Source: Sneathiella chungangensis (lineage in GTDB: Bacteria; Pseudomonadota; Alphaproteobacteria; Sneathiellales; Sneathiellaceae). Taken from it: a stretch of DNA of 64,000 bases. Shown here in pieces: positions 1 through 64,000 of this stretch. The first letter of the stretch is position 1; each line of letters opens with the position of its first letter. The position numbers were made by a program, and so were the translations under genes. The notes under the pieces are model-generated. The model did no database searches. It worked only from the letters and a program-made list of their open reading frames with translations, and was not told the origin of the DNA. The stretch is taken from positions 939,108-1,003,107 of the forward strand of contig NZ_WTVA01000015.1 of NCBI RefSeq assembly GCF_009882935.1. Reading direction: 5' to 3'.

Positions 1-274
1 GACGGTCTATCGCGCGCTCGATTTCCTGACCGAGAACGGCCTTGTCCACAAGATCAACAGCCTCAACGCCTTTGTCGGCTGCAGCCATCCGCTCAGGCAT
101 AAGGAATGCTATTTCCTCATCTGCTCCGATTGCGGCGAGGCGAAGGAATGCTGCAATCCGGACATCATCGAGGCGATCTCGAAAACCAGCCAGCGGAACG
201 AATTCCAGGCCGAGCATGTCACGCTGGAAATCACCGGTGAATGCAGCGATTGCCGCGGGTCCGCCGCCTCATGA
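1..274 (+). CDS. zur: Zur-type Fur-family zinc-responsive repressor, C-terminal part
   Basis: The reading frame runs from base 2 to a TGA at 272-274; the N-terminus lies outside the window. The visible 90 residues hold the end of the winged helix (TVYRALDFLTENGLVHKI) and the Fur dimerisation domain, with two CxxC pairs (CSDC near residue 40 and CSDC near the C-terminus) that form the structural zinc site of this family. Fur proteins of this subtype repress zinc-uptake genes when zinc is bound. The stop overlaps the znuC start codon by four bases (ATGA), so regulator and transporter are translated as one unit, which supports Zur rather than Fur or PerR. The missing N-terminus prevents checking the regulatory metal site. 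Confidence 0.85.
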   Translation, partial: TVYRALDFLTENGLVHKINSLNAFVGCSHPLRHKECYFLICSDCGEAKECCNPDIIEAISKTSQRNEFQAEHVTLEITGECSDCRGSAAS

Positions 275-1044
275 CCGACCTGCTTTCCGCCCGCCATGTC
301 AGCGTCTATCGCGACGGCAAAACCATCCTCGAGGATGTCTCGCTCAGCATCGGCGAGAAGGACTTCATCACCATCATTGGGCCGAACGGCGCCGGGAAAT
401 CCATGCTTCTCAAATGCATGATGGGCCTGTTCGACCCCTCGGAGGGCCGCATCGAGCGGCGGGCCAACCTTAAGATCGGCTATGTGCCGCAGCGGCTGGT
501 CGCCGATCATACGGTGCCGATCCGCGTGCGCCGGTTTCTCAGCCTGCGAAAAAAGGCCGCGAAGGACGATTTGCAGCATGTCGCGGCGGAGACAGGCATT
601 ACGGAATTTCTCGACAAGCCGCTTCATGTGCTCTCGGGCGGGGAATTGCAGCGGGTCCTGCTGGCGCGCGCGCTGCTCGATAATCCCGATCTTCTGGTGC
701 TGGACGAGCCGGCGCAAAACCTTGATGTGACGGGCCAGCTCGCGTTCTACAAGCTGATCGAGAAGATCTATGCCGAGCGCGATGTCAGCATCCTGATGGT
801 CTCGCACGACCTGCATCTGGTGATGTCGAGCACGCGGGAGGTTGTCTGCCTCTATCATCATATCTGCTGTCACGGGGAGCCGCATATGGTGACGCGCGAT
901 CCGGAGTTCATCAGCCTGTTCGGCGATGACATGGCGCGGCTGATGGCGGTCTATAACCATAGTCACAACCATGATCATACCCATGATCATGCCCATCCGC
1001 ATGCGGACCATACCCACGATCAGATGGAAGAGCTTGATGGTTGA
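271..1044 (+). CDS. znuC: Zinc ABC transporter ATP-binding protein ZnuC
   Basis: 257-residue ATPase that powers zinc import through ZnuB. Walker A GPNGAGKS is at residues 37-44, the signature LSGGELQR and Walker B LLVLDEP follow in normal spacing, and the H-loop SHDLH is present. The C-terminus (about residues 226-252) is very rich in His and Asp (repeats of the type HDHTHDHAH), a likely metal-buffering tail. The start at 271 was chosen because it overlaps the zur stop; an in-frame ATG at 241 would lie inside zur. It ends overlapping znuB. The periplasmic partner znuA is not in the window and may be encoded upstream or elsewhere. Confidence 0.93.
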   Translation: MTDLLSARHVSVYRDGKTILEDVSLSIGEKDFITIIGPNGAGKSMLLKCMMGLFDPSEGRIERRANLKIGYVPQRLVADHTVPIRVRRFLSLRKKAAKDDLQHVAAETGITEFLDKPLHVLSGGELQRVLLARALLDNPDLLVLDEPAQNLDVTGQLAFYKLIEKIYAERDVSILMVSHDLHLVMSSTREVVCLYHHICCHGEPHMVTRDPEFISLFGDDMARLMAVYNHSHNHDHTHDHAHPHADHTHDQMEELDG

Positions 1045-1837
1045 CGATTTTATTCTCCGCGCGCTGGCGGCGGGGATCGGGGTCGCGCTGATCGCCGGCC
1101 CGCTCGGTTGTTTCGTCGTCTGGCGGCGGATGGCCTATTTCGGCGATTCCCTCGCCCACAGCGCCCTTCTCGGGATCGCCCTCGGGCTTTTGTACGGCAT
1201 CAATATCAACCTCGGCACGGTCATCGTCTGTACCCTGTTCGCCCTTCTGCTGGTCTGGCTGCAGCAGCGCCGGGTGCTGGCGACGGATACATTGCTCGGC
1301 ATTCTCGCCCATGCGGCGCTGTCCATCGGGATGGTCGCGATCAGCTTTCTCGATAACGTCAGCTTCGATCTCTACAGCTATCTGTTCGGCGATATCCTGA
1401 CCGTGCGGCAGATCGACCTTTACTGGATTTACGGCGGCGGGCTGGTGGTGATCGGGCTTCTGGTCTTCAACTGGTCGTCGCTGACCCTGATGACCATTCA
1501 TGAGGATCTGGCCCGCGCCGAGGGGGTCAATACGGTCTGGGCGAATATCCTGCTCATGCTGCTGATGACCATCGTCGTCGCGGTTTCCATCCGCATTGTC
1601 GGCATCCTGCTCATCACCTCGATGCTGATCATCCCGGCGGCGACGGCGCGCCAGCTCGTCTCCTCGCCCGAGAGCATGGCGATCTGGGCAGGGGTCTTCG
1701 GGATTATCGCGGTGATTGTCGGCATTTCCGGCTCGGTCGAGCTCGATACCCCCTCCGGTCCGAGCATCGTCACCGCCGCCGCCGTGATGTTCGCGCTTCT
1801 CTCCGTTGCCGCCGCGGTGGTCCGGCGGCGCGCCTGA
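1037..1837 (+). CDS. znuB: Zinc ABC transporter permease ZnuB
   Basis: 266-residue hydrophobic protein of the ABC-3 permease family, with about eight predicted membrane segments starting at residue 8. The stretch LGILAHAALSIGMV and the conserved region around RIVGILLITSMLIIPAATA are typical of ZnuB/MntB permeases. It forms the channel of the high-affinity zinc importer with ZnuC. The ATG at 1037 overlaps the znuC stop (1042-1044) and gives a normal family length; an upstream in-frame ATG at 971 would read through the His-rich tail region of znuC and was rejected. Expected to be repressed by the adjacent Zur when zinc is plentiful. Confidence 0.93.
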   Translation: MVDDFILRALAAGIGVALIAGPLGCFVVWRRMAYFGDSLAHSALLGIALGLLYGININLGTVIVCTLFALLLVWLQQRRVLATDTLLGILAHAALSIGMVAISFLDNVSFDLYSYLFGDILTVRQIDLYWIYGGGLVVIGLLVFNWSSLTLMTIHEDLARAEGVNTVWANILLMLLMTIVVAVSIRIVGILLITSMLIIPAATARQLVSSPESMAIWAGVFGIIAVIVGISGSVELDTPSGPSIVTAAAVMFALLSVAAAVVRRRA

Positions 1838-1872
1838 GCCCCCCGGAATTTTCCAAATGCCGAATCTTGTCA

Positions 1873-1900
1873 TTGGTTTGACCGCGCAATCTGCTAGGAT
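1873..1900 (+). promoter_or_regulatory. Candidate sigma70 promoter for the TPP-enzyme/GST pair
   Basis: TTGGTT (1873-1878) and TAGGAT (1895-1900) are separated by 16 bp, 40 bp upstream of the ATG at 1940. The -10 box matches the consensus at four of six positions. Found by eye only. Confidence 0.35.
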
Positions 1901-1939
1901 CACGCATCCGCAGAACAAGGACAAAATCAAGAGGATGAA

Positions 1940-3631
1940 ATGCCGCAATCGCTGAAAGCAAGAACGGGCGGGCAGATACTCGCCGACCAACTCGCGTTGC
2001 AGGGGGTGGACACGGTCTTTTGCGTGCCCGGCGAGAGCTATCTCGCGGTGATCGACGGGCTGTACAATCACGCCAACAGCATCCGCATGATCAATACCCG
2101 CCACGAAGGCGGCGCCGCCAATATGGCGGAGGCCTATGGCAAGCTGACCGGCCGGCCCGGCATCTGCATGGTGACGCGCGGCCCCGGCGCGACCAACGCC
2201 TCGATCGGCCTGCATACCGCGTTTCAGGACAGCACGCCGATGATCCTTTTCGTTGGGCAGGTCGGGCGCGACGCGCTGGACCGGGAGGCGTTTCAGGAGA
2301 TGGACTACCGCCGCGTTTTCGGCGAAATGGCGAAATGGGTGGCCGAAATCGACGATACCCGCCGCATCCCCGAATATGTCAGCCGTGCCTTTTATACCGC
2401 GCTGTCGGGCCGGCCGGGTCCGGTGGTGCTGGCCCTGCCCGAGGATATGCTGGCCGAGGTGGCGGAGGTGGCCGATATCGCGCATCCGGCGACGGCGCCC
2501 GCCATTGCCCCCGCCGCCGCCGATATGATGGCGCTGGAGGCGCATCTTGCCGCGGCGGAGCGACCCTTCATGATCGTCGGCGGCGCGACCTGGACCGAAG
2601 CGGCGGTCCGGGATATCCAGACATTTGCCGAAAACCACGGAATTCCCGTCGGGGCGTCGCTCCGTTCGCAGGATTGCTTCGATAACCGCCATCCCAACTA
2701 TGCGGGCGATGTCGGGATCGGCCTCAATCCCAAGCTTGCGGCGCGCATAAAGGAGAGCGACCTTCTCCTCGTCGTCGGGCCGCGCCTTGGCGAAATGACG
2801 ACGCAGGGCTATACGCTGCTAGAGGTGCCGAACCCGGCGATGACGCTGGTGCATGTGCATCCGGGCGTCTCCGAACTCGGCCGGGTGTATCTCCCCGATC
2901 TTGCCATCAATGCCAGGATGCCGGAATTTGCCGCGGCGGCATGCGCCATGGCGCCAGGCGCGGCAAAGGCGCGGGAGGGCTGGGTTCTGAATGCCCGCAA
3001 CGACTATCTCGCGCGGATCAAACCGACCGAGGTGCCAGGGCCCGTCAATCTTGGCAAGATCGTCGCCTATCTCAATGAAACCCTGCCCGAGGATGCGATC
3101 GTCACCGCCGGAGCGGGCAATTACGCGGTCTGGGCGCACCGTTTTTTCCAGCACAAGAAATTCCGCACGCAGCTCGCCCCGACCAGCGGCGCGATGGGCT
3201 ACAGCGTGCCCGCCGCGATCAGCGCCAAGATCACCGAACCCGCCCGCACGGTCGTCAGCTTCAACGGCGATGGCTGTTTCATGATGCTGGGGCAGGAGCT
3301 GGCGACGGCGATGCAGTTCAATGCGCCGGTCATCTTCATCATCGTCAATAACGGCATGCTCGGCACCATCCGCATGCATCAGGAGCGCGGATTTCCCGAA
3401 CGCGTTCATGCCACGACGCTTGCCAATCCGGATTTTGCCGCGCTTGCGCGCGCCTATGGCGCATTCGGCGAAAAAGTCACCCGGACAGAGGATTTCGCGG
3501 AGGTTTTCAAGGCGGCCGAGGCCGCGAACCGGGCGGCGGTGATCGAGATCGTCGTCGATCCGGAAGCCCTGACGCCGGAGCAGAGCCTGTCGGCCGCCCG
3601 TGCGCAGGGAAATGCGGCAAAAGCATCCTAG
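1940..3631 (+). CDS. Thiamine-pyrophosphate-dependent acetolactate synthase-like enzyme
   Basis: 563-residue member of the TPP-dependent decarboxylase/acetolactate synthase family. The N-terminal PYR domain carries the activating glutamate in RHEGGAANMA (Glu56). A central domain covers about residues 190-330. The C-terminal PP domain has the TPP/Mg motif starting NGDG (residues 442-445) and ending with VNN about 26 residues later. It most resembles catalytic subunits of the IlvB family, but no small regulatory (IlvN) gene is next to it, so it may act on another 2-oxoacid (oxalyl-CoA decarboxylase, glyoxylate carboligase and sulfopyruvate decarboxylase share this fold). The substrate cannot be named from sequence alone. 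It sits 14 bp before the GST gene, so the two are probably cotranscribed. Confidence 0.8.
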   Translation: MPQSLKARTGGQILADQLALQGVDTVFCVPGESYLAVIDGLYNHANSIRMINTRHEGGAANMAEAYGKLTGRPGICMVTRGPGATNASIGLHTAFQDSTPMILFVGQVGRDALDREAFQEMDYRRVFGEMAKWVAEIDDTRRIPEYVSRAFYTALSGRPGPVVLALPEDMLAEVAEVADIAHPATAPAIAPAAADMMALEAHLAAAERPFMIVGGATWTEAAVRDIQTFAENHGIPVGASLRSQDCFDNRHPNYAGDVGIGLNPKLAARIKESDLLLVVGPRLGEMTTQGYTLLEVPNPAMTLVHVHPGVSELGRVYLPDLAINARMPEFAAAACAMAPGAAKAREGWVLNARNDYLARIKPTEVPGPVNLGKIVAYLNETLPEDAIVTAGAGNYAVWAHRFFQHKKFRTQLAPTSGAMGYSVPAAISAKITEPARTVVSFNGDGCFMMLGQELATAMQFNAPVIFIIVNNGMLGTIRMHQERGFPERVHATTLANPDFAALARAYGAFGEKVTRTEDFAEVFKAAEAANRAAVIEIVVDPEALTPEQSLSAARAQGNAAKAS

Positions 3632-3645
3632 GAGGACATGAAAAC

Positions 3646-4281
3646 ATGATCGATCTGTATACCTGGACAACACCGAATGGACGGAAAGTCTCCATCCTGC
3701 TCGAAGAGCTGGGGCTTCCCTATAATGTGAAATCCATCGATATCGGCAACGACGAGCAGAAGACGCCGGAATTCCTTGAAATTTCGCCAAACGGCCGGAT
3801 CCCGGCGATTGTCGATCATGATACCGGTATCCGCATGATGGAATCCGGGGCGATCATGCTGTATCTTTCAAAGAAGGCCGGCGGCAAGCTGGTGCCGACG
3901 GACGAGAAAGCCTATTGGCAGATGATGGAATGGCTGATGTGGCAGATGGGTGGCCTCGGGCCGATGGCCGGACAGGTCCATCATTTCGTCCGCTTCAACC
4001 CCGGCAAGGCGCCCTATGCGGAAGACCGCTACCTGACGGAGGCCAAACGGCTCTATGGGGTGCTCGATACCGCGCTCGCCAACCGGGATTTCGTCGCCGG
4101 GGACTACAGCATCGCCGATATCGCGATCTGGCCCTGGATTTCGCGCTTCGAATGGCAGACGATCGACCTCGCGGACTATCCCAATGTAAAGGGCTGGTAT
4201 AACCGTATTTTCGAGCGTCCGGCGGTGCAGAAGGGATATCACGTCCCCAAGTTTGTCACGGATATCCCCCGGGCGGATTAA
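3646..4281 (+). CDS. Glutathione S-transferase, Nu-class-like (YfcG/YghU type)
   Basis: 211 residues with an N-terminal thioredoxin fold (LYTWTTPNGRKVSILLEELG) and a C-terminal all-helical domain. The TxxNGxK pattern at the start, the SPNGRIPAIVD cis-Pro segment and the MESGAIMLYL glutathione-binding segment resemble YfcG/YghU-type GSTs, which reduce disulfide substrates with bound GSSG rather than conjugating. GGAGG-type ribosome-binding sequence (taggagg) lies about 10 bp before the ATG. Likely cotranscribed with the preceding TPP enzyme. A link to the NRPS-PKS genes downstream is possible because they run in the same direction, but 122 bp separate them. Confidence 0.85.
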   Translation: MIDLYTWTTPNGRKVSILLEELGLPYNVKSIDIGNDEQKTPEFLEISPNGRIPAIVDHDTGIRMMESGAIMLYLSKKAGGKLVPTDEKAYWQMMEWLMWQMGGLGPMAGQVHHFVRFNPGKAPYAEDRYLTEAKRLYGVLDTALANRDFVAGDYSIADIAIWPWISRFEWQTIDLADYPNVKGWYNRIFERPAVQKGYHVPKFVTDIPRAD

Positions 4282-4294
4282 ACCCCTCGTTGAA

Positions 4295-4325
4295 TTGGTG
4301 TTTTCTCCGCCCGTTAAGGGATAAT
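4295..4325 (+). promoter_or_regulatory. Weak candidate promoter ahead of the NRPS-PKS genes
   Basis: GATAAT at 4320-4325 matches the -10 consensus at five of six positions; TTGGTG at 4295-4300 is the nearest -35-like hexamer, 19 bp away, which is longer than ideal. The A/T-rich 122-bp gap between the GST gene and the NRPS gene is unlike the surrounding coding DNA and is the only apparent place for a promoter of the cluster. Confidence 0.3.
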
Positions 4326-4403
4326 AAACAGGTTTTTTCTATGGTGTGGTTAAGGAGTATTCAATAACAAATAAGATCACGGCCGAAGGACCGTATTTTA
4401 ACA

Positions 4404-7400
4404 ATGAACGGTTTATTCATTGGGGAAGGAACGCTTCTCGTTCAATGCGCGGAGGCATTCACGCGCGCGGGCGGCAAAATCGCCGGCATTCTAAGTCACG
4501 AACCGAGGGTTCGGGCCTGGGCGGAGGCGGAGGGCCTGCCGCTTTTCGGTGATCCCGGCGATGCCGGGCTGAACGACCTTGCCTATGATTATCTGTTCAG
4601 CGTCGTCAACCTGACGATCTTTCCGCAAGCCCTGCCCGTCCCGCCCCGCAAGTTTGCCGTGAATTTCTTCGATGGACCGCTGCCGAAATATACCGGCATC
4701 AATGTTACTTCCTGGGCGCTGATAAACGGCGAGACCTCGCATGCGGTCACCTGGCACGAGATGAAGGAAAGTCCCGATGCGGGACGGATTTTGAAATCCC
4801 GCCGCGTTGACATCGCGCCCGATGAAACCTCGATGAGCCTCAATGCGAAATGTTATGAGGCGGGGCTCGCCTCCTTCACCGAGCTGGTGGCGGAGCTCAA
4901 ATCCGACGCCGCCCGGCCGGTGGAGCAGGGGACGGAGAAAAACATCTACACCGCCGCCATGCGGCCCGCGCAGCTTGGCGCGCTGGATTTCACGAAACCC
5001 GCCGCGGACCTCGACCGGCTTGTCCGCGCGCTCGATTTCGGCGCCTATGCCAATCCGCTCGGCGCCGCGAAGCTGTGGACGGGCGCCGCCATCTCCCTCG
5101 TCGGTACGCTCGATATCCTTGACGGTCCGGCATCGGGGGCGCCCGGTCAGGTGATCGGCCTTGACGATGACAGCATCACCATTGCCGCCGCCGATCACAA
5201 TGTAAGGCTGGGCGGGTTCCGCTGCCTTAAGGGCGAGCCGCGCCATCCCAACGCCGTCGGGCTTCAGATAGGCGCCGTGCTGCCACCACTGCCCGCCATG
5301 CCGGATGATCTTCTCTCGGCCACCGCGAAGGCGGAAAATTACTGGCAGGACGCGCTTTCCAATGCGCAGCCGCTGCAATCGCCCTATCCGTCGAACCGGG
5401 ATACGGCCTCCGGCGCGGTTGCCGTGCCCCTCATGCTCGATCAACCGCTGGCGCTGGAGGTGGCGACCGCCGGTCTTCTTGTCTGGCATGCGCTGCTCAT
5501 GGGCGCGAAGTCGGTATCCTGCGGCATGGATTCAGGGGCCGAGACGCATCCCTTGATCGCCGAAAGCCAGCTTGTCACGCTCCCCCTTGCGGCCGAAAAG
5601 ACCGCCGCGGAGACGATTGACGCGGTATCGAGAATACAGGCGGACGGCCGCGCCGCCGGTCCGCGCAGCATCGATCTGATCGCGCGGTTGCCCGACATGG
5701 CCGCACGCGATGTCGCCCTGCGCGCGCTGAATGTCGCCGTGACGCCCCGCGACGGGGCCGATGCCGACCTTCTGGGGGATCGCAACCTCGTGCTCGCGCT
5801 GGGAGAGGGCCCGCGCCTGATCGCGAAAACCGGCCTTTACGCGCGGGACATGCTCGCCGCCATGGGCCGGGATCTCGCTTTCTTCCTCAATGCTTTTGCC
5901 GCCAAAAAAGAGACGGCGCTCAAAAACCTGCCGCTCACCGATCCGAACCAGAAACAGGCCGGGATGGATGCCATGGGCGTGGATTATCCGCGCGACAAGC
6001 GCATTCACGATGTCATCCGCGACCAGGTCGCCAAGACGCCGGACGCCATCGCGCTGAAGGCCGATGACGATGTGCTTACTTACGCGGAACTCGACAAACG
6101 CACCGATGCGCTTGCCGCCGCCCTTGCCGCGCGCGGCGCGGGACGGGGCGTCATCGTTGGATTATGCCTGGATCGGTCGACCGACCTAATTGTTTCCCTG
6201 CTCGCGATCCTGAAAACGGGGGCGGCCTATCTCCCGCTCGATCCGTCCTATCCGGCGGAGCGGGTTGCCTTCATGATCGAGGACAGCAACGCGCCGCTGA
6301 TCGTGGCGAGCCCGGCGACCGAATACAAGTTCCGCCTGGATGCGAAAAAGATTGTTTATCCGGACGCGACGGTTGCCGATGGCTTCACGGCGCCCGCCGG
6401 CGCGCCCTCCGATCTCGCCTATCTGATGTATACCTCCGGCTCGACCGGGATTCCGAAGGGCGTGATGCTGACCCATCAGAATATCGTCAATTTCTTCACC
6501 GGCACCGACCTGACCGTGCCGCATGAGGGCGAGGTCCGGCTGCTGGCCATCACCTCGGTTTCCTTCGATATTTCCGTGCTGGAGATTTTCTGGAGCCTGG
6601 CCCGCGGATTCACCGTGGTGCTGCAGACGGACGGCGTCTCCTCGACCCCGGTTCCGGGCTTCAGCCTGTTCTATTTTGCCTCCGAAGTCGCGGGCAGTGG
6701 GCCGGACGCCTATCGTCTCCTGTTGCAGGGCGCGAAATTCGCCGATGAGAACGGTTTTGAGGCGATCTGGACGCCGGAGCGGCATTTCCATGCCTTTGGC
6801 GGCCTCTATCCCAATCCGGCGGTGAGTTCCGCGGCCGTGGCCTCGCTCACCAAAAACGTCGATATTCGCGCCGGGTCCTGCGTGCTGCCGCTGCATCATC
6901 CGGTCCGTGTCGCCGAGGATTGGGCGCTGGTCGACAATATCTCGGCGGGCCGCGCCGGTATTGCCATCGCCAGCGGCTGGCAGCCCAACGATTTTGTCCT
7001 GCAGCCCGAAAATTTCGAACCCCGCAAGGAGGTCATGCTGGATGGCATTGATACGCTGCGCAAGCTCTGGCGGGGCGAAAGCGTCATGCTGCCCAACCAC
7101 AAGGGCGAGGAAATCGAGATTTCGACCCTGCCGCGCCCGGTGCGCGGCGAGATTCCGCTCTGGCTGACGGCGGCGGGGAACCCGGAAACCTTCGCGGCGG
7201 CGGCGGAAAAGGGCTGCTATGTGCTGACCCATCTGCTGGGCCAGAAATTCGAGGATGTGGCCGAGAAAATCCGTGCCTACCGCATGGCCTGGCGCGAGGC
7301 GGGGCATCCGGGCAACGGCAAGGTCTCCCTCATGCTCCATACGTTTGTCGGTGAGGATGAGGATCAGGTGCGCGAGACGGTGCGCGAACCGATGAAGGGA

Positions 7401-8912
7401 TATTTGAAAAGCTCGGTCGATCTCTTGCGCCGCGCCTCCTGGAGCTCCCCGACCTTCAAGCAGAAGGCCGACGCGACCGGTCTAACGCCGCAGGAAGTCT
7501 TTGAAAAACAGGAACTTACCGAGGAAGAGACCGAAGCGCTTCTCGATCATGCGTTCGAGCGCTATTACCAGACGAGCGGTCTGTTCGGCACGCCTGAGAG
7601 CTGTCAGGAGCTGGTGCGCGAGATTGCCCGCATGGGCGTTGACGAGATTGCCTGCCTCATCGATTTCGGCGTCGATACGGACCTGGTGCTCAAGCATCTC
7701 ACCTATATCAATGATCTCAAGAACAACCTGCTGGCCGAAGGCGGCGTTGCCCGTCAGGCCTCGGTCGCCGAGCAGATCGCCGAGCATGACATCACCCATT
7801 TCCAATGCACGCCGTCGATGGCCTCCTTCCTCGTCGCTGAGCAGGCAGGCCGGACGGCGCTCGGCAAGCTTGACGTGATGATGGTCGGCGGTGAAGGCTT
7901 CCCGCCGGAACTTGCGCGCAATCTCCGCGCCAATCTCAAGGGAACACTTCTCAATATGTATGGCACGACGGAAACCGCCGTCTGGTCGTCGGTCGCCAAT
8001 CTTGAAACGGTGGGCGAGACCATCCCGCTGGGCGAGGCGATTGCCAACACGATCTATTCCGTCCGCAACGAATTTGGTCAGGCGCTGCCGAGCGGGGTTG
8101 CCGGCGAGCTCTGGATCGGCGGCGATGGCGTTGCCGATGGCTACTGGAACCGCGAAGAACTGACGGCGGAACGGTTTTTGGACACGCCGGAAGGGCGCGT
8201 TTACCGGACCGGTGACCTTGTCCGTCATATGCCCGACGGCCGGCTTGAATTCCATGGCCGCATGGACAACCAGGTCAAGGTGCGCGGCCACCGGATCGAG
8301 CTTGGCGAGATCGAGGCGAAGCTCGGATCGCTCACGGAAGTGAAGGATGCCGCCGTGACCGTGTTCGAGACCGGCGACAGCGACAAGCGCCTCGTCGCCT
8401 TTGCGACCGTGGCGCCGGGGCACAAGATCGATCCGCAGGAGGTGCGCCGGAAACTCGGCGAGATGCTGCCCGAATTCATGACGCCCTCGCAGGTGGTCGT
8501 GCTCGATAAAATGCCCGAGACGCCGAACGGCAAGATCGACCGCAAGGCGCTGCCGAAACCGCAGGGGCAGGCGAGCGCGGCGGCCGCAACGGCGCAGAGC
8601 GATACCGAAGCGGCGATCGCCAAGATCTGGTGCGAGGCGCTGGGCCTCTCCGAGGTCGGCGTTACCGACAATTTCTTCGATCTCGGCGGGCATTCTCTCC
8701 TCGTGGTGCAGGTGCAGCGGCGGCTGAAGGAGCTGTTCGACAAGGAAGTCGCGATCACCGACATGTTCCGCTTCTCCACCATTCAGGCGCTGGCCCGACA
8801 TCTCGACGGCGGCGGCAAGGCGGAGGGGGAATCGACGGCGGCGATGCGCGGGGCGCAGCGGGCGGCGGCGCGCCGGGCGCGGATGACGCAAAGAACCGGG
8901 ACAACTGTATAG
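4404..8912 (+). CDS. Hybrid NRPS: formyltransferase-like / C-remnant / A with inserted luciferase-like monooxygenase / PCP
   Basis: 1502 residues. Domains in order: formyltransferase-like fold, N- and C-terminal parts (about 1-290); a condensation-like remnant starting AENYWQDALS (about 300-505) with no HHxxxDG motif; adenylation N-part (527-745) with A3 TSGSTGIPKG and A4 FDISVLE; an FMN-dependent luciferase-like monooxygenase (about 750-1105) with the hallmarks TPERHFHAFGG, LPLHHPVRVAE and ASGWQPNDF; adenylation C-part (1115-1385) with NMYGTTE, GELWIGG, YRTGDL and PNGKIDRKALP; and a carrier protein with LGGHSL, phosphopantetheine Ser1431. The monooxygenase matches the MupA/Atu3671 type (TIGR04020) known from natural-product enzymes. 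In the first domain the catalytic N-x-H of formyltransferases reads N87-F-F89, so formyl transfer is doubtful, although D125 is kept. It has no release domain; the PKS gene 77 bp downstream supplies the next module. The start is the only ATG that keeps the whole first fold; its Shine-Dalgarno sequence (AAGGA) is 13 bp away and weak. Confidence 0.9.
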   Translation: MNGLFIGEGTLLVQCAEAFTRAGGKIAGILSHEPRVRAWAEAEGLPLFGDPGDAGLNDLAYDYLFSVVNLTIFPQALPVPPRKFAVNFFDGPLPKYTGINVTSWALINGETSHAVTWHEMKESPDAGRILKSRRVDIAPDETSMSLNAKCYEAGLASFTELVAELKSDAARPVEQGTEKNIYTAAMRPAQLGALDFTKPAADLDRLVRALDFGAYANPLGAAKLWTGAAISLVGTLDILDGPASGAPGQVIGLDDDSITIAAADHNVRLGGFRCLKGEPRHPNAVGLQIGAVLPPLPAMPDDLLSATAKAENYWQDALSNAQPLQSPYPSNRDTASGAVAVPLMLDQPLALEVATAGLLVWHALLMGAKSVSCGMDSGAETHPLIAESQLVTLPLAAEKTAAETIDAVSRIQADGRAAGPRSIDLIARLPDMAARDVALRALNVAVTPRDGADADLLGDRNLVLALGEGPRLIAKTGLYARDMLAAMGRDLAFFLNAFAAKKETALKNLPLTDPNQKQAGMDAMGVDYPRDKRIHDVIRDQVAKTPDAIALKADDDVLTYAELDKRTDALAAALAARGAGRGVIVGLCLDRSTDLIVSLLAILKTGAAYLPLDPSYPAERVAFMIEDSNAPLIVASPATEYKFRLDAKKIVYPDATVADGFTAPAGAPSDLAYLMYTSGSTGIPKGVMLTHQNIVNFFTGTDLTVPHEGEVRLLAITSVSFDISVLEIFWSLARGFTVVLQTDGVSSTPVPGFSLFYFASEVAGSGPDAYRLLLQGAKFADENGFEAIWTPERHFHAFGGLYPNPAVSSAAVASLTKNVDIRAGSCVLPLHHPVRVAEDWALVDNISAGRAGIAIASGWQPNDFVLQPENFEPRKEVMLDGIDTLRKLWRGESVMLPNHKGEEIEISTLPRPVRGEIPLWLTAAGNPETFAAAAEKGCYVLTHLLGQKFEDVAEKIRAYRMAWREAGHPGNGKVSLMLHTFVGEDEDQVRETVREPMKGYLKSSVDLLRRASWSSPTFKQKADATGLTPQEVFEKQELTEEETEALLDHAFERYYQTSGLFGTPESCQELVREIARMGVDEIACLIDFGVDTDLVLKHLTYINDLKNNLLAEGGVARQASVAEQIAEHDITHFQCTPSMASFLVAEQAGRTALGKLDVMMVGGEGFPPELARNLRANLKGTLLNMYGTTETAVWSSVANLETVGETIPLGEAIANTIYSVRNEFGQALPSGVAGELWIGGDGVADGYWNREELTAERFLDTPEGRVYRTGDLVRHMPDGRLEFHGRMDNQVKVRGHRIELGEIEAKLGSLTEVKDAAVTVFETGDSDKRLVAFATVAPGHKIDPQEVRRKLGEMLPEFMTPSQVVVLDKMPETPNGKIDRKALPKPQGQASAAAATAQSDTEAAIAKIWCEALGLSEVGVTDNFFDLGGHSLLVVQVQRRLKELFDKEVAITDMFRFSTIQALARHLDGGGKAEGESTAAMRGAQRAAARRARMTQRTGTTV

Positions 8913-8989
8913 TAAACATGAGCCTTGGCAGGATATGATTTCTGTCAGGACGAGCGGCACCGCCGGTTGCGGTGGGGATAAGCGGGAAG

Positions 8990-11900
8990 ATGACAGACGG
9001 CGTAGAAGGACTTCAGGCTTCTGAAAAGATTGCCATCGTCGGCATGGCCGGACGGTTCCCGTCCGCGCGCACCGTCTCGCAGCTTTGGCACATGCTGGCG
9101 GGCGGGCGCATCGGCACGCGCTGGTTCACGGACGAGGAGATGCTGGCGAACGGCGTCAGCGCGACAGAGCTGGCCGACCCGAACTATGTGCGCGCGGCGA
9201 ATTATCTTTCCGATATGGAATGTTTCGATGCGGGCTTTTTCGGCTTTTCGCCGCGCGAAGCCTCCATCCTCGATCCGCAGCACCGCCATTTCCTTGAATG
9301 CGCCTGGGAGGCGCTGGAGGATGCCGGCCATATGCCCGAAAGTTTCGACGGGCGGATCGGCGTCTTTGCCGGCTCCGGCATGCAGGCCTATCTTCCGTTC
9401 AATCTGCTGACCAATCCCGACCTTGTCGCGGAAATCGGCATGTTCCTCTTGCGCCATACCGGTAATGACAAGGATTTCCTGACGACACGGCTGTCCTATC
9501 TGCTGAATTTGCAGGGGCCGTCGGTGGCGATCCAGACGGCCTGCTCGACCTCGCTCGTCGCCGTGCATCAGGCGGCGGCCAGCCTGCTCTCCATGGAGTG
9601 CGACATGGCGATTGCCGGCGGCGTCACCATCGAATTGCCGCATCGCCATGGCTATAAATTCGTTGAAGGGGAGATCCAGTCGCCCGATGGCCTCTGCCGC
9701 CCGTTTGATGATGACAGTGAGGGCACGGTGTTCGGCTCCGGCGCGGCGCTCGTCATCTTGCGTCGGCTCGAGGATGCGCTTGCCGATGGCGACGATATCA
9801 AGGCGGTGCTGATCGGTTCCGCCGTCAATAACGACGGCGCGCAGAAGGCGGGCTATCTCGCGCCCAGCGTCGACGGTCAGGCGGAAGCCGCGGCCGAGGC
9901 CCTCGCCATTGCGGGTGTGCCTGCGGAAACCGTAAGTTACGTCGAAGCCCATGGCACCGGCACGCCGGTCGGCGATCCGATCGAGCTGGCCGGTCTCGCG
10001 CAAGTGTACGGGGCCGGCGGCACCGGCTATTGCGGGATCGGCTCGGTCAAGAGCAATATCGGCCATCTCGACACGGCGGCGGGCGCCACCAGCCTGATCA
10101 AGGTGGTGGAGGCGCTGCGCCATGAGATGATCCCCGCCTCGCTTCACTACAAGACGCCGAACAGCCGCTTCGATATCGCCAACAGTCCTTTCTATGTGGT
10201 CGCCGAGAGCAAGCCCTGGCCGCGCGGGGATATTCCGCGCCGTGCCGCGATCAACTCGCTCGGTGTCGGCGGCACCAACGCCCATGCGATTGTCGAGGAG
10301 GCGCCACGGCGCCCCGATATGCCACGGGAGGAAAGCTGGCGGCTCTTCCCTTTCTCGGCGCGCAATCGAAACGCCCTCGATGGTCTTCAGGAGAAATGGC
10401 GCGATTTCGTTACATCGCCGGAGATGCCCGATCTTGCCGATGCCGCCTTTACCCTGCGGCATGGCCGCCGCGAATTTTCCGAGCGCCGGGTGATCGTTGC
10501 CCGGTCCCGGGACGATCTCAAGGCGGCGCTGTGGAACGAGGCGCCCGCCCATGTCGGCGAGGGGACCGCCGGAACCGCGAAGGCGGAGGTGGTCTTCATG
10601 TTCCCCGGCGGCGGGGCGCAATATCCCGGCGCCGGCGCGGGACTGTTAAGGAGTTCTGCGCCTTTTCGCGCCGCCGTCGATGAATGCTTCGCGCAGATGC
10701 CGGCGGATGCGCCTGCCGATCTTCGCGCCGTGATGTTCGATAAATGCCTCGAGGATGCGGATGCCCGCGCCAGGATGGAAAGGTCGGGCTATGCCATTCC
10801 GGCGTTGTTCATCCTTGAATATGCCTATGCCCGGATGTTCATGAGCTGGGGGATAGAGCCCGCCGCGGTTCTCGGCCATAGCGCCGGGGAATATGCGGGC
10901 GCCGTGATCGCCCGGGTGATGTCGGTTGCCGACGCGCTTAAAATCGTTGTCTGGCGCGGCAAGGTGATGGATGCCGCCGCCGCCGGCGCCATGAGCATCA
11001 TTCCCGCGCCGCGCGAAAAGGTGCTGGAGATGATCGGCGACAGCCTTGACATTGCGGCGCTGAATGCCCCCGATCTCTGTGTCGTGTCGGGGGAGGTCGC
11101 GCGAATCGACGCCCTGGAGAACGAGCTGAAGGGCACGGAATATGAGGCCACGCGGGTGCGCATCAATGTCGCCGCCCATAGCCGCATCCTCGATGACCAG
11201 CTTGATAACTTCCGCAACGGGATCCAGGGGATCCGCCTAAAGGATCCGGAGATTCCCTTTGTGTCGTCCCTGCGTGGGGACTGGCCGGAAAACGGGGATT
11301 TCTCGACCATCGACTATTGGGTCAGCCATTTGCGCCATACGGTTCTTTTCGCCGATGCGGTGGAAACCGTCCTCAAGAAGCCGGGGCAAATCCTGCTCGA
11401 GGTCGGGCCCGGCCAGACGCTGGGACCGCTCGCCGAGATGGGGCACGGAGAGAATGAACCGCGCGCCGTCCTTTCCTCTGGCCGCCCGCCGAAGGAGGCG
11501 GATGACGATATGGCGCGGGCGCTGCTCGCCGCGGGCCGGATCTGGGCGGCAGGGGGCGCGCTTGACTGGGAAAAACTGCCGGGCGCCGGCGGGCGGCGGG
11601 TTTCGCTGCCGACCTATGCCTTCGCGCGCGAACGCCACTGGATCGAACCGGGGATGGGCCTCGTCGCCGATACCGAAACGGCCATCGCCGAGGGCGCCAT
11701 CCGCCTGACGCGGCACGATAATCCCGATGACTGGTATGTCACGAAAAAATGGGTGGTTGCGCCCGTCCCGCCGGCGGAAATGCGCCATGGCGGCAGCTGG
11801 CTGCTCTTCCATGGCGGCGATCCGGTCTCGGACGCCCTCGCCGCGGCGCTTGCGGAGCGGCGGGAGACCCTGGTCATAGTCCGTCCCGGCGATCATTTCA

Positions 11901-14900
11901 CCCGCGACGGGGATGAATACCGCCTCGCCCCGGACGTGCCGGAGGATTACGAGGCGCTCTTTGCCGAGCTTGGTGAGATCCCGGCGCAGATCCTGAACGG
12001 CTGGCCCATGGCGTCGGCGGCGGACGGTCAGACGGGTTTGTTTGACGCCGGTTTCTGCCTCGCCCGCGCCATCCAGTCGGCGGACCCGTCCGGGGATATC
12101 CGCCTCAGCTTTATCGGCAGCGGCGCCTTCTCGGTGAACGGAGAACCGGTCCTGCATCCGGCGCTCAGCACGCTGATCGGGCCGGTCCGGGTCGCGCCGC
12201 GCGAAATTCCGGGGCTGCATGGTCAATATATCGATCTGGAGGCGACCGAAGATCCGGGCTGGGCGGCGAAAACCATTCTCGATGAGCATGACGGCGCGAG
12301 CGCCGATGACTGCATCGCCTTCCGCGCCCGTCAACGCTATGCGCAGAAGCTGGAACCCCTACCGGTCACGGCGACGGAGGTGCTTCCGAAGCGGGTGAAG
12401 GAGGCCGGGCGCTACGTGATCACCGGCGGCGTCGGCGGCATCGGGCTCGAGCTCGCGCGTTATCTTGGCACCACGGCCCGGGCGCGCATTGCGCTCATCG
12501 GCCGATCGCGGTTCCCCGGTGGCGGTGACTGGCCTGTCGTGCTCGCCAAATCCCCGAACAGCCGCACTGCCCATGCCATCCGGATCCTGCAGGAGATCGA
12601 GGCGGCGGGCGGAGAGGTCCTGCTGTTAAGCGCCGATGTGACCAACAAGGCATCGCTCGGCAAGGCCCTTGAAACGGCGCGGGCGCAATTTGGCGGCATC
12701 GACGGCGCCTTCCACGGGGCCGGCATCATGGATGACGCGCCGATGCTGGGCAAGAGCCTTGACGATGCCCATAATGTCCTGGCGCCCAAGGTGACGGGCG
12801 GCGCCAATCTCGCGGCGCTGCTGCCCGATGGCAGTCTTGATTTCTTTGCCGTCTTCTCCTCGACTTCGGTCATTACCGCCCCGCCCGGCCAGGTCGATTA
12901 TGTGGCGGCGAACAGCTATCTGGAAAGCCTCGCGGCCTCGCGCACCGATGGTCTTGCGATTTCCTGGGGCGTCTGGCGCGATGTCGGCATGGCAGCGCGC
13001 GCCTATCGCAATTTGGAAGACAGCGCGGCAGGTCCGCATCCATTGCTCGGCGCCCCGGAAACAGAGAGCAACGGCGCAATCTCCTTCACCTCCTATTACG
13101 ATCCGGCGGCGCTCTGGGTGCTGAGCGAGCATGTGGTCGGCGGCGTGCCGGTGCTGCCCGGCACCGCCTATATCGAGATTGCCCATGCGGCGATGGAGGC
13201 GGCGGCTGCAGGCAGAAAATGGGAACTCCAGTCGCTCTCCCTCTTCAGCCCGATGATCTTCCCCGACGGGACGCGCATGCGTGTCGTCGTGACCTTGACG
13301 CCGGATGAGCGCGGCTATGAGTTTCAGGTCAGCAGCAGCCCCTCGCCGGAGGCGCCGCTTGTCGAGCATTGCCGCGCGCAGATCGTTTTCAAACGCCTGA
13401 CCGACCGTAAGGTCCCGCGCGAGCTGCAACTGACGTCGGCCCTTGCGGTTTCCGACAACAGCGGTCAGGATTCGCAAGCCGACCTGATCGATTTCGGCCC
13501 GCGCTGGGACAATATCGGCGAGATCCGGTGCGGCAGGAAGGAAATCGAGGCGGATTTCGCGCTTGCCGATGCCTTTCTCGCGGATCTTGACGATTATGCC
13601 GCGCATCCGGGCCTGACCGATACCGCGGCGACGATCGGGCTCAATTTGCTGAGCGATGTCGGGACGCAGGGCGCCTTCTATGCGCCGATGTCTATCGACC
13701 GGCTGCGCATCCTTGCGCCGCTGCCATCGCGGTTCCGGACCCGCGCCCGCCTGGTCGCGGAGACGCCCGGCCGCTACGCAAGTTTTGATGTCCTCTTCAT
13801 GGATGACCAGGGCACGCCGCTGATCATCATGGAAGGATTTGCGCTCAGCCGCGTCGAAGGAACCTCGTTCGAGCAGGGCAGCTCCCCGGCGCAGCTTGTT
13901 GATGTCATGATCGCCCAGGGGATCGCCGCCGCCGATGCCCCGGCGGTGTTCAGCCGGATGCTCAATTCCGACGCCCGCGCGATGGTGATCTCGCCGACCG
14001 CGATGGCGGATATCGCCCGGGAAATGGCGCGGATCGGGGCTCACCGCCGGAAGAAGGACAGCGCGAAGGCGGCGGAGGGCGCCGGTGCCGGCACGGTCTA
14101 TGCCAATGCGGTGGAGGAGAAAATCGCCGAATTCTGGTCGGACCTTCTTGGCGTTGGCCAGCCCGAGCCGGATGCCGATTTCTTCGATCTGGGCGGCCAT
14201 TCACTGGCGGCGGTGCGCTTGTTCGCGAAAATACGCAAGGAATATGCGACGGATTTGCCGCTCGCCACGCTGTTCCAGGCGCCGACCTTGCGGCTTCTCT
14301 CCGACATGGTGATCAAGAAGGGGAATATCGAGGTCGCGGCAACGGCGGAGATGGCCGCGGCGGAGACGCCCGCGGACGCCGACGGCTGGTCGCCGCTGGT
14401 TCGGATCAAGGCCGGCGCCGCCGATGTGAAGCCGCTCTATCTTGTCCATGGCGCGGGCGGGAATGTCCTTAATTTCCGGTCCCTGTCCGGCTATCTCGAC
14501 CCCCGGGTGCCGTTTTATGCGCTGCGCGCGCTCGGCTCGGACGGGGAGGCGGAAATCCATGAATCCATTGAGGAAATGGCGACTTGCTATGTCGCCGCCA
14601 TTCTGAAGAACCAGCCCGAGGGGCCCTATCACCTCGCCGGTTATTCGGGCGGCGGCGTAATCGCCTTCGAAATGGCGCAGCAGCTGCGAAAGGCGGGCCA
14701 TGAGGTCGGGAACCTCATCTTTTTCGATACCCTCGCCCCCGATCCGGAGCCGGTAACGCTTAATCTGCTCGAGAAACTCTGGACCGCCCGGCACTGGAGC
14801 CTCGGTTTTGCGCTGCGCTGGCCGCTGCGCAAATGGCGGAGCCTGGCCGCGAGACGCGAGATGGCGCAGATTGCCGAGCTTCTGGCAAAAGGCGAACAGC

Positions 14901-15175
14901 TGCCGGACGAGCTGGTGGGCCAGCGGATGACGCAGGCCTATCTGTCGGCGGAAAACCGCTACCGCCCGGAGGATTATCCGGCGGATGTCCTATTGTTCAA
15001 GGGTCGGCAGGCCAGCGTCGAATTCCTGCGGGCCGGCCAGCATCTGGGCTGGGATAAATTCGTTTCGGGCAATATCGAGGTGATGGTTTTCAACTGCGAT
15101 CATTTCAATATGATGATCGACCCGACGATCAGTGAAATCGGCAAGATCCTGAACGAGTTGCTGCTCAACCGTTGA
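8990..15175 (+). CDS. Type I polyketide synthase, KS-AT-KR-DH-ACP-TE
   Basis: 2061 residues from the ATG at 8990 (a GTG at 8972 is an in-frame alternative). Ketosynthase about 10-440 with Cys185 in TACSTS and both His motifs (EAHGTGTP, KSNIGHL). Acyltransferase about 535-850 with Ser631 in GHSAGE and the Arg of VVWRGK that contacts the extender carboxylate; the VAAH motif is not clearly malonyl or methylmalonyl. Ketoreductase after a pseudo-KR stretch, TGGVGGIG and Tyr1304 in VDYVAAN, with MDD at the LDD position suggesting B-type. Dehydratase after, not before, the KR: HxxxGxxxxP at His1381 and Asp1544 in HPGLTD. Carrier protein Ser1738 in LGGHSL. Thioesterase Ser1886 in GYSGGG with late His in CDHFNMM. 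All catalytic residues look intact. It should add one reduced and dehydrated two-carbon unit to the NRPS-bound aminoacyl group and release it. Confidence 0.93.
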   Translation: MTDGVEGLQASEKIAIVGMAGRFPSARTVSQLWHMLAGGRIGTRWFTDEEMLANGVSATELADPNYVRAANYLSDMECFDAGFFGFSPREASILDPQHRHFLECAWEALEDAGHMPESFDGRIGVFAGSGMQAYLPFNLLTNPDLVAEIGMFLLRHTGNDKDFLTTRLSYLLNLQGPSVAIQTACSTSLVAVHQAAASLLSMECDMAIAGGVTIELPHRHGYKFVEGEIQSPDGLCRPFDDDSEGTVFGSGAALVILRRLEDALADGDDIKAVLIGSAVNNDGAQKAGYLAPSVDGQAEAAAEALAIAGVPAETVSYVEAHGTGTPVGDPIELAGLAQVYGAGGTGYCGIGSVKSNIGHLDTAAGATSLIKVVEALRHEMIPASLHYKTPNSRFDIANSPFYVVAESKPWPRGDIPRRAAINSLGVGGTNAHAIVEEAPRRPDMPREESWRLFPFSARNRNALDGLQEKWRDFVTSPEMPDLADAAFTLRHGRREFSERRVIVARSRDDLKAALWNEAPAHVGEGTAGTAKAEVVFMFPGGGAQYPGAGAGLLRSSAPFRAAVDECFAQMPADAPADLRAVMFDKCLEDADARARMERSGYAIPALFILEYAYARMFMSWGIEPAAVLGHSAGEYAGAVIARVMSVADALKIVVWRGKVMDAAAAGAMSIIPAPREKVLEMIGDSLDIAALNAPDLCVVSGEVARIDALENELKGTEYEATRVRINVAAHSRILDDQLDNFRNGIQGIRLKDPEIPFVSSLRGDWPENGDFSTIDYWVSHLRHTVLFADAVETVLKKPGQILLEVGPGQTLGPLAEMGHGENEPRAVLSSGRPPKEADDDMARALLAAGRIWAAGGALDWEKLPGAGGRRVSLPTYAFARERHWIEPGMGLVADTETAIAEGAIRLTRHDNPDDWYVTKKWVVAPVPPAEMRHGGSWLLFHGGDPVSDALAAALAERRETLVIVRPGDHFTRDGDEYRLAPDVPEDYEALFAELGEIPAQILNGWPMASAADGQTGLFDAGFCLARAIQSADPSGDIRLSFIGSGAFSVNGEPVLHPALSTLIGPVRVAPREIPGLHGQYIDLEATEDPGWAAKTILDEHDGASADDCIAFRARQRYAQKLEPLPVTATEVLPKRVKEAGRYVITGGVGGIGLELARYLGTTARARIALIGRSRFPGGGDWPVVLAKSPNSRTAHAIRILQEIEAAGGEVLLLSADVTNKASLGKALETARAQFGGIDGAFHGAGIMDDAPMLGKSLDDAHNVLAPKVTGGANLAALLPDGSLDFFAVFSSTSVITAPPGQVDYVAANSYLESLAASRTDGLAISWGVWRDVGMAARAYRNLEDSAAGPHPLLGAPETESNGAISFTSYYDPAALWVLSEHVVGGVPVLPGTAYIEIAHAAMEAAAAGRKWELQSLSLFSPMIFPDGTRMRVVVTLTPDERGYEFQVSSSPSPEAPLVEHCRAQIVFKRLTDRKVPRELQLTSALAVSDNSGQDSQADLIDFGPRWDNIGEIRCGRKEIEADFALADAFLADLDDYAAHPGLTDTAATIGLNLLSDVGTQGAFYAPMSIDRLRILAPLPSRFRTRARLVAETPGRYASFDVLFMDDQGTPLIIMEGFALSRVEGTSFEQGSSPAQLVDVMIAQGIAAADAPAVFSRMLNSDARAMVISPTAMADIAREMARIGAHRRKKDSAKAAEGAGAGTVYANAVEEKIAEFWSDLLGVGQPEPDADFFDLGGHSLAAVRLFAKIRKEYATDLPLATLFQAPTLRLLSDMVIKKGNIEVAATAEMAAAETPADADGWSPLVRIKAGAADVKPLYLVHGAGGNVLNFRSLSGYLDPRVPFYALRALGSDGEAEIHESIEEMATCYVAAILKNQPEGPYHLAGYSGGGVIAFEMAQQLRKAGHEVGNLIFFDTLAPDPEPVTLNLLEKLWTARHWSLGFALRWPLRKWRSLAARREMAQIAELLAKGEQLPDELVGQRMTQAYLSAENRYRPEDYPADVLLFKGRQASVEFLRAGQHLGWDKFVSGNIEVMVFNCDHFNMMIDPTISEIGKILNELLLNR

Positions 15176-16007
15176 TCCAGCCACAGGGGACAATTTTCCC
15201 ATAAAATTCAAGACTTTCCTCGGGCAGGCCCTGTTGCCAGAGATTGACGTGACTGCCGGCGGGATAGGCGATGAACCGCTTCGGTTCGGACGCCGCGTCG
15301 AACAGGCGGCGGGCGGAGGCAATGCGGATGGCGCTGTCCTGTTCCCCATGAAACATGAGCAGCGGCGCCTCGATGCTCGCGATCCGGTCGATGGAATCGT
15401 ACCGCTCCTTCGTCATGACGGCACAGAAGGGCAGGCCGAAATATCTGTCGGTGAAATAATCGCAAAAGCGGGCATAGGCGGCCTCCAGCGTGAGCGCGGC
15501 GACGGGCCGGTCGGCGGCCAGCCGCACGGCAATCCCGCTTCCCAGGCTATAGCCATAGGCAATCCGCCGGTTGGCGGGAATTTCCGCCGCCATCAGGTCG
15601 TCGAGGCGGTCATAGAGCGCGCGGGCATCGCCGGCGAAGGCCTCCTCCGACGGGGTGCCGGGCTTGCCGCTCGATCCCCGGTAGACGAGCGCCGCGACCC
15701 CGAAGCCCTTTTCAAGCAGGGGTTTGAGCCGCTGGACCGATGGGCCGATGGAGGTGAAATTCCCCATGAAATAGAGGATCACCGGCGCATCGCCCACGGG
15801 CGGGCGGATCCAGGCGGAAATCTCCGCGCCGTCTTCGGAGGGAAATGTCACGTCGCGGACGCCGGCAAGGTCATAGGCCTCGGGGCCGTCCGTCGCCTGA
15901 TCGAAGCGGTAGATCGATCCGTAGAAAAGATAGAGCCCCACGGCCCCCGCGAGCAGGGCGAGGAGGATCACGACGCCCAAAATTATCATCCCGTTCTGGA
16001 TCGACAT
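15165..16007 (-). CDS. Membrane-anchored alpha/beta hydrolase
   Basis: 280 residues. One N-terminal membrane segment (about residues 6-30) is followed by an alpha/beta hydrolase domain with the nucleophile motif YGYSLGSG, the acid strand MFHGEQDSAI and the final His in GSHVNLW. This is the BEM46/FrsA-like arrangement of small serine hydrolases facing the periplasm; the substrate is unknown. The start at 16007 is favoured over longer options because AAGGGG lies 7 bp upstream of it. It converges with the PKS gene, the two stops overlapping by 11 bp, so it is not part of that cluster by direction. A promoter and three palindromes lie upstream. Confidence 0.8.
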   Translation of the reverse strand: MSIQNGMIILGVVILLALLAGAVGLYLFYGSIYRFDQATDGPEAYDLAGVRDVTFPSEDGAEISAWIRPPVGDAPVILYFMGNFTSIGPSVQRLKPLLEKGFGVAALVYRGSSGKPGTPSEEAFAGDARALYDRLDDLMAAEIPANRRIAYGYSLGSGIAVRLAADRPVAALTLEAAYARFCDYFTDRYFGLPFCAVMTKERYDSIDRIASIEAPLLMFHGEQDSAIRIASARRLFDAASEPKRFIAYPAGSHVNLWQQGLPEESLEFYGKIVPCGWING

Positions 16008-16047
16008 GGATTTCCCCTTTTCAGATGCGCCCCTGACCCGCCCGGCA

Positions 16048-16076
16048 ATTGTGCGAAGCCTGCCGGGGCCGGTCAA
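16048..16076 (-). promoter_or_regulatory. Candidate promoter of the alpha/beta hydrolase gene
   Basis: Read on the minus strand, TTGACC (16076-16071) and CACAAT (16053-16048) are separated by 17 bp, about 40 bp before the start codon at 16007. The -35 box matches the consensus at five of six positions and the -10 at four of six. Confidence 0.5.
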
Positions 16077-16098
16077 GGCCTATTGCGGCGGTAATGCC

Positions 16099-16182
16099 AC
16101 CATTATGGTTGCCGTTTCGCGGCGAAAGACTGCCGATGGCACCATTATGGTGCCGGATTTACCCTTCGTTAACCATAATGGT
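16099..16182. promoter_or_regulatory. Three copies of the palindrome ACCATWATGGT
   Basis: Perfect 5+1+5 palindromes sit at 16099-16109, 16141-16151 and 16172-16182. The middle copy extends to a 17-bp palindrome, GGCACCATTATGGTGCC (16138-16154). Centres are 42 and 31 bp apart, close to four and three helical turns, so all three would face the same side of the DNA. They lie just upstream of the candidate hydrolase promoter, with centres near -63, -105 and -136 relative to an expected start at about 16041. This looks like an operator array for an activator or a cooperative repressor. I do not recognise the regulator. Confidence 0.55.
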
Positions 16183-16191
16183 GGTTGACCG

Positions 16192-17280
16192 TTAGCGGTC
16201 GCGGGCGGCGAAATAGGCCTCCCGTCCGACCCGGGACCAGCTTTGCGAGAGATCGAGCGCCGCGCGGTAGGATTTGAGAATTTCCTCCGCCATCGCATCG
16301 CCGGCGACGAACCCGTCGATCAGCGCCGGCGTCAGTTCCTTCGCCTTGCTGATGAGATCGGCGGGGAATTCCCGCACCTCGACCTTTTTGTTGGCGACCA
16401 GATCGGCCAGCGCCCGGGCATTTTCCCACTCGGCCTCGGTCAGGCCGACCGCATTCTCCGCCTGGCAGGCATTGGCGACGACGGCCTTGAGGTCATCGTC
16501 CAGCGAGTCGTAGGCCTGACGGTTGACGAGGCATTCCGCCGTCCCGTTCGGCTTGTTGAAGGACGGCCAGTAGTAATAGGGCGCGGCCTTGTAGAATCCG
16601 AAGGCCCGATCACTCCAGGGTCCGAGGAATTCGACCGCGTCCACCAGCCCGCTTTGCAGGCCGGGATAAATCTCCCCCGGTGGCAGCAGGACCGCGGTCG
16701 CGCCAAGTTTCTCATACAGATCGCCGCCGAGACCGGCGCTGCGGATCTTGATCCCGCGCAGATCATCGAGGGACTTGATCTCCCGTTTGAACCAGCCGCC
16801 CATCTGCATGCCCGAATTACCGGCCATAAAGGGTTTTATATCAAAGGGTTGATAGAGTTTGTCCCAAAGCTCCTGACCGCCGCCCTGGTTGATCCAGGCC
16901 ATATGCTCGAGCGAGGTAAGGCCGAAGGGAACGGTGGTGAAGAAGACGCTGGCCTTCGCCTTGCCCTGCCAGAAGAAGGAAGCGGTATGGCCAAGCTCCG
17001 CCGTGCCGCCGCCAACGGCGCCGAACACCTCCAGCGCGGGAACCAGCTCCCCCGCCGCATACAACTTCACGGTCAGCTTGCCGCCGCTCATCAGGGTGAT
17101 CCGGTCGGCAAGGCGTTGCGCCGTGACGCCGACGCCCGGCGCGCCCTTCGGCCAGGAGGTGACCATCTTCCATTCCCGCGCGCCGCTCGCGATGGCCGGG
17201 GTCGCCGCGAAACCGGCGCCCAGTGCACCGGCACCGCCGGCGGCAAGAAATTTTCGACGGGTGAGGGATGTCTTACTCAT
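16192..17280 (-). CDS. TRAP transporter substrate-binding protein, DctP/TakP-like, Tat-exported
   Basis: 362 residues. The N-terminus has a twin-arginine signal (SLTRRKFLAAGGAGALGAG) with cleavage likely near residue 32. The rest is a DctP-family periplasmic binding protein. The segment GLVDAVEFLGPWSDRAFGFYKAAPYYYWP resembles TakP-type proteins that bind 2-oxoacids. No dctQ or dctM membrane genes are adjacent, so it is an orphan binding protein here. Its start overlaps the thiM stop by 8 bp, placing it in the TPP-riboswitch-controlled transcript, which suggests a link to thiamine or a thiamine precursor; the sequence alone does not prove this. Confidence 0.85.
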   Translation of the reverse strand: MSKTSLTRRKFLAAGGAGALGAGFAATPAIASGAREWKMVTSWPKGAPGVGVTAQRLADRITLMSGGKLTVKLYAAGELVPALEVFGAVGGGTAELGHTASFFWQGKAKASVFFTTVPFGLTSLEHMAWINQGGGQELWDKLYQPFDIKPFMAGNSGMQMGGWFKREIKSLDDLRGIKIRSAGLGGDLYEKLGATAVLLPPGEIYPGLQSGLVDAVEFLGPWSDRAFGFYKAAPYYYWPSFNKPNGTAECLVNRQAYDSLDDDLKAVVANACQAENAVGLTEAEWENARALADLVANKKVEVREFPADLISKAKELTPALIDGFVAGDAMAEEILKSYRAALDLSQSWSRVGREAYFAARDR

Positions 17281-18013
17281 TTTCCTTCCTTTCCTGGAGG
17301 CTGGATTGGCTAATCTGGTATATCTTATCGAGGATCAGGGCGGCGAAGCTGCCGGGGCCGGTCGCCTCGGCGGCGGCTTTTTCTCCGGCCTCCCCCAGAA
17401 GGGAAAGGCCCGCCGCGACCGCCTGCAAGCGTTCCTCCGCCGGGACGATGGCGAGACAGGCACCGAGCAGGGCCGTCCCCGCGCAGCCGATGCCGGTGAC
17501 CAGGCTCATCAGTTCGTGGCCACCCTCGAGCGTGATTTCGGTGCTGCCGTCGGTGACGATGTCGGTCACGCCGGTCATGGCAACGATGGCGCCGGTTTTT
17601 CGCGCAAGATCGGCGGGATTACCGCCGAGAAGGCCAATTTCCCCCCTATTCCCGCGGATCAGCGCCGGGCCAAGCGAGAGAAGCTCCATCGCATAGGCGG
17701 CGCGTGGCTCGGACCGGTCGATAAATACGGGATCGAATATCCAGGGAATGTTATGGTCTCGCGCGGCGCCGATGGCGGCCTTGATCGAGTTTTTCAGATC
17801 CCCGTCCAGGGTCCCGATATTGACGAGGAGGGCGTTGGCGCTTTTCGTGAAATGCGCCACCTCCGCAATATCCGAGGACATGGAGGGAATGGCGCCGACG
17901 GCGAGCAGCATATTGGCGGTCAGCGCCTGCACCACCGTATTGGTAAGGCAATGCACCGCCGGGCGGCGGCTGTTCATCTCCTGCAACAGATGTCTAGATA
18001 TGTCTTCGCGCAT
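17273..18013 (-). CDS. thiM: Hydroxyethylthiazole kinase ThiM
   Basis: 246 residues. Phosphorylates 4-methyl-5-(2-hydroxyethyl)thiazole in the salvage branch of thiamine synthesis. Family features include PAVHCLTNTVVQALTANMLLA near the N-terminus, GNRGEI, MTGVTDIVTDG, and the catalytic region VTGIGCAGTALLGA, where the Cys matches the conserved ThiM Cys. The start at 18013 is chosen because AAGGA lies 7-8 bp upstream and it gives the usual family length; an upstream in-frame ATG at 18061 would run close to the riboswitch. Controlled by the TPP riboswitch in its leader. No thiD or thiE is in the window. Confidence 0.93.
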   Translation of the reverse strand: MREDISRHLLQEMNSRRPAVHCLTNTVVQALTANMLLAVGAIPSMSSDIAEVAHFTKSANALLVNIGTLDGDLKNSIKAAIGAARDHNIPWIFDPVFIDRSEPRAAYAMELLSLGPALIRGNRGEIGLLGGNPADLARKTGAIVAMTGVTDIVTDGSTEITLEGGHELMSLVTGIGCAGTALLGACLAIVPAEERLQAVAAGLSLLGEAGEKAAAEATGPGSFAALILDKIYQISQSSLQERKENE

Positions 18014-18078
18014 GCCGTCATCCTTCCATTCGTTCGTTTGAGGGAAGGGCGCGATGTGCATATACTTCGATGAACCGG

Positions 18079-18165
18079 CCTCAATTCCCTCCGCCGGTGC
18101 TAACCGGATCAGGTTCTGCGGGTCGGCGATCTTGCCTCTCAGCCTCCAAGGGCACCCCGATGAGT
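18079..18165 (-). ncRNA. TPP riboswitch (THI element)
   Basis: On the minus strand the leader contains the hallmark blocks of the thi-box in order: GGGGTGCCC, GGCTGAGA, then ACCTGATCCGGTTAGCACC and GGCGGAGGGA. These form the pyrimidine- and pyrophosphate-sensing arms of the TPP aptamer. It ends about 65 bases before the thiM start, so the expression platform, most likely hiding the ribosome-binding site or a terminator, lies between. Binding of TPP should switch off thiM and the overlapping TRAP binding-protein gene. Confidence 0.95.
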
Positions 18166-18172
18166 GACTGCC

Positions 18173-18200
18173 ATATTAGGACCATTCGATGGATTTGCAA
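18173..18200 (-). promoter_or_regulatory. Promoter of the riboswitch-thiM transcript
   Basis: On the minus strand, TTGCAA (18200-18195) and TAATAT (18178-18173) are 16 bp apart, directly upstream of the riboswitch. Transcription would start near the first bases of the aptamer. The remaining bases between this promoter and the MFS gene (18201-18339) are A/T-richer and hold no gene that I can see. Confidence 0.55.
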
Positions 18201-18282
18201 CGGGAAATATCATGTCGAAAAAACTAAGCCGAAACATGAGGAAATCTCGTGTGACAACCTGTCCGGCTTTATGCTACTTTTC

Positions 18283-18288
18283 TATAAT
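18283..18288 (+). promoter_or_regulatory. Consensus -10 box ahead of the MFS gene
   Basis: A perfect TATAAT at 18283-18288 lies 52 bp before the GTG start of the MFS gene. No good -35 hexamer is seen at normal spacing, so an activator or an extended -10 would be needed. Confidence 0.35.
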
Positions 18289-18339
18289 AATAAAGCGCGA
18301 AGAAGGGCTTCAGGCCCCGCCCAATAGCAGGAATATCTC

Positions 18340-19551
18340 GTGACCCAGCAGCAGGTTCGGTTTACTTTTCTCAACTTCGGTCACTTCGTCGACCATCTGT
18401 TCATGCTGATTTTCGCAAAAGCGGCCTTCAGCGCCGGCCTCGCCTTCGGCCTTGCGGAAGACGGCGCCTATGCGGAAATGCTGCCCTATGGCATCCCGTC
18501 GCTGGTCCTGTTTGGCGCCGGGGCGCCGCTTGCCGCCTATCTGGCGGATAAATGGAACCGCGTCGGTATGATGACGGTCTTCTTCGTCGGGATCGGCATC
18601 TCGGCCATCGCCACGGGGTTCGCGCAATCCCCGCTGCAGATAGCGGTCGGCCTTGCCGCGATCGGCCTGTTTGCCTCGATCTATCATCCGGTCGGCATCG
18701 CCATGGTCGTCCAGGGCGGCGGCCGCGTCGGCTGGCGCGTCGGGATGAACGGCGTCTGGGGCAATATGGGCGTGGCCGCCGCGCCGTTGATCACCGGCTT
18801 TATCCTTGCCGGCTATAACTGGCAGCTTGCCTTCATCCTGCCGGGGATTGTCGCCATTCTGGCCGGTATCGCCTTTCTTGTCTTCGTGCGCCGGGGCGGC
18901 GGCGCCGCGCCGAGTTACGCGACCGGTGAGAAAGAGATTGTCGGCTTCATGCCCGGCTGGAAACGGGCGCTGGTCGCGATCTCGCTGGTCACCTCGGCCG
19001 GCGGATTTGTCTTCGGCACCATGACCTTCGTCATCCCCCGCATGTTCGAGGTGAGCCTGCCGGACGTCACCACGAATATCGCCACCACGGGGCTGCTGGC
19101 GGCGCTGGTGTATGCCATTGCCGCCTTTGCGCAGCTCGTGGTCGGTCGTTTGATTGACACCTACCGGATCAAGCCGGTGCTCTTTGCGATTGCGCTCGCG
19201 CAGCCGGTGCTGATCGGCATCATGGCGTTGCAGACAAACTATGCCTTGTTTGCCGCGACGCTGGCCGCCATGGCCTTCGTCTTTGGCCAGATCCCGATCA
19301 CCGATACGGTGATCGCCCGCTATGTGCCGGATGTCTGGCGGACGAAAGTCATGTCGGTCAAGCTGATGCTGAATCTGGTGATCGGCGCCCTGTCGCTCAT
19401 GGCGGCCCGCTTTATCCTCGAATCCGGCGCCGGTTTTCAGGGGGTGATCACCGTCGTTGCCATTGTCGCGGTATTTATTTCGCTGGCCGCGCTGATCCTC
19501 CCCGGCCGGGTGCGCCCATCGCCACAGACGACGCTGTCCCCGGCGGAGTAG
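18340..19551 (+). CDS. MFS transporter
   Basis: 403 residues with about twelve hydrophobic segments. The layout, with a charged loop ADKWNRVG between segments 2 and 3 and a long central loop around residue 195, is that of the major facilitator superfamily; the HPVGIAMV stretch in the fourth segment recalls the fosmidomycin-resistance-like group. The start is GTG, with AGGA 8-10 bp upstream. The substrate is unknown. It is transcribed away from the thiM operon, and nothing in the sequence shows that it transports thiamine compounds. Confidence 0.8.
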   Translation: MTQQQVRFTFLNFGHFVDHLFMLIFAKAAFSAGLAFGLAEDGAYAEMLPYGIPSLVLFGAGAPLAAYLADKWNRVGMMTVFFVGIGISAIATGFAQSPLQIAVGLAAIGLFASIYHPVGIAMVVQGGGRVGWRVGMNGVWGNMGVAAAPLITGFILAGYNWQLAFILPGIVAILAGIAFLVFVRRGGGAAPSYATGEKEIVGFMPGWKRALVAISLVTSAGGFVFGTMTFVIPRMFEVSLPDVTTNIATTGLLAALVYAIAAFAQLVVGRLIDTYRIKPVLFAIALAQPVLIGIMALQTNYALFAATLAAMAFVFGQIPITDTVIARYVPDVWRTKVMSVKLMLNLVIGALSLMAARFILESGAGFQGVITVVAIVAVFISLAALILPGRVRPSPQTTLSPAE

Positions 19552-19625
19552 GGCGGATCGCGGTATTTGCCGCCCAGCCCCGATTGTGCCATACTTTCGG
19601 AAAACAAGAACAAGGGGAAACCGCC

Positions 19626-20576
19626 ATGGGGATTGCGCTCACTGTCCGCCCGAAACATCTTCTCGCGCCGCCGGTCCGGCTCGATCCGGCATTTGACGAC
19701 CCGGACGGCGTCGTCGCCCTGATCAGGAAGGGCAGTCCCTACAAGACCTTATCGGCGGTGCATCGCAACACGGGGGAAACCTCGGGCGGCTGGTTCCGCA
19801 ATTTCTGGGCGCTGGGCGGCAAGGTCGTTTTCGACGGCGCCGAGCCGTACTTTCATAACCAGCGATTTATCGATGCGGCGAAAGCCTCCTTCCAGGCCGA
19901 GGTGATCCGCCCCGTCGCCATGATGACCAATCTCAACCTCCCGGCCGCGGGGCTTCCGGCGCATCAGGACCTGCCGTTTTTCCGGGGCGCGCAGAACCGC
20001 GAGGTGCCGAGCTGGATGCTGGAGCCGATGGGCTATTCCGGGCTCTTTCACAATTGGGCGGTGCCGGTAGCCTCGGCGATCACCTGGTTCTATGACGGCG
20101 AGGGCGGGGAGTTCGAATACTGGCCCGACGGCCTGGACGCGCCCTCGAAGACCGAGCGGCCGCCCTATTCCAACTGCTGCGTGCTTGCCGATAATGAATA
20201 TATGTACCACCGGGTTGGCAGTGTCGGCCCGGAGGCGGAGCATCATCGCTATGATGCCCTCGGCCATGACGCCACGCTGACCCTGACGGCGGACAACCGC
20301 TGGCAGGTGGCGGATGAGGGGACGACGGTCGCCGATCTTGACTTCGGCGTTGTCCGCCTGTCGGTTCTCTGGAAGGGATATTGCTTCCGGGATGAAGCGG
20401 AGGCCGCCGCCTATGACGATCACAGCAATGACCTGACGAAAGACCTGATCATCGATGTTTTTTGTGAGGATCTTGCCGCGCGCGGGATCCGGATATCGCG
20501 GCCCGACGATTTCTGGACCGATGCCGCCTGGAAGGAGGCCATCACCAGCGTCTACCGCGCGCCGTCGGCGGAATAA
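19626..20576 (+). CDS. Conserved hypothetical protein, possible 2-oxoglutarate/Fe(II) oxygenase fold
   Basis: 316 residues, soluble, no signal peptide. I do not recognise the family with certainty. It holds an HxD pair (LPAHQDLPFF), a later MYHRVGSVG His and a VVRLSVLWKG Arg, an arrangement like the HxD...H...R set of 2-oxoglutarate/Fe(II) dioxygenases, with a strand-rich middle. That assignment is a guess from motif order. The start at 19626 follows AAGGGG at good spacing; an upstream in-frame ATG at 19584 is possible but lacks such a site. It follows the MFS gene by 74 bp in the same direction. Confidence 0.6.
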   Translation: MGIALTVRPKHLLAPPVRLDPAFDDPDGVVALIRKGSPYKTLSAVHRNTGETSGGWFRNFWALGGKVVFDGAEPYFHNQRFIDAAKASFQAEVIRPVAMMTNLNLPAAGLPAHQDLPFFRGAQNREVPSWMLEPMGYSGLFHNWAVPVASAITWFYDGEGGEFEYWPDGLDAPSKTERPPYSNCCVLADNEYMYHRVGSVGPEAEHHRYDALGHDATLTLTADNRWQVADEGTTVADLDFGVVRLSVLWKGYCFRDEAEAAAYDDHSNDLTKDLIIDVFCEDLAARGIRISRPDDFWTDAAWKEAITSVYRAPSAE

Positions 20577-20631
20577 CCGAGGCGGATATTTTCGATGTTC
20601 GCCGGGGCCAATTTCCTGATATGATGCGGCC

Positions 20632-21165
20632 ATGTCAAAAGACCCAACCGATATACAGCGTCGGGCCATTGAACTGGACGCTGCCTACCGCGCCGGTGAT
20701 CTTGAAACCGTCCGGCGGCTGCTCGGCGATCCGCCCGGATTTCCCAATTGCCCCCAGCCATTTGAGCTCGGCTGCGCGGGCGCGCCGCTTGATTACGCCT
20801 TCTGCTGGTCCCCCGCGGCGATGATTTACGCGCTTCTCGCGCTCGGCGCTGATGTGAACTATGACGCGGGCGACGGGTTTCCGGCGCTTTTCACCCTGCT
20901 TGAGACAGACCGCGCGGATAAATATGAGTTGTTGGCGCATCTTCTTGATCATGGCGCGGATATCCACCGGCGCGGGATCAATGACTGGACCCCTCTCCAT
21001 TACGCGGCGGCGCAGCGGGATTTGCGGGCGGTCGAGATCCTGCTGTCCCGCGGCGCCGATCCGCATCTCAAGACCCGCATCGATGAGGGCCTGTCGGCCC
21101 TGGAAGAGGCCGAACGCAACGGATATCACGAAATTGCCGCCGCCATGATGGCGTCGGCATCCTAA
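20632..21165 (+). CDS. Ankyrin-repeat protein
   Basis: 177 residues with about three to four ankyrin repeats. The clearest are around residues 67-75 (LALGADVNYD), 100-108 (LLDHGADIHRRG) and 118-145 (DWTPLHYAAAQRDLRAVEILLSRGADPH, with the TPLHYAA core). No signal peptide and no other domain is seen, so it is a cytoplasmic protein-binding scaffold of unknown partner. It follows the preceding gene by 55 bp in the same direction. Confidence 0.85.
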   Translation: MSKDPTDIQRRAIELDAAYRAGDLETVRRLLGDPPGFPNCPQPFELGCAGAPLDYAFCWSPAAMIYALLALGADVNYDAGDGFPALFTLLETDRADKYELLAHLLDHGADIHRRGINDWTPLHYAAAQRDLRAVEILLSRGADPHLKTRIDEGLSALEEAERNGYHEIAAAMMASAS

Positions 21166-21193
21166 AATCTGACGGATAGAAAGGAGCGGCGGC

Positions 21194-21547
21194 ATGGCCG
21201 TAAAGCGCATCGTTGTCAATATTGCGACACAGGATTTCGACCGCGCCCGCGCCTTTTACGGCGATATCCTCGGGCTGGAAATGGCAATGGACCTCGGCTG
21301 GATACAGACATATGTGGGCACGGGCCTTGCCGCGCCGCAGGTCAGTTTCGCGCGCGAAGGCGGCTCGGGGACCGACGTTCCCGATCTGTCCATCGAGGTC
21401 GACAATCTCGACGAGGTCTATCAGAATGCCATCGCCGCGAAAATCCCCATCCTCTACGGCCCGGTGGAGGAGCCCTGGGGCGTCCGCCGCTTCTACCTCA
21501 AGGACCCGTTTGGCCGCGTCGTCAACATCCTCACTCACCGCGAATGA
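21194..21547 (+). CDS. VOC-superfamily protein (glyoxalase/dioxygenase fold)
   Basis: 117 residues covering one vicinal-oxygen-chelate module pair. The start VVNIATQDFDRARAFYGDILGLEMAMD and end WGVRRFYLKDPFGRVVNILTH are the usual VOC landmarks. The Glu-ending metal-binding strand is not obvious, so it may be a binding rather than a catalytic member. An AAGGAGCGG ribosome-binding site precedes the ATG. It closes the MFS-ankyrin-VOC run and converges with the MaoC genes. Confidence 0.8.
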   Translation: MAVKRIVVNIATQDFDRARAFYGDILGLEMAMDLGWIQTYVGTGLAAPQVSFAREGGSGTDVPDLSIEVDNLDEVYQNAIAAKIPILYGPVEEPWGVRRFYLKDPFGRVVNILTHRE

Positions 21548-21567
21548 ATCTTCCCGCCCGTTTCCCA

Positions 21568-21611
21568 TTGCCATAATATTATAATAAGATAATATATACT
21601 ATCAAAAGGAG
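21568..21611 (+). promoter_or_regulatory. A/T-rich promoter-like and RBS-like segment without an ORF
   Basis: In the 146-bp gap between convergent genes, TTGCCA (21568-21573) and TAATAT (21590-21595) are 16 bp apart, followed by AAAAGGAG (21604-21611). No open frame with a start codon follows at ribosome-binding distance. It could drive a small RNA running antisense to the end of the MaoC gene, or be a decayed gene start. Confidence 0.25.
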
Positions 21612-21693
21612 AACAAACACGGAATAAAGCAATCAATTCACCGGACCAAAGCTTGCTAAACGGGTCGCCGGTCACGAGGTGAAAGCTATAGCC

Positions 21694-22155
21694 TTACCGT
21701 CGCTGTCCCGGGATCACGTCGAGGAATTCGGCCATGGCGTTGCCGGTGGCGACGAGCATGCCGTCCTGGTTGTTCACCTCGACATCGAACAGCAGCCAGT
21801 AGCCTTTCTCGGTTCTTTTCTTGTTCCGGAGGGTTGCGACGGGCGTGATGGTATGGCCGAGCTGCACCGGTTTCAGCCAGCGCGTCTCCAGCCGCCGGTG
21901 AAAGCCGCCCCGCGGGACCAGCCAGTCGGTGAGCGTGCGGGTGATCAGCGCGAAATTCTGCATGCCATGCATGATGACGCCGTCGAAGCTGGTCTTGCCG
22001 AACTTGTTCTTCATGTAATTGTCGTCGAAATGCAGCGGGTTGTAGTCGAGCGACGCATCGGCGAAGGCCTGAATGGTGTCGCGGGTGACCGTGAAGGGGC
22101 GCCCGGTGATGACCTCGCCTTCCTCGACCTTGTTAAACTGTTCTTCTGCCGTCAT
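21694..22155 (-). CDS. MaoC-fold acyl-CoA hydratase/dehydratase
   Basis: 153 residues with a single hotdog fold. The hydratase-2 motif is present as ASLDYNPLHFDDNY with the catalytic Asp/His pair, followed by GVIMHGMQNFAL. It should add or remove water on an enoyl/3-hydroxyacyl-CoA. It follows the second MaoC-type gene by 18 bp, and the pair probably forms a heterodimer like other split MaoC enzymes, in which one subunit carries the active site. The acyl substrate is not known. Confidence 0.82.
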   Translation of the reverse strand: MTAEEQFNKVEEGEVITGRPFTVTRDTIQAFADASLDYNPLHFDDNYMKNKFGKTSFDGVIMHGMQNFALITRTLTDWLVPRGGFHRRLETRWLKPVQLGHTITPVATLRNKKRTEKGYWLLFDVEVNNQDGMLVATGNAMAEFLDVIPGQRR

Positions 22156-22173
22156 TTTATGCTCCCTCGTCGG

Positions 22174-22656
22174 TCAGGCTGGCCGGATCGTCTGGCCACG
22201 GCCCGTGCAGACCACTTCGCCGAACTGGTTGGTAAAGGTATTTTCATGGACCGCGAACAGCCGGTCCTTGCGGATGAAGCGATCGAGCGCCGTGCCGCGC
22301 ATGGTGATGGTGTCGCCCGGGCGGATCGGCACGTGATAGGACCAGTTCTGCCCGGCATTGATGGTGCCGGGGGAGCGCATCCAGTCCTCCGTCGTGGTGC
22401 AGGCGAACATCAGCAGGATATGGATCGACGGCGGCGCGATGATACCCCCGTAAATGGTTGTTTTCGCGTATTCCTCATCGAAATAGAGCGGATTGTCCTC
22501 GCCGACGCCCTTGGCATAGCGGGCGATCACTTCCTGCGTCAGGGTGACCGGCGTGGTATCGCGCAATTCGCCGGGAATGATTTCATCCCAGGTCGCGCGC
22601 TTGTCCACGTCCTTCCAGAAATCGGTTTCGAAATTGTCGAGATCCAGTATCGTCAT
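22174..22656 (-). CDS. MaoC-fold protein, FAS1-like dehydratase subunit
   Basis: 160 residues, N-terminal-type MaoC dehydratase domain. It has EDNPLYFDEEYA in place of the canonical D-x-N-P-x-H motif (His to Tyr), then GGIIAPPSIHILLM, and PIRPGDTIT. The loss of the His suggests a structural rather than catalytic subunit, pairing with the adjacent intact MaoC protein. It lies 60 bp after the VOC gene in the same direction. Confidence 0.78.
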   Translation of the reverse strand: MTILDLDNFETDFWKDVDKRATWDEIIPGELRDTTPVTLTQEVIARYAKGVGEDNPLYFDEEYAKTTIYGGIIAPPSIHILLMFACTTTEDWMRSPGTINAGQNWSYHVPIRPGDTITMRGTALDRFIRKDRLFAVHENTFTNQFGEVVCTGRGQTIRPA

Positions 22657-22716
22657 GTTTCCCCCTCCCAGGGCAGTTATGCGGCGCCGTGGCGCCTGTT
22701 TTTCCGTGTCTTTTCG

Positions 22717-23490
22717 TCAGGCCGCCGGTTTGAGGCGGAATTCGACGCCGCAAAAATCAAAGCCCGCGTCGGTCAGCGCGCAGCCCGCGGCGGCGGCGCG
22801 TTGTTTCATGCCCTCCGGATCGGCCGCCGTGAGATCGATGGCGGTAAAGAGCTCCGGCCCCGCCCTCTCCGTGAAGCGGATAGAGCCGTGATCGAGCGTG
22901 ATGCGGCCGGCGCCGCCCTCTGTCGTCACCGGCCGGTCACAGATATGGGCCCAGTGCTTCGCGCGCGCCGCCGCATCGGGGCTGGCAATCTCGATCCCAA
23001 GGATATCGCCGGTCACGCCAGTATTGACGAAGCGGTGCCAGTCGTCCCCGGCCCATTCATAATGGCCGAGCAGGCCGTCGTCACCATAATGGTGGTCGAA
23101 CTCCATCATGGTGGCACCTGTCTGCTTGGGATTGAGCTGCAGAAGATCGGCCTTTTCGTTCCGCCGCTCGTAGATCGGCTCGACACCGACCTCGCCGGCA
23201 AGGCGCTTGTGGCGGTCGACATCGGCGCAGTCGAAAATCGCCATATAGCCGCCCCGCCCGTTGTTGCGCGAAAGGAAGCGGTCGACCGCGGTGTTTTCCT
23301 TTGTCGGCGCGACAATCTCTAGAAAACAGCCGTTGATCGCATACATGATATTTTCCAGCCCGAACTGCGACAGCTCCGACCGGTGGCAGACCTCGAGCCC
23401 GAGGACATTGTTAAAAACCTGCTCTGTTCGGGCGATATCGGCGGCGGCCAGACAGATCTGCCGCAGCCGGACATAATTATGCGCGGGCAT
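22717..23490 (-). CDS. VOC-superfamily protein, two-domain
   Basis: 257 residues with two VOC halves: an N-terminal one starting LRQICLAAADIARTEQVFNNVLGLEV and a weaker C-terminal one about residues 135-250. The start at 23490 is supported by GGAGG five to nine bases upstream; an in-frame ATG at 23604 would add a charged segment without a ribosome-binding site. First gene of a three-gene operon with two MaoC-fold proteins, so it may act on a CoA or acyl intermediate (methylmalonyl-CoA epimerase belongs to the same fold), but metal ligands cannot be assigned with confidence. Confidence 0.75.
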   Translation of the reverse strand: MPAHNYVRLRQICLAAADIARTEQVFNNVLGLEVCHRSELSQFGLENIMYAINGCFLEIVAPTKENTAVDRFLSRNNGRGGYMAIFDCADVDRHKRLAGEVGVEPIYERRNEKADLLQLNPKQTGATMMEFDHHYGDDGLLGHYEWAGDDWHRFVNTGVTGDILGIEIASPDAAARAKHWAHICDRPVTTEGGAGRITLDHGSIRFTERAGPELFTAIDLTAADPEGMKQRAAAAGCALTDAGFDFCGVEFRLKPAA

Positions 23491-23740
23491 GGTTTCCTCC
23501 CTCTCCCCCTTCGGGAAGACCGGTTGTTGTTGTTTCTTCTTTACCGGTTCGCAAAGTATTTCAAATTTATCGCCCGAGGTAAAGCCCTGCTTGTTCCGGC
23601 GCAAAAGATGCGGTTTGACGGGGTTCGCCGCAAAAAATCAGTAGTAAATTTATCCGATGCTGATAGGCTAAGGCCTTCAATCAACCGGATTTTTTTTCGA
23701 AAAGAATGACCATGCCGCAGACTGGTTCGTATAACAGAGA

Positions 23741-26191
23741 ATGAAGAAAAGCCTTCGATCCCCGATAACACGAATGAGCCAGGCCATGATCGTTCTGGGC
23801 ATCTGCGCGGCGTTGATTGTCGCCTTCGTGAATTTGCGCGACAAGCCGATCGTCCAGCTGATCGAGGGGCAACTGCTCGACTGGCGGTTTATCCTGCGCG
23901 GCCCGGTCCCGGTCGACCGGAATATTGAACTGATCCTGATTGAGGACAGCGACGCCATCGCCGGAGAGGGCACAACCGTTTCCGCGGCCAAGCTGATCGA
24001 CGGCGTCGAGGCGCTTGCGAAACTCGGCGCGAGGACGATCGTCCTCGATCCACGGCTGGTGCGGATGAGCGCGCCGGGCGCCAAGCAGTCGGACCCGACC
24101 CAGGATATCGACCTTGCCAAGGCGTTGAACGAGGTTGGCAATGTGATGGTGCCCTATGTCTTCTCGCTGACGCCGTCGGCGGGCGGGCGGACGGCGCTTC
24201 CCTCGGCGATCCAGCGGACGGCCTATAGCGAATTCAGAACCCGGGATACCTCGTCGGTCAAGCGCCCCGTCGAGGCGGGCGGCTATTTCGCGCCGGGCGC
24301 CGAACTTCTCGCCGCCGGTCAGCCCGGTCATGTGACCTATTCCGTGCGCCATTCGAGAAGCCGGCAGTTCGCCTATCCGGTGATCGGGTACGGCGGCTCC
24401 TATTATCCCTCCCTCGCGATCGAGGCCTATCGGCATTCGGCGGATATGCGGATCGCGGATATCGAAGTGAATTTCGGCGAGGGGATCAGCATCGGCAGCC
24501 TCTATATCCCGACCGATAGCAAAATGCGGCTTGCCGTCAATTACCACGGTCCCGGCGGCAGCTACAAACGGACCAGATTCACCGACCTGCTCGCCGGCGA
24601 GCTGCCGGAGGACAACTTCAAGGGGAAGCTGGTGCTGATGGGCTTTGCCGCCTCCGTCACCGATGGGGCCTTTACGACACCCTTTGATCCGGCGATGTCG
24701 GAGGTCGAGTTTCTTGCCAATGTCATCGACAATCTCGGGCGCGCGAATCCGTTGATCCGCTCCCAGCAGGTGATTGTCCTCGATATCCTGCTGCTGGCGC
24801 TGATCGGCCTGTTCTTCGCGCTGGTCTCGGCGGCGCGGCGGAACTGGGCGGTTGTCACCCTGGCGATTATCGCGACGGCGCTGCTGGTGGTCGGGAATGT
24901 TCAGGCCTTTGTCCTTTTCAACCTCTGGCTCGGCCTCACCTTCCCGCTGATGGCCATGGTGATCTGCACCCTTGTGCTGGTGGCGACCAAGCAGATTTCG
25001 CGGCGGCGGCGGCTGGCCCTCAAGGCTGCCGAGGAGGCGGAGGAAACCCAGTTCAGCGCCCCCTGGACGTTCGATCGGGTGGCGCGAAAAGTGGAGCCGG
25101 AGATGGCGGAGACCGCGGCCGCGGAGGAGGAGAGCGAGGACGAGGCGGGTGAGCCGAAGCCCGAAGACGAGGTCCTGACCCTCACTGCCGTTCAGGAAGA
25201 AATTGCCGGCATGCCCGATTTCCAGGCCGAGCCGGAAAAGAGCGGCGAGAGCGACGAGAGCGACGGGGAAGCCGAGGAAATGGTGGAGGGCGCGGCGGCG
25301 GAAGAGGAAACGCCCGCGAGCCCGGCGCCGCCATCGAATGTTGCGCCCTTCAAGCCAGCGGCCAATCCCGCGCCGGGACCCGGTGCGCTTCCGGTTCCGC
25401 CAAAGCCCGCCGTGAAAGAGCCGCCGGTGCAGGCCGTGACGCCGCCGCCGACGGAAAAGCAGGAAACGCCCGCCACGGCGCAGAAACATAAAAAGCCGGC
25501 CTCGCTTATTCCGGTGCTGGAACCGGCGCCGCGCCGGGAAAAGGTCGCGCTCACCTCGGTGGCCGGTCCGGCGCTCGGCGCGCGGTCGGCCAACAAATAT
25601 GATGTGGCGGTTCTTTTCCTCAATATGAGTGGTTTCCGGGCCGCCGCGAAGGGCTTCGGGCCGACGCGGGCGGTCCAGTTTCTGCATTCTTTATACCAGC
25701 TTATCGAAAAAACAATCACCGCCCATGGCGGCTTTCTCGAGCAGTTCGGCGATGACGATGTGATGGGGCTTTTCGGCCTGCCCGAGGGCGATTCGCAAGA
25801 TGCGGAAAGCTGCGTCCGGGCGGCGCGGGATCTGGCGAAGGCGCTGGCGGACTGGGCGGCGCAGCAGGATTTCCCCGCCGGAAAAACCGTCGATTTCTGC
25901 ATTGCCGCCGATTTCGGCCCTGTCCGCGTCCATGCGGGCGGCGACGACGACAATCCGGATATCAGCCTGTCCGGCTATACCATCGGGCTCGCCAGCCGCC
26001 TCGACAAATCCGTCGCCGCAAAAGGGGCGGACGTCGTGATCTCGGAAGCGCTCATGTCCAAGGTGCAGGAGACGGACCTCACCGGGGAGTTGAAGGAAGG
26101 GTTCACCGAACAGCCGATGCAGCAGGTGCCCGGCGCGGCGGAACTTGTCGGGATCTGGCGGGCGGAGATTGGCGCGGGCCCCGGGAAATAG
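23741..26191 (+). CDS. CHASE2-domain membrane protein with degenerate class III cyclase domain
   Basis: 816 residues. An N-terminal membrane segment (about 14-30) precedes an extracytoplasmic CHASE2 sensor domain (about 35-335), then three hydrophobic segments (about 345-415), a long acidic and proline/alanine-rich linker (about 430-605) and a cyclase homology domain (about 620-790). Residues needed for cyclase activity are altered: the first metal Asp reads FLNMSGF (Asn628), the Lys before the second metal Asp reads EQFGDDD, and the transition-state Asn reads IGLASRL with Gly. One metal Asp and the final Arg remain. It probably does not make cAMP and may act as a partner or regulator of an active cyclase. 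It stands alone, 250 bp after the divergent VOC operon. Confidence 0.82.
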   Translation: MKKSLRSPITRMSQAMIVLGICAALIVAFVNLRDKPIVQLIEGQLLDWRFILRGPVPVDRNIELILIEDSDAIAGEGTTVSAAKLIDGVEALAKLGARTIVLDPRLVRMSAPGAKQSDPTQDIDLAKALNEVGNVMVPYVFSLTPSAGGRTALPSAIQRTAYSEFRTRDTSSVKRPVEAGGYFAPGAELLAAGQPGHVTYSVRHSRSRQFAYPVIGYGGSYYPSLAIEAYRHSADMRIADIEVNFGEGISIGSLYIPTDSKMRLAVNYHGPGGSYKRTRFTDLLAGELPEDNFKGKLVLMGFAASVTDGAFTTPFDPAMSEVEFLANVIDNLGRANPLIRSQQVIVLDILLLALIGLFFALVSAARRNWAVVTLAIIATALLVVGNVQAFVLFNLWLGLTFPLMAMVICTLVLVATKQISRRRRLALKAAEEAEETQFSAPWTFDRVARKVEPEMAETAAAEEESEDEAGEPKPEDEVLTLTAVQEEIAGMPDFQAEPEKSGESDESDGEAEEMVEGAAAEEETPASPAPPSNVAPFKPAANPAPGPGALPVPPKPAVKEPPVQAVTPPPTEKQETPATAQKHKKPASLIPVLEPAPRREKVALTSVAGPALGARSANKYDVAVLFLNMSGFRAAAKGFGPTRAVQFLHSLYQLIEKTITAHGGFLEQFGDDDVMGLFGLPEGDSQDAESCVRAARDLAKALADWAAQQDFPAGKTVDFCIAADFGPVRVHAGGDDDNPDISLSGYTIGLASRLDKSVAAKGADVVISEALMSKVQETDLTGELKEGFTEQPMQQVPGAAELVGIWRAEIGAGPGK

Positions 26192-26219
26192 GGCGCGCAC
26201 GGTGCCTGTTGTGCGCCGG

Positions 26220-26870
26220 CTAGTGAGCTGCGGGCGGATGAACGGCGTCGGGGGCGGCCTTTTGAAAGGCATCGATGGCGGCGCAGCGGTCGCCGATCGC
26301 GCGAAGGCGCGGCATGGCGGATAGATCGACGCCCCAGCGTTCGGCATTATAAAGCTGCGGGATCAGGCAGATATCGGCGATTGTCGGCCGGTCACCGACG
26401 CAGAAGTCACCGCGTCCCGGCTCTTTCGCCATGATGTCAAGGGCGGCGAGGCCCTTGGCCATGAAATGCCGCATCCAGTCGGCCTTCTCCCGATCCCCGC
26501 CGTTGGTCAGCTCCACCACCCGCGCCGCGACATTAAGGTTGCAAACGGGGTGAATATCCATCGCGACGACATGCGCCATGGCGCGGGCCTTCTGCCGGTC
26601 GAGGGGCCCTTCCGGCAGCAGCGGGACATGCGGCCGCGTTTCCTCCAGATAATCGATGATGGCGAGGGATTGCGTCATCATCTGCCCGTCGATATCGAGT
26701 GCGGGCACAAAACCCTGCGGATTGCGCGCAAGATGCGCCGCGGAGAGATGCTCCCTTGTCAGCAGATTGACCGGCACGGCGCGATAGGCGATTTCCTTGA
26801 GGTTGAGCGCGATGCGAACGCGATAGCTCGCGCTGGACCGCCAGTAGTCATATAGCGTGATGTCGCTCAT
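26220..26870 (-). CDS. maiA: Maleylacetoacetate isomerase, zeta-class GST
   Basis: 216 residues. Isomerises maleylacetoacetate to fumarylacetoacetate in the homogentisate pathway using glutathione. The zeta-class signature SSxSxRVRIALNLK is present as RSSASYRVRIALNLK, followed by NPQGFVPALDIDG and QSLAIIDYLEE. Last gene of the minus-strand hmg operon, 14 bp after the 65-residue hydroxylase partner. All neighbours needed for homogentisate breakdown are present, so this assignment is firm. Confidence 0.92.
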   Translation of the reverse strand: MSDITLYDYWRSSASYRVRIALNLKEIAYRAVPVNLLTREHLSAAHLARNPQGFVPALDIDGQMMTQSLAIIDYLEETRPHVPLLPEGPLDRQKARAMAHVVAMDIHPVCNLNVAARVVELTNGGDREKADWMRHFMAKGLAALDIMAKEPGRGDFCVGDRPTIADICLIPQLYNAERWGVDLSAMPRLRAIGDRCAAIDAFQKAAPDAVHPPAAH

Positions 26871-26884
26871 CCCCGCCCCGCCGG

Positions 26885-27082
26885 TCAGCTTCTGGCCGCG
26901 CGGTCGATGGCCGCGGAGAGGGTGGTTAAATCCCCCACCTCATTGGCGAGGATCAGGACAAGCCGGGCATTCAGCGCCGCGGATTGATCGAAATCCAGCC
27001 CCTCATGCGCCTTCATCAACAGCTCGTAAAACTCATCGCCATGGGGTTGCAGGTTATCCTCGGGGCTTATTCTCTTGCTCAT
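26885..27082 (-). CDS. DUF2783-like small protein, probable aromatic hydroxylase partner (MhaB-like)
   Basis: 65 residues, acidic and probably all-helical (FYELLMKAHEGLDFDQSAALNARLVLILANEVGD), no cysteine or signal. Its start overlaps the FAD hydroxylase stop by four bases, so the two are translated together. Size and position match MhaB, the small coupling protein that works with flavoprotein MhaA in the 3-hydroxyphenylacetate 6-hydroxylase of Pseudomonas putida. This is inferred from context and length; the similarity was not computed. Confidence 0.7.
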   Translation of the reverse strand: MSKRISPEDNLQPHGDEFYELLMKAHEGLDFDQSAALNARLVLILANEVGDLTTLSAAIDRAARS

Positions 27083-28668
27083 GATGCGGTCTCCAGGGCG
27101 GCTTGGCCTTTTGCGCGGGCCAGCGCCTGAGTGAGGGTGGCAACGTCTGTTCCCGCCTCGAAGGCGGCGGCGACATGCTGGTCCGGGCGGATCAGATAGA
27201 TCATATTATCCCCATAATGGGCGGTGACGTCGGGATGGTTTTCGAAATGCAGGGATTTCACGCCGGCAAGCGCATCGTCGCGCGTCTTTTTCCCGACCGT
27301 GAGCAGCATGAATTCGCCGCCGAGCTTGTTGAGGAGCCAGCCCTCGCCAAGCGGGGCATCGGGGCAGGGGGTACCGGGCGCGAGGCCCCGGTCCGTTCTG
27401 CGCGGGCTCTGCAGGGCCAACCCTTCCAGCGAGCAGGGCACCGACAACCGGCCCGAATTCACGAGGCGGCGGGCGAAGGGCAGATCGCTCGCGAGGTTGA
27501 GGACGGCATCGCGGAACACCGCCTCCATCTTCGATTTCGGGGTCATGAAGTTGGTCGCGCGGGAGGAATTCATGATATTTTCGGCTGCGCCATGGCGCCG
27601 TTCCTCATCATAGGTCATCAGCAAGTCCGGCGGCGCCTCGCCTTTGAGGACAGCGGCCAGCTTCCAGCCCAGATTATCGACATCCTGAATGCCGCCATTG
27701 CCGCCGCGCGCCCCAAAGGGGGAAACCACATGGGCGCTGTCGCCGACGAAAATCACCCGGCCATGAACGAATTTTTCCAGCATCGCGCAGGTAAAGCTGT
27801 AGACGCTGACCCAGTCAATCTCGAACGCGCGGTCCCCGACAATCTGCTTGAGCCGCGGGATCACCTTCTCGGGCTTCGCTTCCTCGGCCGGGTCGGAGCC
27901 GAATTCCAGCTGTAAATCAATGCGATAGATATCATCCGGCTGCTTGTGGAGGAGGGCGGACTGCCCCGTGTGAAAGGGCGGCTTGAACCAGAACCAGCGT
28001 TCCGGCGTCTCGCTCTCGAACGGGGGCTTTGGCATATCCACATCGGTGATCAGGAAATGTTCCTCGAAGGTATGCCCCTCGAATTTGAGGCCCATGCGCT
28101 GGCGGATCCGGGATTTCGCCCCGTCGCAGGCAAGCACATAGTCGGCGGCAAGCTGGTAATCCCCCTCCGCTGTCTGCACGGTCAGCGTGACGCCATCCGC
28201 CACAACCTCTTCCCCCGTCACCTTGCTCAGCCAGCGGAGATCAATGAGGTCCGGGAAATCGGCAATCCGGTCAACGAGATATTCCTCCACATAATATTGC
28301 TGAAGATTGACGAAGGCCGGCATTTTATGGGCGTCATCGGGCAGCAGATCGAAGTTGTAGACTTCTTTGTCGCCATGAAACAAACGACCGACCTTCCAGG
28401 TGACGCCTTTTTCTAGCATCCTGTCCCCGATGCCGAGACGGTCGAAGATTTCAAGGGTGCGTTTGGCCCAGCAGATGGCGCGGGAACCGACGGAGACCAC
28501 ATTATTATCGTCCAGAATGACCGAGCGGATGCCCTTCAGCGCCAGATCAATCGCCATAGCCATGCCGATGGGCCCCGCGCCGACAATGGCGACGGGGTAT
28601 CGGCCCGGGGTCTCGCCCTTCAGCTCCGGCGGCGTTCGAAACGGATATTCCCTGTTTTCATAATGCAT
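27079..28668 (-). CDS. FAD-dependent aromatic hydroxylase (MhpA/MhaA type)
   Basis: 529 residues. FAD motif VAIVGAGPIGMAMAIDLALKG at about residues 23-43, the DG motif YVLACDGAKSRIR, and the GD motif RVIFVGDSAHVVSPFGARGGNGGIQD place it in the class A flavoprotein hydroxylases near 3-(3-hydroxyphenyl)propionate hydroxylase. In an hmg operon its likely product is homogentisate, from 3-hydroxyphenylacetate, which would make it MhaA-like; the very small cotranslated partner supports that. The start at 28668 lies 8 bp after the preceding gene; a longer frame to 28842 would overlap that gene. Other phenolic substrates remain possible. Confidence 0.82.
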   Translation of the reverse strand: MHYENREYPFRTPPELKGETPGRYPVAIVGAGPIGMAMAIDLALKGIRSVILDDNNVVSVGSRAICWAKRTLEIFDRLGIGDRMLEKGVTWKVGRLFHGDKEVYNFDLLPDDAHKMPAFVNLQQYYVEEYLVDRIADFPDLIDLRWLSKVTGEEVVADGVTLTVQTAEGDYQLAADYVLACDGAKSRIRQRMGLKFEGHTFEEHFLITDVDMPKPPFESETPERWFWFKPPFHTGQSALLHKQPDDIYRIDLQLEFGSDPAEEAKPEKVIPRLKQIVGDRAFEIDWVSVYSFTCAMLEKFVHGRVIFVGDSAHVVSPFGARGGNGGIQDVDNLGWKLAAVLKGEAPPDLLMTYDEERRHGAAENIMNSSRATNFMTPKSKMEAVFRDAVLNLASDLPFARRLVNSGRLSVPCSLEGLALQSPRRTDRGLAPGTPCPDAPLGEGWLLNKLGGEFMLLTVGKKTRDDALAGVKSLHFENHPDVTAHYGDNMIYLIRPDQHVAAAFEAGTDVATLTQALARAKGQAALETAS

Positions 28669-28675
28669 GGCCGGA

Positions 28676-29626
28676 TTAACCCTGCAAGGACGCCCACATT
28701 TCCTTGTCCCGCGCCGCCGTCCAGATGCGCGGGGTATCGATTCCCTGCGCCTCGTCATAGGCGCGGGCGACATTGAACGGCAGGCAATGCTCGTAAATGG
28801 CATAATCGGCGAATTTCGGATCGCACTCGGCGCGCACCGCATCCCAGGCCTCTTTCAGGCTGCCCCCGCGCGCGACAACGGCGGCGACCGGGCGATAGGT
28901 GCTTTCGACGAAATCGCGGGTGTTGGTGAGGGCGGCCGTCACCATCTCATCACCGACAAGCGCATCGCCGCGCCCGGGCACGATGGATTTCGGGTTGAAG
29001 GCGGCGATGGCGTCCAGGGTCTTGCCCCAGTCGTTGAAATGCCCGTCTCCGCAATAGCAGGCAGAATGATACTCGACCACGTCGCCCGAAAAGATCACAC
29101 CCGCATCCGGCACATGGACCACCACATCACCGGCGGTATGGGCGCGGCCGAGATGCATCAGATCGACGCGCCGCTTTCCAAGATAGACGGTCATCTTTTT
29201 CGAAAAAGTCATGGTGGGCCAGGTGAGGCTGGGAATCCCTTCATGCCCTTCGAACAGGCGCGGGAAGCGTTCAAACTCGCTGTCCCAGTCTTCCTGTCCG
29301 CGTTCGGCGACCATGGCGCGGCATTTATCGGAGGCAATGATTTCCTCGGCCTGATAGGCGGAAGCACCGAGCACCCGGACCGCATGATAATGGGAGAGAA
29401 CGACATATTTTATCGGCTTGTCGGTGACGGAGCGAATGCGTTCGATCACCATATTGGCCATGCGCGGGGTCGCCTGCGTATCGATGACCATCACGCTGTC
29501 ATCACCGATGATCACGCCGGTATTGGGGTCCCCCTCCGCCGTGAAGGCCCAGAGATCGCGGCCGATTTCGGTGAAGGAGATGGTTTTTTCTTCCATGTCG
29601 CCTTGCGAGGCAAATGCTTTGCTCAT
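28676..29626 (-). CDS. Metallo-beta-lactamase-fold hydrolase with one-metal site
   Basis: 316 residues. The metal motif is H79-Y-H81-A-V83-R84 instead of HxHxDH. His163 (AHTAGD) and Asp182 (SGDVVEYH) are present, but the last His is replaced (VPGRGDAL, Arg219). Thus the three-His site is complete while the second metal site is lost. It lies inside the hmg operon between the FAA hydrolase and the FAD hydroxylase, so it may hydrolyse an ester or thioester intermediate or side product of aromatic breakdown. An AGGG sequence lies 8 bp before the ATG. Confidence 0.8.
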   Translation of the reverse strand: MSKAFASQGDMEEKTISFTEIGRDLWAFTAEGDPNTGVIIGDDSVMVIDTQATPRMANMVIERIRSVTDKPIKYVVLSHYHAVRVLGASAYQAEEIIASDKCRAMVAERGQEDWDSEFERFPRLFEGHEGIPSLTWPTMTFSKKMTVYLGKRRVDLMHLGRAHTAGDVVVHVPDAGVIFSGDVVEYHSACYCGDGHFNDWGKTLDAIAAFNPKSIVPGRGDALVGDEMVTAALTNTRDFVESTYRPVAAVVARGGSLKEAWDAVRAECDPKFADYAIYEHCLPFNVARAYDEAQGIDTPRIWTAARDKEMWASLQG

Positions 29627-29644
29627 GATGTTTTCCCTATAGGT

Positions 29645-30663
29645 TTACGCGCCGGGCGCGGTGTATTTTTCAACAGTCTGGTCAATCGCGCCGAAGATGG
29701 AGGCGCCGGTTGCATCTTTCATCTCAATTCGCACGGTATCGCCGAATTTCATGAAGGGGGTGACGGGCTTGCCGCCGTTGATCATCTCGATCATGCGGAT
29801 TTCCGCGATGCAGGAATATCCGGCGCCGCCCTCCGCGATGGATTTCCCGGGCCCGTCGCCGAGCTTGTTGGAGACGGTGCCCGAGCCGATGATCGAACCG
29901 GCGCAGAGCGGGCGGGTTTTCGCCGCATGGGCGATCAGCTCGCCAAAATCGAAGGTCATGTCGATGCCCGCATTGGCCTTGCCAAAGGGCTTTCCGTTAT
30001 AGTCAACAAGGAGCGGCAGATGCAGCCGTCCGCCGTCCCAGGCCTCGCCAAGTTCGTCGGGCGTCACGGCGACAGGGGCGAAGGCACTCGACGGTTTGGC
30101 ATGGAAAAAGCCGAACCCCTTGCCAAGTTCCGCCGGGATCAAGCCGCGCAAGGAGACGTCATTGGCGATCATAATGAGACGGATGGCCGCCCGCGCCTGA
30201 TCCGCCGTCGCACCCATCGGCACATCATCGACGATCACAGCGATTTCCCCCTCCATATCGATGCCATAGGCCTCATCGGCCATGCGGATCGGGTCATGGG
30301 GCGCGAGGAAGCTGTCCGATCCGCCCTGATACATCAACGGATCGGTCCAGAAGGACGGCGGCATTTCCGCCCCGCGCGCCTTGCGCACCAGCTCCACATG
30401 ATTGACATAGGCCGAGCCGTCCGCCCATTGATAGGCGCGCGGCAGCGGAGAATGCGCCGTGCGTTCGTCGAATTTCTCACCCAAAGACCCGTCACTCTCC
30501 AGCTTTTCCGCGATCTTGCGGAGTTTCGGGGCCGCTTCCGTCCAGTTATCGAGGGCGCCCTGTAAATGGTCGGAAATCTCCGGCACGGCGACGCAGCGGG
30601 AAAGATCCCTCGTGACAATGACGAGCTTTCCGTCCCGGCTGCCGTCTTTCAAGGTTGCAAGCT

Positions 30664-30667
<4 letters not shown>
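29645..30667 (-). CDS. Fumarylacetoacetate hydrolase family protein
   Basis: 340 residues. Cleaves fumarylacetoacetate to fumarate and acetoacetate. The FAH core is visible: [15 protein letters not shown] (metal-binding Glu residues), [32 protein letters not shown] and [10 protein letters not shown]. It starts four bases inside the hmgA stop and precedes the metallo-beta-lactamase-fold gene by 18 bp. The length and N-terminal region resemble the shorter bacterial FAH type found beside hmgA. Final step of the homogentisate pathway encoded here. Confidence 0.88.
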
Positions 30668-31971
<1,304 letters not shown>

Positions 31972-32005
31972 TGGGACAAATCCTTGTTGATCTTCTCCGT
32001 AGAAA

Positions 32006-32037
32006 TTAGTAACATTTGTAACAGTCTGTTTTGTAAC
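32006..32037. promoter_or_regulatory. Putative MarR operator between hmgA and marR
   Basis: The 86-bp divergent gap holds three copies of TTnGTAAC (32006-32013, 32015-32022, 32030-32037) and the 5+1+5 palindrome AACAGTCTGTT (32020-32030). Such sites between a MarR gene and its target operon are usual autoregulatory operators. The gap must contain both promoters; I could not assign -35 and -10 boxes with confidence. Confidence 0.5.
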
Positions 32038-32057
32038 TATCAAGAAAGTTTTTTTTG

Positions 32058-32522
32058 ATGAATCTCGTTTTGGAGGAATTTCTTCCCTACCGCTTCAATC
32101 GCCTGGCCGAGGCGCTCAGTCGCAATGCGAGTGTCACCTACAAATCGGAATATGGAATGACACGGCCGGAATGGCGGGCCTTTGCGCTGCTGGGCCAGAA
32201 GGGCACGATGACGGCGACCGAGATCTCCTATTACTCGACCATGCATAAGACGAAGGTCAGCCGCGCCATCTTCGCGCTGGAACAGAAACGCTGGCTGGTG
32301 CGGGAGGTTGATGAAAATGACCGGCGGCTGGAACGCATTACCCTGACGGCGACGGGAAAACGGGCCTATGAAAAGCTGGTGCCGAAGATGCAGCAGATAG
32401 AAAAGGAAATGATCGCCCGCTTGGGCACGGAAAACAGCGCCGCGCTCTTCAAGGGGCTCGCGGCCCTTGAGGAGCTGTATCTGGATAGGGAAACCGCCGC
32501 GCGTGCGCGAAAAGCGGGCTAG
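32058..32522 (+). CDS. MarR-family regulator, probable controller of the hmg operon
   Basis: 154 residues from the ATG at 32058 (a TTG directly before it is a possible alternative). Winged-helix DNA-binding domain: [67 protein letters not shown], with the DxR wing. It is transcribed divergently from hmgA and should repress the operon until an aromatic ligand such as homogentisate binds, as known for other hmg regulators. Its stop overlaps the convergent PhyH gene by four bases. Confidence 0.88.
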
Positions 32523-33331
32523 GCCTGCCAGACGACCGGGAAAAGGTCGCTATCGAGGGGCGCGCCGGGCGGAATCATCGGATCGCGCAGCATTTTCTGA
32601 AGATTTGGCCGCGGATTATAGGTGACATCATGGCCGGCCCAGCGCTGGATATAGGCGCGGCGGCGGACATTCGGCGTCCGGTTCGGCTGCGCCCCATGCA
32701 GGGTCAGGCCGTGATGAAGTGTGCAGTCCCCCGGTTCCAGCTCGAATGAGACGATGTCATATTCCTCGCGCGCGGCTTCCACGTCGGGCACTTCGGGCAG
32801 TTCCTCCTCATACTTCTGGTCGGGATCGAAGCTGATGGCGAGAAATTTCTTGCCCCAGCGATGCGAGCCGCGAAGATATTCCACCGCGCCGCTCTCGAAG
32901 GTGACGGGATCGAGCGCGAGCCAGAGCGTCGCCACCTGATCCCCCGCGACGGGCCAGTAGGTATAATCCTGATGCCAGGGCGTCGGGGTGGAGGTGTCCG
33001 GCTCCTTCACCAGAATCTGGTCGAACAGCAGATTGACCTTCTTCGCCTTCAGGATCGAGGCGGCAATCCGGGCCGCCGGGGAATTGAACACCGCATCCTT
33101 GAAACCGTCGAGATGATGGCAGACAAAGGTATCGCCGAAGAAAAAGCCGCTCGCGCCCTTGGCATCGATGCTTTTGACCATGCCCGATGGATTGGCGATA
33201 TCCTCGTCGATCAGATCGCGCAGGCGTTCGACCCAGTCCATATCGAAAAAGCCGCGAAGACAGACGACGCCATCCTCCTGAAATGTCCTGATTTCCTCAT
33301 CCGTTATCGGCCGCGTGAGCTTGTTGTTCAT
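32519..33331 (-). CDS. Phytanoyl-CoA dioxygenase (PhyH) family protein
   Basis: 270 residues. 2-oxoglutarate/Fe(II) oxygenase of the PhyH family, with the HxD motif in TPWHQDYTYW, a distal His in LHHGLTLHGAQPN and an Arg in NVRRRAYIQRW. The start at 33331 has GAGGAA just upstream; a longer frame to 33358 adds nine residues without such a site. It is convergent with the MarR gene and divergent from the PH-like gene. The substrate is unknown; members hydroxylate acyl chains or small metabolites. Confidence 0.85.
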   Translation of the reverse strand: MNNKLTRPITDEEIRTFQEDGVVCLRGFFDMDWVERLRDLIDEDIANPSGMVKSIDAKGASGFFFGDTFVCHHLDGFKDAVFNSPAARIAASILKAKKVNLLFDQILVKEPDTSTPTPWHQDYTYWPVAGDQVATLWLALDPVTFESGAVEYLRGSHRWGKKFLAISFDPDQKYEEELPEVPDVEAAREEYDIVSFELEPGDCTLHHGLTLHGAQPNRTPNVRRRAYIQRWAGHDVTYNPRPNLQKMLRDPMIPPGAPLDSDLFPVVWQA

Positions 33332-33398
33332 TATTTCCTCAAGGTTGTTTATGCGCACCCATTGCCCTTAATATATACCCAAATCATGAGGATGTGAA

Positions 33399-33995
33399 AT
33401 GACCCCTGCCGCGCCACCCTATTCTCCCGCAGAAACCTGGTTTCGCGATTCTGTTCTCTGGCCGGATGAAACGCTGATCTGGTCAGGCAGGCCGGGCATT
33501 TTCCGCTCCCTCTTCTTTAATTTCTGGTTCTGCATTGCGGGCGCTTTCCTGACCGCCCTGCTCGCCGCCTTCTGGTGGACGTCCGAGGGGATCAGCGATC
33601 CGCGCCTGCCCGAGATTGTGCTGGCGCTCGGCTCCTTCTGGCTTCTCTCAAGTCCGCTGCGCTATGGCTGGCGCGCGTATCGCACGGCCTATTTCGTGAC
33701 GGACAAGCGCGTGGTCATCCTGCGCAAGGGCCTGTTCCGCGTGCATGAAAGGGCGTTTCAGGCGAGCGAGATTACGAATTTCGAGCTCAAGCGCCTCACC
33801 GGAAGTCGCGGGGATATCCGCCTCCGCCTCAGTGAAGCAAACGCCCCGAACCCCTATCAGGATGACAAGGAGAAATACTGGCGCGGCCGGACGAGCTGGT
33901 ATGGCTCGGCCCCTTTTACGCAATATACCGATGGCCTCTGGGGTGTCGAAAATGCCTCCGTCCCCGCCGCCGCCATCCGCAAGCTGGCCTCATGA
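33399..33995 (+). CDS. Membrane protein with bacterial PH-like domain
   Basis: 198 residues. Two hydrophobic segments (about 35-60 and 70-88) are followed by a PH-like region, AYFVTDKRVVILRKGLFRVHERAFQASEITNFELK, which resembles bPH2 domains. The N-terminal motif WPDETLIWSGRP (a binding-type lead to the first helix) is common in this group. No enzymatic motif is seen. Single gene, flanked by convergent and divergent neighbours. Confidence 0.75.
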   Translation: MTPAAPPYSPAETWFRDSVLWPDETLIWSGRPGIFRSLFFNFWFCIAGAFLTALLAAFWWTSEGISDPRLPEIVLALGSFWLLSSPLRYGWRAYRTAYFVTDKRVVILRKGLFRVHERAFQASEITNFELKRLTGSRGDIRLRLSEANAPNPYQDDKEKYWRGRTSWYGSAPFTQYTDGLWGVENASVPAAAIRKLAS

Positions 33996-34005
33996 CCGGG
34001 CGGGA

Positions 34006-35532
34006 CTAACTGCCCAGCCGCTCCCGCAGTTCCGTCTTCAGGACCTTGCCGTAGTTGTTTTTGGGCAATTCCTCGATAAAGAAATATTCCTTCGGCCGCT
34101 TGAAGCGGGCAATCTGCTCGATGCAGTGCCGGTCGAGCTCTTCGGCCGTCACGGCGCTTCCCTTGCGGGCAACGACGAAGGCGACGACTTCTTCGCCCCA
34201 GTCCGCATGCGGGCGGCCGACGATGGAAATCTCGTCGACAGCGGGATGGGTGAGCAACGCCTCCTCTATCTCGCGCGGATAGATGTTGGTGCCGCCGGAG
34301 ATGATCATGTCTTTCGAGCGGTCCTTCAACGTAAGGAACCCCTCCTCGTCGAAACAGCCCATATCGCCGGTATGCAGCCAGCCGCCGCGCAGGGTTTCGG
34401 CGGTCGCCTCGGGGTTTTTCCAGTATCCCTGCATGACCACATCGCCGCGCACCACCACCTCGCCGACTTCGCCGGCGGGAAGTGGATTGTCGTCGGCATC
34501 GACCACCCTGACCTCGACATCCGTGCGCTCCGTCCCGACGGAGGCGAGGATTTCGCTGCGTCTTGGATGGGTTTCGTCGCGGATCAGCGCTATGGAAAGG
34601 CCGGTGATGGTCATGGGCGATTCCCCCTGCCCGTAGATCTGCGCGAAACGGGGGCCGAGCGCCTCGATGGCGCGGCGGATATCCGCCTCATACATCGGGC
34701 CGCCGCCATAGACAATGACCTTGAGGTTGCTGGTATCCGCCCCCTCGAAGGCCGGGCTGGAGATCAGCCGATGGACCATGGTCGGCGCGAAGAAGAAACA
34801 GGAATTGGGATAATGATTGATCAGCTCAAGCGTTTCCGCAGGATCGAAACCGCCGCTTTCCGGGGTCACCTGAATGCCCGCCTTGGCGATCAGCGGCAGG
34901 CCATACATGCCCGAACCATGGGTCTGCGGCGCGGCATGGATCACCGCATCGCCCGGGTCGATCGAGGTGACATCGGCAAAATAGCTGAGCACGGCGGTCA
35001 GCAGGTTGCGGTGGCTGATCATCGCGCCCTTGGGCTTGCCGGTCGTGCCGGAGGTGTAGAACAGCCAGGCAAGATCGTTCGGCGCGGCCTCCTGCATGGC
35101 GAGGGGCGGCTCCTTTTTCAGGGCCTGATAGCTGTCGTCATGGACGGAGATGACCGTCTCCAGCTCGGGAAGGTCCGGTATCAGGGACGCCAGCTCATCG
35201 GCCAGTTCCGCGGTGGCGAAGGCAATGCGGCTGTCGGAATTTTCAAGGATATAGCGGAATTCATTGATATGCAGCTTGGCATTGACCGGCACGGCGACAA
35301 GTCCGGCGCGCCAGACTGCGAACAGCGCGATCCAGTATTCCGGATGGTTCTTCATGATCAGCGCGACCCGGTCCCCGGCCTTGAGGCCAAGCTTGCCGCG
35401 CAGCGCCCCGGCGAGGCCGGCAACCTGATCCGCATAGTCGCGGTAACGGGCGGTGATTTTCGTGCCATAGGCCAGCGCCGGCAGGTCCGGATAGGTCTTG
35501 GCCGTCCGCTCCAGCAGATTTGCGATATTCAT
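34006..35532 (-). CDS. Acyl-CoA synthetase (AMP-binding family)
   Basis: 508 residues. Adenylates a carboxylic acid and joins it to CoA. Core motifs: FYTSGTTGKPKGAMISH (P-loop), IYGQGESPM in place of the more usual YGxTE, GWLHTGDMG, and the final lysine region PKNNYGKVLKTELRE. The N-terminus begins with MNIANLLERTAKTYPDLPAL. It is the last gene of a minus-strand run, 23 bp after the AmpG-like permease. Medium- or long-chain fatty acids or aryl acids are all possible substrates. Confidence 0.87.
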   Translation of the reverse strand: MNIANLLERTAKTYPDLPALAYGTKITARYRDYADQVAGLAGALRGKLGLKAGDRVALIMKNHPEYWIALFAVWRAGLVAVPVNAKLHINEFRYILENSDSRIAFATAELADELASLIPDLPELETVISVHDDSYQALKKEPPLAMQEAAPNDLAWLFYTSGTTGKPKGAMISHRNLLTAVLSYFADVTSIDPGDAVIHAAPQTHGSGMYGLPLIAKAGIQVTPESGGFDPAETLELINHYPNSCFFFAPTMVHRLISSPAFEGADTSNLKVIVYGGGPMYEADIRRAIEALGPRFAQIYGQGESPMTITGLSIALIRDETHPRRSEILASVGTERTDVEVRVVDADDNPLPAGEVGEVVVRGDVVMQGYWKNPEATAETLRGGWLHTGDMGCFDEEGFLTLKDRSKDMIISGGTNIYPREIEEALLTHPAVDEISIVGRPHADWGEEVVAFVVARKGSAVTAEELDRHCIEQIARFKRPKEYFFIEELPKNNYGKVLKTELRERLGS

Positions 35533-35555
35533 TGTTTACTGACTCCCGAGGGGTT

Positions 35556-36851
35556 TCAGGCCGCCTCTTCTTGTTGTTCGATTGGCTGACGATATGAGAG
35601 ATACCAGAGGAGCGCCAGACCGGGCAAGGCCGCTGCGGTGGTGATGATGAAAAATTCGATCCAGCCGGTGCGCTCGACCAGCCAGCCGGCGGGAGAGACC
35701 AGCACCGTGCGCGCCACCGCCATCAGCGAGGTGAGCAAGGCATATTGCGTTGCCGTATAGGCGACGTTGCAGAGGCTGGACAGATAGGCGACAAAAACGG
35801 CGGTGCCCATGCCGCTCGCCACATTCTCGATGCCGATGGTCAGCGCAAGGAAGGAAAGGTCCGGCCCGATGGCGGCCTGGGCGGCGAACATCAGGTTGGA
35901 GACCATCTGCAGCAGACCGGAAATCCACAGCGCCTTGTACATGGTGGTTGCCGCGAGCAGCCAGCCGCCCAGAAACAGACCGCCGAATATGGCGACCGTG
36001 CCAAGGGTTTTGACGATCTCGGCGATCTCGGTGAGGGTGAAGCCCGTCTGCAGGTAGAAGGGGTTCGTCATGGCGCCCGCGAGGCTGTCGCCGAACTTGT
36101 AGAGCACGGTGAAGAGAAGGATGATCAGCCAGTCGGGCTTGCCCATGAAATTGAGAAAGGGATCAATAACGGAGGTTTTCAGCCAGTCGAGATAGGCGTT
36201 TGCCGTCGCCGGGGCTTTTTCTTCCGCAGCGGTCTCCCCGACCTCCGGCTCGGCGGTGAACAGGACCGTGACGGTGCCGATCAGGATAAAGGCGGCCATC
36301 ACCATATAGCTGATCGTCCAGCCGAAATAATCGGCGATGACAAAGCTGGAAAAACCGGTCAGCCACATGGCAACGCGATAGCCATAGACATAGGTCGCGG
36401 CGCCCGCCGCCATGTTCTTCTCGTCGCAGATCTCGATGCGGAAGGCATCGACGATAATATCGTAGGAGGCGGAGGCGAAGGCGACGACCAGCGCCGCGAC
36501 GGCGACATGGAAAAGGTCCGCCTTCGGGTCGCTGAAGGCCAGCGCCAGCGTCGCCGCGATCAGGAAGGCCTGGAGCAGGAGCAGCCAGCTTCGCCGCCGG
36601 CCAATCAAGGCTGACAGCACGGGGATGCGGATATTGTCGATGACAGGCGCCCAGAGGAATTTCAGCGTGTAGGGCAGCCCGACGAGGGTGAACAGGCCGA
36701 TCGAGGTGAGATCGACATTTTCCTGCGTCAGCCAGGCCTGCAGGATGCTCGCGGTCAGAAGTAGCGGAACGCCGGAGGAAAAGCCGAGCAGGGTGATACT
36801 CAGGATACGTTTGTCGCGATAGACGGAAAGCGCGGAAATCCAACGGGTCAT
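35556..36851 (-). CDS. ampG: AmpG-like muropeptide/MFS permease
   Basis: 431 residues, about twelve to fourteen membrane segments. N-terminal RILSITLLGFSSGVPLLLTASILQAWL and GLPYTLKFLWAPVIDNI are the standard AmpG landmarks. AmpG imports anhydro-muropeptides from the periplasm for cell-wall recycling. It follows the cyclic-nucleotide-binding gene by 68 bp in the same direction. No beta-lactamase gene is nearby. Confidence 0.85.
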   Translation of the reverse strand: MTRWISALSVYRDKRILSITLLGFSSGVPLLLTASILQAWLTQENVDLTSIGLFTLVGLPYTLKFLWAPVIDNIRIPVLSALIGRRRSWLLLLQAFLIAATLALAFSDPKADLFHVAVAALVVAFASASYDIIVDAFRIEICDEKNMAAGAATYVYGYRVAMWLTGFSSFVIADYFGWTISYMVMAAFILIGTVTVLFTAEPEVGETAAEEKAPATANAYLDWLKTSVIDPFLNFMGKPDWLIILLFTVLYKFGDSLAGAMTNPFYLQTGFTLTEIAEIVKTLGTVAIFGGLFLGGWLLAATTMYKALWISGLLQMVSNLMFAAQAAIGPDLSFLALTIGIENVASGMGTAVFVAYLSSLCNVAYTATQYALLTSLMAVARTVLVSPAGWLVERTGWIEFFIITTAAALPGLALLWYLSYRQPIEQQEEAA

Positions 36852-36919
36852 TATGCGGGTGTCTTGATAAGGTTACTCATACGCGTGACTCTACTCCAAA
36901 TGGGACGGGCCGTCGCCCG

Positions 36920-37381
36920 CTAGGACTCGTTGCGAAGCATTTCCTTTGCCTTTTGCAGATCGTCCGTTGTCCGCACCAGCCGTTCCGCGAGCACGCGCAT
37001 CAATTCCACCGCCATTTCCGGAAATTCCGTTACCATCCGGAAGAAGACGTCCTTGGTGATCTTGAGGGTCGTCAGCTCCGTCTTCGCCTTGATGGTTGCC
37101 GTTCGCGGAACATCGATCAGGATGGCGATCTCGCCGACCACGTCATTCTTGCCCAGCGTCGCCACCGTCAGCGGACCCGAGGGGGTATCCACGATGACCT
37201 CGGCCTCGCCGGCCATGATGAAATAGGCGGCGTCGCCATTGTCGCCCTGTTGGCAGACCAGGTCGTCGGGCTGAAACGTCAGCCGTTCGGACGTAAAGGC
37301 CAGCAACTTGATCTTGGAGGGATCAATTTTCGCAAACAACGGTATCTGCCGGAGGATCTCAACTTCTTCTTTCAGGCTCAC
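36920..37381 (-). CDS. Stand-alone cyclic nucleotide-binding protein
   Basis: 153 residues made of one cNMP-binding domain without a DNA-binding or enzyme part. The phosphate-binding cassette VVGEIAILIDVPRTATIKA keeps the Glu and Arg that hold the cyclic nucleotide, so binding is expected to be functional. It starts with a short coiled segment (LKEEVEILRQIPLFAKID), typical of CNB domains, and ends in a charged helix. The gene follows the degenerate ABC protein by 20 bp, so it likely gives that protein cAMP or cGMP sensing. Confidence 0.88.
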   Translation of the reverse strand: MSLKEEVEILRQIPLFAKIDPSKIKLLAFTSERLTFQPDDLVCQQGDNGDAAYFIMAGEAEVIVDTPSGPLTVATLGKNDVVGEIAILIDVPRTATIKAKTELTTLKITKDVFFRMVTEFPEMAVELMRVLAERLVRTTDDLQKAKEMLRNES

Positions 37382-37401
37382 CGATTTTCTCCCTTCTCTT
37401 T

Positions 37402-40056
37402 CTAGGAAGCCGACAGCATTTCCTTAAATGGCCCGCTTCCCTGCTTCAGCTTTTCCGGATTTCCTTGCTCCACCACCCGGCCACTGCGCATGACCAGGAC
37501 ATGATCGAATCCGGCGGTCTTCTCCGCATGATCAAGCGACCAGATCAGGCAGCGTCCCTCGAACTCCTCAAGAATGTTCTTCATCAGGCGCGTCTGTGTC
37601 GCGGTGTCGAAAGAGGACGTGGCCTGATTGAGGATCAGCACATCCGGTTTTTTGATTATAGCACGCGCGATGCAGAGTTTCTGCCGCTGCGTTGCATTGA
37701 GCCGCGCGCCGGCGGAACCGACGGCGAAATTCAGCCCGACGGCGATAATGGCGCTGCGCAGCGACATTTCCTGAACCACATCGGCCAGCACGGCGCCGAT
37801 CTTCTCGGCGGCCTGGGCGTAGCCGAAGGCGATCTTGCCGAACAGGATATTGTCCTGAAGGTTGGTCGCCGGGTTATAGGCGTCGGCGTCGAAGAAGGCG
37901 ACGCTGTCCTTGAGATGCGGCGGCAGTTCCTCGGCGAAGCGATGCCGCGCCGCGACGATTTTTTCCTCGATGTCATCGGTCAGCACGCCGAGGCGATGAC
38001 GGGAGGGAATGACCTTGAAGGGCAGCGACATAAAGCGCAGCCGGTCTTCTTCCTTGAGGCTGTCGAGCCGTTCCGAATCGATGCGGCTCAGCATCGCCTG
38101 ATATTCCGGCAGGTCGTCGGACGAGATAAAGCCGTAAAGCTGGAAGAATTCGTGATCCGGCGGCAGGTCGGCGAACAGCTCGATCATCAGCGTCGCGACC
38201 TGATAGCCCATTTTCAGGAAGGTTTCCGTCAGCCCCGCTTCCTCGATGATTTTCTGCACATATTTGTTCTCCGCCATCCGGTCGAGATCGAAATCATCGC
38301 CGACCGGCGTGCCGAACAGGAGGTTTTCCGCGACCGAGGCGTTGGTGTTGTAGCTGTCCTGCTCGAACGCCTCGATCATGTTCTTGAGGCTCGGGTCGGT
38401 CTCGATCTTCTCGAAAAACCGGCGCCGGGCGTTCAGGACCAGCTCGGCCGTTTCCGGCGCCTCCTTCGGGTCGATCGTGCTGCGCAGGCCCAGGCGGTAG
38501 ACATCCTCGCTGAGATCGACCATCTCCAGGACTTCGAGGGCGCGGGCGTTCAGCTCCTCCTTGTTCTTGACGCCGGCAAGGGCATAGTCATGCCAGTCCG
38601 CCTCGATATCATCCGCCGAATTGCCGGTAATCTGCGCGTTCTTGATATAGGCCTCGCGCTCTTCCGCTTCCTCGCCCTCATAGCTTTTTTCATGCAGCGG
38701 CCGGTGCTTGAGGCCGAAGAAAAGATTTTCGCCGAGGGTCGTGTTGAACACATAGCCATGCTGGCCGACATAGGAAATTTTGCGGCCGACAATCGCCTCG
38801 GGCGCGGTGACGAGATTGATTTTCCCCGCCGTCAGCCGGCCGCGATCCGGATCGATGAGGCGCGAGAGTACATGGGTCAGCGCTTCGCGGCCCGATCCCG
38901 CGGGCCCGATGACCGCGATCCGCTCATCCAGCCTGAAGCGGGTGCTGAGCCCGTCCAGGATCTTGTTGCCGGTATCGTCCGAAAGCTCGACATTGCCGGC
39001 GACGAATTCCCCGGTGAGCACCGGAATTTCCTCCGGTTCGATAAGCTGGTTATCCTCATCGCGCATCCCGGCCGGCTCGAACTGTTCAACGACCTGCTCA
39101 TATTTGATGCGGGCATCCTCGCGCCGCTGGTAATAGGCGAGCAGTTCCTTCCAGGGCGCGGCCATTTCCTTATGCGCGCCGATCGCGGCAACCAGCGTCC
39201 CGACCTCCAGCGTTCCGTTGATGACCATCGTGCCGCCGATGGCATAGAAAAAGAAGGGGCCCAGTTGCTGGATGAAGTTGTTGAGAAACTTGATGACGAA
39301 TTTCAGCAGGTAAATCCGGTAGCGGACGACATAGATCTTGTCGAGCTGGTTGGAAAAGTTCGCCCGCATGAAGTTCGATCCGTCATGGGCATGGACTTCC
39401 TCGACGCCGCTGACCGACTCGCCGAGCTGATCGGACAGGACGCGGACCAGCCGCACGCGCGTCTTGCCAAGAAGATTGACCTTCTTTTGCAGGATCGGGA
39501 TGAAATAGGCCTGCAACGGATAGAGCGCAATCGCCGCCACCGCCATAATCCAGTTCTGCACCACGAGAAAGCTGACGATGACGACCAGATATCCGCCCTG
39601 GAAGATCGGCAGGGCGAAGGCCTCGCCAATAAAGCCGCCAAGCGGCTCGACCTCGCCCGTGATCATCGGGATGATTTCGCCCGCGCTCTTCTTCTTGAAG
39701 GTCGGCAGGGGAAAACGCAGGATCCGGCAATAGAGCTCATAACGGAGCCGGCGCAGCATCTGCTCCCCGGTGATGCCCTGATAGACATTGATCACATATT
39801 TGAAGGCCTGGTTGACGATCACCATCAGCAGGAACAGGCCGACGGTCAGGTAGAGGAAGTCCGTCTGGTCAAATTCGACGCCGACATATTCCACGGGAAA
39901 GGCGATATCGTCCGCCTGGATCGCCTGGTTGATGATGATTTTCGGCAGCTCGAGATAATAGTAAAGCGCCGGGAAAGACAGGATCGACATTAACGTCAGT
40001 ATAATCTGCTGCTTCTTGCTGTAGCGCAGAATATACTTGTAGATGCTATGTTCCAT
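37402..40056 (-). CDS. ABC-exporter-like protein with degenerate nucleotide-binding site and large NBD insertion
   Basis: 884 residues, against about 580-620 for a usual half-exporter. An ABC exporter membrane domain (about 1-310, with segments near 18-35, 66-88, 155-187 and 250-295) is followed by a single, stretched nucleotide-binding domain. Walker A reads GPAGSGREA (384-392), with Lys to Arg390 and Ser/Thr to Glu391. The Q-loop glutamine is near 432. The signature reads LNATQRQ (786-792) instead of LSGGQ. Walker B reads LILNQATSSFD (807-817), with Asp to Asn810 and Glu to Gln811. His843 is kept. Between the Q-loop and signature lies an extra region of about 300 residues, and an ENxLFG-type element occurs three times (443-448, 577-582, 735-740). 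ATP hydrolysis is unlikely. The next gene encodes a cyclic-nucleotide-binding protein. Confidence 0.85.
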   Translation of the reverse strand: MEHSIYKYILRYSKKQQIILTLMSILSFPALYYYLELPKIIINQAIQADDIAFPVEYVGVEFDQTDFLYLTVGLFLLMVIVNQAFKYVINVYQGITGEQMLRRLRYELYCRILRFPLPTFKKKSAGEIIPMITGEVEPLGGFIGEAFALPIFQGGYLVVIVSFLVVQNWIMAVAAIALYPLQAYFIPILQKKVNLLGKTRVRLVRVLSDQLGESVSGVEEVHAHDGSNFMRANFSNQLDKIYVVRYRIYLLKFVIKFLNNFIQQLGPFFFYAIGGTMVINGTLEVGTLVAAIGAHKEMAAPWKELLAYYQRREDARIKYEQVVEQFEPAGMRDEDNQLIEPEEIPVLTGEFVAGNVELSDDTGNKILDGLSTRFRLDERIAVIGPAGSGREALTHVLSRLIDPDRGRLTAGKINLVTAPEAIVGRKISYVGQHGYVFNTTLGENLFFGLKHRPLHEKSYEGEEAEEREAYIKNAQITGNSADDIEADWHDYALAGVKNKEELNARALEVLEMVDLSEDVYRLGLRSTIDPKEAPETAELVLNARRRFFEKIETDPSLKNMIEAFEQDSYNTNASVAENLLFGTPVGDDFDLDRMAENKYVQKIIEEAGLTETFLKMGYQVATLMIELFADLPPDHEFFQLYGFISSDDLPEYQAMLSRIDSERLDSLKEEDRLRFMSLPFKVIPSRHRLGVLTDDIEEKIVAARHRFAEELPPHLKDSVAFFDADAYNPATNLQDNILFGKIAFGYAQAAEKIGAVLADVVQEMSLRSAIIAVGLNFAVGSAGARLNATQRQKLCIARAIIKKPDVLILNQATSSFDTATQTRLMKNILEEFEGRCLIWSLDHAEKTAGFDHVLVMRSGRVVEQGNPEKLKQGSGPFKEMLSAS

Positions 40057-40258
40057 TGAACGCGACCTGCCTGCTTCCCATCGATCCCGCAGAAAGCGCG
40101 GGCCCAGCGAGGACTTAGTTTTTCATAGTTTTATCCTCCGCTGCAAGCGGGAAATATGAATGCGGGCCCGAGATGGACGCCGATAGCGCCTTTGCTTGTT
40201 GATATTTAGCCGATCTGCCCTTAACAATGCCGGTACATCCATTCCGAAGCGGAGCGCC

Positions 40259-41533
40259 ATGTCTGACCTGCAAAATCAAGCCCCTCTCGTTGTCGTGGTG
40301 CTGAAAGGCTATCCGCGCCTGTCGGAGACCTTTATCGCGCAGGAACTGTTGGCGCTGGAGCGGCTGGGTCTGCGTCTGCAGCTGGTCTCGCTGCGTCATC
40401 CGACGGACAAATCCACCCATCCCGTGAATGATGAAATCTCGGCGCCGGTCAATTATCTGCCGGAATATCTGTATCAGGAGCCGCTGCGTGTCCTGAAATC
40501 CTGGTGGAGGGCGCGGCGCCTGCCGGGCTATGCGGCGGCGCGGTCGGTCTGGCTCAAGGACCTTCGGCGGGATCTGACGCCGAACCGGGTGCGCCGGTTC
40601 GGACAGGCACTGGTGCTCGCCGCCGAGATGCCCGAAGGCACCGCCATGGTCTACGCGCATTTCCTGCATACGCCCGCCTCCGTCGCCCGCTACGCCAGCC
40701 TTATGACTGGCCACGATTGGAGCTGTTCGGCGCATGCGAAGGATATCTGGACGACCCCGGAATGGGAGTTGCGCGAAAAGCTGGACGCGCTTTCCTGGCT
40801 TGTCACCTGCACCTCCGTCAATGCCGAGTATCTGGCCGGTCTGGCGGCGGATAAATCCCGCGTGTCGCTGATGTATCACGGCCTTGACATGACCCGGTTT
40901 CCGGAATTCCCCGATCGCCGCCATGTCCGGGACGGATCGGACCCGGCGGCGCCTGTTGAAATCCTCTCCGTCGGGCGGGCGGTGGCGAAGAAGGGATATG
41001 ACGATCTGCTGACCGCGCTTGCCGGATTGCCCGGGGATCTTCACTGGCGCTTTACGCATATCGGCGGCGGCCCGCTGCTTGGCGAATTGCGCGCGCAGGC
41101 GCAGCAGCTTGGCATTGCGGCGCGCATCGACTGGCGCGGCGCGCGCCCGCAGGAGGAGGTGCTCGCGGCCCTCAAGGCGGCGGATATCTTCGTTCTGGCC
41201 AGCCGGATTGCCGAGGATGGCGACCGCGACGGGCTGCCGAATGTGCTGATGGAGGCGCAGAGCCAGAAGCTCGCAACGGTTGCCACCAATGTCTCGGCGG
41301 TTCCCGAACTGGTGATCGACGGGGAAACCGGCCTTCTGGTCGAGCCGCGCGATCCGGCGGCGATGACGGCGGCGCTCCTGACGCTGGCCCGTGATCCGGA
41401 CCTCCGGCGCGTCTTCTCGGAGGCGGGGAATGCGCGCCTCAGGAAACTTTTCGATGTCAACGCCTGGGTCGGCCAGCTTGCCCGCAAGCTTGGCGCCCCG
41501 GGTGAATTGCCCCGGACCGGAACCGGATCATGA
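40259..41533 (+). CDS. Glycosyltransferase family 4 (GT-B fold)
   Basis: 424 residues. The C-terminal half has the GT4 features ILSVGRAVAKKGYDDLLTAL and DGLPNVLMEAQSQKLATVATNVSAVPELV, with the donor-binding Glu, ending in ETGLLVEPRDP. The N-terminal region binds the acceptor (VVVLKGYPRLSETFIAQEL). No signal peptide, so it acts at the cytoplasmic face. The ATG at 40259 is preceded by GGAG. First gene of a ten-gene block with overlapping ends. The 200 bp before it separate it from the divergent ABC-like gene and hold no visible gene. Confidence 0.88.
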   Translation: MSDLQNQAPLVVVVLKGYPRLSETFIAQELLALERLGLRLQLVSLRHPTDKSTHPVNDEISAPVNYLPEYLYQEPLRVLKSWWRARRLPGYAAARSVWLKDLRRDLTPNRVRRFGQALVLAAEMPEGTAMVYAHFLHTPASVARYASLMTGHDWSCSAHAKDIWTTPEWELREKLDALSWLVTCTSVNAEYLAGLAADKSRVSLMYHGLDMTRFPEFPDRRHVRDGSDPAAPVEILSVGRAVAKKGYDDLLTALAGLPGDLHWRFTHIGGGPLLGELRAQAQQLGIAARIDWRGARPQEEVLAALKAADIFVLASRIAEDGDRDGLPNVLMEAQSQKLATVATNVSAVPELVIDGETGLLVEPRDPAAMTAALLTLARDPDLRRVFSEAGNARLRKLFDVNAWVGQLARKLGAPGELPRTGTGS

Positions 41534-42657
41534 AGCTTGCCTTCTACGCGCCGATGAAATCGCCGGACCATCCGGTCCCCTCCGGTGATCGGCGGATGGG
41601 CCGGTTGCTCCGGTCGGCGCTGGAGATGGCGGGGTTCGAGGTGACGCTCGCCTCCGGCCTGCGCAGTTTCGATGGTAAGGGTGATCCCGCTTTTCAGGCG
41701 GCGGTGAAGACGCAGGGCGCGAAAGAGGCGGCGGAATTGATCAGAAAATGGCGCGACCGCCCCGATGACGCGCCCGACGGCTGGTTCACCTATCACCTGT
41801 ATCACAAGGCGCCGGACTGGATCGGGCCGGAGGTTTGCCGGGCGCTCGATATTCCCTATATCGTGGCGGAGGCGAGCCATGCGCCGAAGCGCGCGCGCGG
41901 TGACTGGCAGACGGGTTTCGAGGCCGCCGCCGCCGCCATTGCCTCCGCGCGGATCGTCTTTCATATGACGACGCTCGACGGGGCCTGCCTGAAACCCTTG
42001 ATGTCGCCCGGTAACGCGCTGGTCATGCTGCCGCCCTTCATCGATATCGACACCTATCTTGAACGCGCCGTCCCGGTCGATACCGCGGCGGCGATGGCGG
42101 CGGCCGGCGGGCGGCGGGGGGTGAAGACCTTGCTGTCAGTCGCGATGATGCGCGGCGGCGACAAGATGATGTCCTACCGCCAGCTTGGCGAGAGCCTTGC
42201 CCGTCTCGGCGGCGATGACTGGCAGCTTCTGGTGGTTGGCGGCGGCGAGAAGCGGCCCGAGGTCGAGGCGGCGCTGGCCCCGCTTGGCGGGCGCGCCGTT
42301 TTCCTTGGCGCCATGACGCCGGAGCAGGTGCCGGCCTGGTATGACATGGCCGATCTTTATGTCTGGCCCGCCCATGGCGAAGCCTATGGCATGGCCTTTC
42401 TGGAAGCCGAAGGCTGCGGCCTTCCCGTCGTCGCGGGAAATATCCGGGGTGTTCCCGATGTCGTGCGCGACGGGGAAACCGGCCTGCTGACGCCGCCCGG
42501 CGATGCGGCGGCCTTTGCCGATGCGGTGGAGATATTGCTCAGGGATGACGACCGCCGCCGCGCAATGGGGGAAAAGGCGCGGGAATTCGTCCGGCGTGAA
42601 CGGACAATCGCCCGCGCCGCGGCGCTGCTGAAATCCCATATCGGAGGGGTTCTGTGA
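41530..42657 (+). CDS. Glycosyltransferase family 4
   Basis: 375 residues. GT-B glycosyltransferase with donor-site motif HGEAYGMAFLEAEGCGLPVVAGNIRGVPDVV and ETGLLTPPGD. The N-terminal part (LAFYAPMKSPDHPVPSGDRRMGRLL) looks like those acting on lipid-linked or surface glycans. Its ATG overlaps the previous stop by four bases. Sugar donor and acceptor are not known. Confidence 0.87.
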   Translation: MKLAFYAPMKSPDHPVPSGDRRMGRLLRSALEMAGFEVTLASGLRSFDGKGDPAFQAAVKTQGAKEAAELIRKWRDRPDDAPDGWFTYHLYHKAPDWIGPEVCRALDIPYIVAEASHAPKRARGDWQTGFEAAAAAIASARIVFHMTTLDGACLKPLMSPGNALVMLPPFIDIDTYLERAVPVDTAAAMAAAGGRRGVKTLLSVAMMRGGDKMMSYRQLGESLARLGGDDWQLLVVGGGEKRPEVEAALAPLGGRAVFLGAMTPEQVPAWYDMADLYVWPAHGEAYGMAFLEAEGCGLPVVAGNIRGVPDVVRDGETGLLTPPGDAAAFADAVEILLRDDDRRRAMGEKAREFVRRERTIARAAALLKSHIGGVL

Positions 42658-43238
42658 TGCCGCGCCTTCTCGTCATCCGGCACGGCAAGACCGACTGGAA
42701 CCTGCAAAAAAAGATCCAGGGCCGGACGGATATCCCGTTATGCGCCGACGGGCGGGCGGAACTGGCGGGCAAACGGGTGCCGGAGGAGTTCCGCGGCTTC
42801 GAATGGACGGCGAGCCCGCTCGACCGTGCGCGCGAGACGGCGGAGCTGCTGGGGGCGAAAGATATCAAGATCGAACCGGCGCTCATTGAAATGCAGTGGG
42901 GCGCGTGGGAGGGGGAGACCCTTGCCGATCTTCGGGCGAAATACGGCGCGGAATTCAGATATAATGAATCGCGCGGCCTTGATATGACGCCGCCGGGCGG
43001 CGAAAGCCCCGCCGATGTGGTGGCGCGGCTCCGGCCCTGGCTTGCAAGCCTGGAGACGGATACCATCGCGGTCACGCACAAGGGGGTGATCCGCGCGCTC
43101 AAATCCCTCGCCTATGACTGGGACATGACCGCGCAGGCGCCGGTGAAATTCGACTGGGCGACGGGACATCTGTTCGAGGTAAGCCCCGGGGGCGGGCTTA
43201 CACCGCTCCGGATCAATATAGAAATGAAAGACGCATGA
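42657..43238 (+). CDS. Histidine phosphatase (phosphoglycerate-mutase-like)
   Basis: 193 residues. The catalytic RHG motif is in LLVIRHGKTDWN (His10, nucleophile), the Glu in EMQWGAWEGE, and the second His in VTHKGVIRAL. Members remove phosphates from small molecules, including nucleotide sugars or alpha-ribazole phosphate. In this setting, between glycosyltransferases, a sugar-phosphate substrate is plausible. GTG at 42654 and ATG at 42657 are both possible starts; both overlap the preceding stop. Confidence 0.85.
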   Translation: MPRLLVIRHGKTDWNLQKKIQGRTDIPLCADGRAELAGKRVPEEFRGFEWTASPLDRARETAELLGAKDIKIEPALIEMQWGAWEGETLADLRAKYGAEFRYNESRGLDMTPPGGESPADVVARLRPWLASLETDTIAVTHKGVIRALKSLAYDWDMTAQAPVKFDWATGHLFEVSPGGGLTPLRINIEMKDA

Positions 43239-44395
43239 TGGAACAAACGCGGCCGGTAAAAATCCTGTTCTATGTCCAGCATCTGCTGGGCATCGGGCAT
43301 CTGAAGCGGACGGCGACGCTGGCGCGCAACATGATGCGGGCCGGTTTTGATGTCACCGTCGTCTCCGGCGGGCATGAGATTGACGTCGATCTTGGCGGCG
43401 CGCGGCTGATCCAGCTTCCCGCGACGCGGGCGACGGACCTATATTTCAAGGTGCTGGTCGACGAGGACGGCCAGCAGATCGACGATGAATGGCGGCAGCG
43501 GCGGGCGGACCGCCTGCTTGAAATCTATCGCGATCTGCAGCCGGAAATCCTGATCACCGAGCTGTTCCCCTTCGGCCGGCGGCAAATGCGGTTCGAGCTT
43601 CTGCCGCTGCTGGAGGCGGCGCGCGCCGATCGCCGCCGTCCGCTCGTCATCTCCTCGGTCCGGGATATCCTGGTCGCGCAGAAGAAGCCCGGCCGCAATG
43701 ACGAAATGCTGGATCTCGCCCGGACCTATTTCGATTATGTGCTGGTGCATGGCGATCCCGAGCTTATCTCCCTCGACAAGACCTTTCCCCATACAGAGCG
43801 GATCCGGGAGCGGATCTTCTATACCGGCTATGTGGTCGATCACACGGGCGTCCGGGGCGGGGCGGAGGCGCCGGGCGCGGGCGAGGTGATTGTCTCCAGC
43901 GGTGGCGGCGCGGTCGGGACCAACCTTCTCAAGACTGCGATGACGGCGCGCGCCCTGAGCACGGCGAAGGATCGCATCTGGCGGATGCTGGTCGGCGTCA
44001 CGGTGGAGGCGGAAATCTTCGATGAACTTTGCGCCCTTGCGCCCGAGGGCGTGATTGTCGAGCGCGCGCGTCCCGATTTCACGACCCTTCTCATGAACTG
44101 CGCCCTCTCGATAAGCCAGGGCGGCTATAATACGGTGATGGAAACCCTGCATGCCCGGTGCCGGGCGGTGATCGTGCCCTACGCCGGCGGCCTCGAGACC
44201 GAGCAGACCCTGCGCGCCCGCCTGCTGGCCGAGAAAGGGGTGCTGCAGATCGCCGATGAGGACGGGCTGACGCCGGAGATTCTGGCGGCCCGGGTGGATG
44301 ACGCGCTGAACGGCCCGCCGGCGCGCGCCGAAATAGATGTCAACGGCGCCGCGAAAACGATAGAATTGCTGAAAATGTGGACGAAACCGGACTGA
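43235..44395 (+). CDS. MurG-like glycosyltransferase
   Basis: 386 residues with a GT-B fold. N-terminal KILFYVQHLLGIGHLKRTATLARNM resembles the nucleotide-sugar glycosyltransferases related to MurG/GT28, and the C-terminal half has ISQGGYNTVMETLHARCRAVIVPYAGG, a glycine-rich donor-binding loop. Not MurG itself, because motifs and neighbours differ. Its start overlaps the phosphatase stop by four bases and its stop shares one base with the next start. Confidence 0.83.
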   Translation: MMEQTRPVKILFYVQHLLGIGHLKRTATLARNMMRAGFDVTVVSGGHEIDVDLGGARLIQLPATRATDLYFKVLVDEDGQQIDDEWRQRRADRLLEIYRDLQPEILITELFPFGRRQMRFELLPLLEAARADRRRPLVISSVRDILVAQKKPGRNDEMLDLARTYFDYVLVHGDPELISLDKTFPHTERIRERIFYTGYVVDHTGVRGGAEAPGAGEVIVSSGGGAVGTNLLKTAMTARALSTAKDRIWRMLVGVTVEAEIFDELCALAPEGVIVERARPDFTTLLMNCALSISQGGYNTVMETLHARCRAVIVPYAGGLETEQTLRARLLAEKGVLQIADEDGLTPEILAARVDDALNGPPARAEIDVNGAAKTIELLKMWTKPD

Positions 44396-45201
44396 TGAGT
44401 GATTGGGACCGCCTCTCGCGGGAGCTTGACAACTGGCAATCGGAAGGCCGTATCGCCACCTTCTGGTGGCGCGACGACGATGCGACCCGGATGACGCCGG
44501 CGCTGGCGCGGCTGCTTCACCTGCAGGCGCATTTCGATCTGCCCCTCGCGCTTGCGGTCATCCCGGCCGATGTGGAGGCGGAACTGGTCGAGCATCTGGA
44601 GCCTTGCGCCATTCTCCAGCATGGCTATCAGCACCGGAATTTTGCCGCCGAGGGCAAGAAGAAGTCGGAATTCCCGGAAAACCGGGCATCCGAAGACGCG
44701 ATGGCCGACCTCGTCAGGGGGAAAGAGATCCTCACGCGGATATTCACCGACCAGTTCGTCCCCATAATGGTGCCACCCTGGAACCGTATCGCGAACCACC
44801 ATCTTGGTGCCCTGGCCGGGCTCGGCTATCTCGGCATTTCCCGCTATACCGCCCGCGCGGGCGAACTGGCGGCCCCGCATCTTGCCGAGATCAACACCCA
44901 TGTCGATCCGATCGACTGGCGCGGCGGTAGGAGCGTGGTGGCGGAAGATACGCTGCTGGAAATGGTTGTCGGGCATCTGGGGTCACGGCGCCTCGGCCCC
45001 GCCGACCCGCAGGAGCCGACGGGCCTGCTGACCCATCATCTAGTGCATGACGAGGATATCTGGGCGGCGCTCTATCGCTTGCTGTCGGTGCTGACGGCTC
45101 ACCCGGCCGTGCGGTTTCTCCCCATCGAGGGGGCGCTCGCGCTCATCGACGGACTTCCCGAGGCGGCCTTCATGCGGGAGGCCGCGGAGGAAGACGAATG
45201 A
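44395..45201 (+). CDS. Polysaccharide deacetylase-like (NodB-fold) protein
   Basis: 268 residues. WRDDDATRMTP and HGYQH match the metal-binding Asp-Asp and HxxxH motifs of carbohydrate esterase 4/NodB-fold deacetylases, and PPWN resembles the third motif. No signal peptide is seen, so it probably acts on an intracellular or lipid-linked glycan. The ATG at 44395 shares one base with the preceding TGA. It fits a pathway that makes and then de-N-acetylates a glycan or glycolipid. Confidence 0.8.
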   Translation: MSDWDRLSRELDNWQSEGRIATFWWRDDDATRMTPALARLLHLQAHFDLPLALAVIPADVEAELVEHLEPCAILQHGYQHRNFAAEGKKKSEFPENRASEDAMADLVRGKEILTRIFTDQFVPIMVPPWNRIANHHLGALAGLGYLGISRYTARAGELAAPHLAEINTHVDPIDWRGGRSVVAEDTLLEMVVGHLGSRRLGPADPQEPTGLLTHHLVHDEDIWAALYRLLSVLTAHPAVRFLPIEGALALIDGLPEAAFMREAAEEDE

Positions 45202-45719
45202 CGACGGTCCATGCCTATCCCGTAAGGATCATCCTCGGCGGTTATGCGCGGGCCGGGTTCGGGATCGCCCTGACGCTTGTTCCGCTCTTGTTGTTAAACC
45301 CGATATCTGTCATTGTTTATTTGCTGGTTTTCCTGTTGTGCGTATTTGTCGGTTTCGGCGTTCGTGCGGTAATCCGGCAATTCACCCGCTTCGAGGTGAG
45401 CGGGACGGGCATTGTCATGTCCGGCCCCGTAAATCGGAGAATAAACTGGGAGGAATTGGAGGGGTTCAGCCTGAATTACTACTCGACGCGGCGCGATCGG
45501 GAAGCGGGCTGGATGCAGCTGAAACTTAAGGGCGGGGGCGCGCGATTGGGCATCGATTCAACAATCAGTGATTTCGAAGGGCTGGTGCGGCTGAGTTTCG
45601 GCGCGGCGGCCAGAAACGGCCTGATGCCGGACGCGAAGACGGTCCGGAACCTTCAGGCGCTCGGCATTTCCCGGCCCGAAAGCGGCCGTTCGGCTGCGTA
45701 TGGAACGGTGAACCGATGA
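45198..45719 (+). CDS. Small membrane protein of unknown function
   Basis: 173 residues. Two adjacent hydrophobic segments (about 16-33 and 36-55) are followed by a soluble tail with PH-like strands (FTRFEVSGTGIVMSGPVNRRINWEELEGFSLNYYS). I do not recognise a named family. Its ends overlap both neighbours by four bases, so it belongs to the same transcript as the glycan genes and the peptide ABC transporter. Confidence 0.7.
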   Translation: MTTVHAYPVRIILGGYARAGFGIALTLVPLLLLNPISVIVYLLVFLLCVFVGFGVRAVIRQFTRFEVSGTGIVMSGPVNRRINWEELEGFSLNYYSTRRDREAGWMQLKLKGGGARLGIDSTISDFEGLVRLSFGAAARNGLMPDAKTVRNLQALGISRPESGRSAAYGTVNR

Positions 45720-47608
45720 CGAATGTGTTGCTGGTGCGGGATCTGAAGGTCGAGTTTCGTGTTGCAGAGGGAACGATCAAGGCGGTAGACGGGGTCAGTT
45801 TCCGCGTGCCCGACGGCAAGACCGTCGCGCTGGTCGGCGAATCCGGGTCGGGCAAGTCGGTGATCAGCCAGGCGATCATGTCCATCCTGCCGAAGCCCGC
45901 GCATATCACCAGCGGCGAAATCCTCTTCTTCGATCCGGAAAAGCCCGGTGTTTTCTATGATATCGCGAAGCTGAAACCCGACAGCAAGGAGATGCGCAAC
46001 ATCCGCGGCGGCCGCATCTCGATCATCTTCCAGGAGCCGATGACCTCCCTCTCGCCGCTGCATACCATCGGCGACCAGATTTCCGAGGCCCTGCATCTCC
46101 ACCACAAGAAGACGAAGCAGGAAGGCGCGCAGATCACCGTCGACATGCTCCGCCTTGTCGGCTTTCCCGAACCGGAGCAGGCGTTTCATACCTATCCCTT
46201 CGAACTTTCGGGCGGACTGCGCCAGCGGGCGATGATTGCCATGGCGATTATCTGCCGCCCGGCGCTGCTTATCGCCGATGAGCCGACGACGGCGCTCGAT
46301 GTCACGATCCAGGCGCAGATCCTCGATCTGATGCAGAACCTGCAAAAGCAGCTCGGGATGTCCATCCTGCTCATTACCCATGACCTCGGCGTCGTTGCCA
46401 GCATGGCCGACGAGATCATCGTCATGTACCATGGGAAGGTGATGGAGCAGGGCACGCTTGAGGATATTTTCAGGAGCCCCGAGCATCCCTATCTCAAGGC
46501 GCTGATGCGGGCGATCCCGCGTTTCAACATGAAACCGGGAGAGCGGCTGACGCCGATCCGCGAGATCAAGCGCGATGCCGACAGCAAGTTCCTGGAGCAG
46601 GCGAACCCCCGCCCGATCCTCAGTGGCGACGAGAAGCCGATCCTCAAGGTGACGAACCTCACGAAGCGGTTCACGACGCGCAAATCCTCGCTGTTCGGCG
46701 CGAAGCCGGCCGGAGAGGTTCTGGCGGTCGACAATGTCAGCTTCTTTATCCGCCCGGGCGAATGTCTCGGCCTCGTCGGCGAGAGCGGCTGCGGCAAGAC
46801 GACCCTCTCGAAGCTGATCCTGCGCGCCCTTACCGCGACGGAGGGGGAGGTGGTCTATAATGACCGCGGGCGGGATATCGACGTGCTCGCGCTCACCGGT
46901 GATTCTCTGTTCGACTACCGCAACAAGGTCCAGTTTATTTTTCAGGACCCGTTTTCGTCCCTCAATCCGCGGATGACGGTCTACGACATTATCTCCGAGC
47001 CGCTCATCATCCATAATGTCGGCACGGCGGCGGAGCGGGAGGAAACGGTGCGCGAGCTGATGACCCTCGTCGGCCTTGATTTTCGCTTCCTGCGCCGCTA
47101 TCCGCATTCCTTCTCCGGCGGTCAGCGCCAGCGGATCGGCATCGCGCGGGCGCTTGCGCTGAAGCCTGACCTGCTGATCTGTGATGAGCCGGTTTCCGCC
47201 CTCGATGTGTCGATCCAGGCGCAAATCCTCAATCTGTTGAAGGATTTGCAGGCGGAACTCGGGCTGACCTATCTGTTCATTTCCCATAATCTCGCGGTGG
47301 TCGACTATATCGCCGATCGGATCGCCGTGATGTGCAAGGGACGCCTTGTCGAAACGGCGCCGAAGGAAGTGCTGTTTGCTAATCCCGTGCATCCCTATAC
47401 CAAGCGCCTGCTTGCCGCGGTGCCGGAACCGGATCCCAATCACCGGCTCAATTTCGCCAATCTGGTGGAGGAGAAAGCCTCCAACCCCGAGCTTTGGCCC
47501 GCGCCCTTCACGGCGGATTTGCATACCAACCCGATTATGATGGATATTGGAGGGGGACATTATGTGCGGGTGCATGAAAATACGGACGTGACGGAGCTGA
47601 AATTGTGA
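45716..47608 (+). CDS. Peptide ABC transporter ATP-binding protein with two NBDs (YejF-like)
   Basis: 630 residues holding two complete ABC ATPase domains. First: Walker A GESGSGKS, signature LSGGLRQR, Walker [13 protein letters not shown]. Second: [29 protein letters not shown]. Each is followed by the oligopeptide-type C-terminal segment ([13 protein letters not shown] and [11 protein letters not shown]). It powers uptake of peptides or related compounds through the two permeases encoded downstream. Start and stop overlap both neighbours. Confidence 0.93.
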
Positions 47609-49500
47609 TCGGGATGCGCAAATTGGGGATGGGAATGCTGTTGCCGGTGCTGCTGGCGCTGGCGCCCCTTCATGCTGCGCAGGCCGAGGTGCCCTTTTTT
47701 GAAGCGGCGGTGAAGGCGGGGGATTTGCCGCCGATGGACCAACGTCTGCCGAAAAATCCGCTGGTCGTCACGCCGATGGAGGGTCAGACCCTCGGTAAAT
47801 ACGGCGGAGAGCTGCGCACGCTGATCGGCAATCCCTCCGACGTCAAGCTGATGTTCGTGAACGGCTATGCGCGGCTTGTCGGCTATACGCCCGATTTTGA
47901 AATCCGGCCCGATATCCTGGAATCGGTCACCGTCGAGGAGGGCCGCATCTTCACCATGAAGATCCGCGCCGGTCATAAATGGTCCGACGGGGCGCCGTTC
48001 ACGTCAGAGGATTTCCGCTACTGGTGGGAAGATATCGCGAATAACGAAAAGCTGTCTCCGGCGGGACCGCCGGCGTCGCTGCTGATCAACGGAGAAATGC
48101 CGGTGGTCGAATTTCCCGATCCCCTGACGGTTGTCTATTCCTGGTCCGTGCCGAACCCGAATTTCCTGTCGGAACTTGCCGGGGCGGCGCCGCTGTTGAT
48201 CTACCGCCCGGCGCATTACCTGAAGCATCATCACGAGAGGCATATCGACAAGAAGAAGCTGACGCCGAAGCAGCGGATCATGATGAAATCCTGGGCGGCG
48301 AACCATAACCGCCTGGATAACCTGTATAAATTCGATAATCCCGAATTGCCGACCCTGCAGCCCTGGCGCAATGTCACCCCCTCCCCGGCGACGCGGTTTG
48401 TCGGTGAGCGCAATCCCTATTTCCATCGGGTCGACCCGCAAGGTAACCAGCTTCCCTATATCGACAAGCTGATTTTCACGGTGTCCGAGGGGAAGCTGAT
48501 CCCGGCGAAGGCGGCCTCGGGCGATGTCGATCTGCAGGCGCGCGGCCTGCGACTTCAGGATGCCACCTTCCTGAAAGAGAACGAGGAACGCTCCCATTAC
48601 AAAGTCCTGCTTTGGGAAACGGCGCGGGGGTCGCATTTCACGCTCTTTCCCAATCTCAATGCCGAGGATCCGATCTGGCGCAAGCTGATGCGCGATGTGC
48701 GCTTCCGCCGCGCCCTGTCGCTTGCCATTGACCGCGAAGAGGTGAACGACATCCTCTTCTTCGGCCTGGCGGTGGAGGGCAACAACGCCGTGCAGAAGCA
48801 AAGCCCCTTTTACACCGAGGAGCTGCGCACGAAATGGGCGACGTTCGATCTCGACAAGGCCAACGCCCTTCTCGATGACATGGGCCTCACCGCGCGGGAT
48901 GGCGATGGCGTCCGGCTGCTGCCTAACGGCGAGCCGCTGACGATCGTGATCGAGACGGCGGGCGAGGAGACGGAGCAGTCGGACATTCTGGAGCTGATCA
49001 ACGAATCCTGGGAAAAGATCGGGGTCGAGCTGTTCACCAAACCCTCCCAGCGGGCGGTTTTCCGCAACCGGATTTTCTCCGGCGAGACGGTGATGTCCGT
49101 CTGGTCCGGTTTCGAAGACGGCATCCCGACGGCGCAATCGAGCCCGGCGACGCGCGCGCCGACCAGCCAGACCAGCTATCAATGGCCGAAATGGGGCCAG
49201 TATTTCGAAACCAAGGGGAAGTCCGGGGAGCCGATCGACCTGCCCGAGGCGCAGAAGCTGTTCGATCTGTATGAACGCTGGCTGGCGACAACGGATGATG
49301 ACGAAAAGGCGAAAATCTGGCGCGAGATGCTGGAAATCCACGCCGATCAGCAATTCACCATCGGGGTCGTCGGCGCCATTCTGCAACCCGTCGTCGTTAC
49401 CAACAGCCTGCGCAATGTCCCGAAAGAAGGGGTCTATAACTGGGATCCCGGCGCCCAGTTCGGCGTGTATCATCCGGACCTGTTCTGGTTCGACAAATAA
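47605..49500 (+). CDS. ABC transporter substrate-binding protein, family 5 (peptide type)
   Basis: 631 residues. Signal peptide to about residue 27 (LLPVLLALAPLHAAQA, cleavage before EVPFF). The rest is a family 5 solute-binding protein, with the sequence SVTVEEGRIFTMKIRAGHKWSDGAPFTSEDFRYWWEDI and VRFRRALSLAIDREEVNDILF. Close to the YejA-like group for peptides or microcin-like compounds. GTG at 47605 is chosen because GGAG lies 8 bp before it and it overlaps the ABC stop; ATG at 47614 is the alternative. Confidence 0.9.
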   Translation: MIGMRKLGMGMLLPVLLALAPLHAAQAEVPFFEAAVKAGDLPPMDQRLPKNPLVVTPMEGQTLGKYGGELRTLIGNPSDVKLMFVNGYARLVGYTPDFEIRPDILESVTVEEGRIFTMKIRAGHKWSDGAPFTSEDFRYWWEDIANNEKLSPAGPPASLLINGEMPVVEFPDPLTVVYSWSVPNPNFLSELAGAAPLLIYRPAHYLKHHHERHIDKKKLTPKQRIMMKSWAANHNRLDNLYKFDNPELPTLQPWRNVTPSPATRFVGERNPYFHRVDPQGNQLPYIDKLIFTVSEGKLIPAKAASGDVDLQARGLRLQDATFLKENEERSHYKVLLWETARGSHFTLFPNLNAEDPIWRKLMRDVRFRRALSLAIDREEVNDILFFGLAVEGNNAVQKQSPFYTEELRTKWATFDLDKANALLDDMGLTARDGDGVRLLPNGEPLTIVIETAGEETEQSDILELINESWEKIGVELFTKPSQRAVFRNRIFSGETVMSVWSGFEDGIPTAQSSPATRAPTSQTSYQWPKWGQYFETKGKSGEPIDLPEAQKLFDLYERWLATTDDDEKAKIWREMLEIHADQQFTIGVVGAILQPVVVTNSLRNVPKEGVYNWDPGAQFGVYHPDLFWFDK

Positions 49501-49586
49501 CCGGGCGGGAAGGGGATGGCATTGGCGCGGATGATAACGGCATATTCACCACGGTTAATTCCGGCCAAGCTGTTGACGGCGCGCGA

Positions 49587-49638
49587 CTTTTCGGCGAACA
49601 ATGCGAAAAGGGCAGGGGCGACGCCGGGGAAAACCCGG
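49587..49638 (+). other. Two intercistronic hairpins between binding protein and permease genes
   Basis: CTTTTCG (49587-49593) pairs with CGAAAAG (49604-49610) across a 10-base loop, and CCGGG (49624-49628) pairs with CCCGG (49634-49638) across GAAAA. They lie in the only sizeable gap (159 bp) of the transporter operon. Such hairpins after a binding-protein gene can protect the upstream message from 3' decay, giving more binding protein than permease. Confidence 0.45.
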
Positions 49639-49659
49639 AACCTTACGGGGCAGGGTTGA

Positions 49660-50688
49660 ATGTTTACTTATTTCGTACACAGAGTGCTGGTGATGATCCC
49701 CACCCTGCTGGTGATCAGCATTCTGACCTTCGTCATCATTCAGCTGCCGCCGGGCGACTATCTTTCGAACCATCTGGAGGAGCTTAAATCGCAGGGCGAG
49801 TCCGCCTCGGCGATGGCGAAGATCGAATTTTACCGCGAACAATATGCGCTCGATAAATCGCCGCTCGAACAATATGCGCGCTGGATGGGCTTCTGGCCGG
49901 GGCCCGATGGTTTTTCCGGCCTGATCCAGGGCAATTGGGGACAGTCGTTTGCCTATGACCTGCCCGTAAAGGAAGTGATAGGAGACCGGCTCGGCCTGTC
50001 GTTCCTGATCAATTTCTCGACCATTCTCTTTATCTATATCGTCGCCTTTCCCATCGGCGTCTATTCGGCGACGCGGCAATATTCCATCGGCGACTATGGG
50101 TTCACGCTCATCGGCTATCTCGGCCTGGCGACGCCGAATTTCCTGCTCGCCATGGTGCTTCTCTATTATGCGAACGTCTATTTCGGCATTTCCATCGGCG
50201 GGCTGATGGATGATAAATATATCAACCAGCCCTGGAGCTTCGAGAAGGCGATGTCGGTCTTCGATCATATGATCGTACCGGTGATCGTCATTGGCACGAG
50301 CGGCACCGCCTCGATGATCCGGCGGTTGCGGGCGAACCTGCTGGATGAGCTGCAAAAGCAATATGTGACGACGGCGAAGGCGAAGGGCGTGCCGCGGCTG
50401 AAGGCACTGATCAAGTACCCGATCCGCATGTCGCTCAACCCCTTTATCGCCGATATCGGCAACCTGCTGCCCGACGTGATTTCCGGCTCGGTGATCGTCA
50501 GCATGGTGCTGAGCCTGCCGACGGTGGGGCCGCTCCTGCTGGAGGCGCTGCGCAATCAGGATCAGTATATGGCGGGCTCGCTGCTGATGTTCCTCGCGCT
50601 TCTGACGGTTGTCGGCATGTTTATTTCCGATGTGCTGCTGGCGGTTCTGGATCCGCGTATCAGGCTGACCGGGGGGGCGACGAAATGA
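49660..50688 (+). CDS. Peptide ABC transporter permease (YejB/DppB type)
   Basis: 342 residues, six membrane segments. N-terminal MFTYFVHRVLVMIPTLLVISILTFVI is the usual start of the DppB/OppB/YejB group, and the EAA-type loop appears as DELQKQYVTTAKAKGVPRLKAL. It forms half of the transmembrane pore. It starts 159 bp after the binding-protein gene and overlaps the next gene by four bases. Confidence 0.92.
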   Translation: MFTYFVHRVLVMIPTLLVISILTFVIIQLPPGDYLSNHLEELKSQGESASAMAKIEFYREQYALDKSPLEQYARWMGFWPGPDGFSGLIQGNWGQSFAYDLPVKEVIGDRLGLSFLINFSTILFIYIVAFPIGVYSATRQYSIGDYGFTLIGYLGLATPNFLLAMVLLYYANVYFGISIGGLMDDKYINQPWSFEKAMSVFDHMIVPVIVIGTSGTASMIRRLRANLLDELQKQYVTTAKAKGVPRLKALIKYPIRMSLNPFIADIGNLLPDVISGSVIVSMVLSLPTVGPLLLEALRNQDQYMAGSLLMFLALLTVVGMFISDVLLAVLDPRIRLTGGATK

Positions 50689-51869
50689 CGGACACGACCG
50701 GACCGAACAAGGAACCGCCGCTCGAGCATTGGTATTCCCGCGAGCCCTTCGATCCCTATTCGGTGGAGAAGTTCACGGCTGAGCAGGAACGCTTCTACAT
50801 GGCTTCGCAATGGCAGATGATGTGGTGGAAGTTCCGTCGCCACAAGGTCGCCGTCATCAGCGGGATTGTGCTGCTATTGTTCTATCTCTCGATTCTGATC
50901 TCCGAATTTCTTGCGCCCTATGACCTGCAGACGCGGCATACGAAATATATCTTCGCGCCGCCGCAATCGATCCATCTGTTCCATGACGGCGAGTTTGTCG
51001 GACCCTTCGTCTATGGCTACAAGCAGCGGCTTAACCGCGAAACCCTGAAGCGCGAATATGAAGTCAATACCAACAAGCCCTATCCCTTGCGCTTCTTCTG
51101 CGCCGGGGATGAGTATGAATTCTGGGGCCTGTTCAAGGCGAATTTGCATCTGGTCTGCCCCGATGACAAGAAGCTGGCGTCCTTCTTCTGGCTCGGCACC
51201 GACCGGCTGGGCCGGGATATTCTTTCGCGCATCATCTATGGCGCGCGGATTTCGCTCTCCATCGGGCTGATCGGCATCGCCATCAGCTTCACCCTCGGCA
51301 TCATTCTGGGCGGTATATCGGGCTATTACGGCGGCTGGATCGATAATGTCATCCAGCGGACGATCGAGCTGTTGAAATCGCTGCCGCAGCTGCCGCTCTG
51401 GCTGGCGCTGTCCGCGGCGCTGCCGGTGACCTGGTCGCCGATCCTCGTCTTCTTCGGGCTGACGGTTATTCTCGGGCTGCTCGACTGGCCGGGGCTTGCG
51501 CGTGCCGTGCGATCGAAATTCCTCTCGCTCCGGGAGGAGGATTTCTGCACCGCCGCGCAGCTGATGGGCGCGAAGCCCAGGCGGATTATCGGTCGGCACC
51601 TGCTGCCCTCCTTCGCGAGCCATCTGATCGCCAGCGCGAGCCTTGCGATCCCGAGCATGATTTTGGGGGAAACGGCGCTGTCCTTCCTCGGGCTCGGGCT
51701 GCGGCCGCCGATCACCTCCTGGGGGGTGTTGCTCAATGAGACGACGAATATCAACGCGGTGGCGACGACGCCCTGGCTGATCTATCCGGTGCTGCCGGTG
51801 ATCATGGTCGTGCTGGCGTTCAATTTCCTCGGCGACGGCCTGCGCGACGCCGCCGATCCTTACAAATAG
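50685..51869 (+). CDS. Peptide ABC transporter permease (YejE/DppC type)
   Basis: 394 residues, longer than most DppC proteins because of an extra segment (about 90-170) between the first membrane helix and the core, as in YejE-like permeases. The core includes FWLGTDRLGRDILSRIIYGARISLSIG and the EAA-type loop REEDFCTAAQLMGAKPRRII. It completes the transporter with the three genes upstream. The stop is 6 bp from the stop of the convergent cyclase gene. Confidence 0.92.
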   Translation: MTDTTGPNKEPPLEHWYSREPFDPYSVEKFTAEQERFYMASQWQMMWWKFRRHKVAVISGIVLLLFYLSILISEFLAPYDLQTRHTKYIFAPPQSIHLFHDGEFVGPFVYGYKQRLNRETLKREYEVNTNKPYPLRFFCAGDEYEFWGLFKANLHLVCPDDKKLASFFWLGTDRLGRDILSRIIYGARISLSIGLIGIAISFTLGIILGGISGYYGGWIDNVIQRTIELLKSLPQLPLWLALSAALPVTWSPILVFFGLTVILGLLDWPGLARAVRSKFLSLREEDFCTAAQLMGAKPRRIIGRHLLPSFASHLIASASLAIPSMILGETALSFLGLGLRPPITSWGVLLNETTNINAVATTPWLIYPVLPVIMVVLAFNFLGDGLRDAADPYK

Positions 51870-51875
51870 GGGCGG

Positions 51876-53234
51876 TCAGGCGCGGAAAATCGCAAGATCG
51901 ACGGTGCCCTTCACGCCGTCGACCGCCCGCCCTTCGCGGATTTCCAGTTTCGTTCGCGGCGCGTAACCCTGCGCTTTCGCAAGGTCCAGCGCCTCGCGCG
52001 TCGTGACGCCGGTCGCCTGCTCCTCCTTCGCATGCTTGTCGAGCTTGGCGGCGAGATTGACCGGCTCGCCGATCACCGTATATTCCAGTCGGCTGCTGTC
52101 CCCGACCGCGCCGAAAACGATGGCGCCGACGGCGGAGACAAAGCGGACGGTCATCGGATCCTTGCCCTCCGCGTCGCGCTCCGCCGACCAGCGGGCGGCC
52201 TCCGTCGCAAGATCTTCCATCGCCCGCAGGCAATCGGCGGCATAGCGGTCCGTCGGCACCGCCGCGCCGAAAGTCGCGAGAATGCCGTCGCCAAGGAACT
52301 TGTCGATGGTGCCGCCATGCTTCTGGATGACGGGCACCATGCGCGACTGATATTCCGCCAGCAGCGAAATCACCTCGTTGGCGGGCCGTTCCATGGAGAG
52401 TTTGGTGAAGCCCTGCAGATCGCAATGGAGGATCGCCGCCTGGCGCGCTTCGCCGGTGCCGGGTTCGATCCAGCTTTCGGAATGGGTGATCTGCGCGGCG
52501 ATTTCCGGCGAGAAGAAGCGCGACAGGTCCGCCGCCGCGGTTGCCTGGGCGACCGAATGGACAAGCAGCCGCCGCGCCCGGACGATGACGAGGGCGAGGA
52601 TCAGCGTGACGAGAACGATGCTGATCACCTTGTCGAATTCCGCGCCGAGCAGGATTTTGTGGGACATGGTGAACTCGACATAATCCCGCGTGATCTGCGC
52701 CATGCCGCCCTCTTCATGTACGGCATAGCCAATCAGGACAAGCCAGCCGACCGCCGCTGCCGCGCCCGCAAGCAGGACGTAGCTCACCTCGAAACGGAGG
52801 GCACGGAGCGCGATGAAGATGAAGACATAGAGCAGCGTCGGTGCCTTCAGATAGAAGGAGGGCGGCTGTTCATACTGAAGGTGAAAGCTCCAGATCAGGA
52901 ACATCAGCAGCGCCATGTCGGCGATGACCGACAGGCTGATAAACCACCAGGGCATCTTTTGAAAATAGGCGAGAAACAGGCGCAGCGCCGTAAACAGCGC
53001 ATAGATCAGAAGCGCGTAGGGAACAGGCGCGAACATGACGTCGGCGGCGAAGGTTTTCGGCGACAGCGCATACAGGATCGAGAAGGTGACGACAATGAAG
53101 ACCTGCACCCAGGCGATGAGGATTTCCGACTGGGCCTGCTGGCGGGATATCGCCTCCTGCACCCGGGCGGGCAGGTTTCCCTCTATCTTCTCGCCGAGAA
53201 CTGTTCTTAGAAGGCTTTTCCACATTCCCGTCAT
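51876..53234 (-). CDS. Membrane-bound adenylate/guanylate cyclase
   Basis: 452 residues. Six hydrophobic segments (about 37-55, 68-90, 96-117, 130-145, 150-170, 203-220) are followed by a class III cyclase domain. Catalytic residues: Asp272 (HCDLQGFT), Lys312 and Asp316 (DKFLGDG), Asn393 in EPVNLAAKLDK; the usual Arg four residues later is Lys397, a substitution common in related alphaproteobacterial cyclases. It should make cAMP, with activity set by the membrane part. It is the second of three cyclase-type proteins in the window. Confidence 0.88.
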   Translation of the reverse strand: MTGMWKSLLRTVLGEKIEGNLPARVQEAISRQQAQSEILIAWVQVFIVVTFSILYALSPKTFAADVMFAPVPYALLIYALFTALRLFLAYFQKMPWWFISLSVIADMALLMFLIWSFHLQYEQPPSFYLKAPTLLYVFIFIALRALRFEVSYVLLAGAAAAVGWLVLIGYAVHEEGGMAQITRDYVEFTMSHKILLGAEFDKVISIVLVTLILALVIVRARRLLVHSVAQATAAADLSRFFSPEIAAQITHSESWIEPGTGEARQAAILHCDLQGFTKLSMERPANEVISLLAEYQSRMVPVIQKHGGTIDKFLGDGILATFGAAVPTDRYAADCLRAMEDLATEAARWSAERDAEGKDPMTVRFVSAVGAIVFGAVGDSSRLEYTVIGEPVNLAAKLDKHAKEEQATGVTTREALDLAKAQGYAPRTKLEIREGRAVDGVKGTVDLAIFRA

Positions 53235-53271
53235 ATGAATCTTTTTTCGGGTAATTGAAAAGCAAAAAGGT

Positions 53272-54123
53272 TCATATTTGCGTGATCAGTCGTTTTTGAA
53301 GCCAGAGGCTTGTCTCAAAGGCCCCGTCGGGCAGCGGCAATCCGCTGATGGCGGAGCGGGCAAGTTGATTGGTCATCCGGCTTGCGACATAGGCGCTGGA
53401 GAAGAGCAGCTCATATCCGCCGGAGAGTAACATTGTCGCGACGGGGAGCTGCTCGTTATAGCCGCGCCAGTCCCAGCTTGGCGGATAGTCGTCGGGCAGG
53501 AAAATATCATGGATATGGATAAAAACGCCGTCCGGTAGGGCGGGAAGGATGTTCAGGAACAGCTCATCGACATCGCTCCCCGGCATGGCGATATGGCTGG
53601 AATCGATAAAGAGAATATCGCCCGCGGCAAGGTCACGGAACGATGCCTCCCCGGCGTCGGCCAGCGTCTTGCGGACGATCGTGACGGGAAGCGTCTCGAT
53701 GGAGGCACGCGGCGCCGGATCGATCGCGGTGAAATTCGTCGCGAGATTGCCGTCCTTGATCGCGCGGGCCATGAAGCGCGTCGAATGGCCGGAGCCGACC
53801 TCGACGATGCGCGCCGGTTTTCTCTGCCGCACCATGGCATAGGCGACGGCGGCGTCCAGCCTCGGGAACCAGTCCTGTTCGAACCGCGGGTCCGGCGGCG
53901 GGGCCGTGCCGAAGGTCTTGAAGTCATCCGCGTAGGCGGCGAGGCTGTCCAGAATTTCCGCAAATTGCCCCTCCCGAGCTGCCATCAACGCCGCAATCGC
54001 GGGATAGGGCCTGCGTTCGCCCGCGTCCGGCAGGCTCGAAGCATAGCGGTAGGGAATAAAAAACCCCTCTTTCTTCAGGCCAAGGACGGTCTTGAGGCCC
54101 ATGCGCAGGCGGCGCAAATTCAT
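53272..54123 (-). CDS. SAM-dependent methyltransferase-like protein
   Basis: 283 residues. Motif I is RIVEVGSGHSTRFMARAI, followed by FTAIDPAPR and DILFIDSSHIAM, the pattern of class I methyltransferases of the kind often found in glycan or natural-product loci. No further domain. It starts just after the cyclase gene, transcribed in the same minus direction, and lies divergent from the crotonase gene. The methyl acceptor is unknown. Confidence 0.75.
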   Translation of the reverse strand: MNLRRLRMGLKTVLGLKKEGFFIPYRYASSLPDAGERRPYPAIAALMAAREGQFAEILDSLAAYADDFKTFGTAPPPDPRFEQDWFPRLDAAVAYAMVRQRKPARIVEVGSGHSTRFMARAIKDGNLATNFTAIDPAPRASIETLPVTIVRKTLADAGEASFRDLAAGDILFIDSSHIAMPGSDVDELFLNILPALPDGVFIHIHDIFLPDDYPPSWDWRGYNEQLPVATMLLSGGYELLFSSAYVASRMTNQLARSAISGLPLPDGAFETSLWLQKRLITQI

Positions 54124-54228
54124 GACAAGGTCTTCCGAAATTCAACTGTTTGATTATTTTGCATGGCGCGGCTGCGGCAATCTCTTTATGGTCGGCTCAA
54201 CTCAAGAAAAGCAAAAAGGATACTGCTG

Positions 54229-54984
54229 ATGGGCGCATCTTTTCATATAGCCGTTGAAAATACCACTCTTAGAGTGCGCCTTGATAATCCCGCGCAGCAT
54301 AACAAACTCTCGCCGGCGACGATGAAGGCGCTGCGGGAGGAACTTACCGGGAAGGCGGAGGACAGATCGCTCCGCGTGATGGTGCTGACCGGCACGGGCA
54401 AGAGCTTCTGCGCGGGCGCCGACCTTGGCGAGCTTGGCCGCTATAATTTCGATGAAAATCCGCTGGAGCAGCTGACGGATGTGGTCGAGCGGCTGCCCTT
54501 TCCGACGATTTGCGCGCTCAACGGCGGGGTTTATGGCGGCGGGGCGGATCTTGCGCTTTCCTGCGATTTCCGGATCGGCATCACAACGATGAGTGCCTTT
54601 ATCCCGCCGGCCCGCATCGGTATTCATTATCCGCCGGCGGGCCTTGCCCGCGCCGTCGCCCGGCTCGGTCTCGGTCCGGCAAAGCGTTTTTTCCTCGCCT
54701 GTGAAAAGATGTCGGCGGAAGAACTGAAAGCCATCGGCTTTCTCGACTACCTCGTCGAACCGGAGGCGCTGGCGGCGCGGACCGCCGCGCTGGTTCAGGA
54801 TATTGCGGGCCTTGCCCCGCTCTCCCTGCGCGGCATGAAGGAAACGCTGAACGATATCGCCCGCGGGGAGCTTGACATCGCGAAGGCGCGGCGGTTTCAG
54901 GCCGACTGCCTGCAATCTGATGATTTCCGCGAGGGAAAGCAGGCAATGGCCGAAAAAAGGCCGGCGAAGTTCAAAGGGGCCTGA
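54229..54984 (+). CDS. Crotonase-fold protein (enoyl-CoA hydratase/isomerase family)
   Basis: 251 residues. Oxyanion-hole regions are intact (SFCAGADLGEL and NGGVYGGGADLALSCD). The two catalytic Glu positions of classic enoyl-CoA hydratase are changed: the first is Asp107 in GGGAD, and the second is Pro127 in FIPPARIGI. It may therefore be an isomerase, hydrolase or decarboxylase of the crotonase family rather than a hydratase. The start at 54229 follows AAGGA; an upstream in-frame ATG at 54163 lacks a clear site. Confidence 0.78.
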   Translation: MGASFHIAVENTTLRVRLDNPAQHNKLSPATMKALREELTGKAEDRSLRVMVLTGTGKSFCAGADLGELGRYNFDENPLEQLTDVVERLPFPTICALNGGVYGGGADLALSCDFRIGITTMSAFIPPARIGIHYPPAGLARAVARLGLGPAKRFFLACEKMSAEELKAIGFLDYLVEPEALAARTAALVQDIAGLAPLSLRGMKETLNDIARGELDIAKARRFQADCLQSDDFREGKQAMAEKRPAKFKGA

Positions 54985-55002
54985 TCCCGCCGGCGTTTTC
55001 GA

Positions 55003-56313
55003 TCAGAGGATGAATTTGGAAAGATCCATATTCGTGGCCAGCTCGCCAAGATGCTCATCGACATATTCCTTGTCGATATTGACCACCGAGCCGCCCTTGT
55101 CGGACGCCTGAAAGCTGATCTCCTCGAGCACCCGTTCCAGCACCGTATGCAGCCGCCGGGCGCCGATATTCTCGATCGCCGCGTTGACATCCGCGGAAAT
55201 CGTCGCGATGGCGTCGATGGCATCATCGGTGAAGTTGAGATGCACTTCCTCGGTCTCCATCAGCGCGACATACTGCTTGATCAGGCTCGCTTCCGGCTCG
55301 GTGAGGATTCGCTTGAAGTCATCCTTGGTCAGCGCCCGAAGCTCCACCCGGATCGGCAAGCGACCCTGAAGCTCCGGCAGCAGGTCCGAGGGCTTGGCGA
55401 TATGGAAGGCGCCGGAGGCGATGAACAGGATGTGGTCCGTGCGCACCGTCCCGTATTTCGTGCTGACGATCGTGCCCTCGATCAGCGGCAGCAGGTCGCG
55501 CTGCACGCCTTCGCGGCTGATATCGGCCCCCTGGCGGTCGCTGCGGGCGCAGATCTTGTCGATCTCGTCGAGGAAGACGATGCCGTTATTTTCAACGAGC
55601 TTGATGGCGTCGCGGACAACGGCATCCTCATCGAGGAGCTTGTCGCTCTCCTCGTCGATAAGCACCTTGTAGCTGTCTTTCACCAGCATTTTCCGAGGCT
55701 TGGTGCGTTGTCCGCCGAGCTTGCCCAGCATGTCATTGAGATTGAGCATGCCCATCTGCGCGCCGGGCATCCCCGGGATATCGAAGGTGGGAAGGCCCAT
55801 GCCGCCGGTATCCACCAGCTCCAGCTCGATTTCCTTGTCGTCGAGCTCGCCCTCGCGCAGCATCTTGCGGAATTTCTGCCGCGTATCGGGAGAGGCTTTC
55901 TCGCCGACCAGCGCGTTCAGAACCCGTTCCTCGGCGGCGAGTTCCGCTTTGGCGACGACCTGCTGGCGCTGCGCCTCGCGCACCATGTTGAGCGCGATCT
56001 CGATCAGGTCGCGGATAATCTGCTCGACATCCCGGCCGACATAGCCGACCTCGGTGAATTTCGTGGCTTCCACCTTCAGGAACGGCGCATTGGCGAGTTT
56101 CGCGAGGCGGCGGGAGATTTCGGTCTTGCCGACGCCCGTCGGGCCGATCATCAGGATATTCTTGGGCAGGACTTCTTCGCGCAGCTCTTCGGGCAGTTGC
56201 TGGCGGCGCCAGCGGTTGCGAAGGGCGATTGCAACGGATTTCTTGGCATCCGACTGACCGATGATAAAGCGGTCAAGCTCATAGACGATTTCCCGTGGCG
56301 ATAGACTTGTCAT
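55003..56313 (-). CDS. hslU: ATP-dependent protease ATPase subunit HslU
   Basis: 436 residues. AAA+ unfoldase of the HslUV protease. Starts [18 protein letters not shown], Walker [11 protein letters not shown], Walker [11 protein letters not shown], the GYVGRD pore loop, and the C-terminal [16 protein letters not shown] then the final NMDLSKFIL tail that inserts into HslV. It begins four bases inside the hslV stop, as in most alphaproteobacteria. Cytoplasmic heat-shock protease. Confidence 0.97.
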
Positions 56314-56867
56314 TTTTTACCGATACTTTCGATGATTACATTTTCATTCGTATAGACGCAGATCCCGGCGGCGATCGCCATGGCTTTCCGGGCGATATCC
56401 TCCGCCTCCATGTCGTCGCGGTCGACCAGCGCGCGCGCGGCGGCAAGGGCATAATTGCCCCCCGATCCGATCGCGATAATGCCGTCTTCGGGTTCCAGAA
56501 CGTCGCCGGTGCCGGTCAGGATCAGCGACACCTCATGGTTGGCGACCGCCATCATGGCTTCCAGCCGGCGGAGATATTTATCGGTCCGCCAGTCCTTGGC
56601 CAGCTCGACGCAGGCGCGGGTGAGATTGCCCGGATGCTGCTCCAGCTTGCCTTCCAGCCGCTCGAACAGGGTGAAGGCATCGGCGGTGGCGCCGGCGAAC
56701 CCGACGATCACGTCATTCTTGGCGCCGATCCGGCGCACCTTGCGGGCATTGGACTTGATCACCGTCTGACCGAGCGAAACCTGCCCGTCACCGGCGACGA
56801 CAACGGTTCCGTTCTTGCGCACAGACAGAATTGTCGTCCCGTGCCAGCTGTCAATTTTTTCGGACAT
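56310..56867 (-). CDS. hslV: ATP-dependent protease peptidase subunit HslV
   Basis: 185 residues. Threonine protease subunit related to proteasome beta subunits. Short propeptide [10 protein letters not shown], then [10 protein letters not shown], where the first Thr becomes the catalytic N-terminus. [10 protein letters not shown] and [14 protein letters not shown] are conserved. The start at 56867 is chosen to give the normal short propeptide; an in-frame frame to 56984 is too long. First gene of hslVU. Confidence 0.96.
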
Positions 56868-56899
56868 AGAAACTCTTCTGTAATTGGGGTTGCCCTGAC

Positions 56900-56927
56900 G
56901 ATGTAACCATTTTCCGCCAAGGGTCAA
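56900..56927 (-). promoter_or_regulatory. Candidate promoter of hslVU
   Basis: On the minus strand, TTGACC (56927-56922) and TACATC (56905-56900) are 16 bp apart, about 33 bp before the hslV start. The preceding CC before TTGACC also gives a partial heat-shock-sigma (-35 CTTGA-type) look, but the -10 does not fit CCCCAT. Confidence 0.4.
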
Positions 56928-57041
56928 GGTTGAAAGGGTGTTGCCGGTGATGACGCCTGTATTTTTGCCGATACCGGACTTCACAATTGCCGGTGGCGGA
57001 CGTCATCCCAGGGAAGCCAAAGCACAACGCAGGAGAAACCG

Positions 57042-57302
57042 ATGCCAACCGAACGCGATGCCCTGGACGAAACGGCGGAAAAAGCCTCGAACCTTCGGGC
57101 GATATTCGAGATTCTGAGCTATATCCATGTCGATGCCGCGCGGGACAACTACAAGGAACTTGCCCAACGCATCGAGTTTGCGCTCAACCATGCGGAGGAG
57201 CTGATCAAGGCCGGCCGCGGGACCGACGCGACAACGGGTGACGGGACCAGCGGCGATATCCCGCCGGCGGTGACTATTCCGGACAAAGTGATCGGCGTAT
57301 AA
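57042..57302 (+). CDS. Small hypothetical protein
   Basis: 86 residues. About residues 10-60 look helical ([45 protein letters not shown]); the tail is Gly/Thr-rich. No cysteine, signal or membrane segment. GGAGAAACCG precedes the ATG. It sits between divergent hslV and the his operon, separated from hisB by 112 bp. I do not recognise the family; the amphipathic helical pattern suggests a protein-binding role. Confidence 0.6.
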
Positions 57303-57338
57303 TATTCGGTCTTTTGCGCGGCCATGCGCTGCAAAGGC

Positions 57339-57367
57339 TTGGTTTTCCTCACCGATCCTGCTATATC
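57339..57367 (+). promoter_or_regulatory. Candidate promoter of the his operon
   Basis: TTGGTT (57339-57344) and TATATC (57362-57367) are 17 bp apart, about 48 bp before the hisB ATG. No leader peptide rich in His codons is visible between them and hisB, so classic attenuation is not suggested. Confidence 0.45.
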
Positions 57368-57414
57368 CTCGCCAGACATTCACGCGGCGAGATGCCAGGC
57401 CGGAAGGAAATTCC

Positions 57415-58014
57415 ATGCGCGTAGGAACGGTAAAGCGGAAGACGAAAGAAACCGATATCGAGGTTGAGCTCAATCTCGACGGCACCGGCGTCTATGATGT
57501 CAAGACGGGCATCGGTTTTCTCGATCATATGCTGGAACAGCTGTCGCGCCACAGCCTGATGGATTTGAAAGTCCGCGCGCAAGGCGATCTGCATATCGAT
57601 TATCACCACACGACCGAGGATACCGGCATTGCGATCGGGGAAGCCTTCGCCAAGGCACTCGGGGACCTCAAGGGCATCCGCCGCTATGCATCCGCGCTTA
57701 TCCCGATGGACGAGACGCTGACGCGGGTGGCGCTCGATATCTCCAACCGGCCCTATCTCATCTGGAAGGTGGAGTTCAGCCGCGACAAGCTCGGCGAGAT
57801 GGACACGGAACTGTTCAAGGAATGGTTCCAGGCCTTCGCGCAGGCCGCCGGCATCACCCTGCATGTGGAAAATCTTTACGGAACCAATAACCATCATATC
57901 GTGGAAAGCTGCTTCAAGGCGCTCGCGCGGTCCCTGCGCGACGCCACGGAAATCGATCCACGCCGCGCCGACGCCGTTCCCTCGACAAAGGGCGTGCTGG
58001 GCGGCAGCCTGTAA
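57415..58014 (+). CDS. hisB: Imidazoleglycerol-phosphate dehydratase
   Basis: 199 residues, monofunctional type without the phosphatase half seen in enterics. Conserved metal-binding motifs: [40 protein letters not shown] and [18 protein letters not shown]. Catalyses the sixth step of histidine synthesis. First gene of the his operon, 41 bp before hisH. Confidence 0.97.
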
Positions 58015-58055
58015 TTTCAGAGCCCGGCGTCTCCGCCGGAGGATTTGTACCTGAT

Positions 58056-58697
58056 ATGGAAACTGTCATTATCGATTATGGCTCGGGGAATCTCCGCTCC
58101 GCCGCGAAGGCGTTCGAGCGTTCCTGCCGCGACGCCGGTCTTTCGATGAAGATCAATGTCACCAGCCATGCCGACGAAGTCGCCCGCGCCGACCGCATCG
58201 TCCTGCCCGGCGTCGGGGCGTTCCGCGCCTGCAAGAACGGCCTTCTGGCGGTTGCGGGCATGGTCGAGGCCCTGCAGGAGGCGGTCATCGAAAAAGGCCG
58301 GCCGTTTTTCGGCATCTGCGTCGGCATGCAACTGATGGCGGACCGCGGGATCGAGCATGGCACGACGGACGGGCTTGGCTGGATCGGCGGGGATGTCGTC
58401 AAACTGACGCCGGACGATCCGGACCTCAAAATTCCGCATATGGGCTGGAACGAACTGGAATTCCGGGCGGCCCATCCGCTCTTCGATGGCATTGCAAGCG
58501 GTTGCCACGCCTATTTCGTGCATAGCTATCATCTGGCGGCGCGGGATCCGGCGCATATTCTGGCGACGGTGGATTACGGCGGGCCGGTGACGGCAATCGT
58601 CGGCCGCGACAACATGATCGGCACCCAGTTTCACCCGGAGAAAAGTCAGGAAACCGGGCTCCGGCTGATCGAGAACTTTTTAAGGTGGACCCCCTGA
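58056..58697 (+). CDS. hisH: Imidazole glycerol phosphate synthase, glutaminase subunit HisH
   Basis: 213 residues. Class I glutamine amidotransferase that feeds ammonia to HisF. Start [12 protein letters not shown], nucleophile region [12 protein letters not shown] (Cys), and the His-Glu pair in [10 protein letters not shown]. Part of hisBHAFE; overlaps the following GNAT gene by 13 bp. Confidence 0.97.
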
Positions 58698-59242
58698 TGG
58701 CAGATCGCTCCAGACCTATTCAGCAGCCGGTTATCGAGGCGATAACCGAATTCAGCCAGGCGGATCTCGACGATCTTTGCGAGGCGGCGGAGGAAGCCAT
58801 CATCGATGGCAACGGTTTCGGCTGGCTGACGCCGCCGCGCCGCAGCGTTCAGGAGAATTTCTGGAGAGGCGTCCTGATGGTGCCGGTGCGCGAGCTTTAC
58901 TGCGCTCGTTTCGAGGGGCGCATCGTCGGCTCTGGTCAGCTTGTGAAACCGTTTTCGAATAACGAGGCGGGGGCCCATATAGCGCAGGTTGCGACCTTTT
59001 TCATTGCGCCATATGCGCGCGGCCACGGCCTTGCCATCGGTCTTCTTGCGGTGATTGAAAACAGCGCGCGGGAGCAGGGCTTCAAGGTCCTCGAGGTTGA
59101 TGTGCGCGAAACCCAGGCGGCGGCCATTGCGCTTCTCGAGGCGAACGGCTACGAGAAATGGGCGACGAAAAAGAACTACGCCTGGAATGGCGAGCGCTAT
59201 GTCGACGGCTTTTACTTTAAAAAAGAACTGGCGGAGCTGTGA
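58685..59242 (+). CDS. GNAT-family acetyltransferase within the his operon
   Basis: 185 residues. GNAT core with the acetyl-CoA-binding pattern [29 protein letters not shown] (R-x-x-G-x-G/A variant) followed by [26 protein letters not shown]-terminal [26 protein letters not shown]. It lies between hisH and hisA with overlaps at both ends, so it is certainly cotranscribed. It is not a known histidine-biosynthetic enzyme; the substrate is unknown. Confidence 0.85.
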
Positions 59243-59247
59243 CGATC

Positions 59248-59982
59248 ATGAACCTCTACCCGGCGATTGACCTGAAGGATGGCAACTGCGTCCGGCTCCT
59301 GCGCGGCGAGATGGCGGCGGCGACGGTGTTCAACACCGATCCGGCGGACCAGGCGCGGGCCTTCCGCGATGCGGGGTTCGAACGGCTGCATCTTGTCGAT
59401 CTCAACGGCGCCTTCGAAGGCAAGCCGGTCAATGCGGGGGTGGTCGAGAAAATTCTCGCCGCGACGGACGTGCCGGTTCAGCTCGGCGGCGGGATCCGCA
59501 ATCTGGCGACCATCGACATGTGGCTCGGCAAGGGATTGAGCCGGGTCATTCTCGGCACCATCGCGCTCCGTGATCCGGGGCTGGTGAAGGACGCCTGCAA
59601 AACGTTCCCCGGGCATATTGCGGTCGGTATCGATGCCCGCGACGGCATGGTCGCGGTCGAAGGCTGGGCGGAGACAAGCGAGACCTCCGCGCTTGATCTT
59701 GCCCGCAAGTTCGAGGATGCGGGGGTCGAAGCCATCATCTATACGGATATCGACCGGGACGGCGCGCTGCAGGGCGTCAATGTCGAGGCGACGCGCGATC
59801 TTGCGGCGGCGATTTCCATCCCGGTGATTGCCTCCGGCGGCGTGGCGTCAATCGCCGATATCGAAAACCTCCTTGCCGTGCAGGCAAGCGGCATCGAAGG
59901 GGTGATCATCGGCCGCGCGCTGTATGACGGGCGCATCGATCCGGCGGCGGCCCTGGCTCTGGTGAGGGGCGCAAATGCTTAA
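59248..59982 (+). CDS. hisA: ProFAR isomerase HisA
   Basis: 244 residues. (beta/alpha)8 barrel that isomerises ProFAR to PRFAR. The start [18 protein letters not shown] carries the catalytic Asp, and the middle [13 protein letters not shown] the second Asp. The ATG at 59248 gives the standard N-terminus; GTG at 59239, overlapping the GNAT stop, is possible. Overlaps hisF by 8 bp. Confidence 0.96.
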
Positions 59983-60751
59983 GGCCCGCATCATTCCCTG
60001 CCTCGATGTCAAGGACGGCCGCGTCGTCAAGGGCGTCAATTTCGTTGACCTGATCGATGCGGGCGATCCGGTGGAGCAGGCACGCATTTATGATGCGCAG
60101 GGCGCGGACGAGCTTTGTTTCCTCGATATCACCGCCACCTCCGACAATCGCGAGACCATCTATGACGTGGTGCGGCGGACGGCGGAGCAATGCTTCATGC
60201 CGCTTACCGTCGGCGGCGGCGTCCGGCAGGTGGAGGATGTGCGCAAGCTGCTGCTGGCCGGGGCCGACAAGGTCTCGATCAACAGCGCGGCGGTCAAGCG
60301 TCCCGATTTCGTGCGCGAGGCGGCGGAGCAGTTCGGCAGCCAATGCGTCGTCGTCGCCATCGATGCAAAGCAGACGGCGCCCGGCAAGTTCGAGATTTTT
60401 ACCCATGGCGGGCGCGAGCCGACGGGCATCGATGCCGTGGAATGGGCAAAGCGGATGACCGACTACGGGGCGGGGGAAATCCTGCTCACCTCCATGGACC
60501 GGGACGGAACGCGCGCCGGGTTCAATATTCCGCTGACCCGGGCCGTCGCCGACGCCATACCCGTTCCGGTGATCGCCTCGGGCGGTGTTGGCACGCTCGA
60601 CCATCTGGCGGAGGGTATTCGCGACGGTCATGCGACGGCCGTGCTGGCGGCGTCGATCTTCCATTTCGGCGAGTTTACGATCACGGAAGCGAAGCGGGCC
60701 ATGCGCGATGCGGGGATTGCGGTCCGGCTGGAAGAGGAGGAAGCGGCATGA
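59975..60751 (+). CDS. hisF: Imidazole glycerol phosphate synthase, cyclase subunit HisF
   Basis: 258 residues. Barrel enzyme partner of HisH. Start [23 protein letters not shown] with catalytic Asp, and later [15 protein letters not shown] with the second Asp. Overlaps hisA at its start and hisE at its stop (ATGA). Confidence 0.97.
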
Positions 60752-61092
60752 GCGAGAAAGAAGAGATGGGGCTGGAGCGGCTATACCGGCTGGTGGCGTC
60801 GCGGCAGGGGGCGGACCCCGGGAGTTCCTACACGGCGTCGCTCTATGCCCGGGGAGCGGCGAAAATCGCCCAGAAGGTCGGCGAAGAGGCGGTCGAGCTG
60901 GCCATCGCCGCCGCGCTTGAGGATCGCGATGACATTATTTCCGAAAGCGCTGATCTGCTTTATCATCTGGCGGTGCTCTGGGCGGATGCCGGCATTGACC
61001 CGACGGAAATTTATGCCAAATTGGCGCAGCGGGAAGGGCAATCCGGCCTTGCGGAAAAGGCGGCGCGCAAAAGCGGAGAAGAGGAACGATAA
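60748..61092 (+). CDS. hisE: Phosphoribosyl-ATP pyrophosphatase HisE
   Basis: 114 residues. All-helical MazG-like enzyme of the second step of histidine synthesis. Conserved [13 protein letters not shown] and [13 protein letters not shown] hold the acidic metal ligands. The ATG at 60748 overlaps the hisF stop by four bases. hisI is not fused to it and not in the window. Confidence 0.95.
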
Positions 61093-61460
61093 TGGCGTAT
61101 GACAACGACAATATATTTGCGAAAATCCTGCGGGGGGAAATCCCCAATACCACCGTCTACGAAGATGAAGCGGTCCTCGCGTTCAACGATATCGCGCCGA
61201 AAACGCCGGTCCATGTCCTCGTGATCCCGAAGCGGCCCTATATCGACATGGATGATTTTTCGGCCAATGGTTCCCCCGAAGAGATCGGGCATTTTTTCAT
61301 CAAGGTGGGAGAGATCGCGCGGTCGCTTGGACTGCATGACGGCGGATACCGGGTGGTCACCAACAACGGGGAAAACGCGGGCCAGATCGTGCCGCATTTC
61401 CATGTCCATATCATGGGCGGTCAGCGGATCAAGGAAGGCAGCATGGCGCGGGGTATGTAA
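61092..61460 (+). CDS. HIT-family (HinT-like) nucleotide hydrolase
   Basis: 122 residues. The histidine triad is VPHFHVHIMGG near the C-terminus. Family start DNDNIFAKILRGEIPNTTVYEDE. Members cleave purine nucleoside phosphoramidates and aminoacyl-adenylates. The start shares one base with the hisE stop (TAATG), so it is the last gene of the his operon. Confidence 0.93.
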   Translation: MAYDNDNIFAKILRGEIPNTTVYEDEAVLAFNDIAPKTPVHVLVIPKRPYIDMDDFSANGSPEEIGHFFIKVGEIARSLGLHDGGYRVVTNNGENAGQIVPHFHVHIMGGQRIKEGSMARGM

Positions 61461-61478
61461 GCCCTGTTTCCCGCCGCC

Positions 61479-63197
61479 TCAGACAGGGAGTTCCGGCAGG
61501 CGGCGCGCGTCATCGACGATATAGATGCCGAGGGGCTCGATCCGGCCGCGGATTTCCACGCTTTCATGGCGCAGGTCTGAAAAATCCTCCTCCGCCCGTT
61601 CCGCCACCTGGCCCGAGAAGATTAGCTGGCTGGCATAGTCCTTTGTCAGCGCCTCAAGCCGGCTTGCGGTATTGACCGGATCGCCGATCGCCGTAACAGA
61701 GGTCGCGCGGCCATATCCCATCTGCCCGACGATCACCTGCCCGAGATGAAGGCCGATGCCGATCTTCAAGGGGCTCGGCAGGTCGGAGGCGAGGTTGCGG
61801 TTCATGATTTCCAGCTCCATCGCCATCGCGCGCGCGGCGTTGAGCGCCCGCCGGCTTGCCTCGCGGCTGTTTTCATTGAGCCCGAAAAGCGCCATGACGC
61901 CATCGCCGATGAATTTGTCGAGATGGCCGCCGTTGGCTTCGATCGCCTCGCCCATATGGCGGAAATACTGGTTGATCACGAACACCACGTCATAGGGCAG
62001 TTTCTGCTCGGAAAACTTGGTGAAGGCGCGCAGATCCGCGAACAGGATGACAACTTCCCGTTCCTGCCCCTGCAGGTAGCCCGGCTGGTTGAACGCCTGA
62101 CGCACGGTGGCGGTGGCGGGCAGCAGCGGAATGACGGCAACGTCGCCGGCCGGAATGCTCTGGCAGGCGAGGCGGGTTCCCTCGGGCGCGCCGACGCGGC
62201 GCAGGACGGCGGTTTCCTTGTCGCTCGGCGGGTTCAGATTGTCGGCGCCCTCCGTCACCCGGACACGACAGGTGGAACATCGTCCGCGGCCACCGCACAC
62301 ATGCGCATGGGGAACATTGCCAAGCAGGCTTGCCTCCAGAATGGTGAGGCCCGGCGAGGCCAGCACGACCTTGTCGTCGGGATAGGAAATCGCATTGACC
62401 TTGCGCCGCCGGTACAGGATCAGCCAGTAAATCCGGCTGGCCAGCAACAGCCCGAGGGCGGCGAAAATGACCCAGTAACCGATGTCACGGACCTCATAGG
62501 CCCATCCCTCCAGGTTCGGGGGCAGGTTCATCTCGGTGAAGAAGGCCTCCCGCCAGGCGGCGTCGGCATAGAGATGCTCCAGCTCGTTCGCGCCATTGAT
62601 AAAGCCGCTCAGCGAGAGGATCGGCAGGATCAGCGCAAGGCTGTAGAGCAGCGTGACATGGCGGCTGTACCACGGCTTCAGCCGGAGCCAGAAGTGAATG
62701 CCCATGCAGCCGTGAAGCCAGGCGACAAGAAGCACGATGCTCTGCTGCAAGGCATAGACGGGGGTGGCAACCCAGATGGAGAACAGCAGGTAGGCGTAGC
62801 TGTCAGTGACGCCGAAGACTTCATGGACGACGCGCGTGCCGATCACATGCAGGATGACAAGCGGCGGGATCAGGAGGCCAAGAATGATCTGGACGATGTC
62901 GCGCGCGGGCAGGCGGCTGTATGACCGGTGGCGGAGCAGCTTTACAAAGACGAGAATGATATGCGCGCTCATCGCGGCAATCAGCAGGACCGTGCCCGGG
63001 GAACTCCGCCAAAAGCCGAGAAAGATGTCGCGTCCGGCCTCCATGGCGTCCAGCGAGATCAGCCCGAGCGCGTGGTTGATGAGATGCCCCGCAAGGAAGA
63101 ACATCAACACCAACCCGCTTGCCAGACGAATCCGGTCCGGCCGGAAGATCTTTCGCACCGATACCGCTTTTCGCTTCAGACCCGTCGACAATTCCAT
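61479..63197 (-). CDS. Adenylate cyclase with cytochrome-b-like membrane domain and 2Fe-2S ferredoxin domain
   Basis: 572 residues. Six membrane segments (about 25-265) resemble the succinate/fumarate dehydrogenase cytochrome b fold, with many His in or near the helices (38, 42, 79, 117, 125, 162, 168, 180) suited to haem binding. A 2Fe-2S ferredoxin domain follows (about 275-355) with Cys301, Cys307, Cys310 and Cys345 (C-x5-C-x2-C spacing). The class III cyclase domain (about 380-540) has Asp388, Lys428, Asp432, Asn509 and Arg513, all intact. Expected to make cAMP in response to redox state or quinone pool, as reported for CyaC of Sinorhizobium meliloti. Convergent with the his operon. Confidence 0.88.
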   Translation of the reverse strand: MELSTGLKRKAVSVRKIFRPDRIRLASGLVLMFFLAGHLINHALGLISLDAMEAGRDIFLGFWRSSPGTVLLIAAMSAHIILVFVKLLRHRSYSRLPARDIVQIILGLLIPPLVILHVIGTRVVHEVFGVTDSYAYLLFSIWVATPVYALQQSIVLLVAWLHGCMGIHFWLRLKPWYSRHVTLLYSLALILPILSLSGFINGANELEHLYADAAWREAFFTEMNLPPNLEGWAYEVRDIGYWVIFAALGLLLASRIYWLILYRRRKVNAISYPDDKVVLASPGLTILEASLLGNVPHAHVCGGRGRCSTCRVRVTEGADNLNPPSDKETAVLRRVGAPEGTRLACQSIPAGDVAVIPLLPATATVRQAFNQPGYLQGQEREVVILFADLRAFTKFSEQKLPYDVVFVINQYFRHMGEAIEANGGHLDKFIGDGVMALFGLNENSREASRRALNAARAMAMELEIMNRNLASDLPSPLKIGIGLHLGQVIVGQMGYGRATSVTAIGDPVNTASRLEALTKDYASQLIFSGQVAERAEEDFSDLRHESVEIRGRIEPLGIYIVDDARRLPELPV

Positions 63198-63210
63198 TCA
63201 GTTGCCTTGC

Positions 63211-64000
63211 TTACAATGCGGCGGCCAGTTTTTGTTGGAGCAGTTCCTTGAGGCTCACCGCCGGGCGTGCGCCGTAATGGCTGATCACCTCCGCGGCGGC
63301 CATGGCGCCAATCCGCCCGCTTGTTGCAAGGTCGTGACCGTTGGTGAAGCCATAGAGGAAGCCCGCCGCGAAAAGATCGCCCGCGCCCGTGGTATCCACC
63401 ACCTTGATATCCCTATCGGCCGGAATCTGATGCAATTCGGTCTCCGTCACGATGACCGAGCCCTTTTCGCTTCTCGTCAGGCAGGCAATCTCGACCTGGC
63501 CCCGCACGGCGGCAAGGGCGGCATCGAAGTCTTCCGTCTGATAGAGGGATTTTATCTCTTCCTCATTGGCGAACAGGATATCGACCCCGCCTTTGATGAA
63601 GTCGCGAAATTCCGCGCGGTAGCGATCGACGCAAAAACTGTCGGACAGGGTGAGGGAGACGCGCTGCCCGGCGGCATGGGAAATCTCCGCGGCCTTGCGG
63701 AACGCCTGTTTGCCGTTCTCCGGATCCCACAGATAGCCTTCCATATAGGTGACCTTCGAGGCGGCGATCATGTCGGGATCGATATCCTCCGGGCCCAGCT
63801 CGATGCAGGCGCCGAGATAGGTATTCATGCTGCGGTGCGCATCCGGCGTCACCAGGATCAGGCAGCGGGCCGTGGCCGCGCCGTCGGTCGATTTGCCGGT
63901 CTCGAACGTGACGCCGCTCGCGCGGATATCGTGGGTGAAAATGGCGCCGAGCTGATCATCGCGAACCTTGCCGATATAGGCGCAATTGCCGCCGAGAGAG
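63211..64000 (-). CDS. PfkB-family sugar kinase, probably adenosine kinase (5' end cut)
   Basis: About 262 C-terminal residues are visible; the gene continues past the window edge. The stretch near the edge (GGNCAYIGKVRDDQLG) is the N-terminal glycine-rich signature of the family. The anion-hole and catalytic Asp motif is VDTTGAGDLFAAGFLYG. TSEKGSVIV and NEEEIKSLY are also typical. The combination of TGKSTDGAATARCLILVTPDAHRSMNTYLG-like residues (here ETGKSTDGAATARC) and ELGPEDID resembles bacterial adenosine kinases. It begins 13 bp upstream of the cyclase gene in the same direction. Confidence 0.82.
   Translation of the reverse strand, partial: SLGGNCAYIGKVRDDQLGAIFTHDIRASGVTFETGKSTDGAATARCLILVTPDAHRSMNTYLGACIELGPEDIDPDMIAASKVTYMEGYLWDPENGKQAFRKAAEISHAAGQRVSLTLSDSFCVDRYRAEFRDFIKGGVDILFANEEEIKSLYQTEDFDAALAAVRGQVEIACLTRSEKGSVIVTETELHQIPADRDIKVVDTTGAGDLFAAGFLYGFTNGHDLATSGRIGAMAAAEVISHYGARPAVSLKELLQQKLAAAL

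Follow-up and report, generated by a model that had tools for sequence, protein, structure and literature searches.

The locus described here raises the question of what a monooxygenase does when it lies inside the adenylation (A) domain that opens an assembly line, and what that line might make. The window, by which we mean the whole stretch of 64,000 nucleotides of Sneathiella chungangensis DNA that was analysed, carries an open reading frame at 4404..8912 (+) that encodes 1502 aa with zero internal stops. The protein reads as an NRPS initiation protein, in which a formyltransferase-like (FT) domain and the C-terminal half of a condensation domain (C-lobe) precede an A domain with a nested monooxygenase (MOx) and a carrier (T/PCP) domain.

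An oxygenase nested in one adenylation domain

The first-pass annotation had placed a luciferase-like monooxygenase between motifs A4 and A5 of a single A domain, and both the HMM boundaries and the motif positions confirmed this. Part one of the A domain (A1-A4) occupies 5991..6638 (+), with A4 (FDISVLE) at 6564-6584, and part two (A5-A10), which includes AMP-binding_C, occupies 7752..8558 (+), with A5 (NMYGTTE) at 7953-7973. Pfam split AMP-binding into two stretches of the protein (best at aa 539-742) and placed Bac_luciferase at 764-1081, AMP-binding_C at 1302-1377 and PP-binding at 1404-1467; the NCBIfam amino-acid adenylation model TIGR01733 also matched in two stretches (best at 1117-1318). 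The insert, a predicted FMN-dependent enzyme at 6660..7721 (+), matched TIGR04020 (NCBIfam) at aa 753-1106 with 504.7 bits over 341/341 model positions, far over the curated cut-off of 244.45 bits, which upholds the suggested MupA/Atu3671-type membership. The limits drawn previously (6651-7718) agree with the HMM span to within 9 bases, and the oxygenase falls within, not outside, the A domain. The carrier domain at 8607..8807 (+), recognized by Pfam PP-binding and an LGGHSL motif, is adjacent to the MOx-bearing A domain, as had been supposed.

An AlphaFold model of residues 520-1390, built on a 56-row alignment, reached pLDDT 88.9 and pTM 0.63; because pTM was only 0.63, the relative placement of the domains is left open. 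The A-domain fold was retained, since the model aligned with the A domain 6ea3_B across the insert (VIA Z 54.3, rmsd 1.5, 396 residues) over the model range 4-781, i.e., on either side of MOx, and the earlier statement that the A domain resumes cleanly after the insert holds. The MOx fold resembles luciferase and the PuwE OX domain (6ket; TMt 0.92, 48% identity), which is titled as the OX domain of a hybrid PKS/NRPS and is also the closest solved structure by sequence (E 3e-111). The PERHF motif of MOx is invariant in the 56 rows. An assembly artefact or frameshift was excluded, since the same open frame occurs in other Sneathiella genomes: the NRPS frames of 10 Sneathiella relatives and of the window are without stop, and one is cut by a contig end. 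The anatomy and fold of the module are thereby established.

The wider family, the front end and the partner genes

A scan of GTDB species genomes for the window MOx returned at least 581 relatives, of which the best 80 by similarity were kept and joined by 18 further loci; many of these records are metagenome bins, and because the 80 were chosen by similarity to the window MOx, family counts lean towards the window's own type. Within this set (best 80 of at least 581, plus 18), 93 of 99 full-length MOx domains lie in the order A part, MOx, A part, and among the embedded modules an A4-like motif precedes MOx in 91/93 and an A5-like motif follows it in 91/93; a strict A3 pattern matched 27/93 and was left out of the results. 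The A-domain code of the window is D-I-L-Q-M-G-M-V-W, and a DILQ-type code was found in 88/93 embedded modules of the same set, window included. We take codes of the DILQ..IW/VW form to denote glycine, and the window A domain is predicted to be glycine-type. These counts include five near-duplicate loci, which are excluded from the 88-module, 61-locus and tree counts below.

An N-acylating domain stands upstream in 82 of 88 de-duplicated embedded modules (FT in 60, C in 22), among the best 80 of at least 581 relatives and 18 further loci. Concerning the six without one, four begin at a contig edge, and L050 has an FT in a separate upstream frame. In the same set, a KS protein lies within 2.5 kb in 46/61 FT-type loci and is exactly KS-AT-KR-DH-T-TE in 33 of these 46; some of the 15 loci without a near KS are cut by the contig, and L055, L058, L060 and L095 have over 7 kb of sequence on each side. 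By record titles, and among the matches listed, FT types occur in at least 11 phyla (Pseudomonadota, Chloroflexota, Actinomycetota, Omnitrophota, Acidobacteriota, Cyanobacteriota, Rhodothermota, Nitrospinota, Myxococcota, Planctomycetota and Gemmatimonadota), and 11/385 genomes of an Alphaproteobacteria sample had a TIGR04020 match at E 1e-60. A quick MOx tree placed the window in a Sneathiella clade near FT types of Ramlibacter/Comamonadaceae and Hyphomonas. Drawn from the best 80 of at least 581 and the further loci, it gathered 60/61 FT rows in one group of 74 rows (SH-aLRT 94), to which two free-standing enzymes and five C-type rows also belong; on this tree the FT type clusters without forming a single clade (10 changes, of which starred branches force at least 4).

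Several architectures in the family stand apart. Extra length between A8 and A10 held a methyltransferase in 4/4 tested modules, so that the A domain is doubly interrupted in L099, L073, L089 and L094 (MOx at A4-A5, methyltransferase at A8-A10); L099 is also FT-fronted. Another insertion site was seen in L029 (ORF 4961-18643), with MOx between the A core and the C-terminal subdomain. L027 and L028, from alphaproteobacterial genomes of 1.5 Mb, place MOx immediately before a KS, with no AT detected in the PKS stretch; a MOx-KS PKS is unusual in genomes of this size.

At the front of the window protein, the FT domain (aa 1-290, 4404..5273, +) was matched by Pfam Formyl_trans_N/C at aa 62-270 and has an ArnA/Fmt fold: a model of aa 1-529 (pLDDT 93.3, pTM 0.90) aligned with ArnA 4wkg_A over residues 1-293 (Z 26.7). 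The following segment (aa ~298-513, 5295..5942, +) resembled the RzmA starter C domain (7c1p/7c1s), aligning with residues ~180-431 of 7c1p (Z 19.0, rmsd 2.8, 189 residues); the Foldseek list for this model was filled by FT folds, and the C-lobe reading is therefore based on the VIA rows. In the model, the HHxxxDG lobe of the C domain is missing, as if the FT stood in its place. The spacing between FT and A is alike in 65 FT modules (median 265 aa) and a C-lobe is detectable in 49 of them, among the best 80 of at least 581 relatives and 18 further loci.

We take the FT catalytic triad to be Asn-His-Asp, as in E. coli Fmt. The window has His replaced by Phe (motif NFFDGP at 4662-4679), whereas relatives outside Sneathiella have NFHDGP. 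The triad is N-F-D in all 11 Sneathiella sequences (window and 10 relatives), compared with N-H-D in 53 and N-H-Y in one of 54 rows from outside the genus (best 80 of at least 581, plus 18). Judged from these alignments, the presumed catalytic His has been lost in the Sneathiella lineage only, among the rows compared, while the FT domain is kept. The FT (mean identity in the genus 0.73) and C-lobe (0.62) are the fastest-diverging parts, and the best conserved are MOx (0.91, minimum 0.87), the second A part (0.91) and T (0.94); among the matches listed, all MOx domains 91-93% identical to that of the window are in Sneathiella records. Since the His is absent from the FT in 11/11 sequences and the two front domains have diverged more quickly than the other parts, N-formylation in Sneathiella is doubtful. 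LgrA of linear gramicidin, the best whole-protein PDB match, likewise has an N-terminal FT ahead of A-T, but has neither MOx nor a C-lobe between F and A (its A domain starts near residue 190), and the Asn-His-Asp of LgrA-type formylating initiation gives way to N-F-D in the window. A review of nested and auxiliary domains counts only three NRP products as F-domain-formylated (PMC8949500).

Downstream of the NRPS lies a type I PKS of 2067 aa (8972..15175, +) with the order KS-AT-KR-DH-T-TE, assigned by Pfam and motif search, in which the expected catalytic motifs of KS, AT, KR, DH, ACP and TE are present; the AT motif is AAHS, and the AT substrate is not certain. Convergent with it is an alpha/beta hydrolase gene (15165..16076, -), whose start is uncertain and whose relatives align from about residue 16-23 onward only. 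The NRPS (TIGR04020 over cut-off) is present in 11/24 Sneathiella genomes. Ten of these 11 gave a PKS match at E 1e-200, and the remaining one (L039) has a PKS fragment; the hydrolase follows the NRPS exactly, occurring in those 11/24 genomes and no others, with some copies cut or having a stop. The chance of this NRPS/hydrolase co-occurrence is 4e-7 under random assignment with shared ancestry ignored. In the genome G007 the three genes lie at another genomic place and are still together, which indicates that the NRPS, PKS and hydrolase form the unit. In Aliiroseovarius, too, the NRPS/PKS pair has a homologous hydrolase (41.6%) next to it.

Among the other neighbours, the TPP enzyme (1940-3631) was rejected as a pathway gene, since it occurs in 20/24 Sneathiella genomes and lies away from the pair in G007. 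The GST, ThiM, DctP and MFS genes probably do not belong to the pathway either, as none of them is beside the pair in that genome (locus L031). Further along the window, a separate cluster for a glycan or glycolipid spans 37405-45716, where a minus-strand ABC exporter neighbours two GT4 genes, a GT28-like gene, a gene for a His-phosphatase and two genes of unknown function. The window also has three genes for class III cyclases, at 23741-26191, 51879-53234 (-) and 61482-63197 (-); one has CHASE2 and one a 2Fe-2S domain.

Placement in exopolysaccharide clusters

Plasmid records with a match numbered 736, from which 15 regions were taken; 13 of these are FT-type, and they include near-duplicates (two from Paracoccus and two from Shinella). 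Eleven of the 13 FT-type relatives lie within exopolysaccharide (EPS) clusters, 8 by annotation and 3 by homology to an annotated Shinella cluster. The annotated clusters are on plasmids of Ruegeria, Aminobacter, Paracoccus, Parasedimentitalea and Shinella, and the Ruegeria conchae plasmid additionally carries rfbABCD; rhamnose operons on roseobacter plasmids are described as serving attachment (PMC11481893). In several EPS-linked plasmid loci a GT2 gene lies between or adjoins the PKS and NRPS. A Deinococcus relative without detected FT is also in an EPS cluster, and a C-type relative from Nostoc is not. The two remaining FT-type relatives, which have the highest identities to the window among the plasmid relatives and share its NRPS-then-PKS order, stand outside: the Aliiroseovarius one (51.7%) is not in an EPS cluster, and the Methylobacterium one (47.6%) gave zero matches to nine EPS queries.

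The sugar transferase family PF02397 was examined in 41 genomes, comprising 34 of the 80 loci (those on long contigs, from the best 80 of at least 581) and 7 others, with distances to MOx read by eye. It lay within 12 kb of MOx in 10/41 genomes, against 0.6 expected, and in 17/41, against 1.8 expected, when the limit was set at 35 kb; in 24/41 it was absent within 35 kb; the C-type loci among them (L056, L085 and L091) all fall in the 35-kb count and none in the 12-kb count. In the window genome, the sole PF02397 match is 160 kb from MOx, which excludes a local EPS cluster, and the glycosyltransferase genes of the window (40196-44392) lie 25 kb downstream with unrelated genes intervening. The EPS link is thus real for part of the family but not for the window's branch. 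It could still be argued that the product is not a free small molecule but a substituent, or an acyl unit of lipid-like kind, destined for a surface polysaccharide, as the EPS placement of 11/13 FT-type plasmid relatives, the excess of PF02397 near MOx and the GT2 genes beside PKS and NRPS would suggest. This we regard as unlikely, given the distances of PF02397 and the glycosyltransferase genes in Sneathiella, its failure in Aliiroseovarius and Methylobacterium, the plasmid relatives closest to the window, and the 24/41 genomes with no PF02397 within 35 kb.

Proposed chemistry of the starter and its meaning

The MOx of MtaG occupies the same A4-A5 site as that of the window. In MtaG/MelG of myxothiazol and melithiazol, and in crz-like A2, MOx lies inside a glycine A domain and hydroxylation of C-alpha of the carrier-bound glycine is described or proposed (PMC11342130). 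The first-pass idea that the oxygenase acts on the carrier-bound amino acid would agree with that account; related MupA/Atu3671 domains are known, as was said, but calling them poorly understood in this position is less apt, given the published glycine C-alpha hydroxylation. The MtaG and crz modules are described as receiving an upstream chain via a C domain (PMC11342130), whereas the window encodes a first module, with FT and half C, that feeds a PKS. The MtaG type is terminal, with TE release and nitrogen loss; the protein of the window ends with its T domain, and a KS protein is encoded next. Nested auxiliary enzymes are also found in other interrupted A domains, such as those with a methyltransferase (5wmm) or the indigoidine Ox at a8-a9, which are other enzymes at other insertion sites, and secondary domains of this kind, monooxygenases included, have been reviewed (PMC8949500). 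A luciferase-like monooxygenase has further been proposed for an alpha-hydroxylation in palmerolide biosynthesis (PMC8739492).

Considering the above, our preferred reading, tentative but close to probable, is that the NRPS protein is the starter unit of a two-protein hybrid line, with glycine loading, C-alpha hydroxylation with the nitrogen kept, and one PKS extension. We infer each chemical step, and the product, as follows. The A domain would load glycine onto its own T domain, and the FT at the front would N-formylate it in most relatives, doubtfully so in Sneathiella. The oxygenase, between the A parts and beside the carrier, would then hydroxylate C-alpha of the carrier-bound (N-acyl)glycine, by family precedent with reduced FMN supplied in trans. 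The usual outcome would be an N-acyl-alpha-hydroxyglycyl starter, nitrogen loss at myxothiazol-type ends being a special case. The oxidised C2 unit may pass to the KS of the PKS and be extended once with whichever acyl unit the AT selects; reduction by KR and dehydration by DH would give an enoyl C4 unit, which TE would release or transfer, and the dedicated alpha/beta hydrolase might have as its substrate either the product or stalled chains. The PKS partner in Aliiroseovarius (L120, 18453-27737) has an additional C-A-T before TE, so that the C4 unit there may be joined to an amino acid.

The nitrogen would stay, because nearly all such modules acylate it first, some add a methyltransferase and many feed a KS, although the MtaG-type precedent, in which hydroxylated glycine loses its nitrogen, speaks against retention. 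Oxidative C-N cleavage of the MtaG/MelG type, by which hydroxylated glycine would collapse, nitrogen leave and a glyoxylyl-thioester go to the KS, is the outcome described for myxothiazol and melithiazol and proposed for crz-like clusters (PMC11342130), and the dead-looking FT of Sneathiella, leaving a free amine, would favour it. We nevertheless hold it to be rather unlikely here, as the MtaG module is terminal whereas the chains of the window and of elongation-type L087, L103 and L112 continue to or through modules, and nitrogen-acting FT, C and methyltransferase domains would be pointless if the nitrogen were lost. MOx might instead oxidise the nitrogen, giving an N-hydroxy-formamide or else an oxime of glycine of the kind known from the lobatamide and necroxime starters; the oxygenases of those starters belong to another flavin class. 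The logic is similar, in that the necroxime oxime is described as arising from an oxygenase-modified glycine primer before PKS extension (PMC7318616), but there the line is trans-AT and the product an oxime. N-oxidation appears improbable, since no lobatamide or necroxime oxygenase was found among the solved MOx relatives at E 1e-15 or E 0.001, formylation preceding N-oxidation is not an oxime route, and the TIGR04020 precedent is carbon oxidation. That MOx serves this line only as an inert structural insertion is scarcely credible, as it is among the best-conserved domains in the genus and keeps PERHF in all 56 rows.

The insertion of MOx is not itself new, since nesting in glycine A domains has been published for myxothiazol/melithiazol and corallorazine-like clusters. 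In our literature search, no publication turned up that describes the pairing of FT-(half C)-A[MOx]-T with a small PKS, how widely it is distributed or its location in EPS clusters, and none named a product of the line. Such insertions are usually discussed product by product, and here one starter and one small PKS recur across phyla. In a broader reading, which is speculative and which we think doubtful, the pair would be a widespread undescribed class of mini-line making an oxidised glycine-derived C4 acyl unit for surface glycans, whose Sneathiella branch moved out of the EPS cluster, acquired a hydrolase of its own and gave up formylation. The family poses the testable question of how glycine is altered by a nested oxygenase if the chain has to continue, not end, and the FT that Sneathiella keeps without its catalytic His offers a natural test of whether formylation matters. 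It likewise makes testable whether assembly lines decorate bacterial surface glycans; if the glycan reading is true, this would be NRPS/PKS machinery serving polysaccharide biosynthesis.
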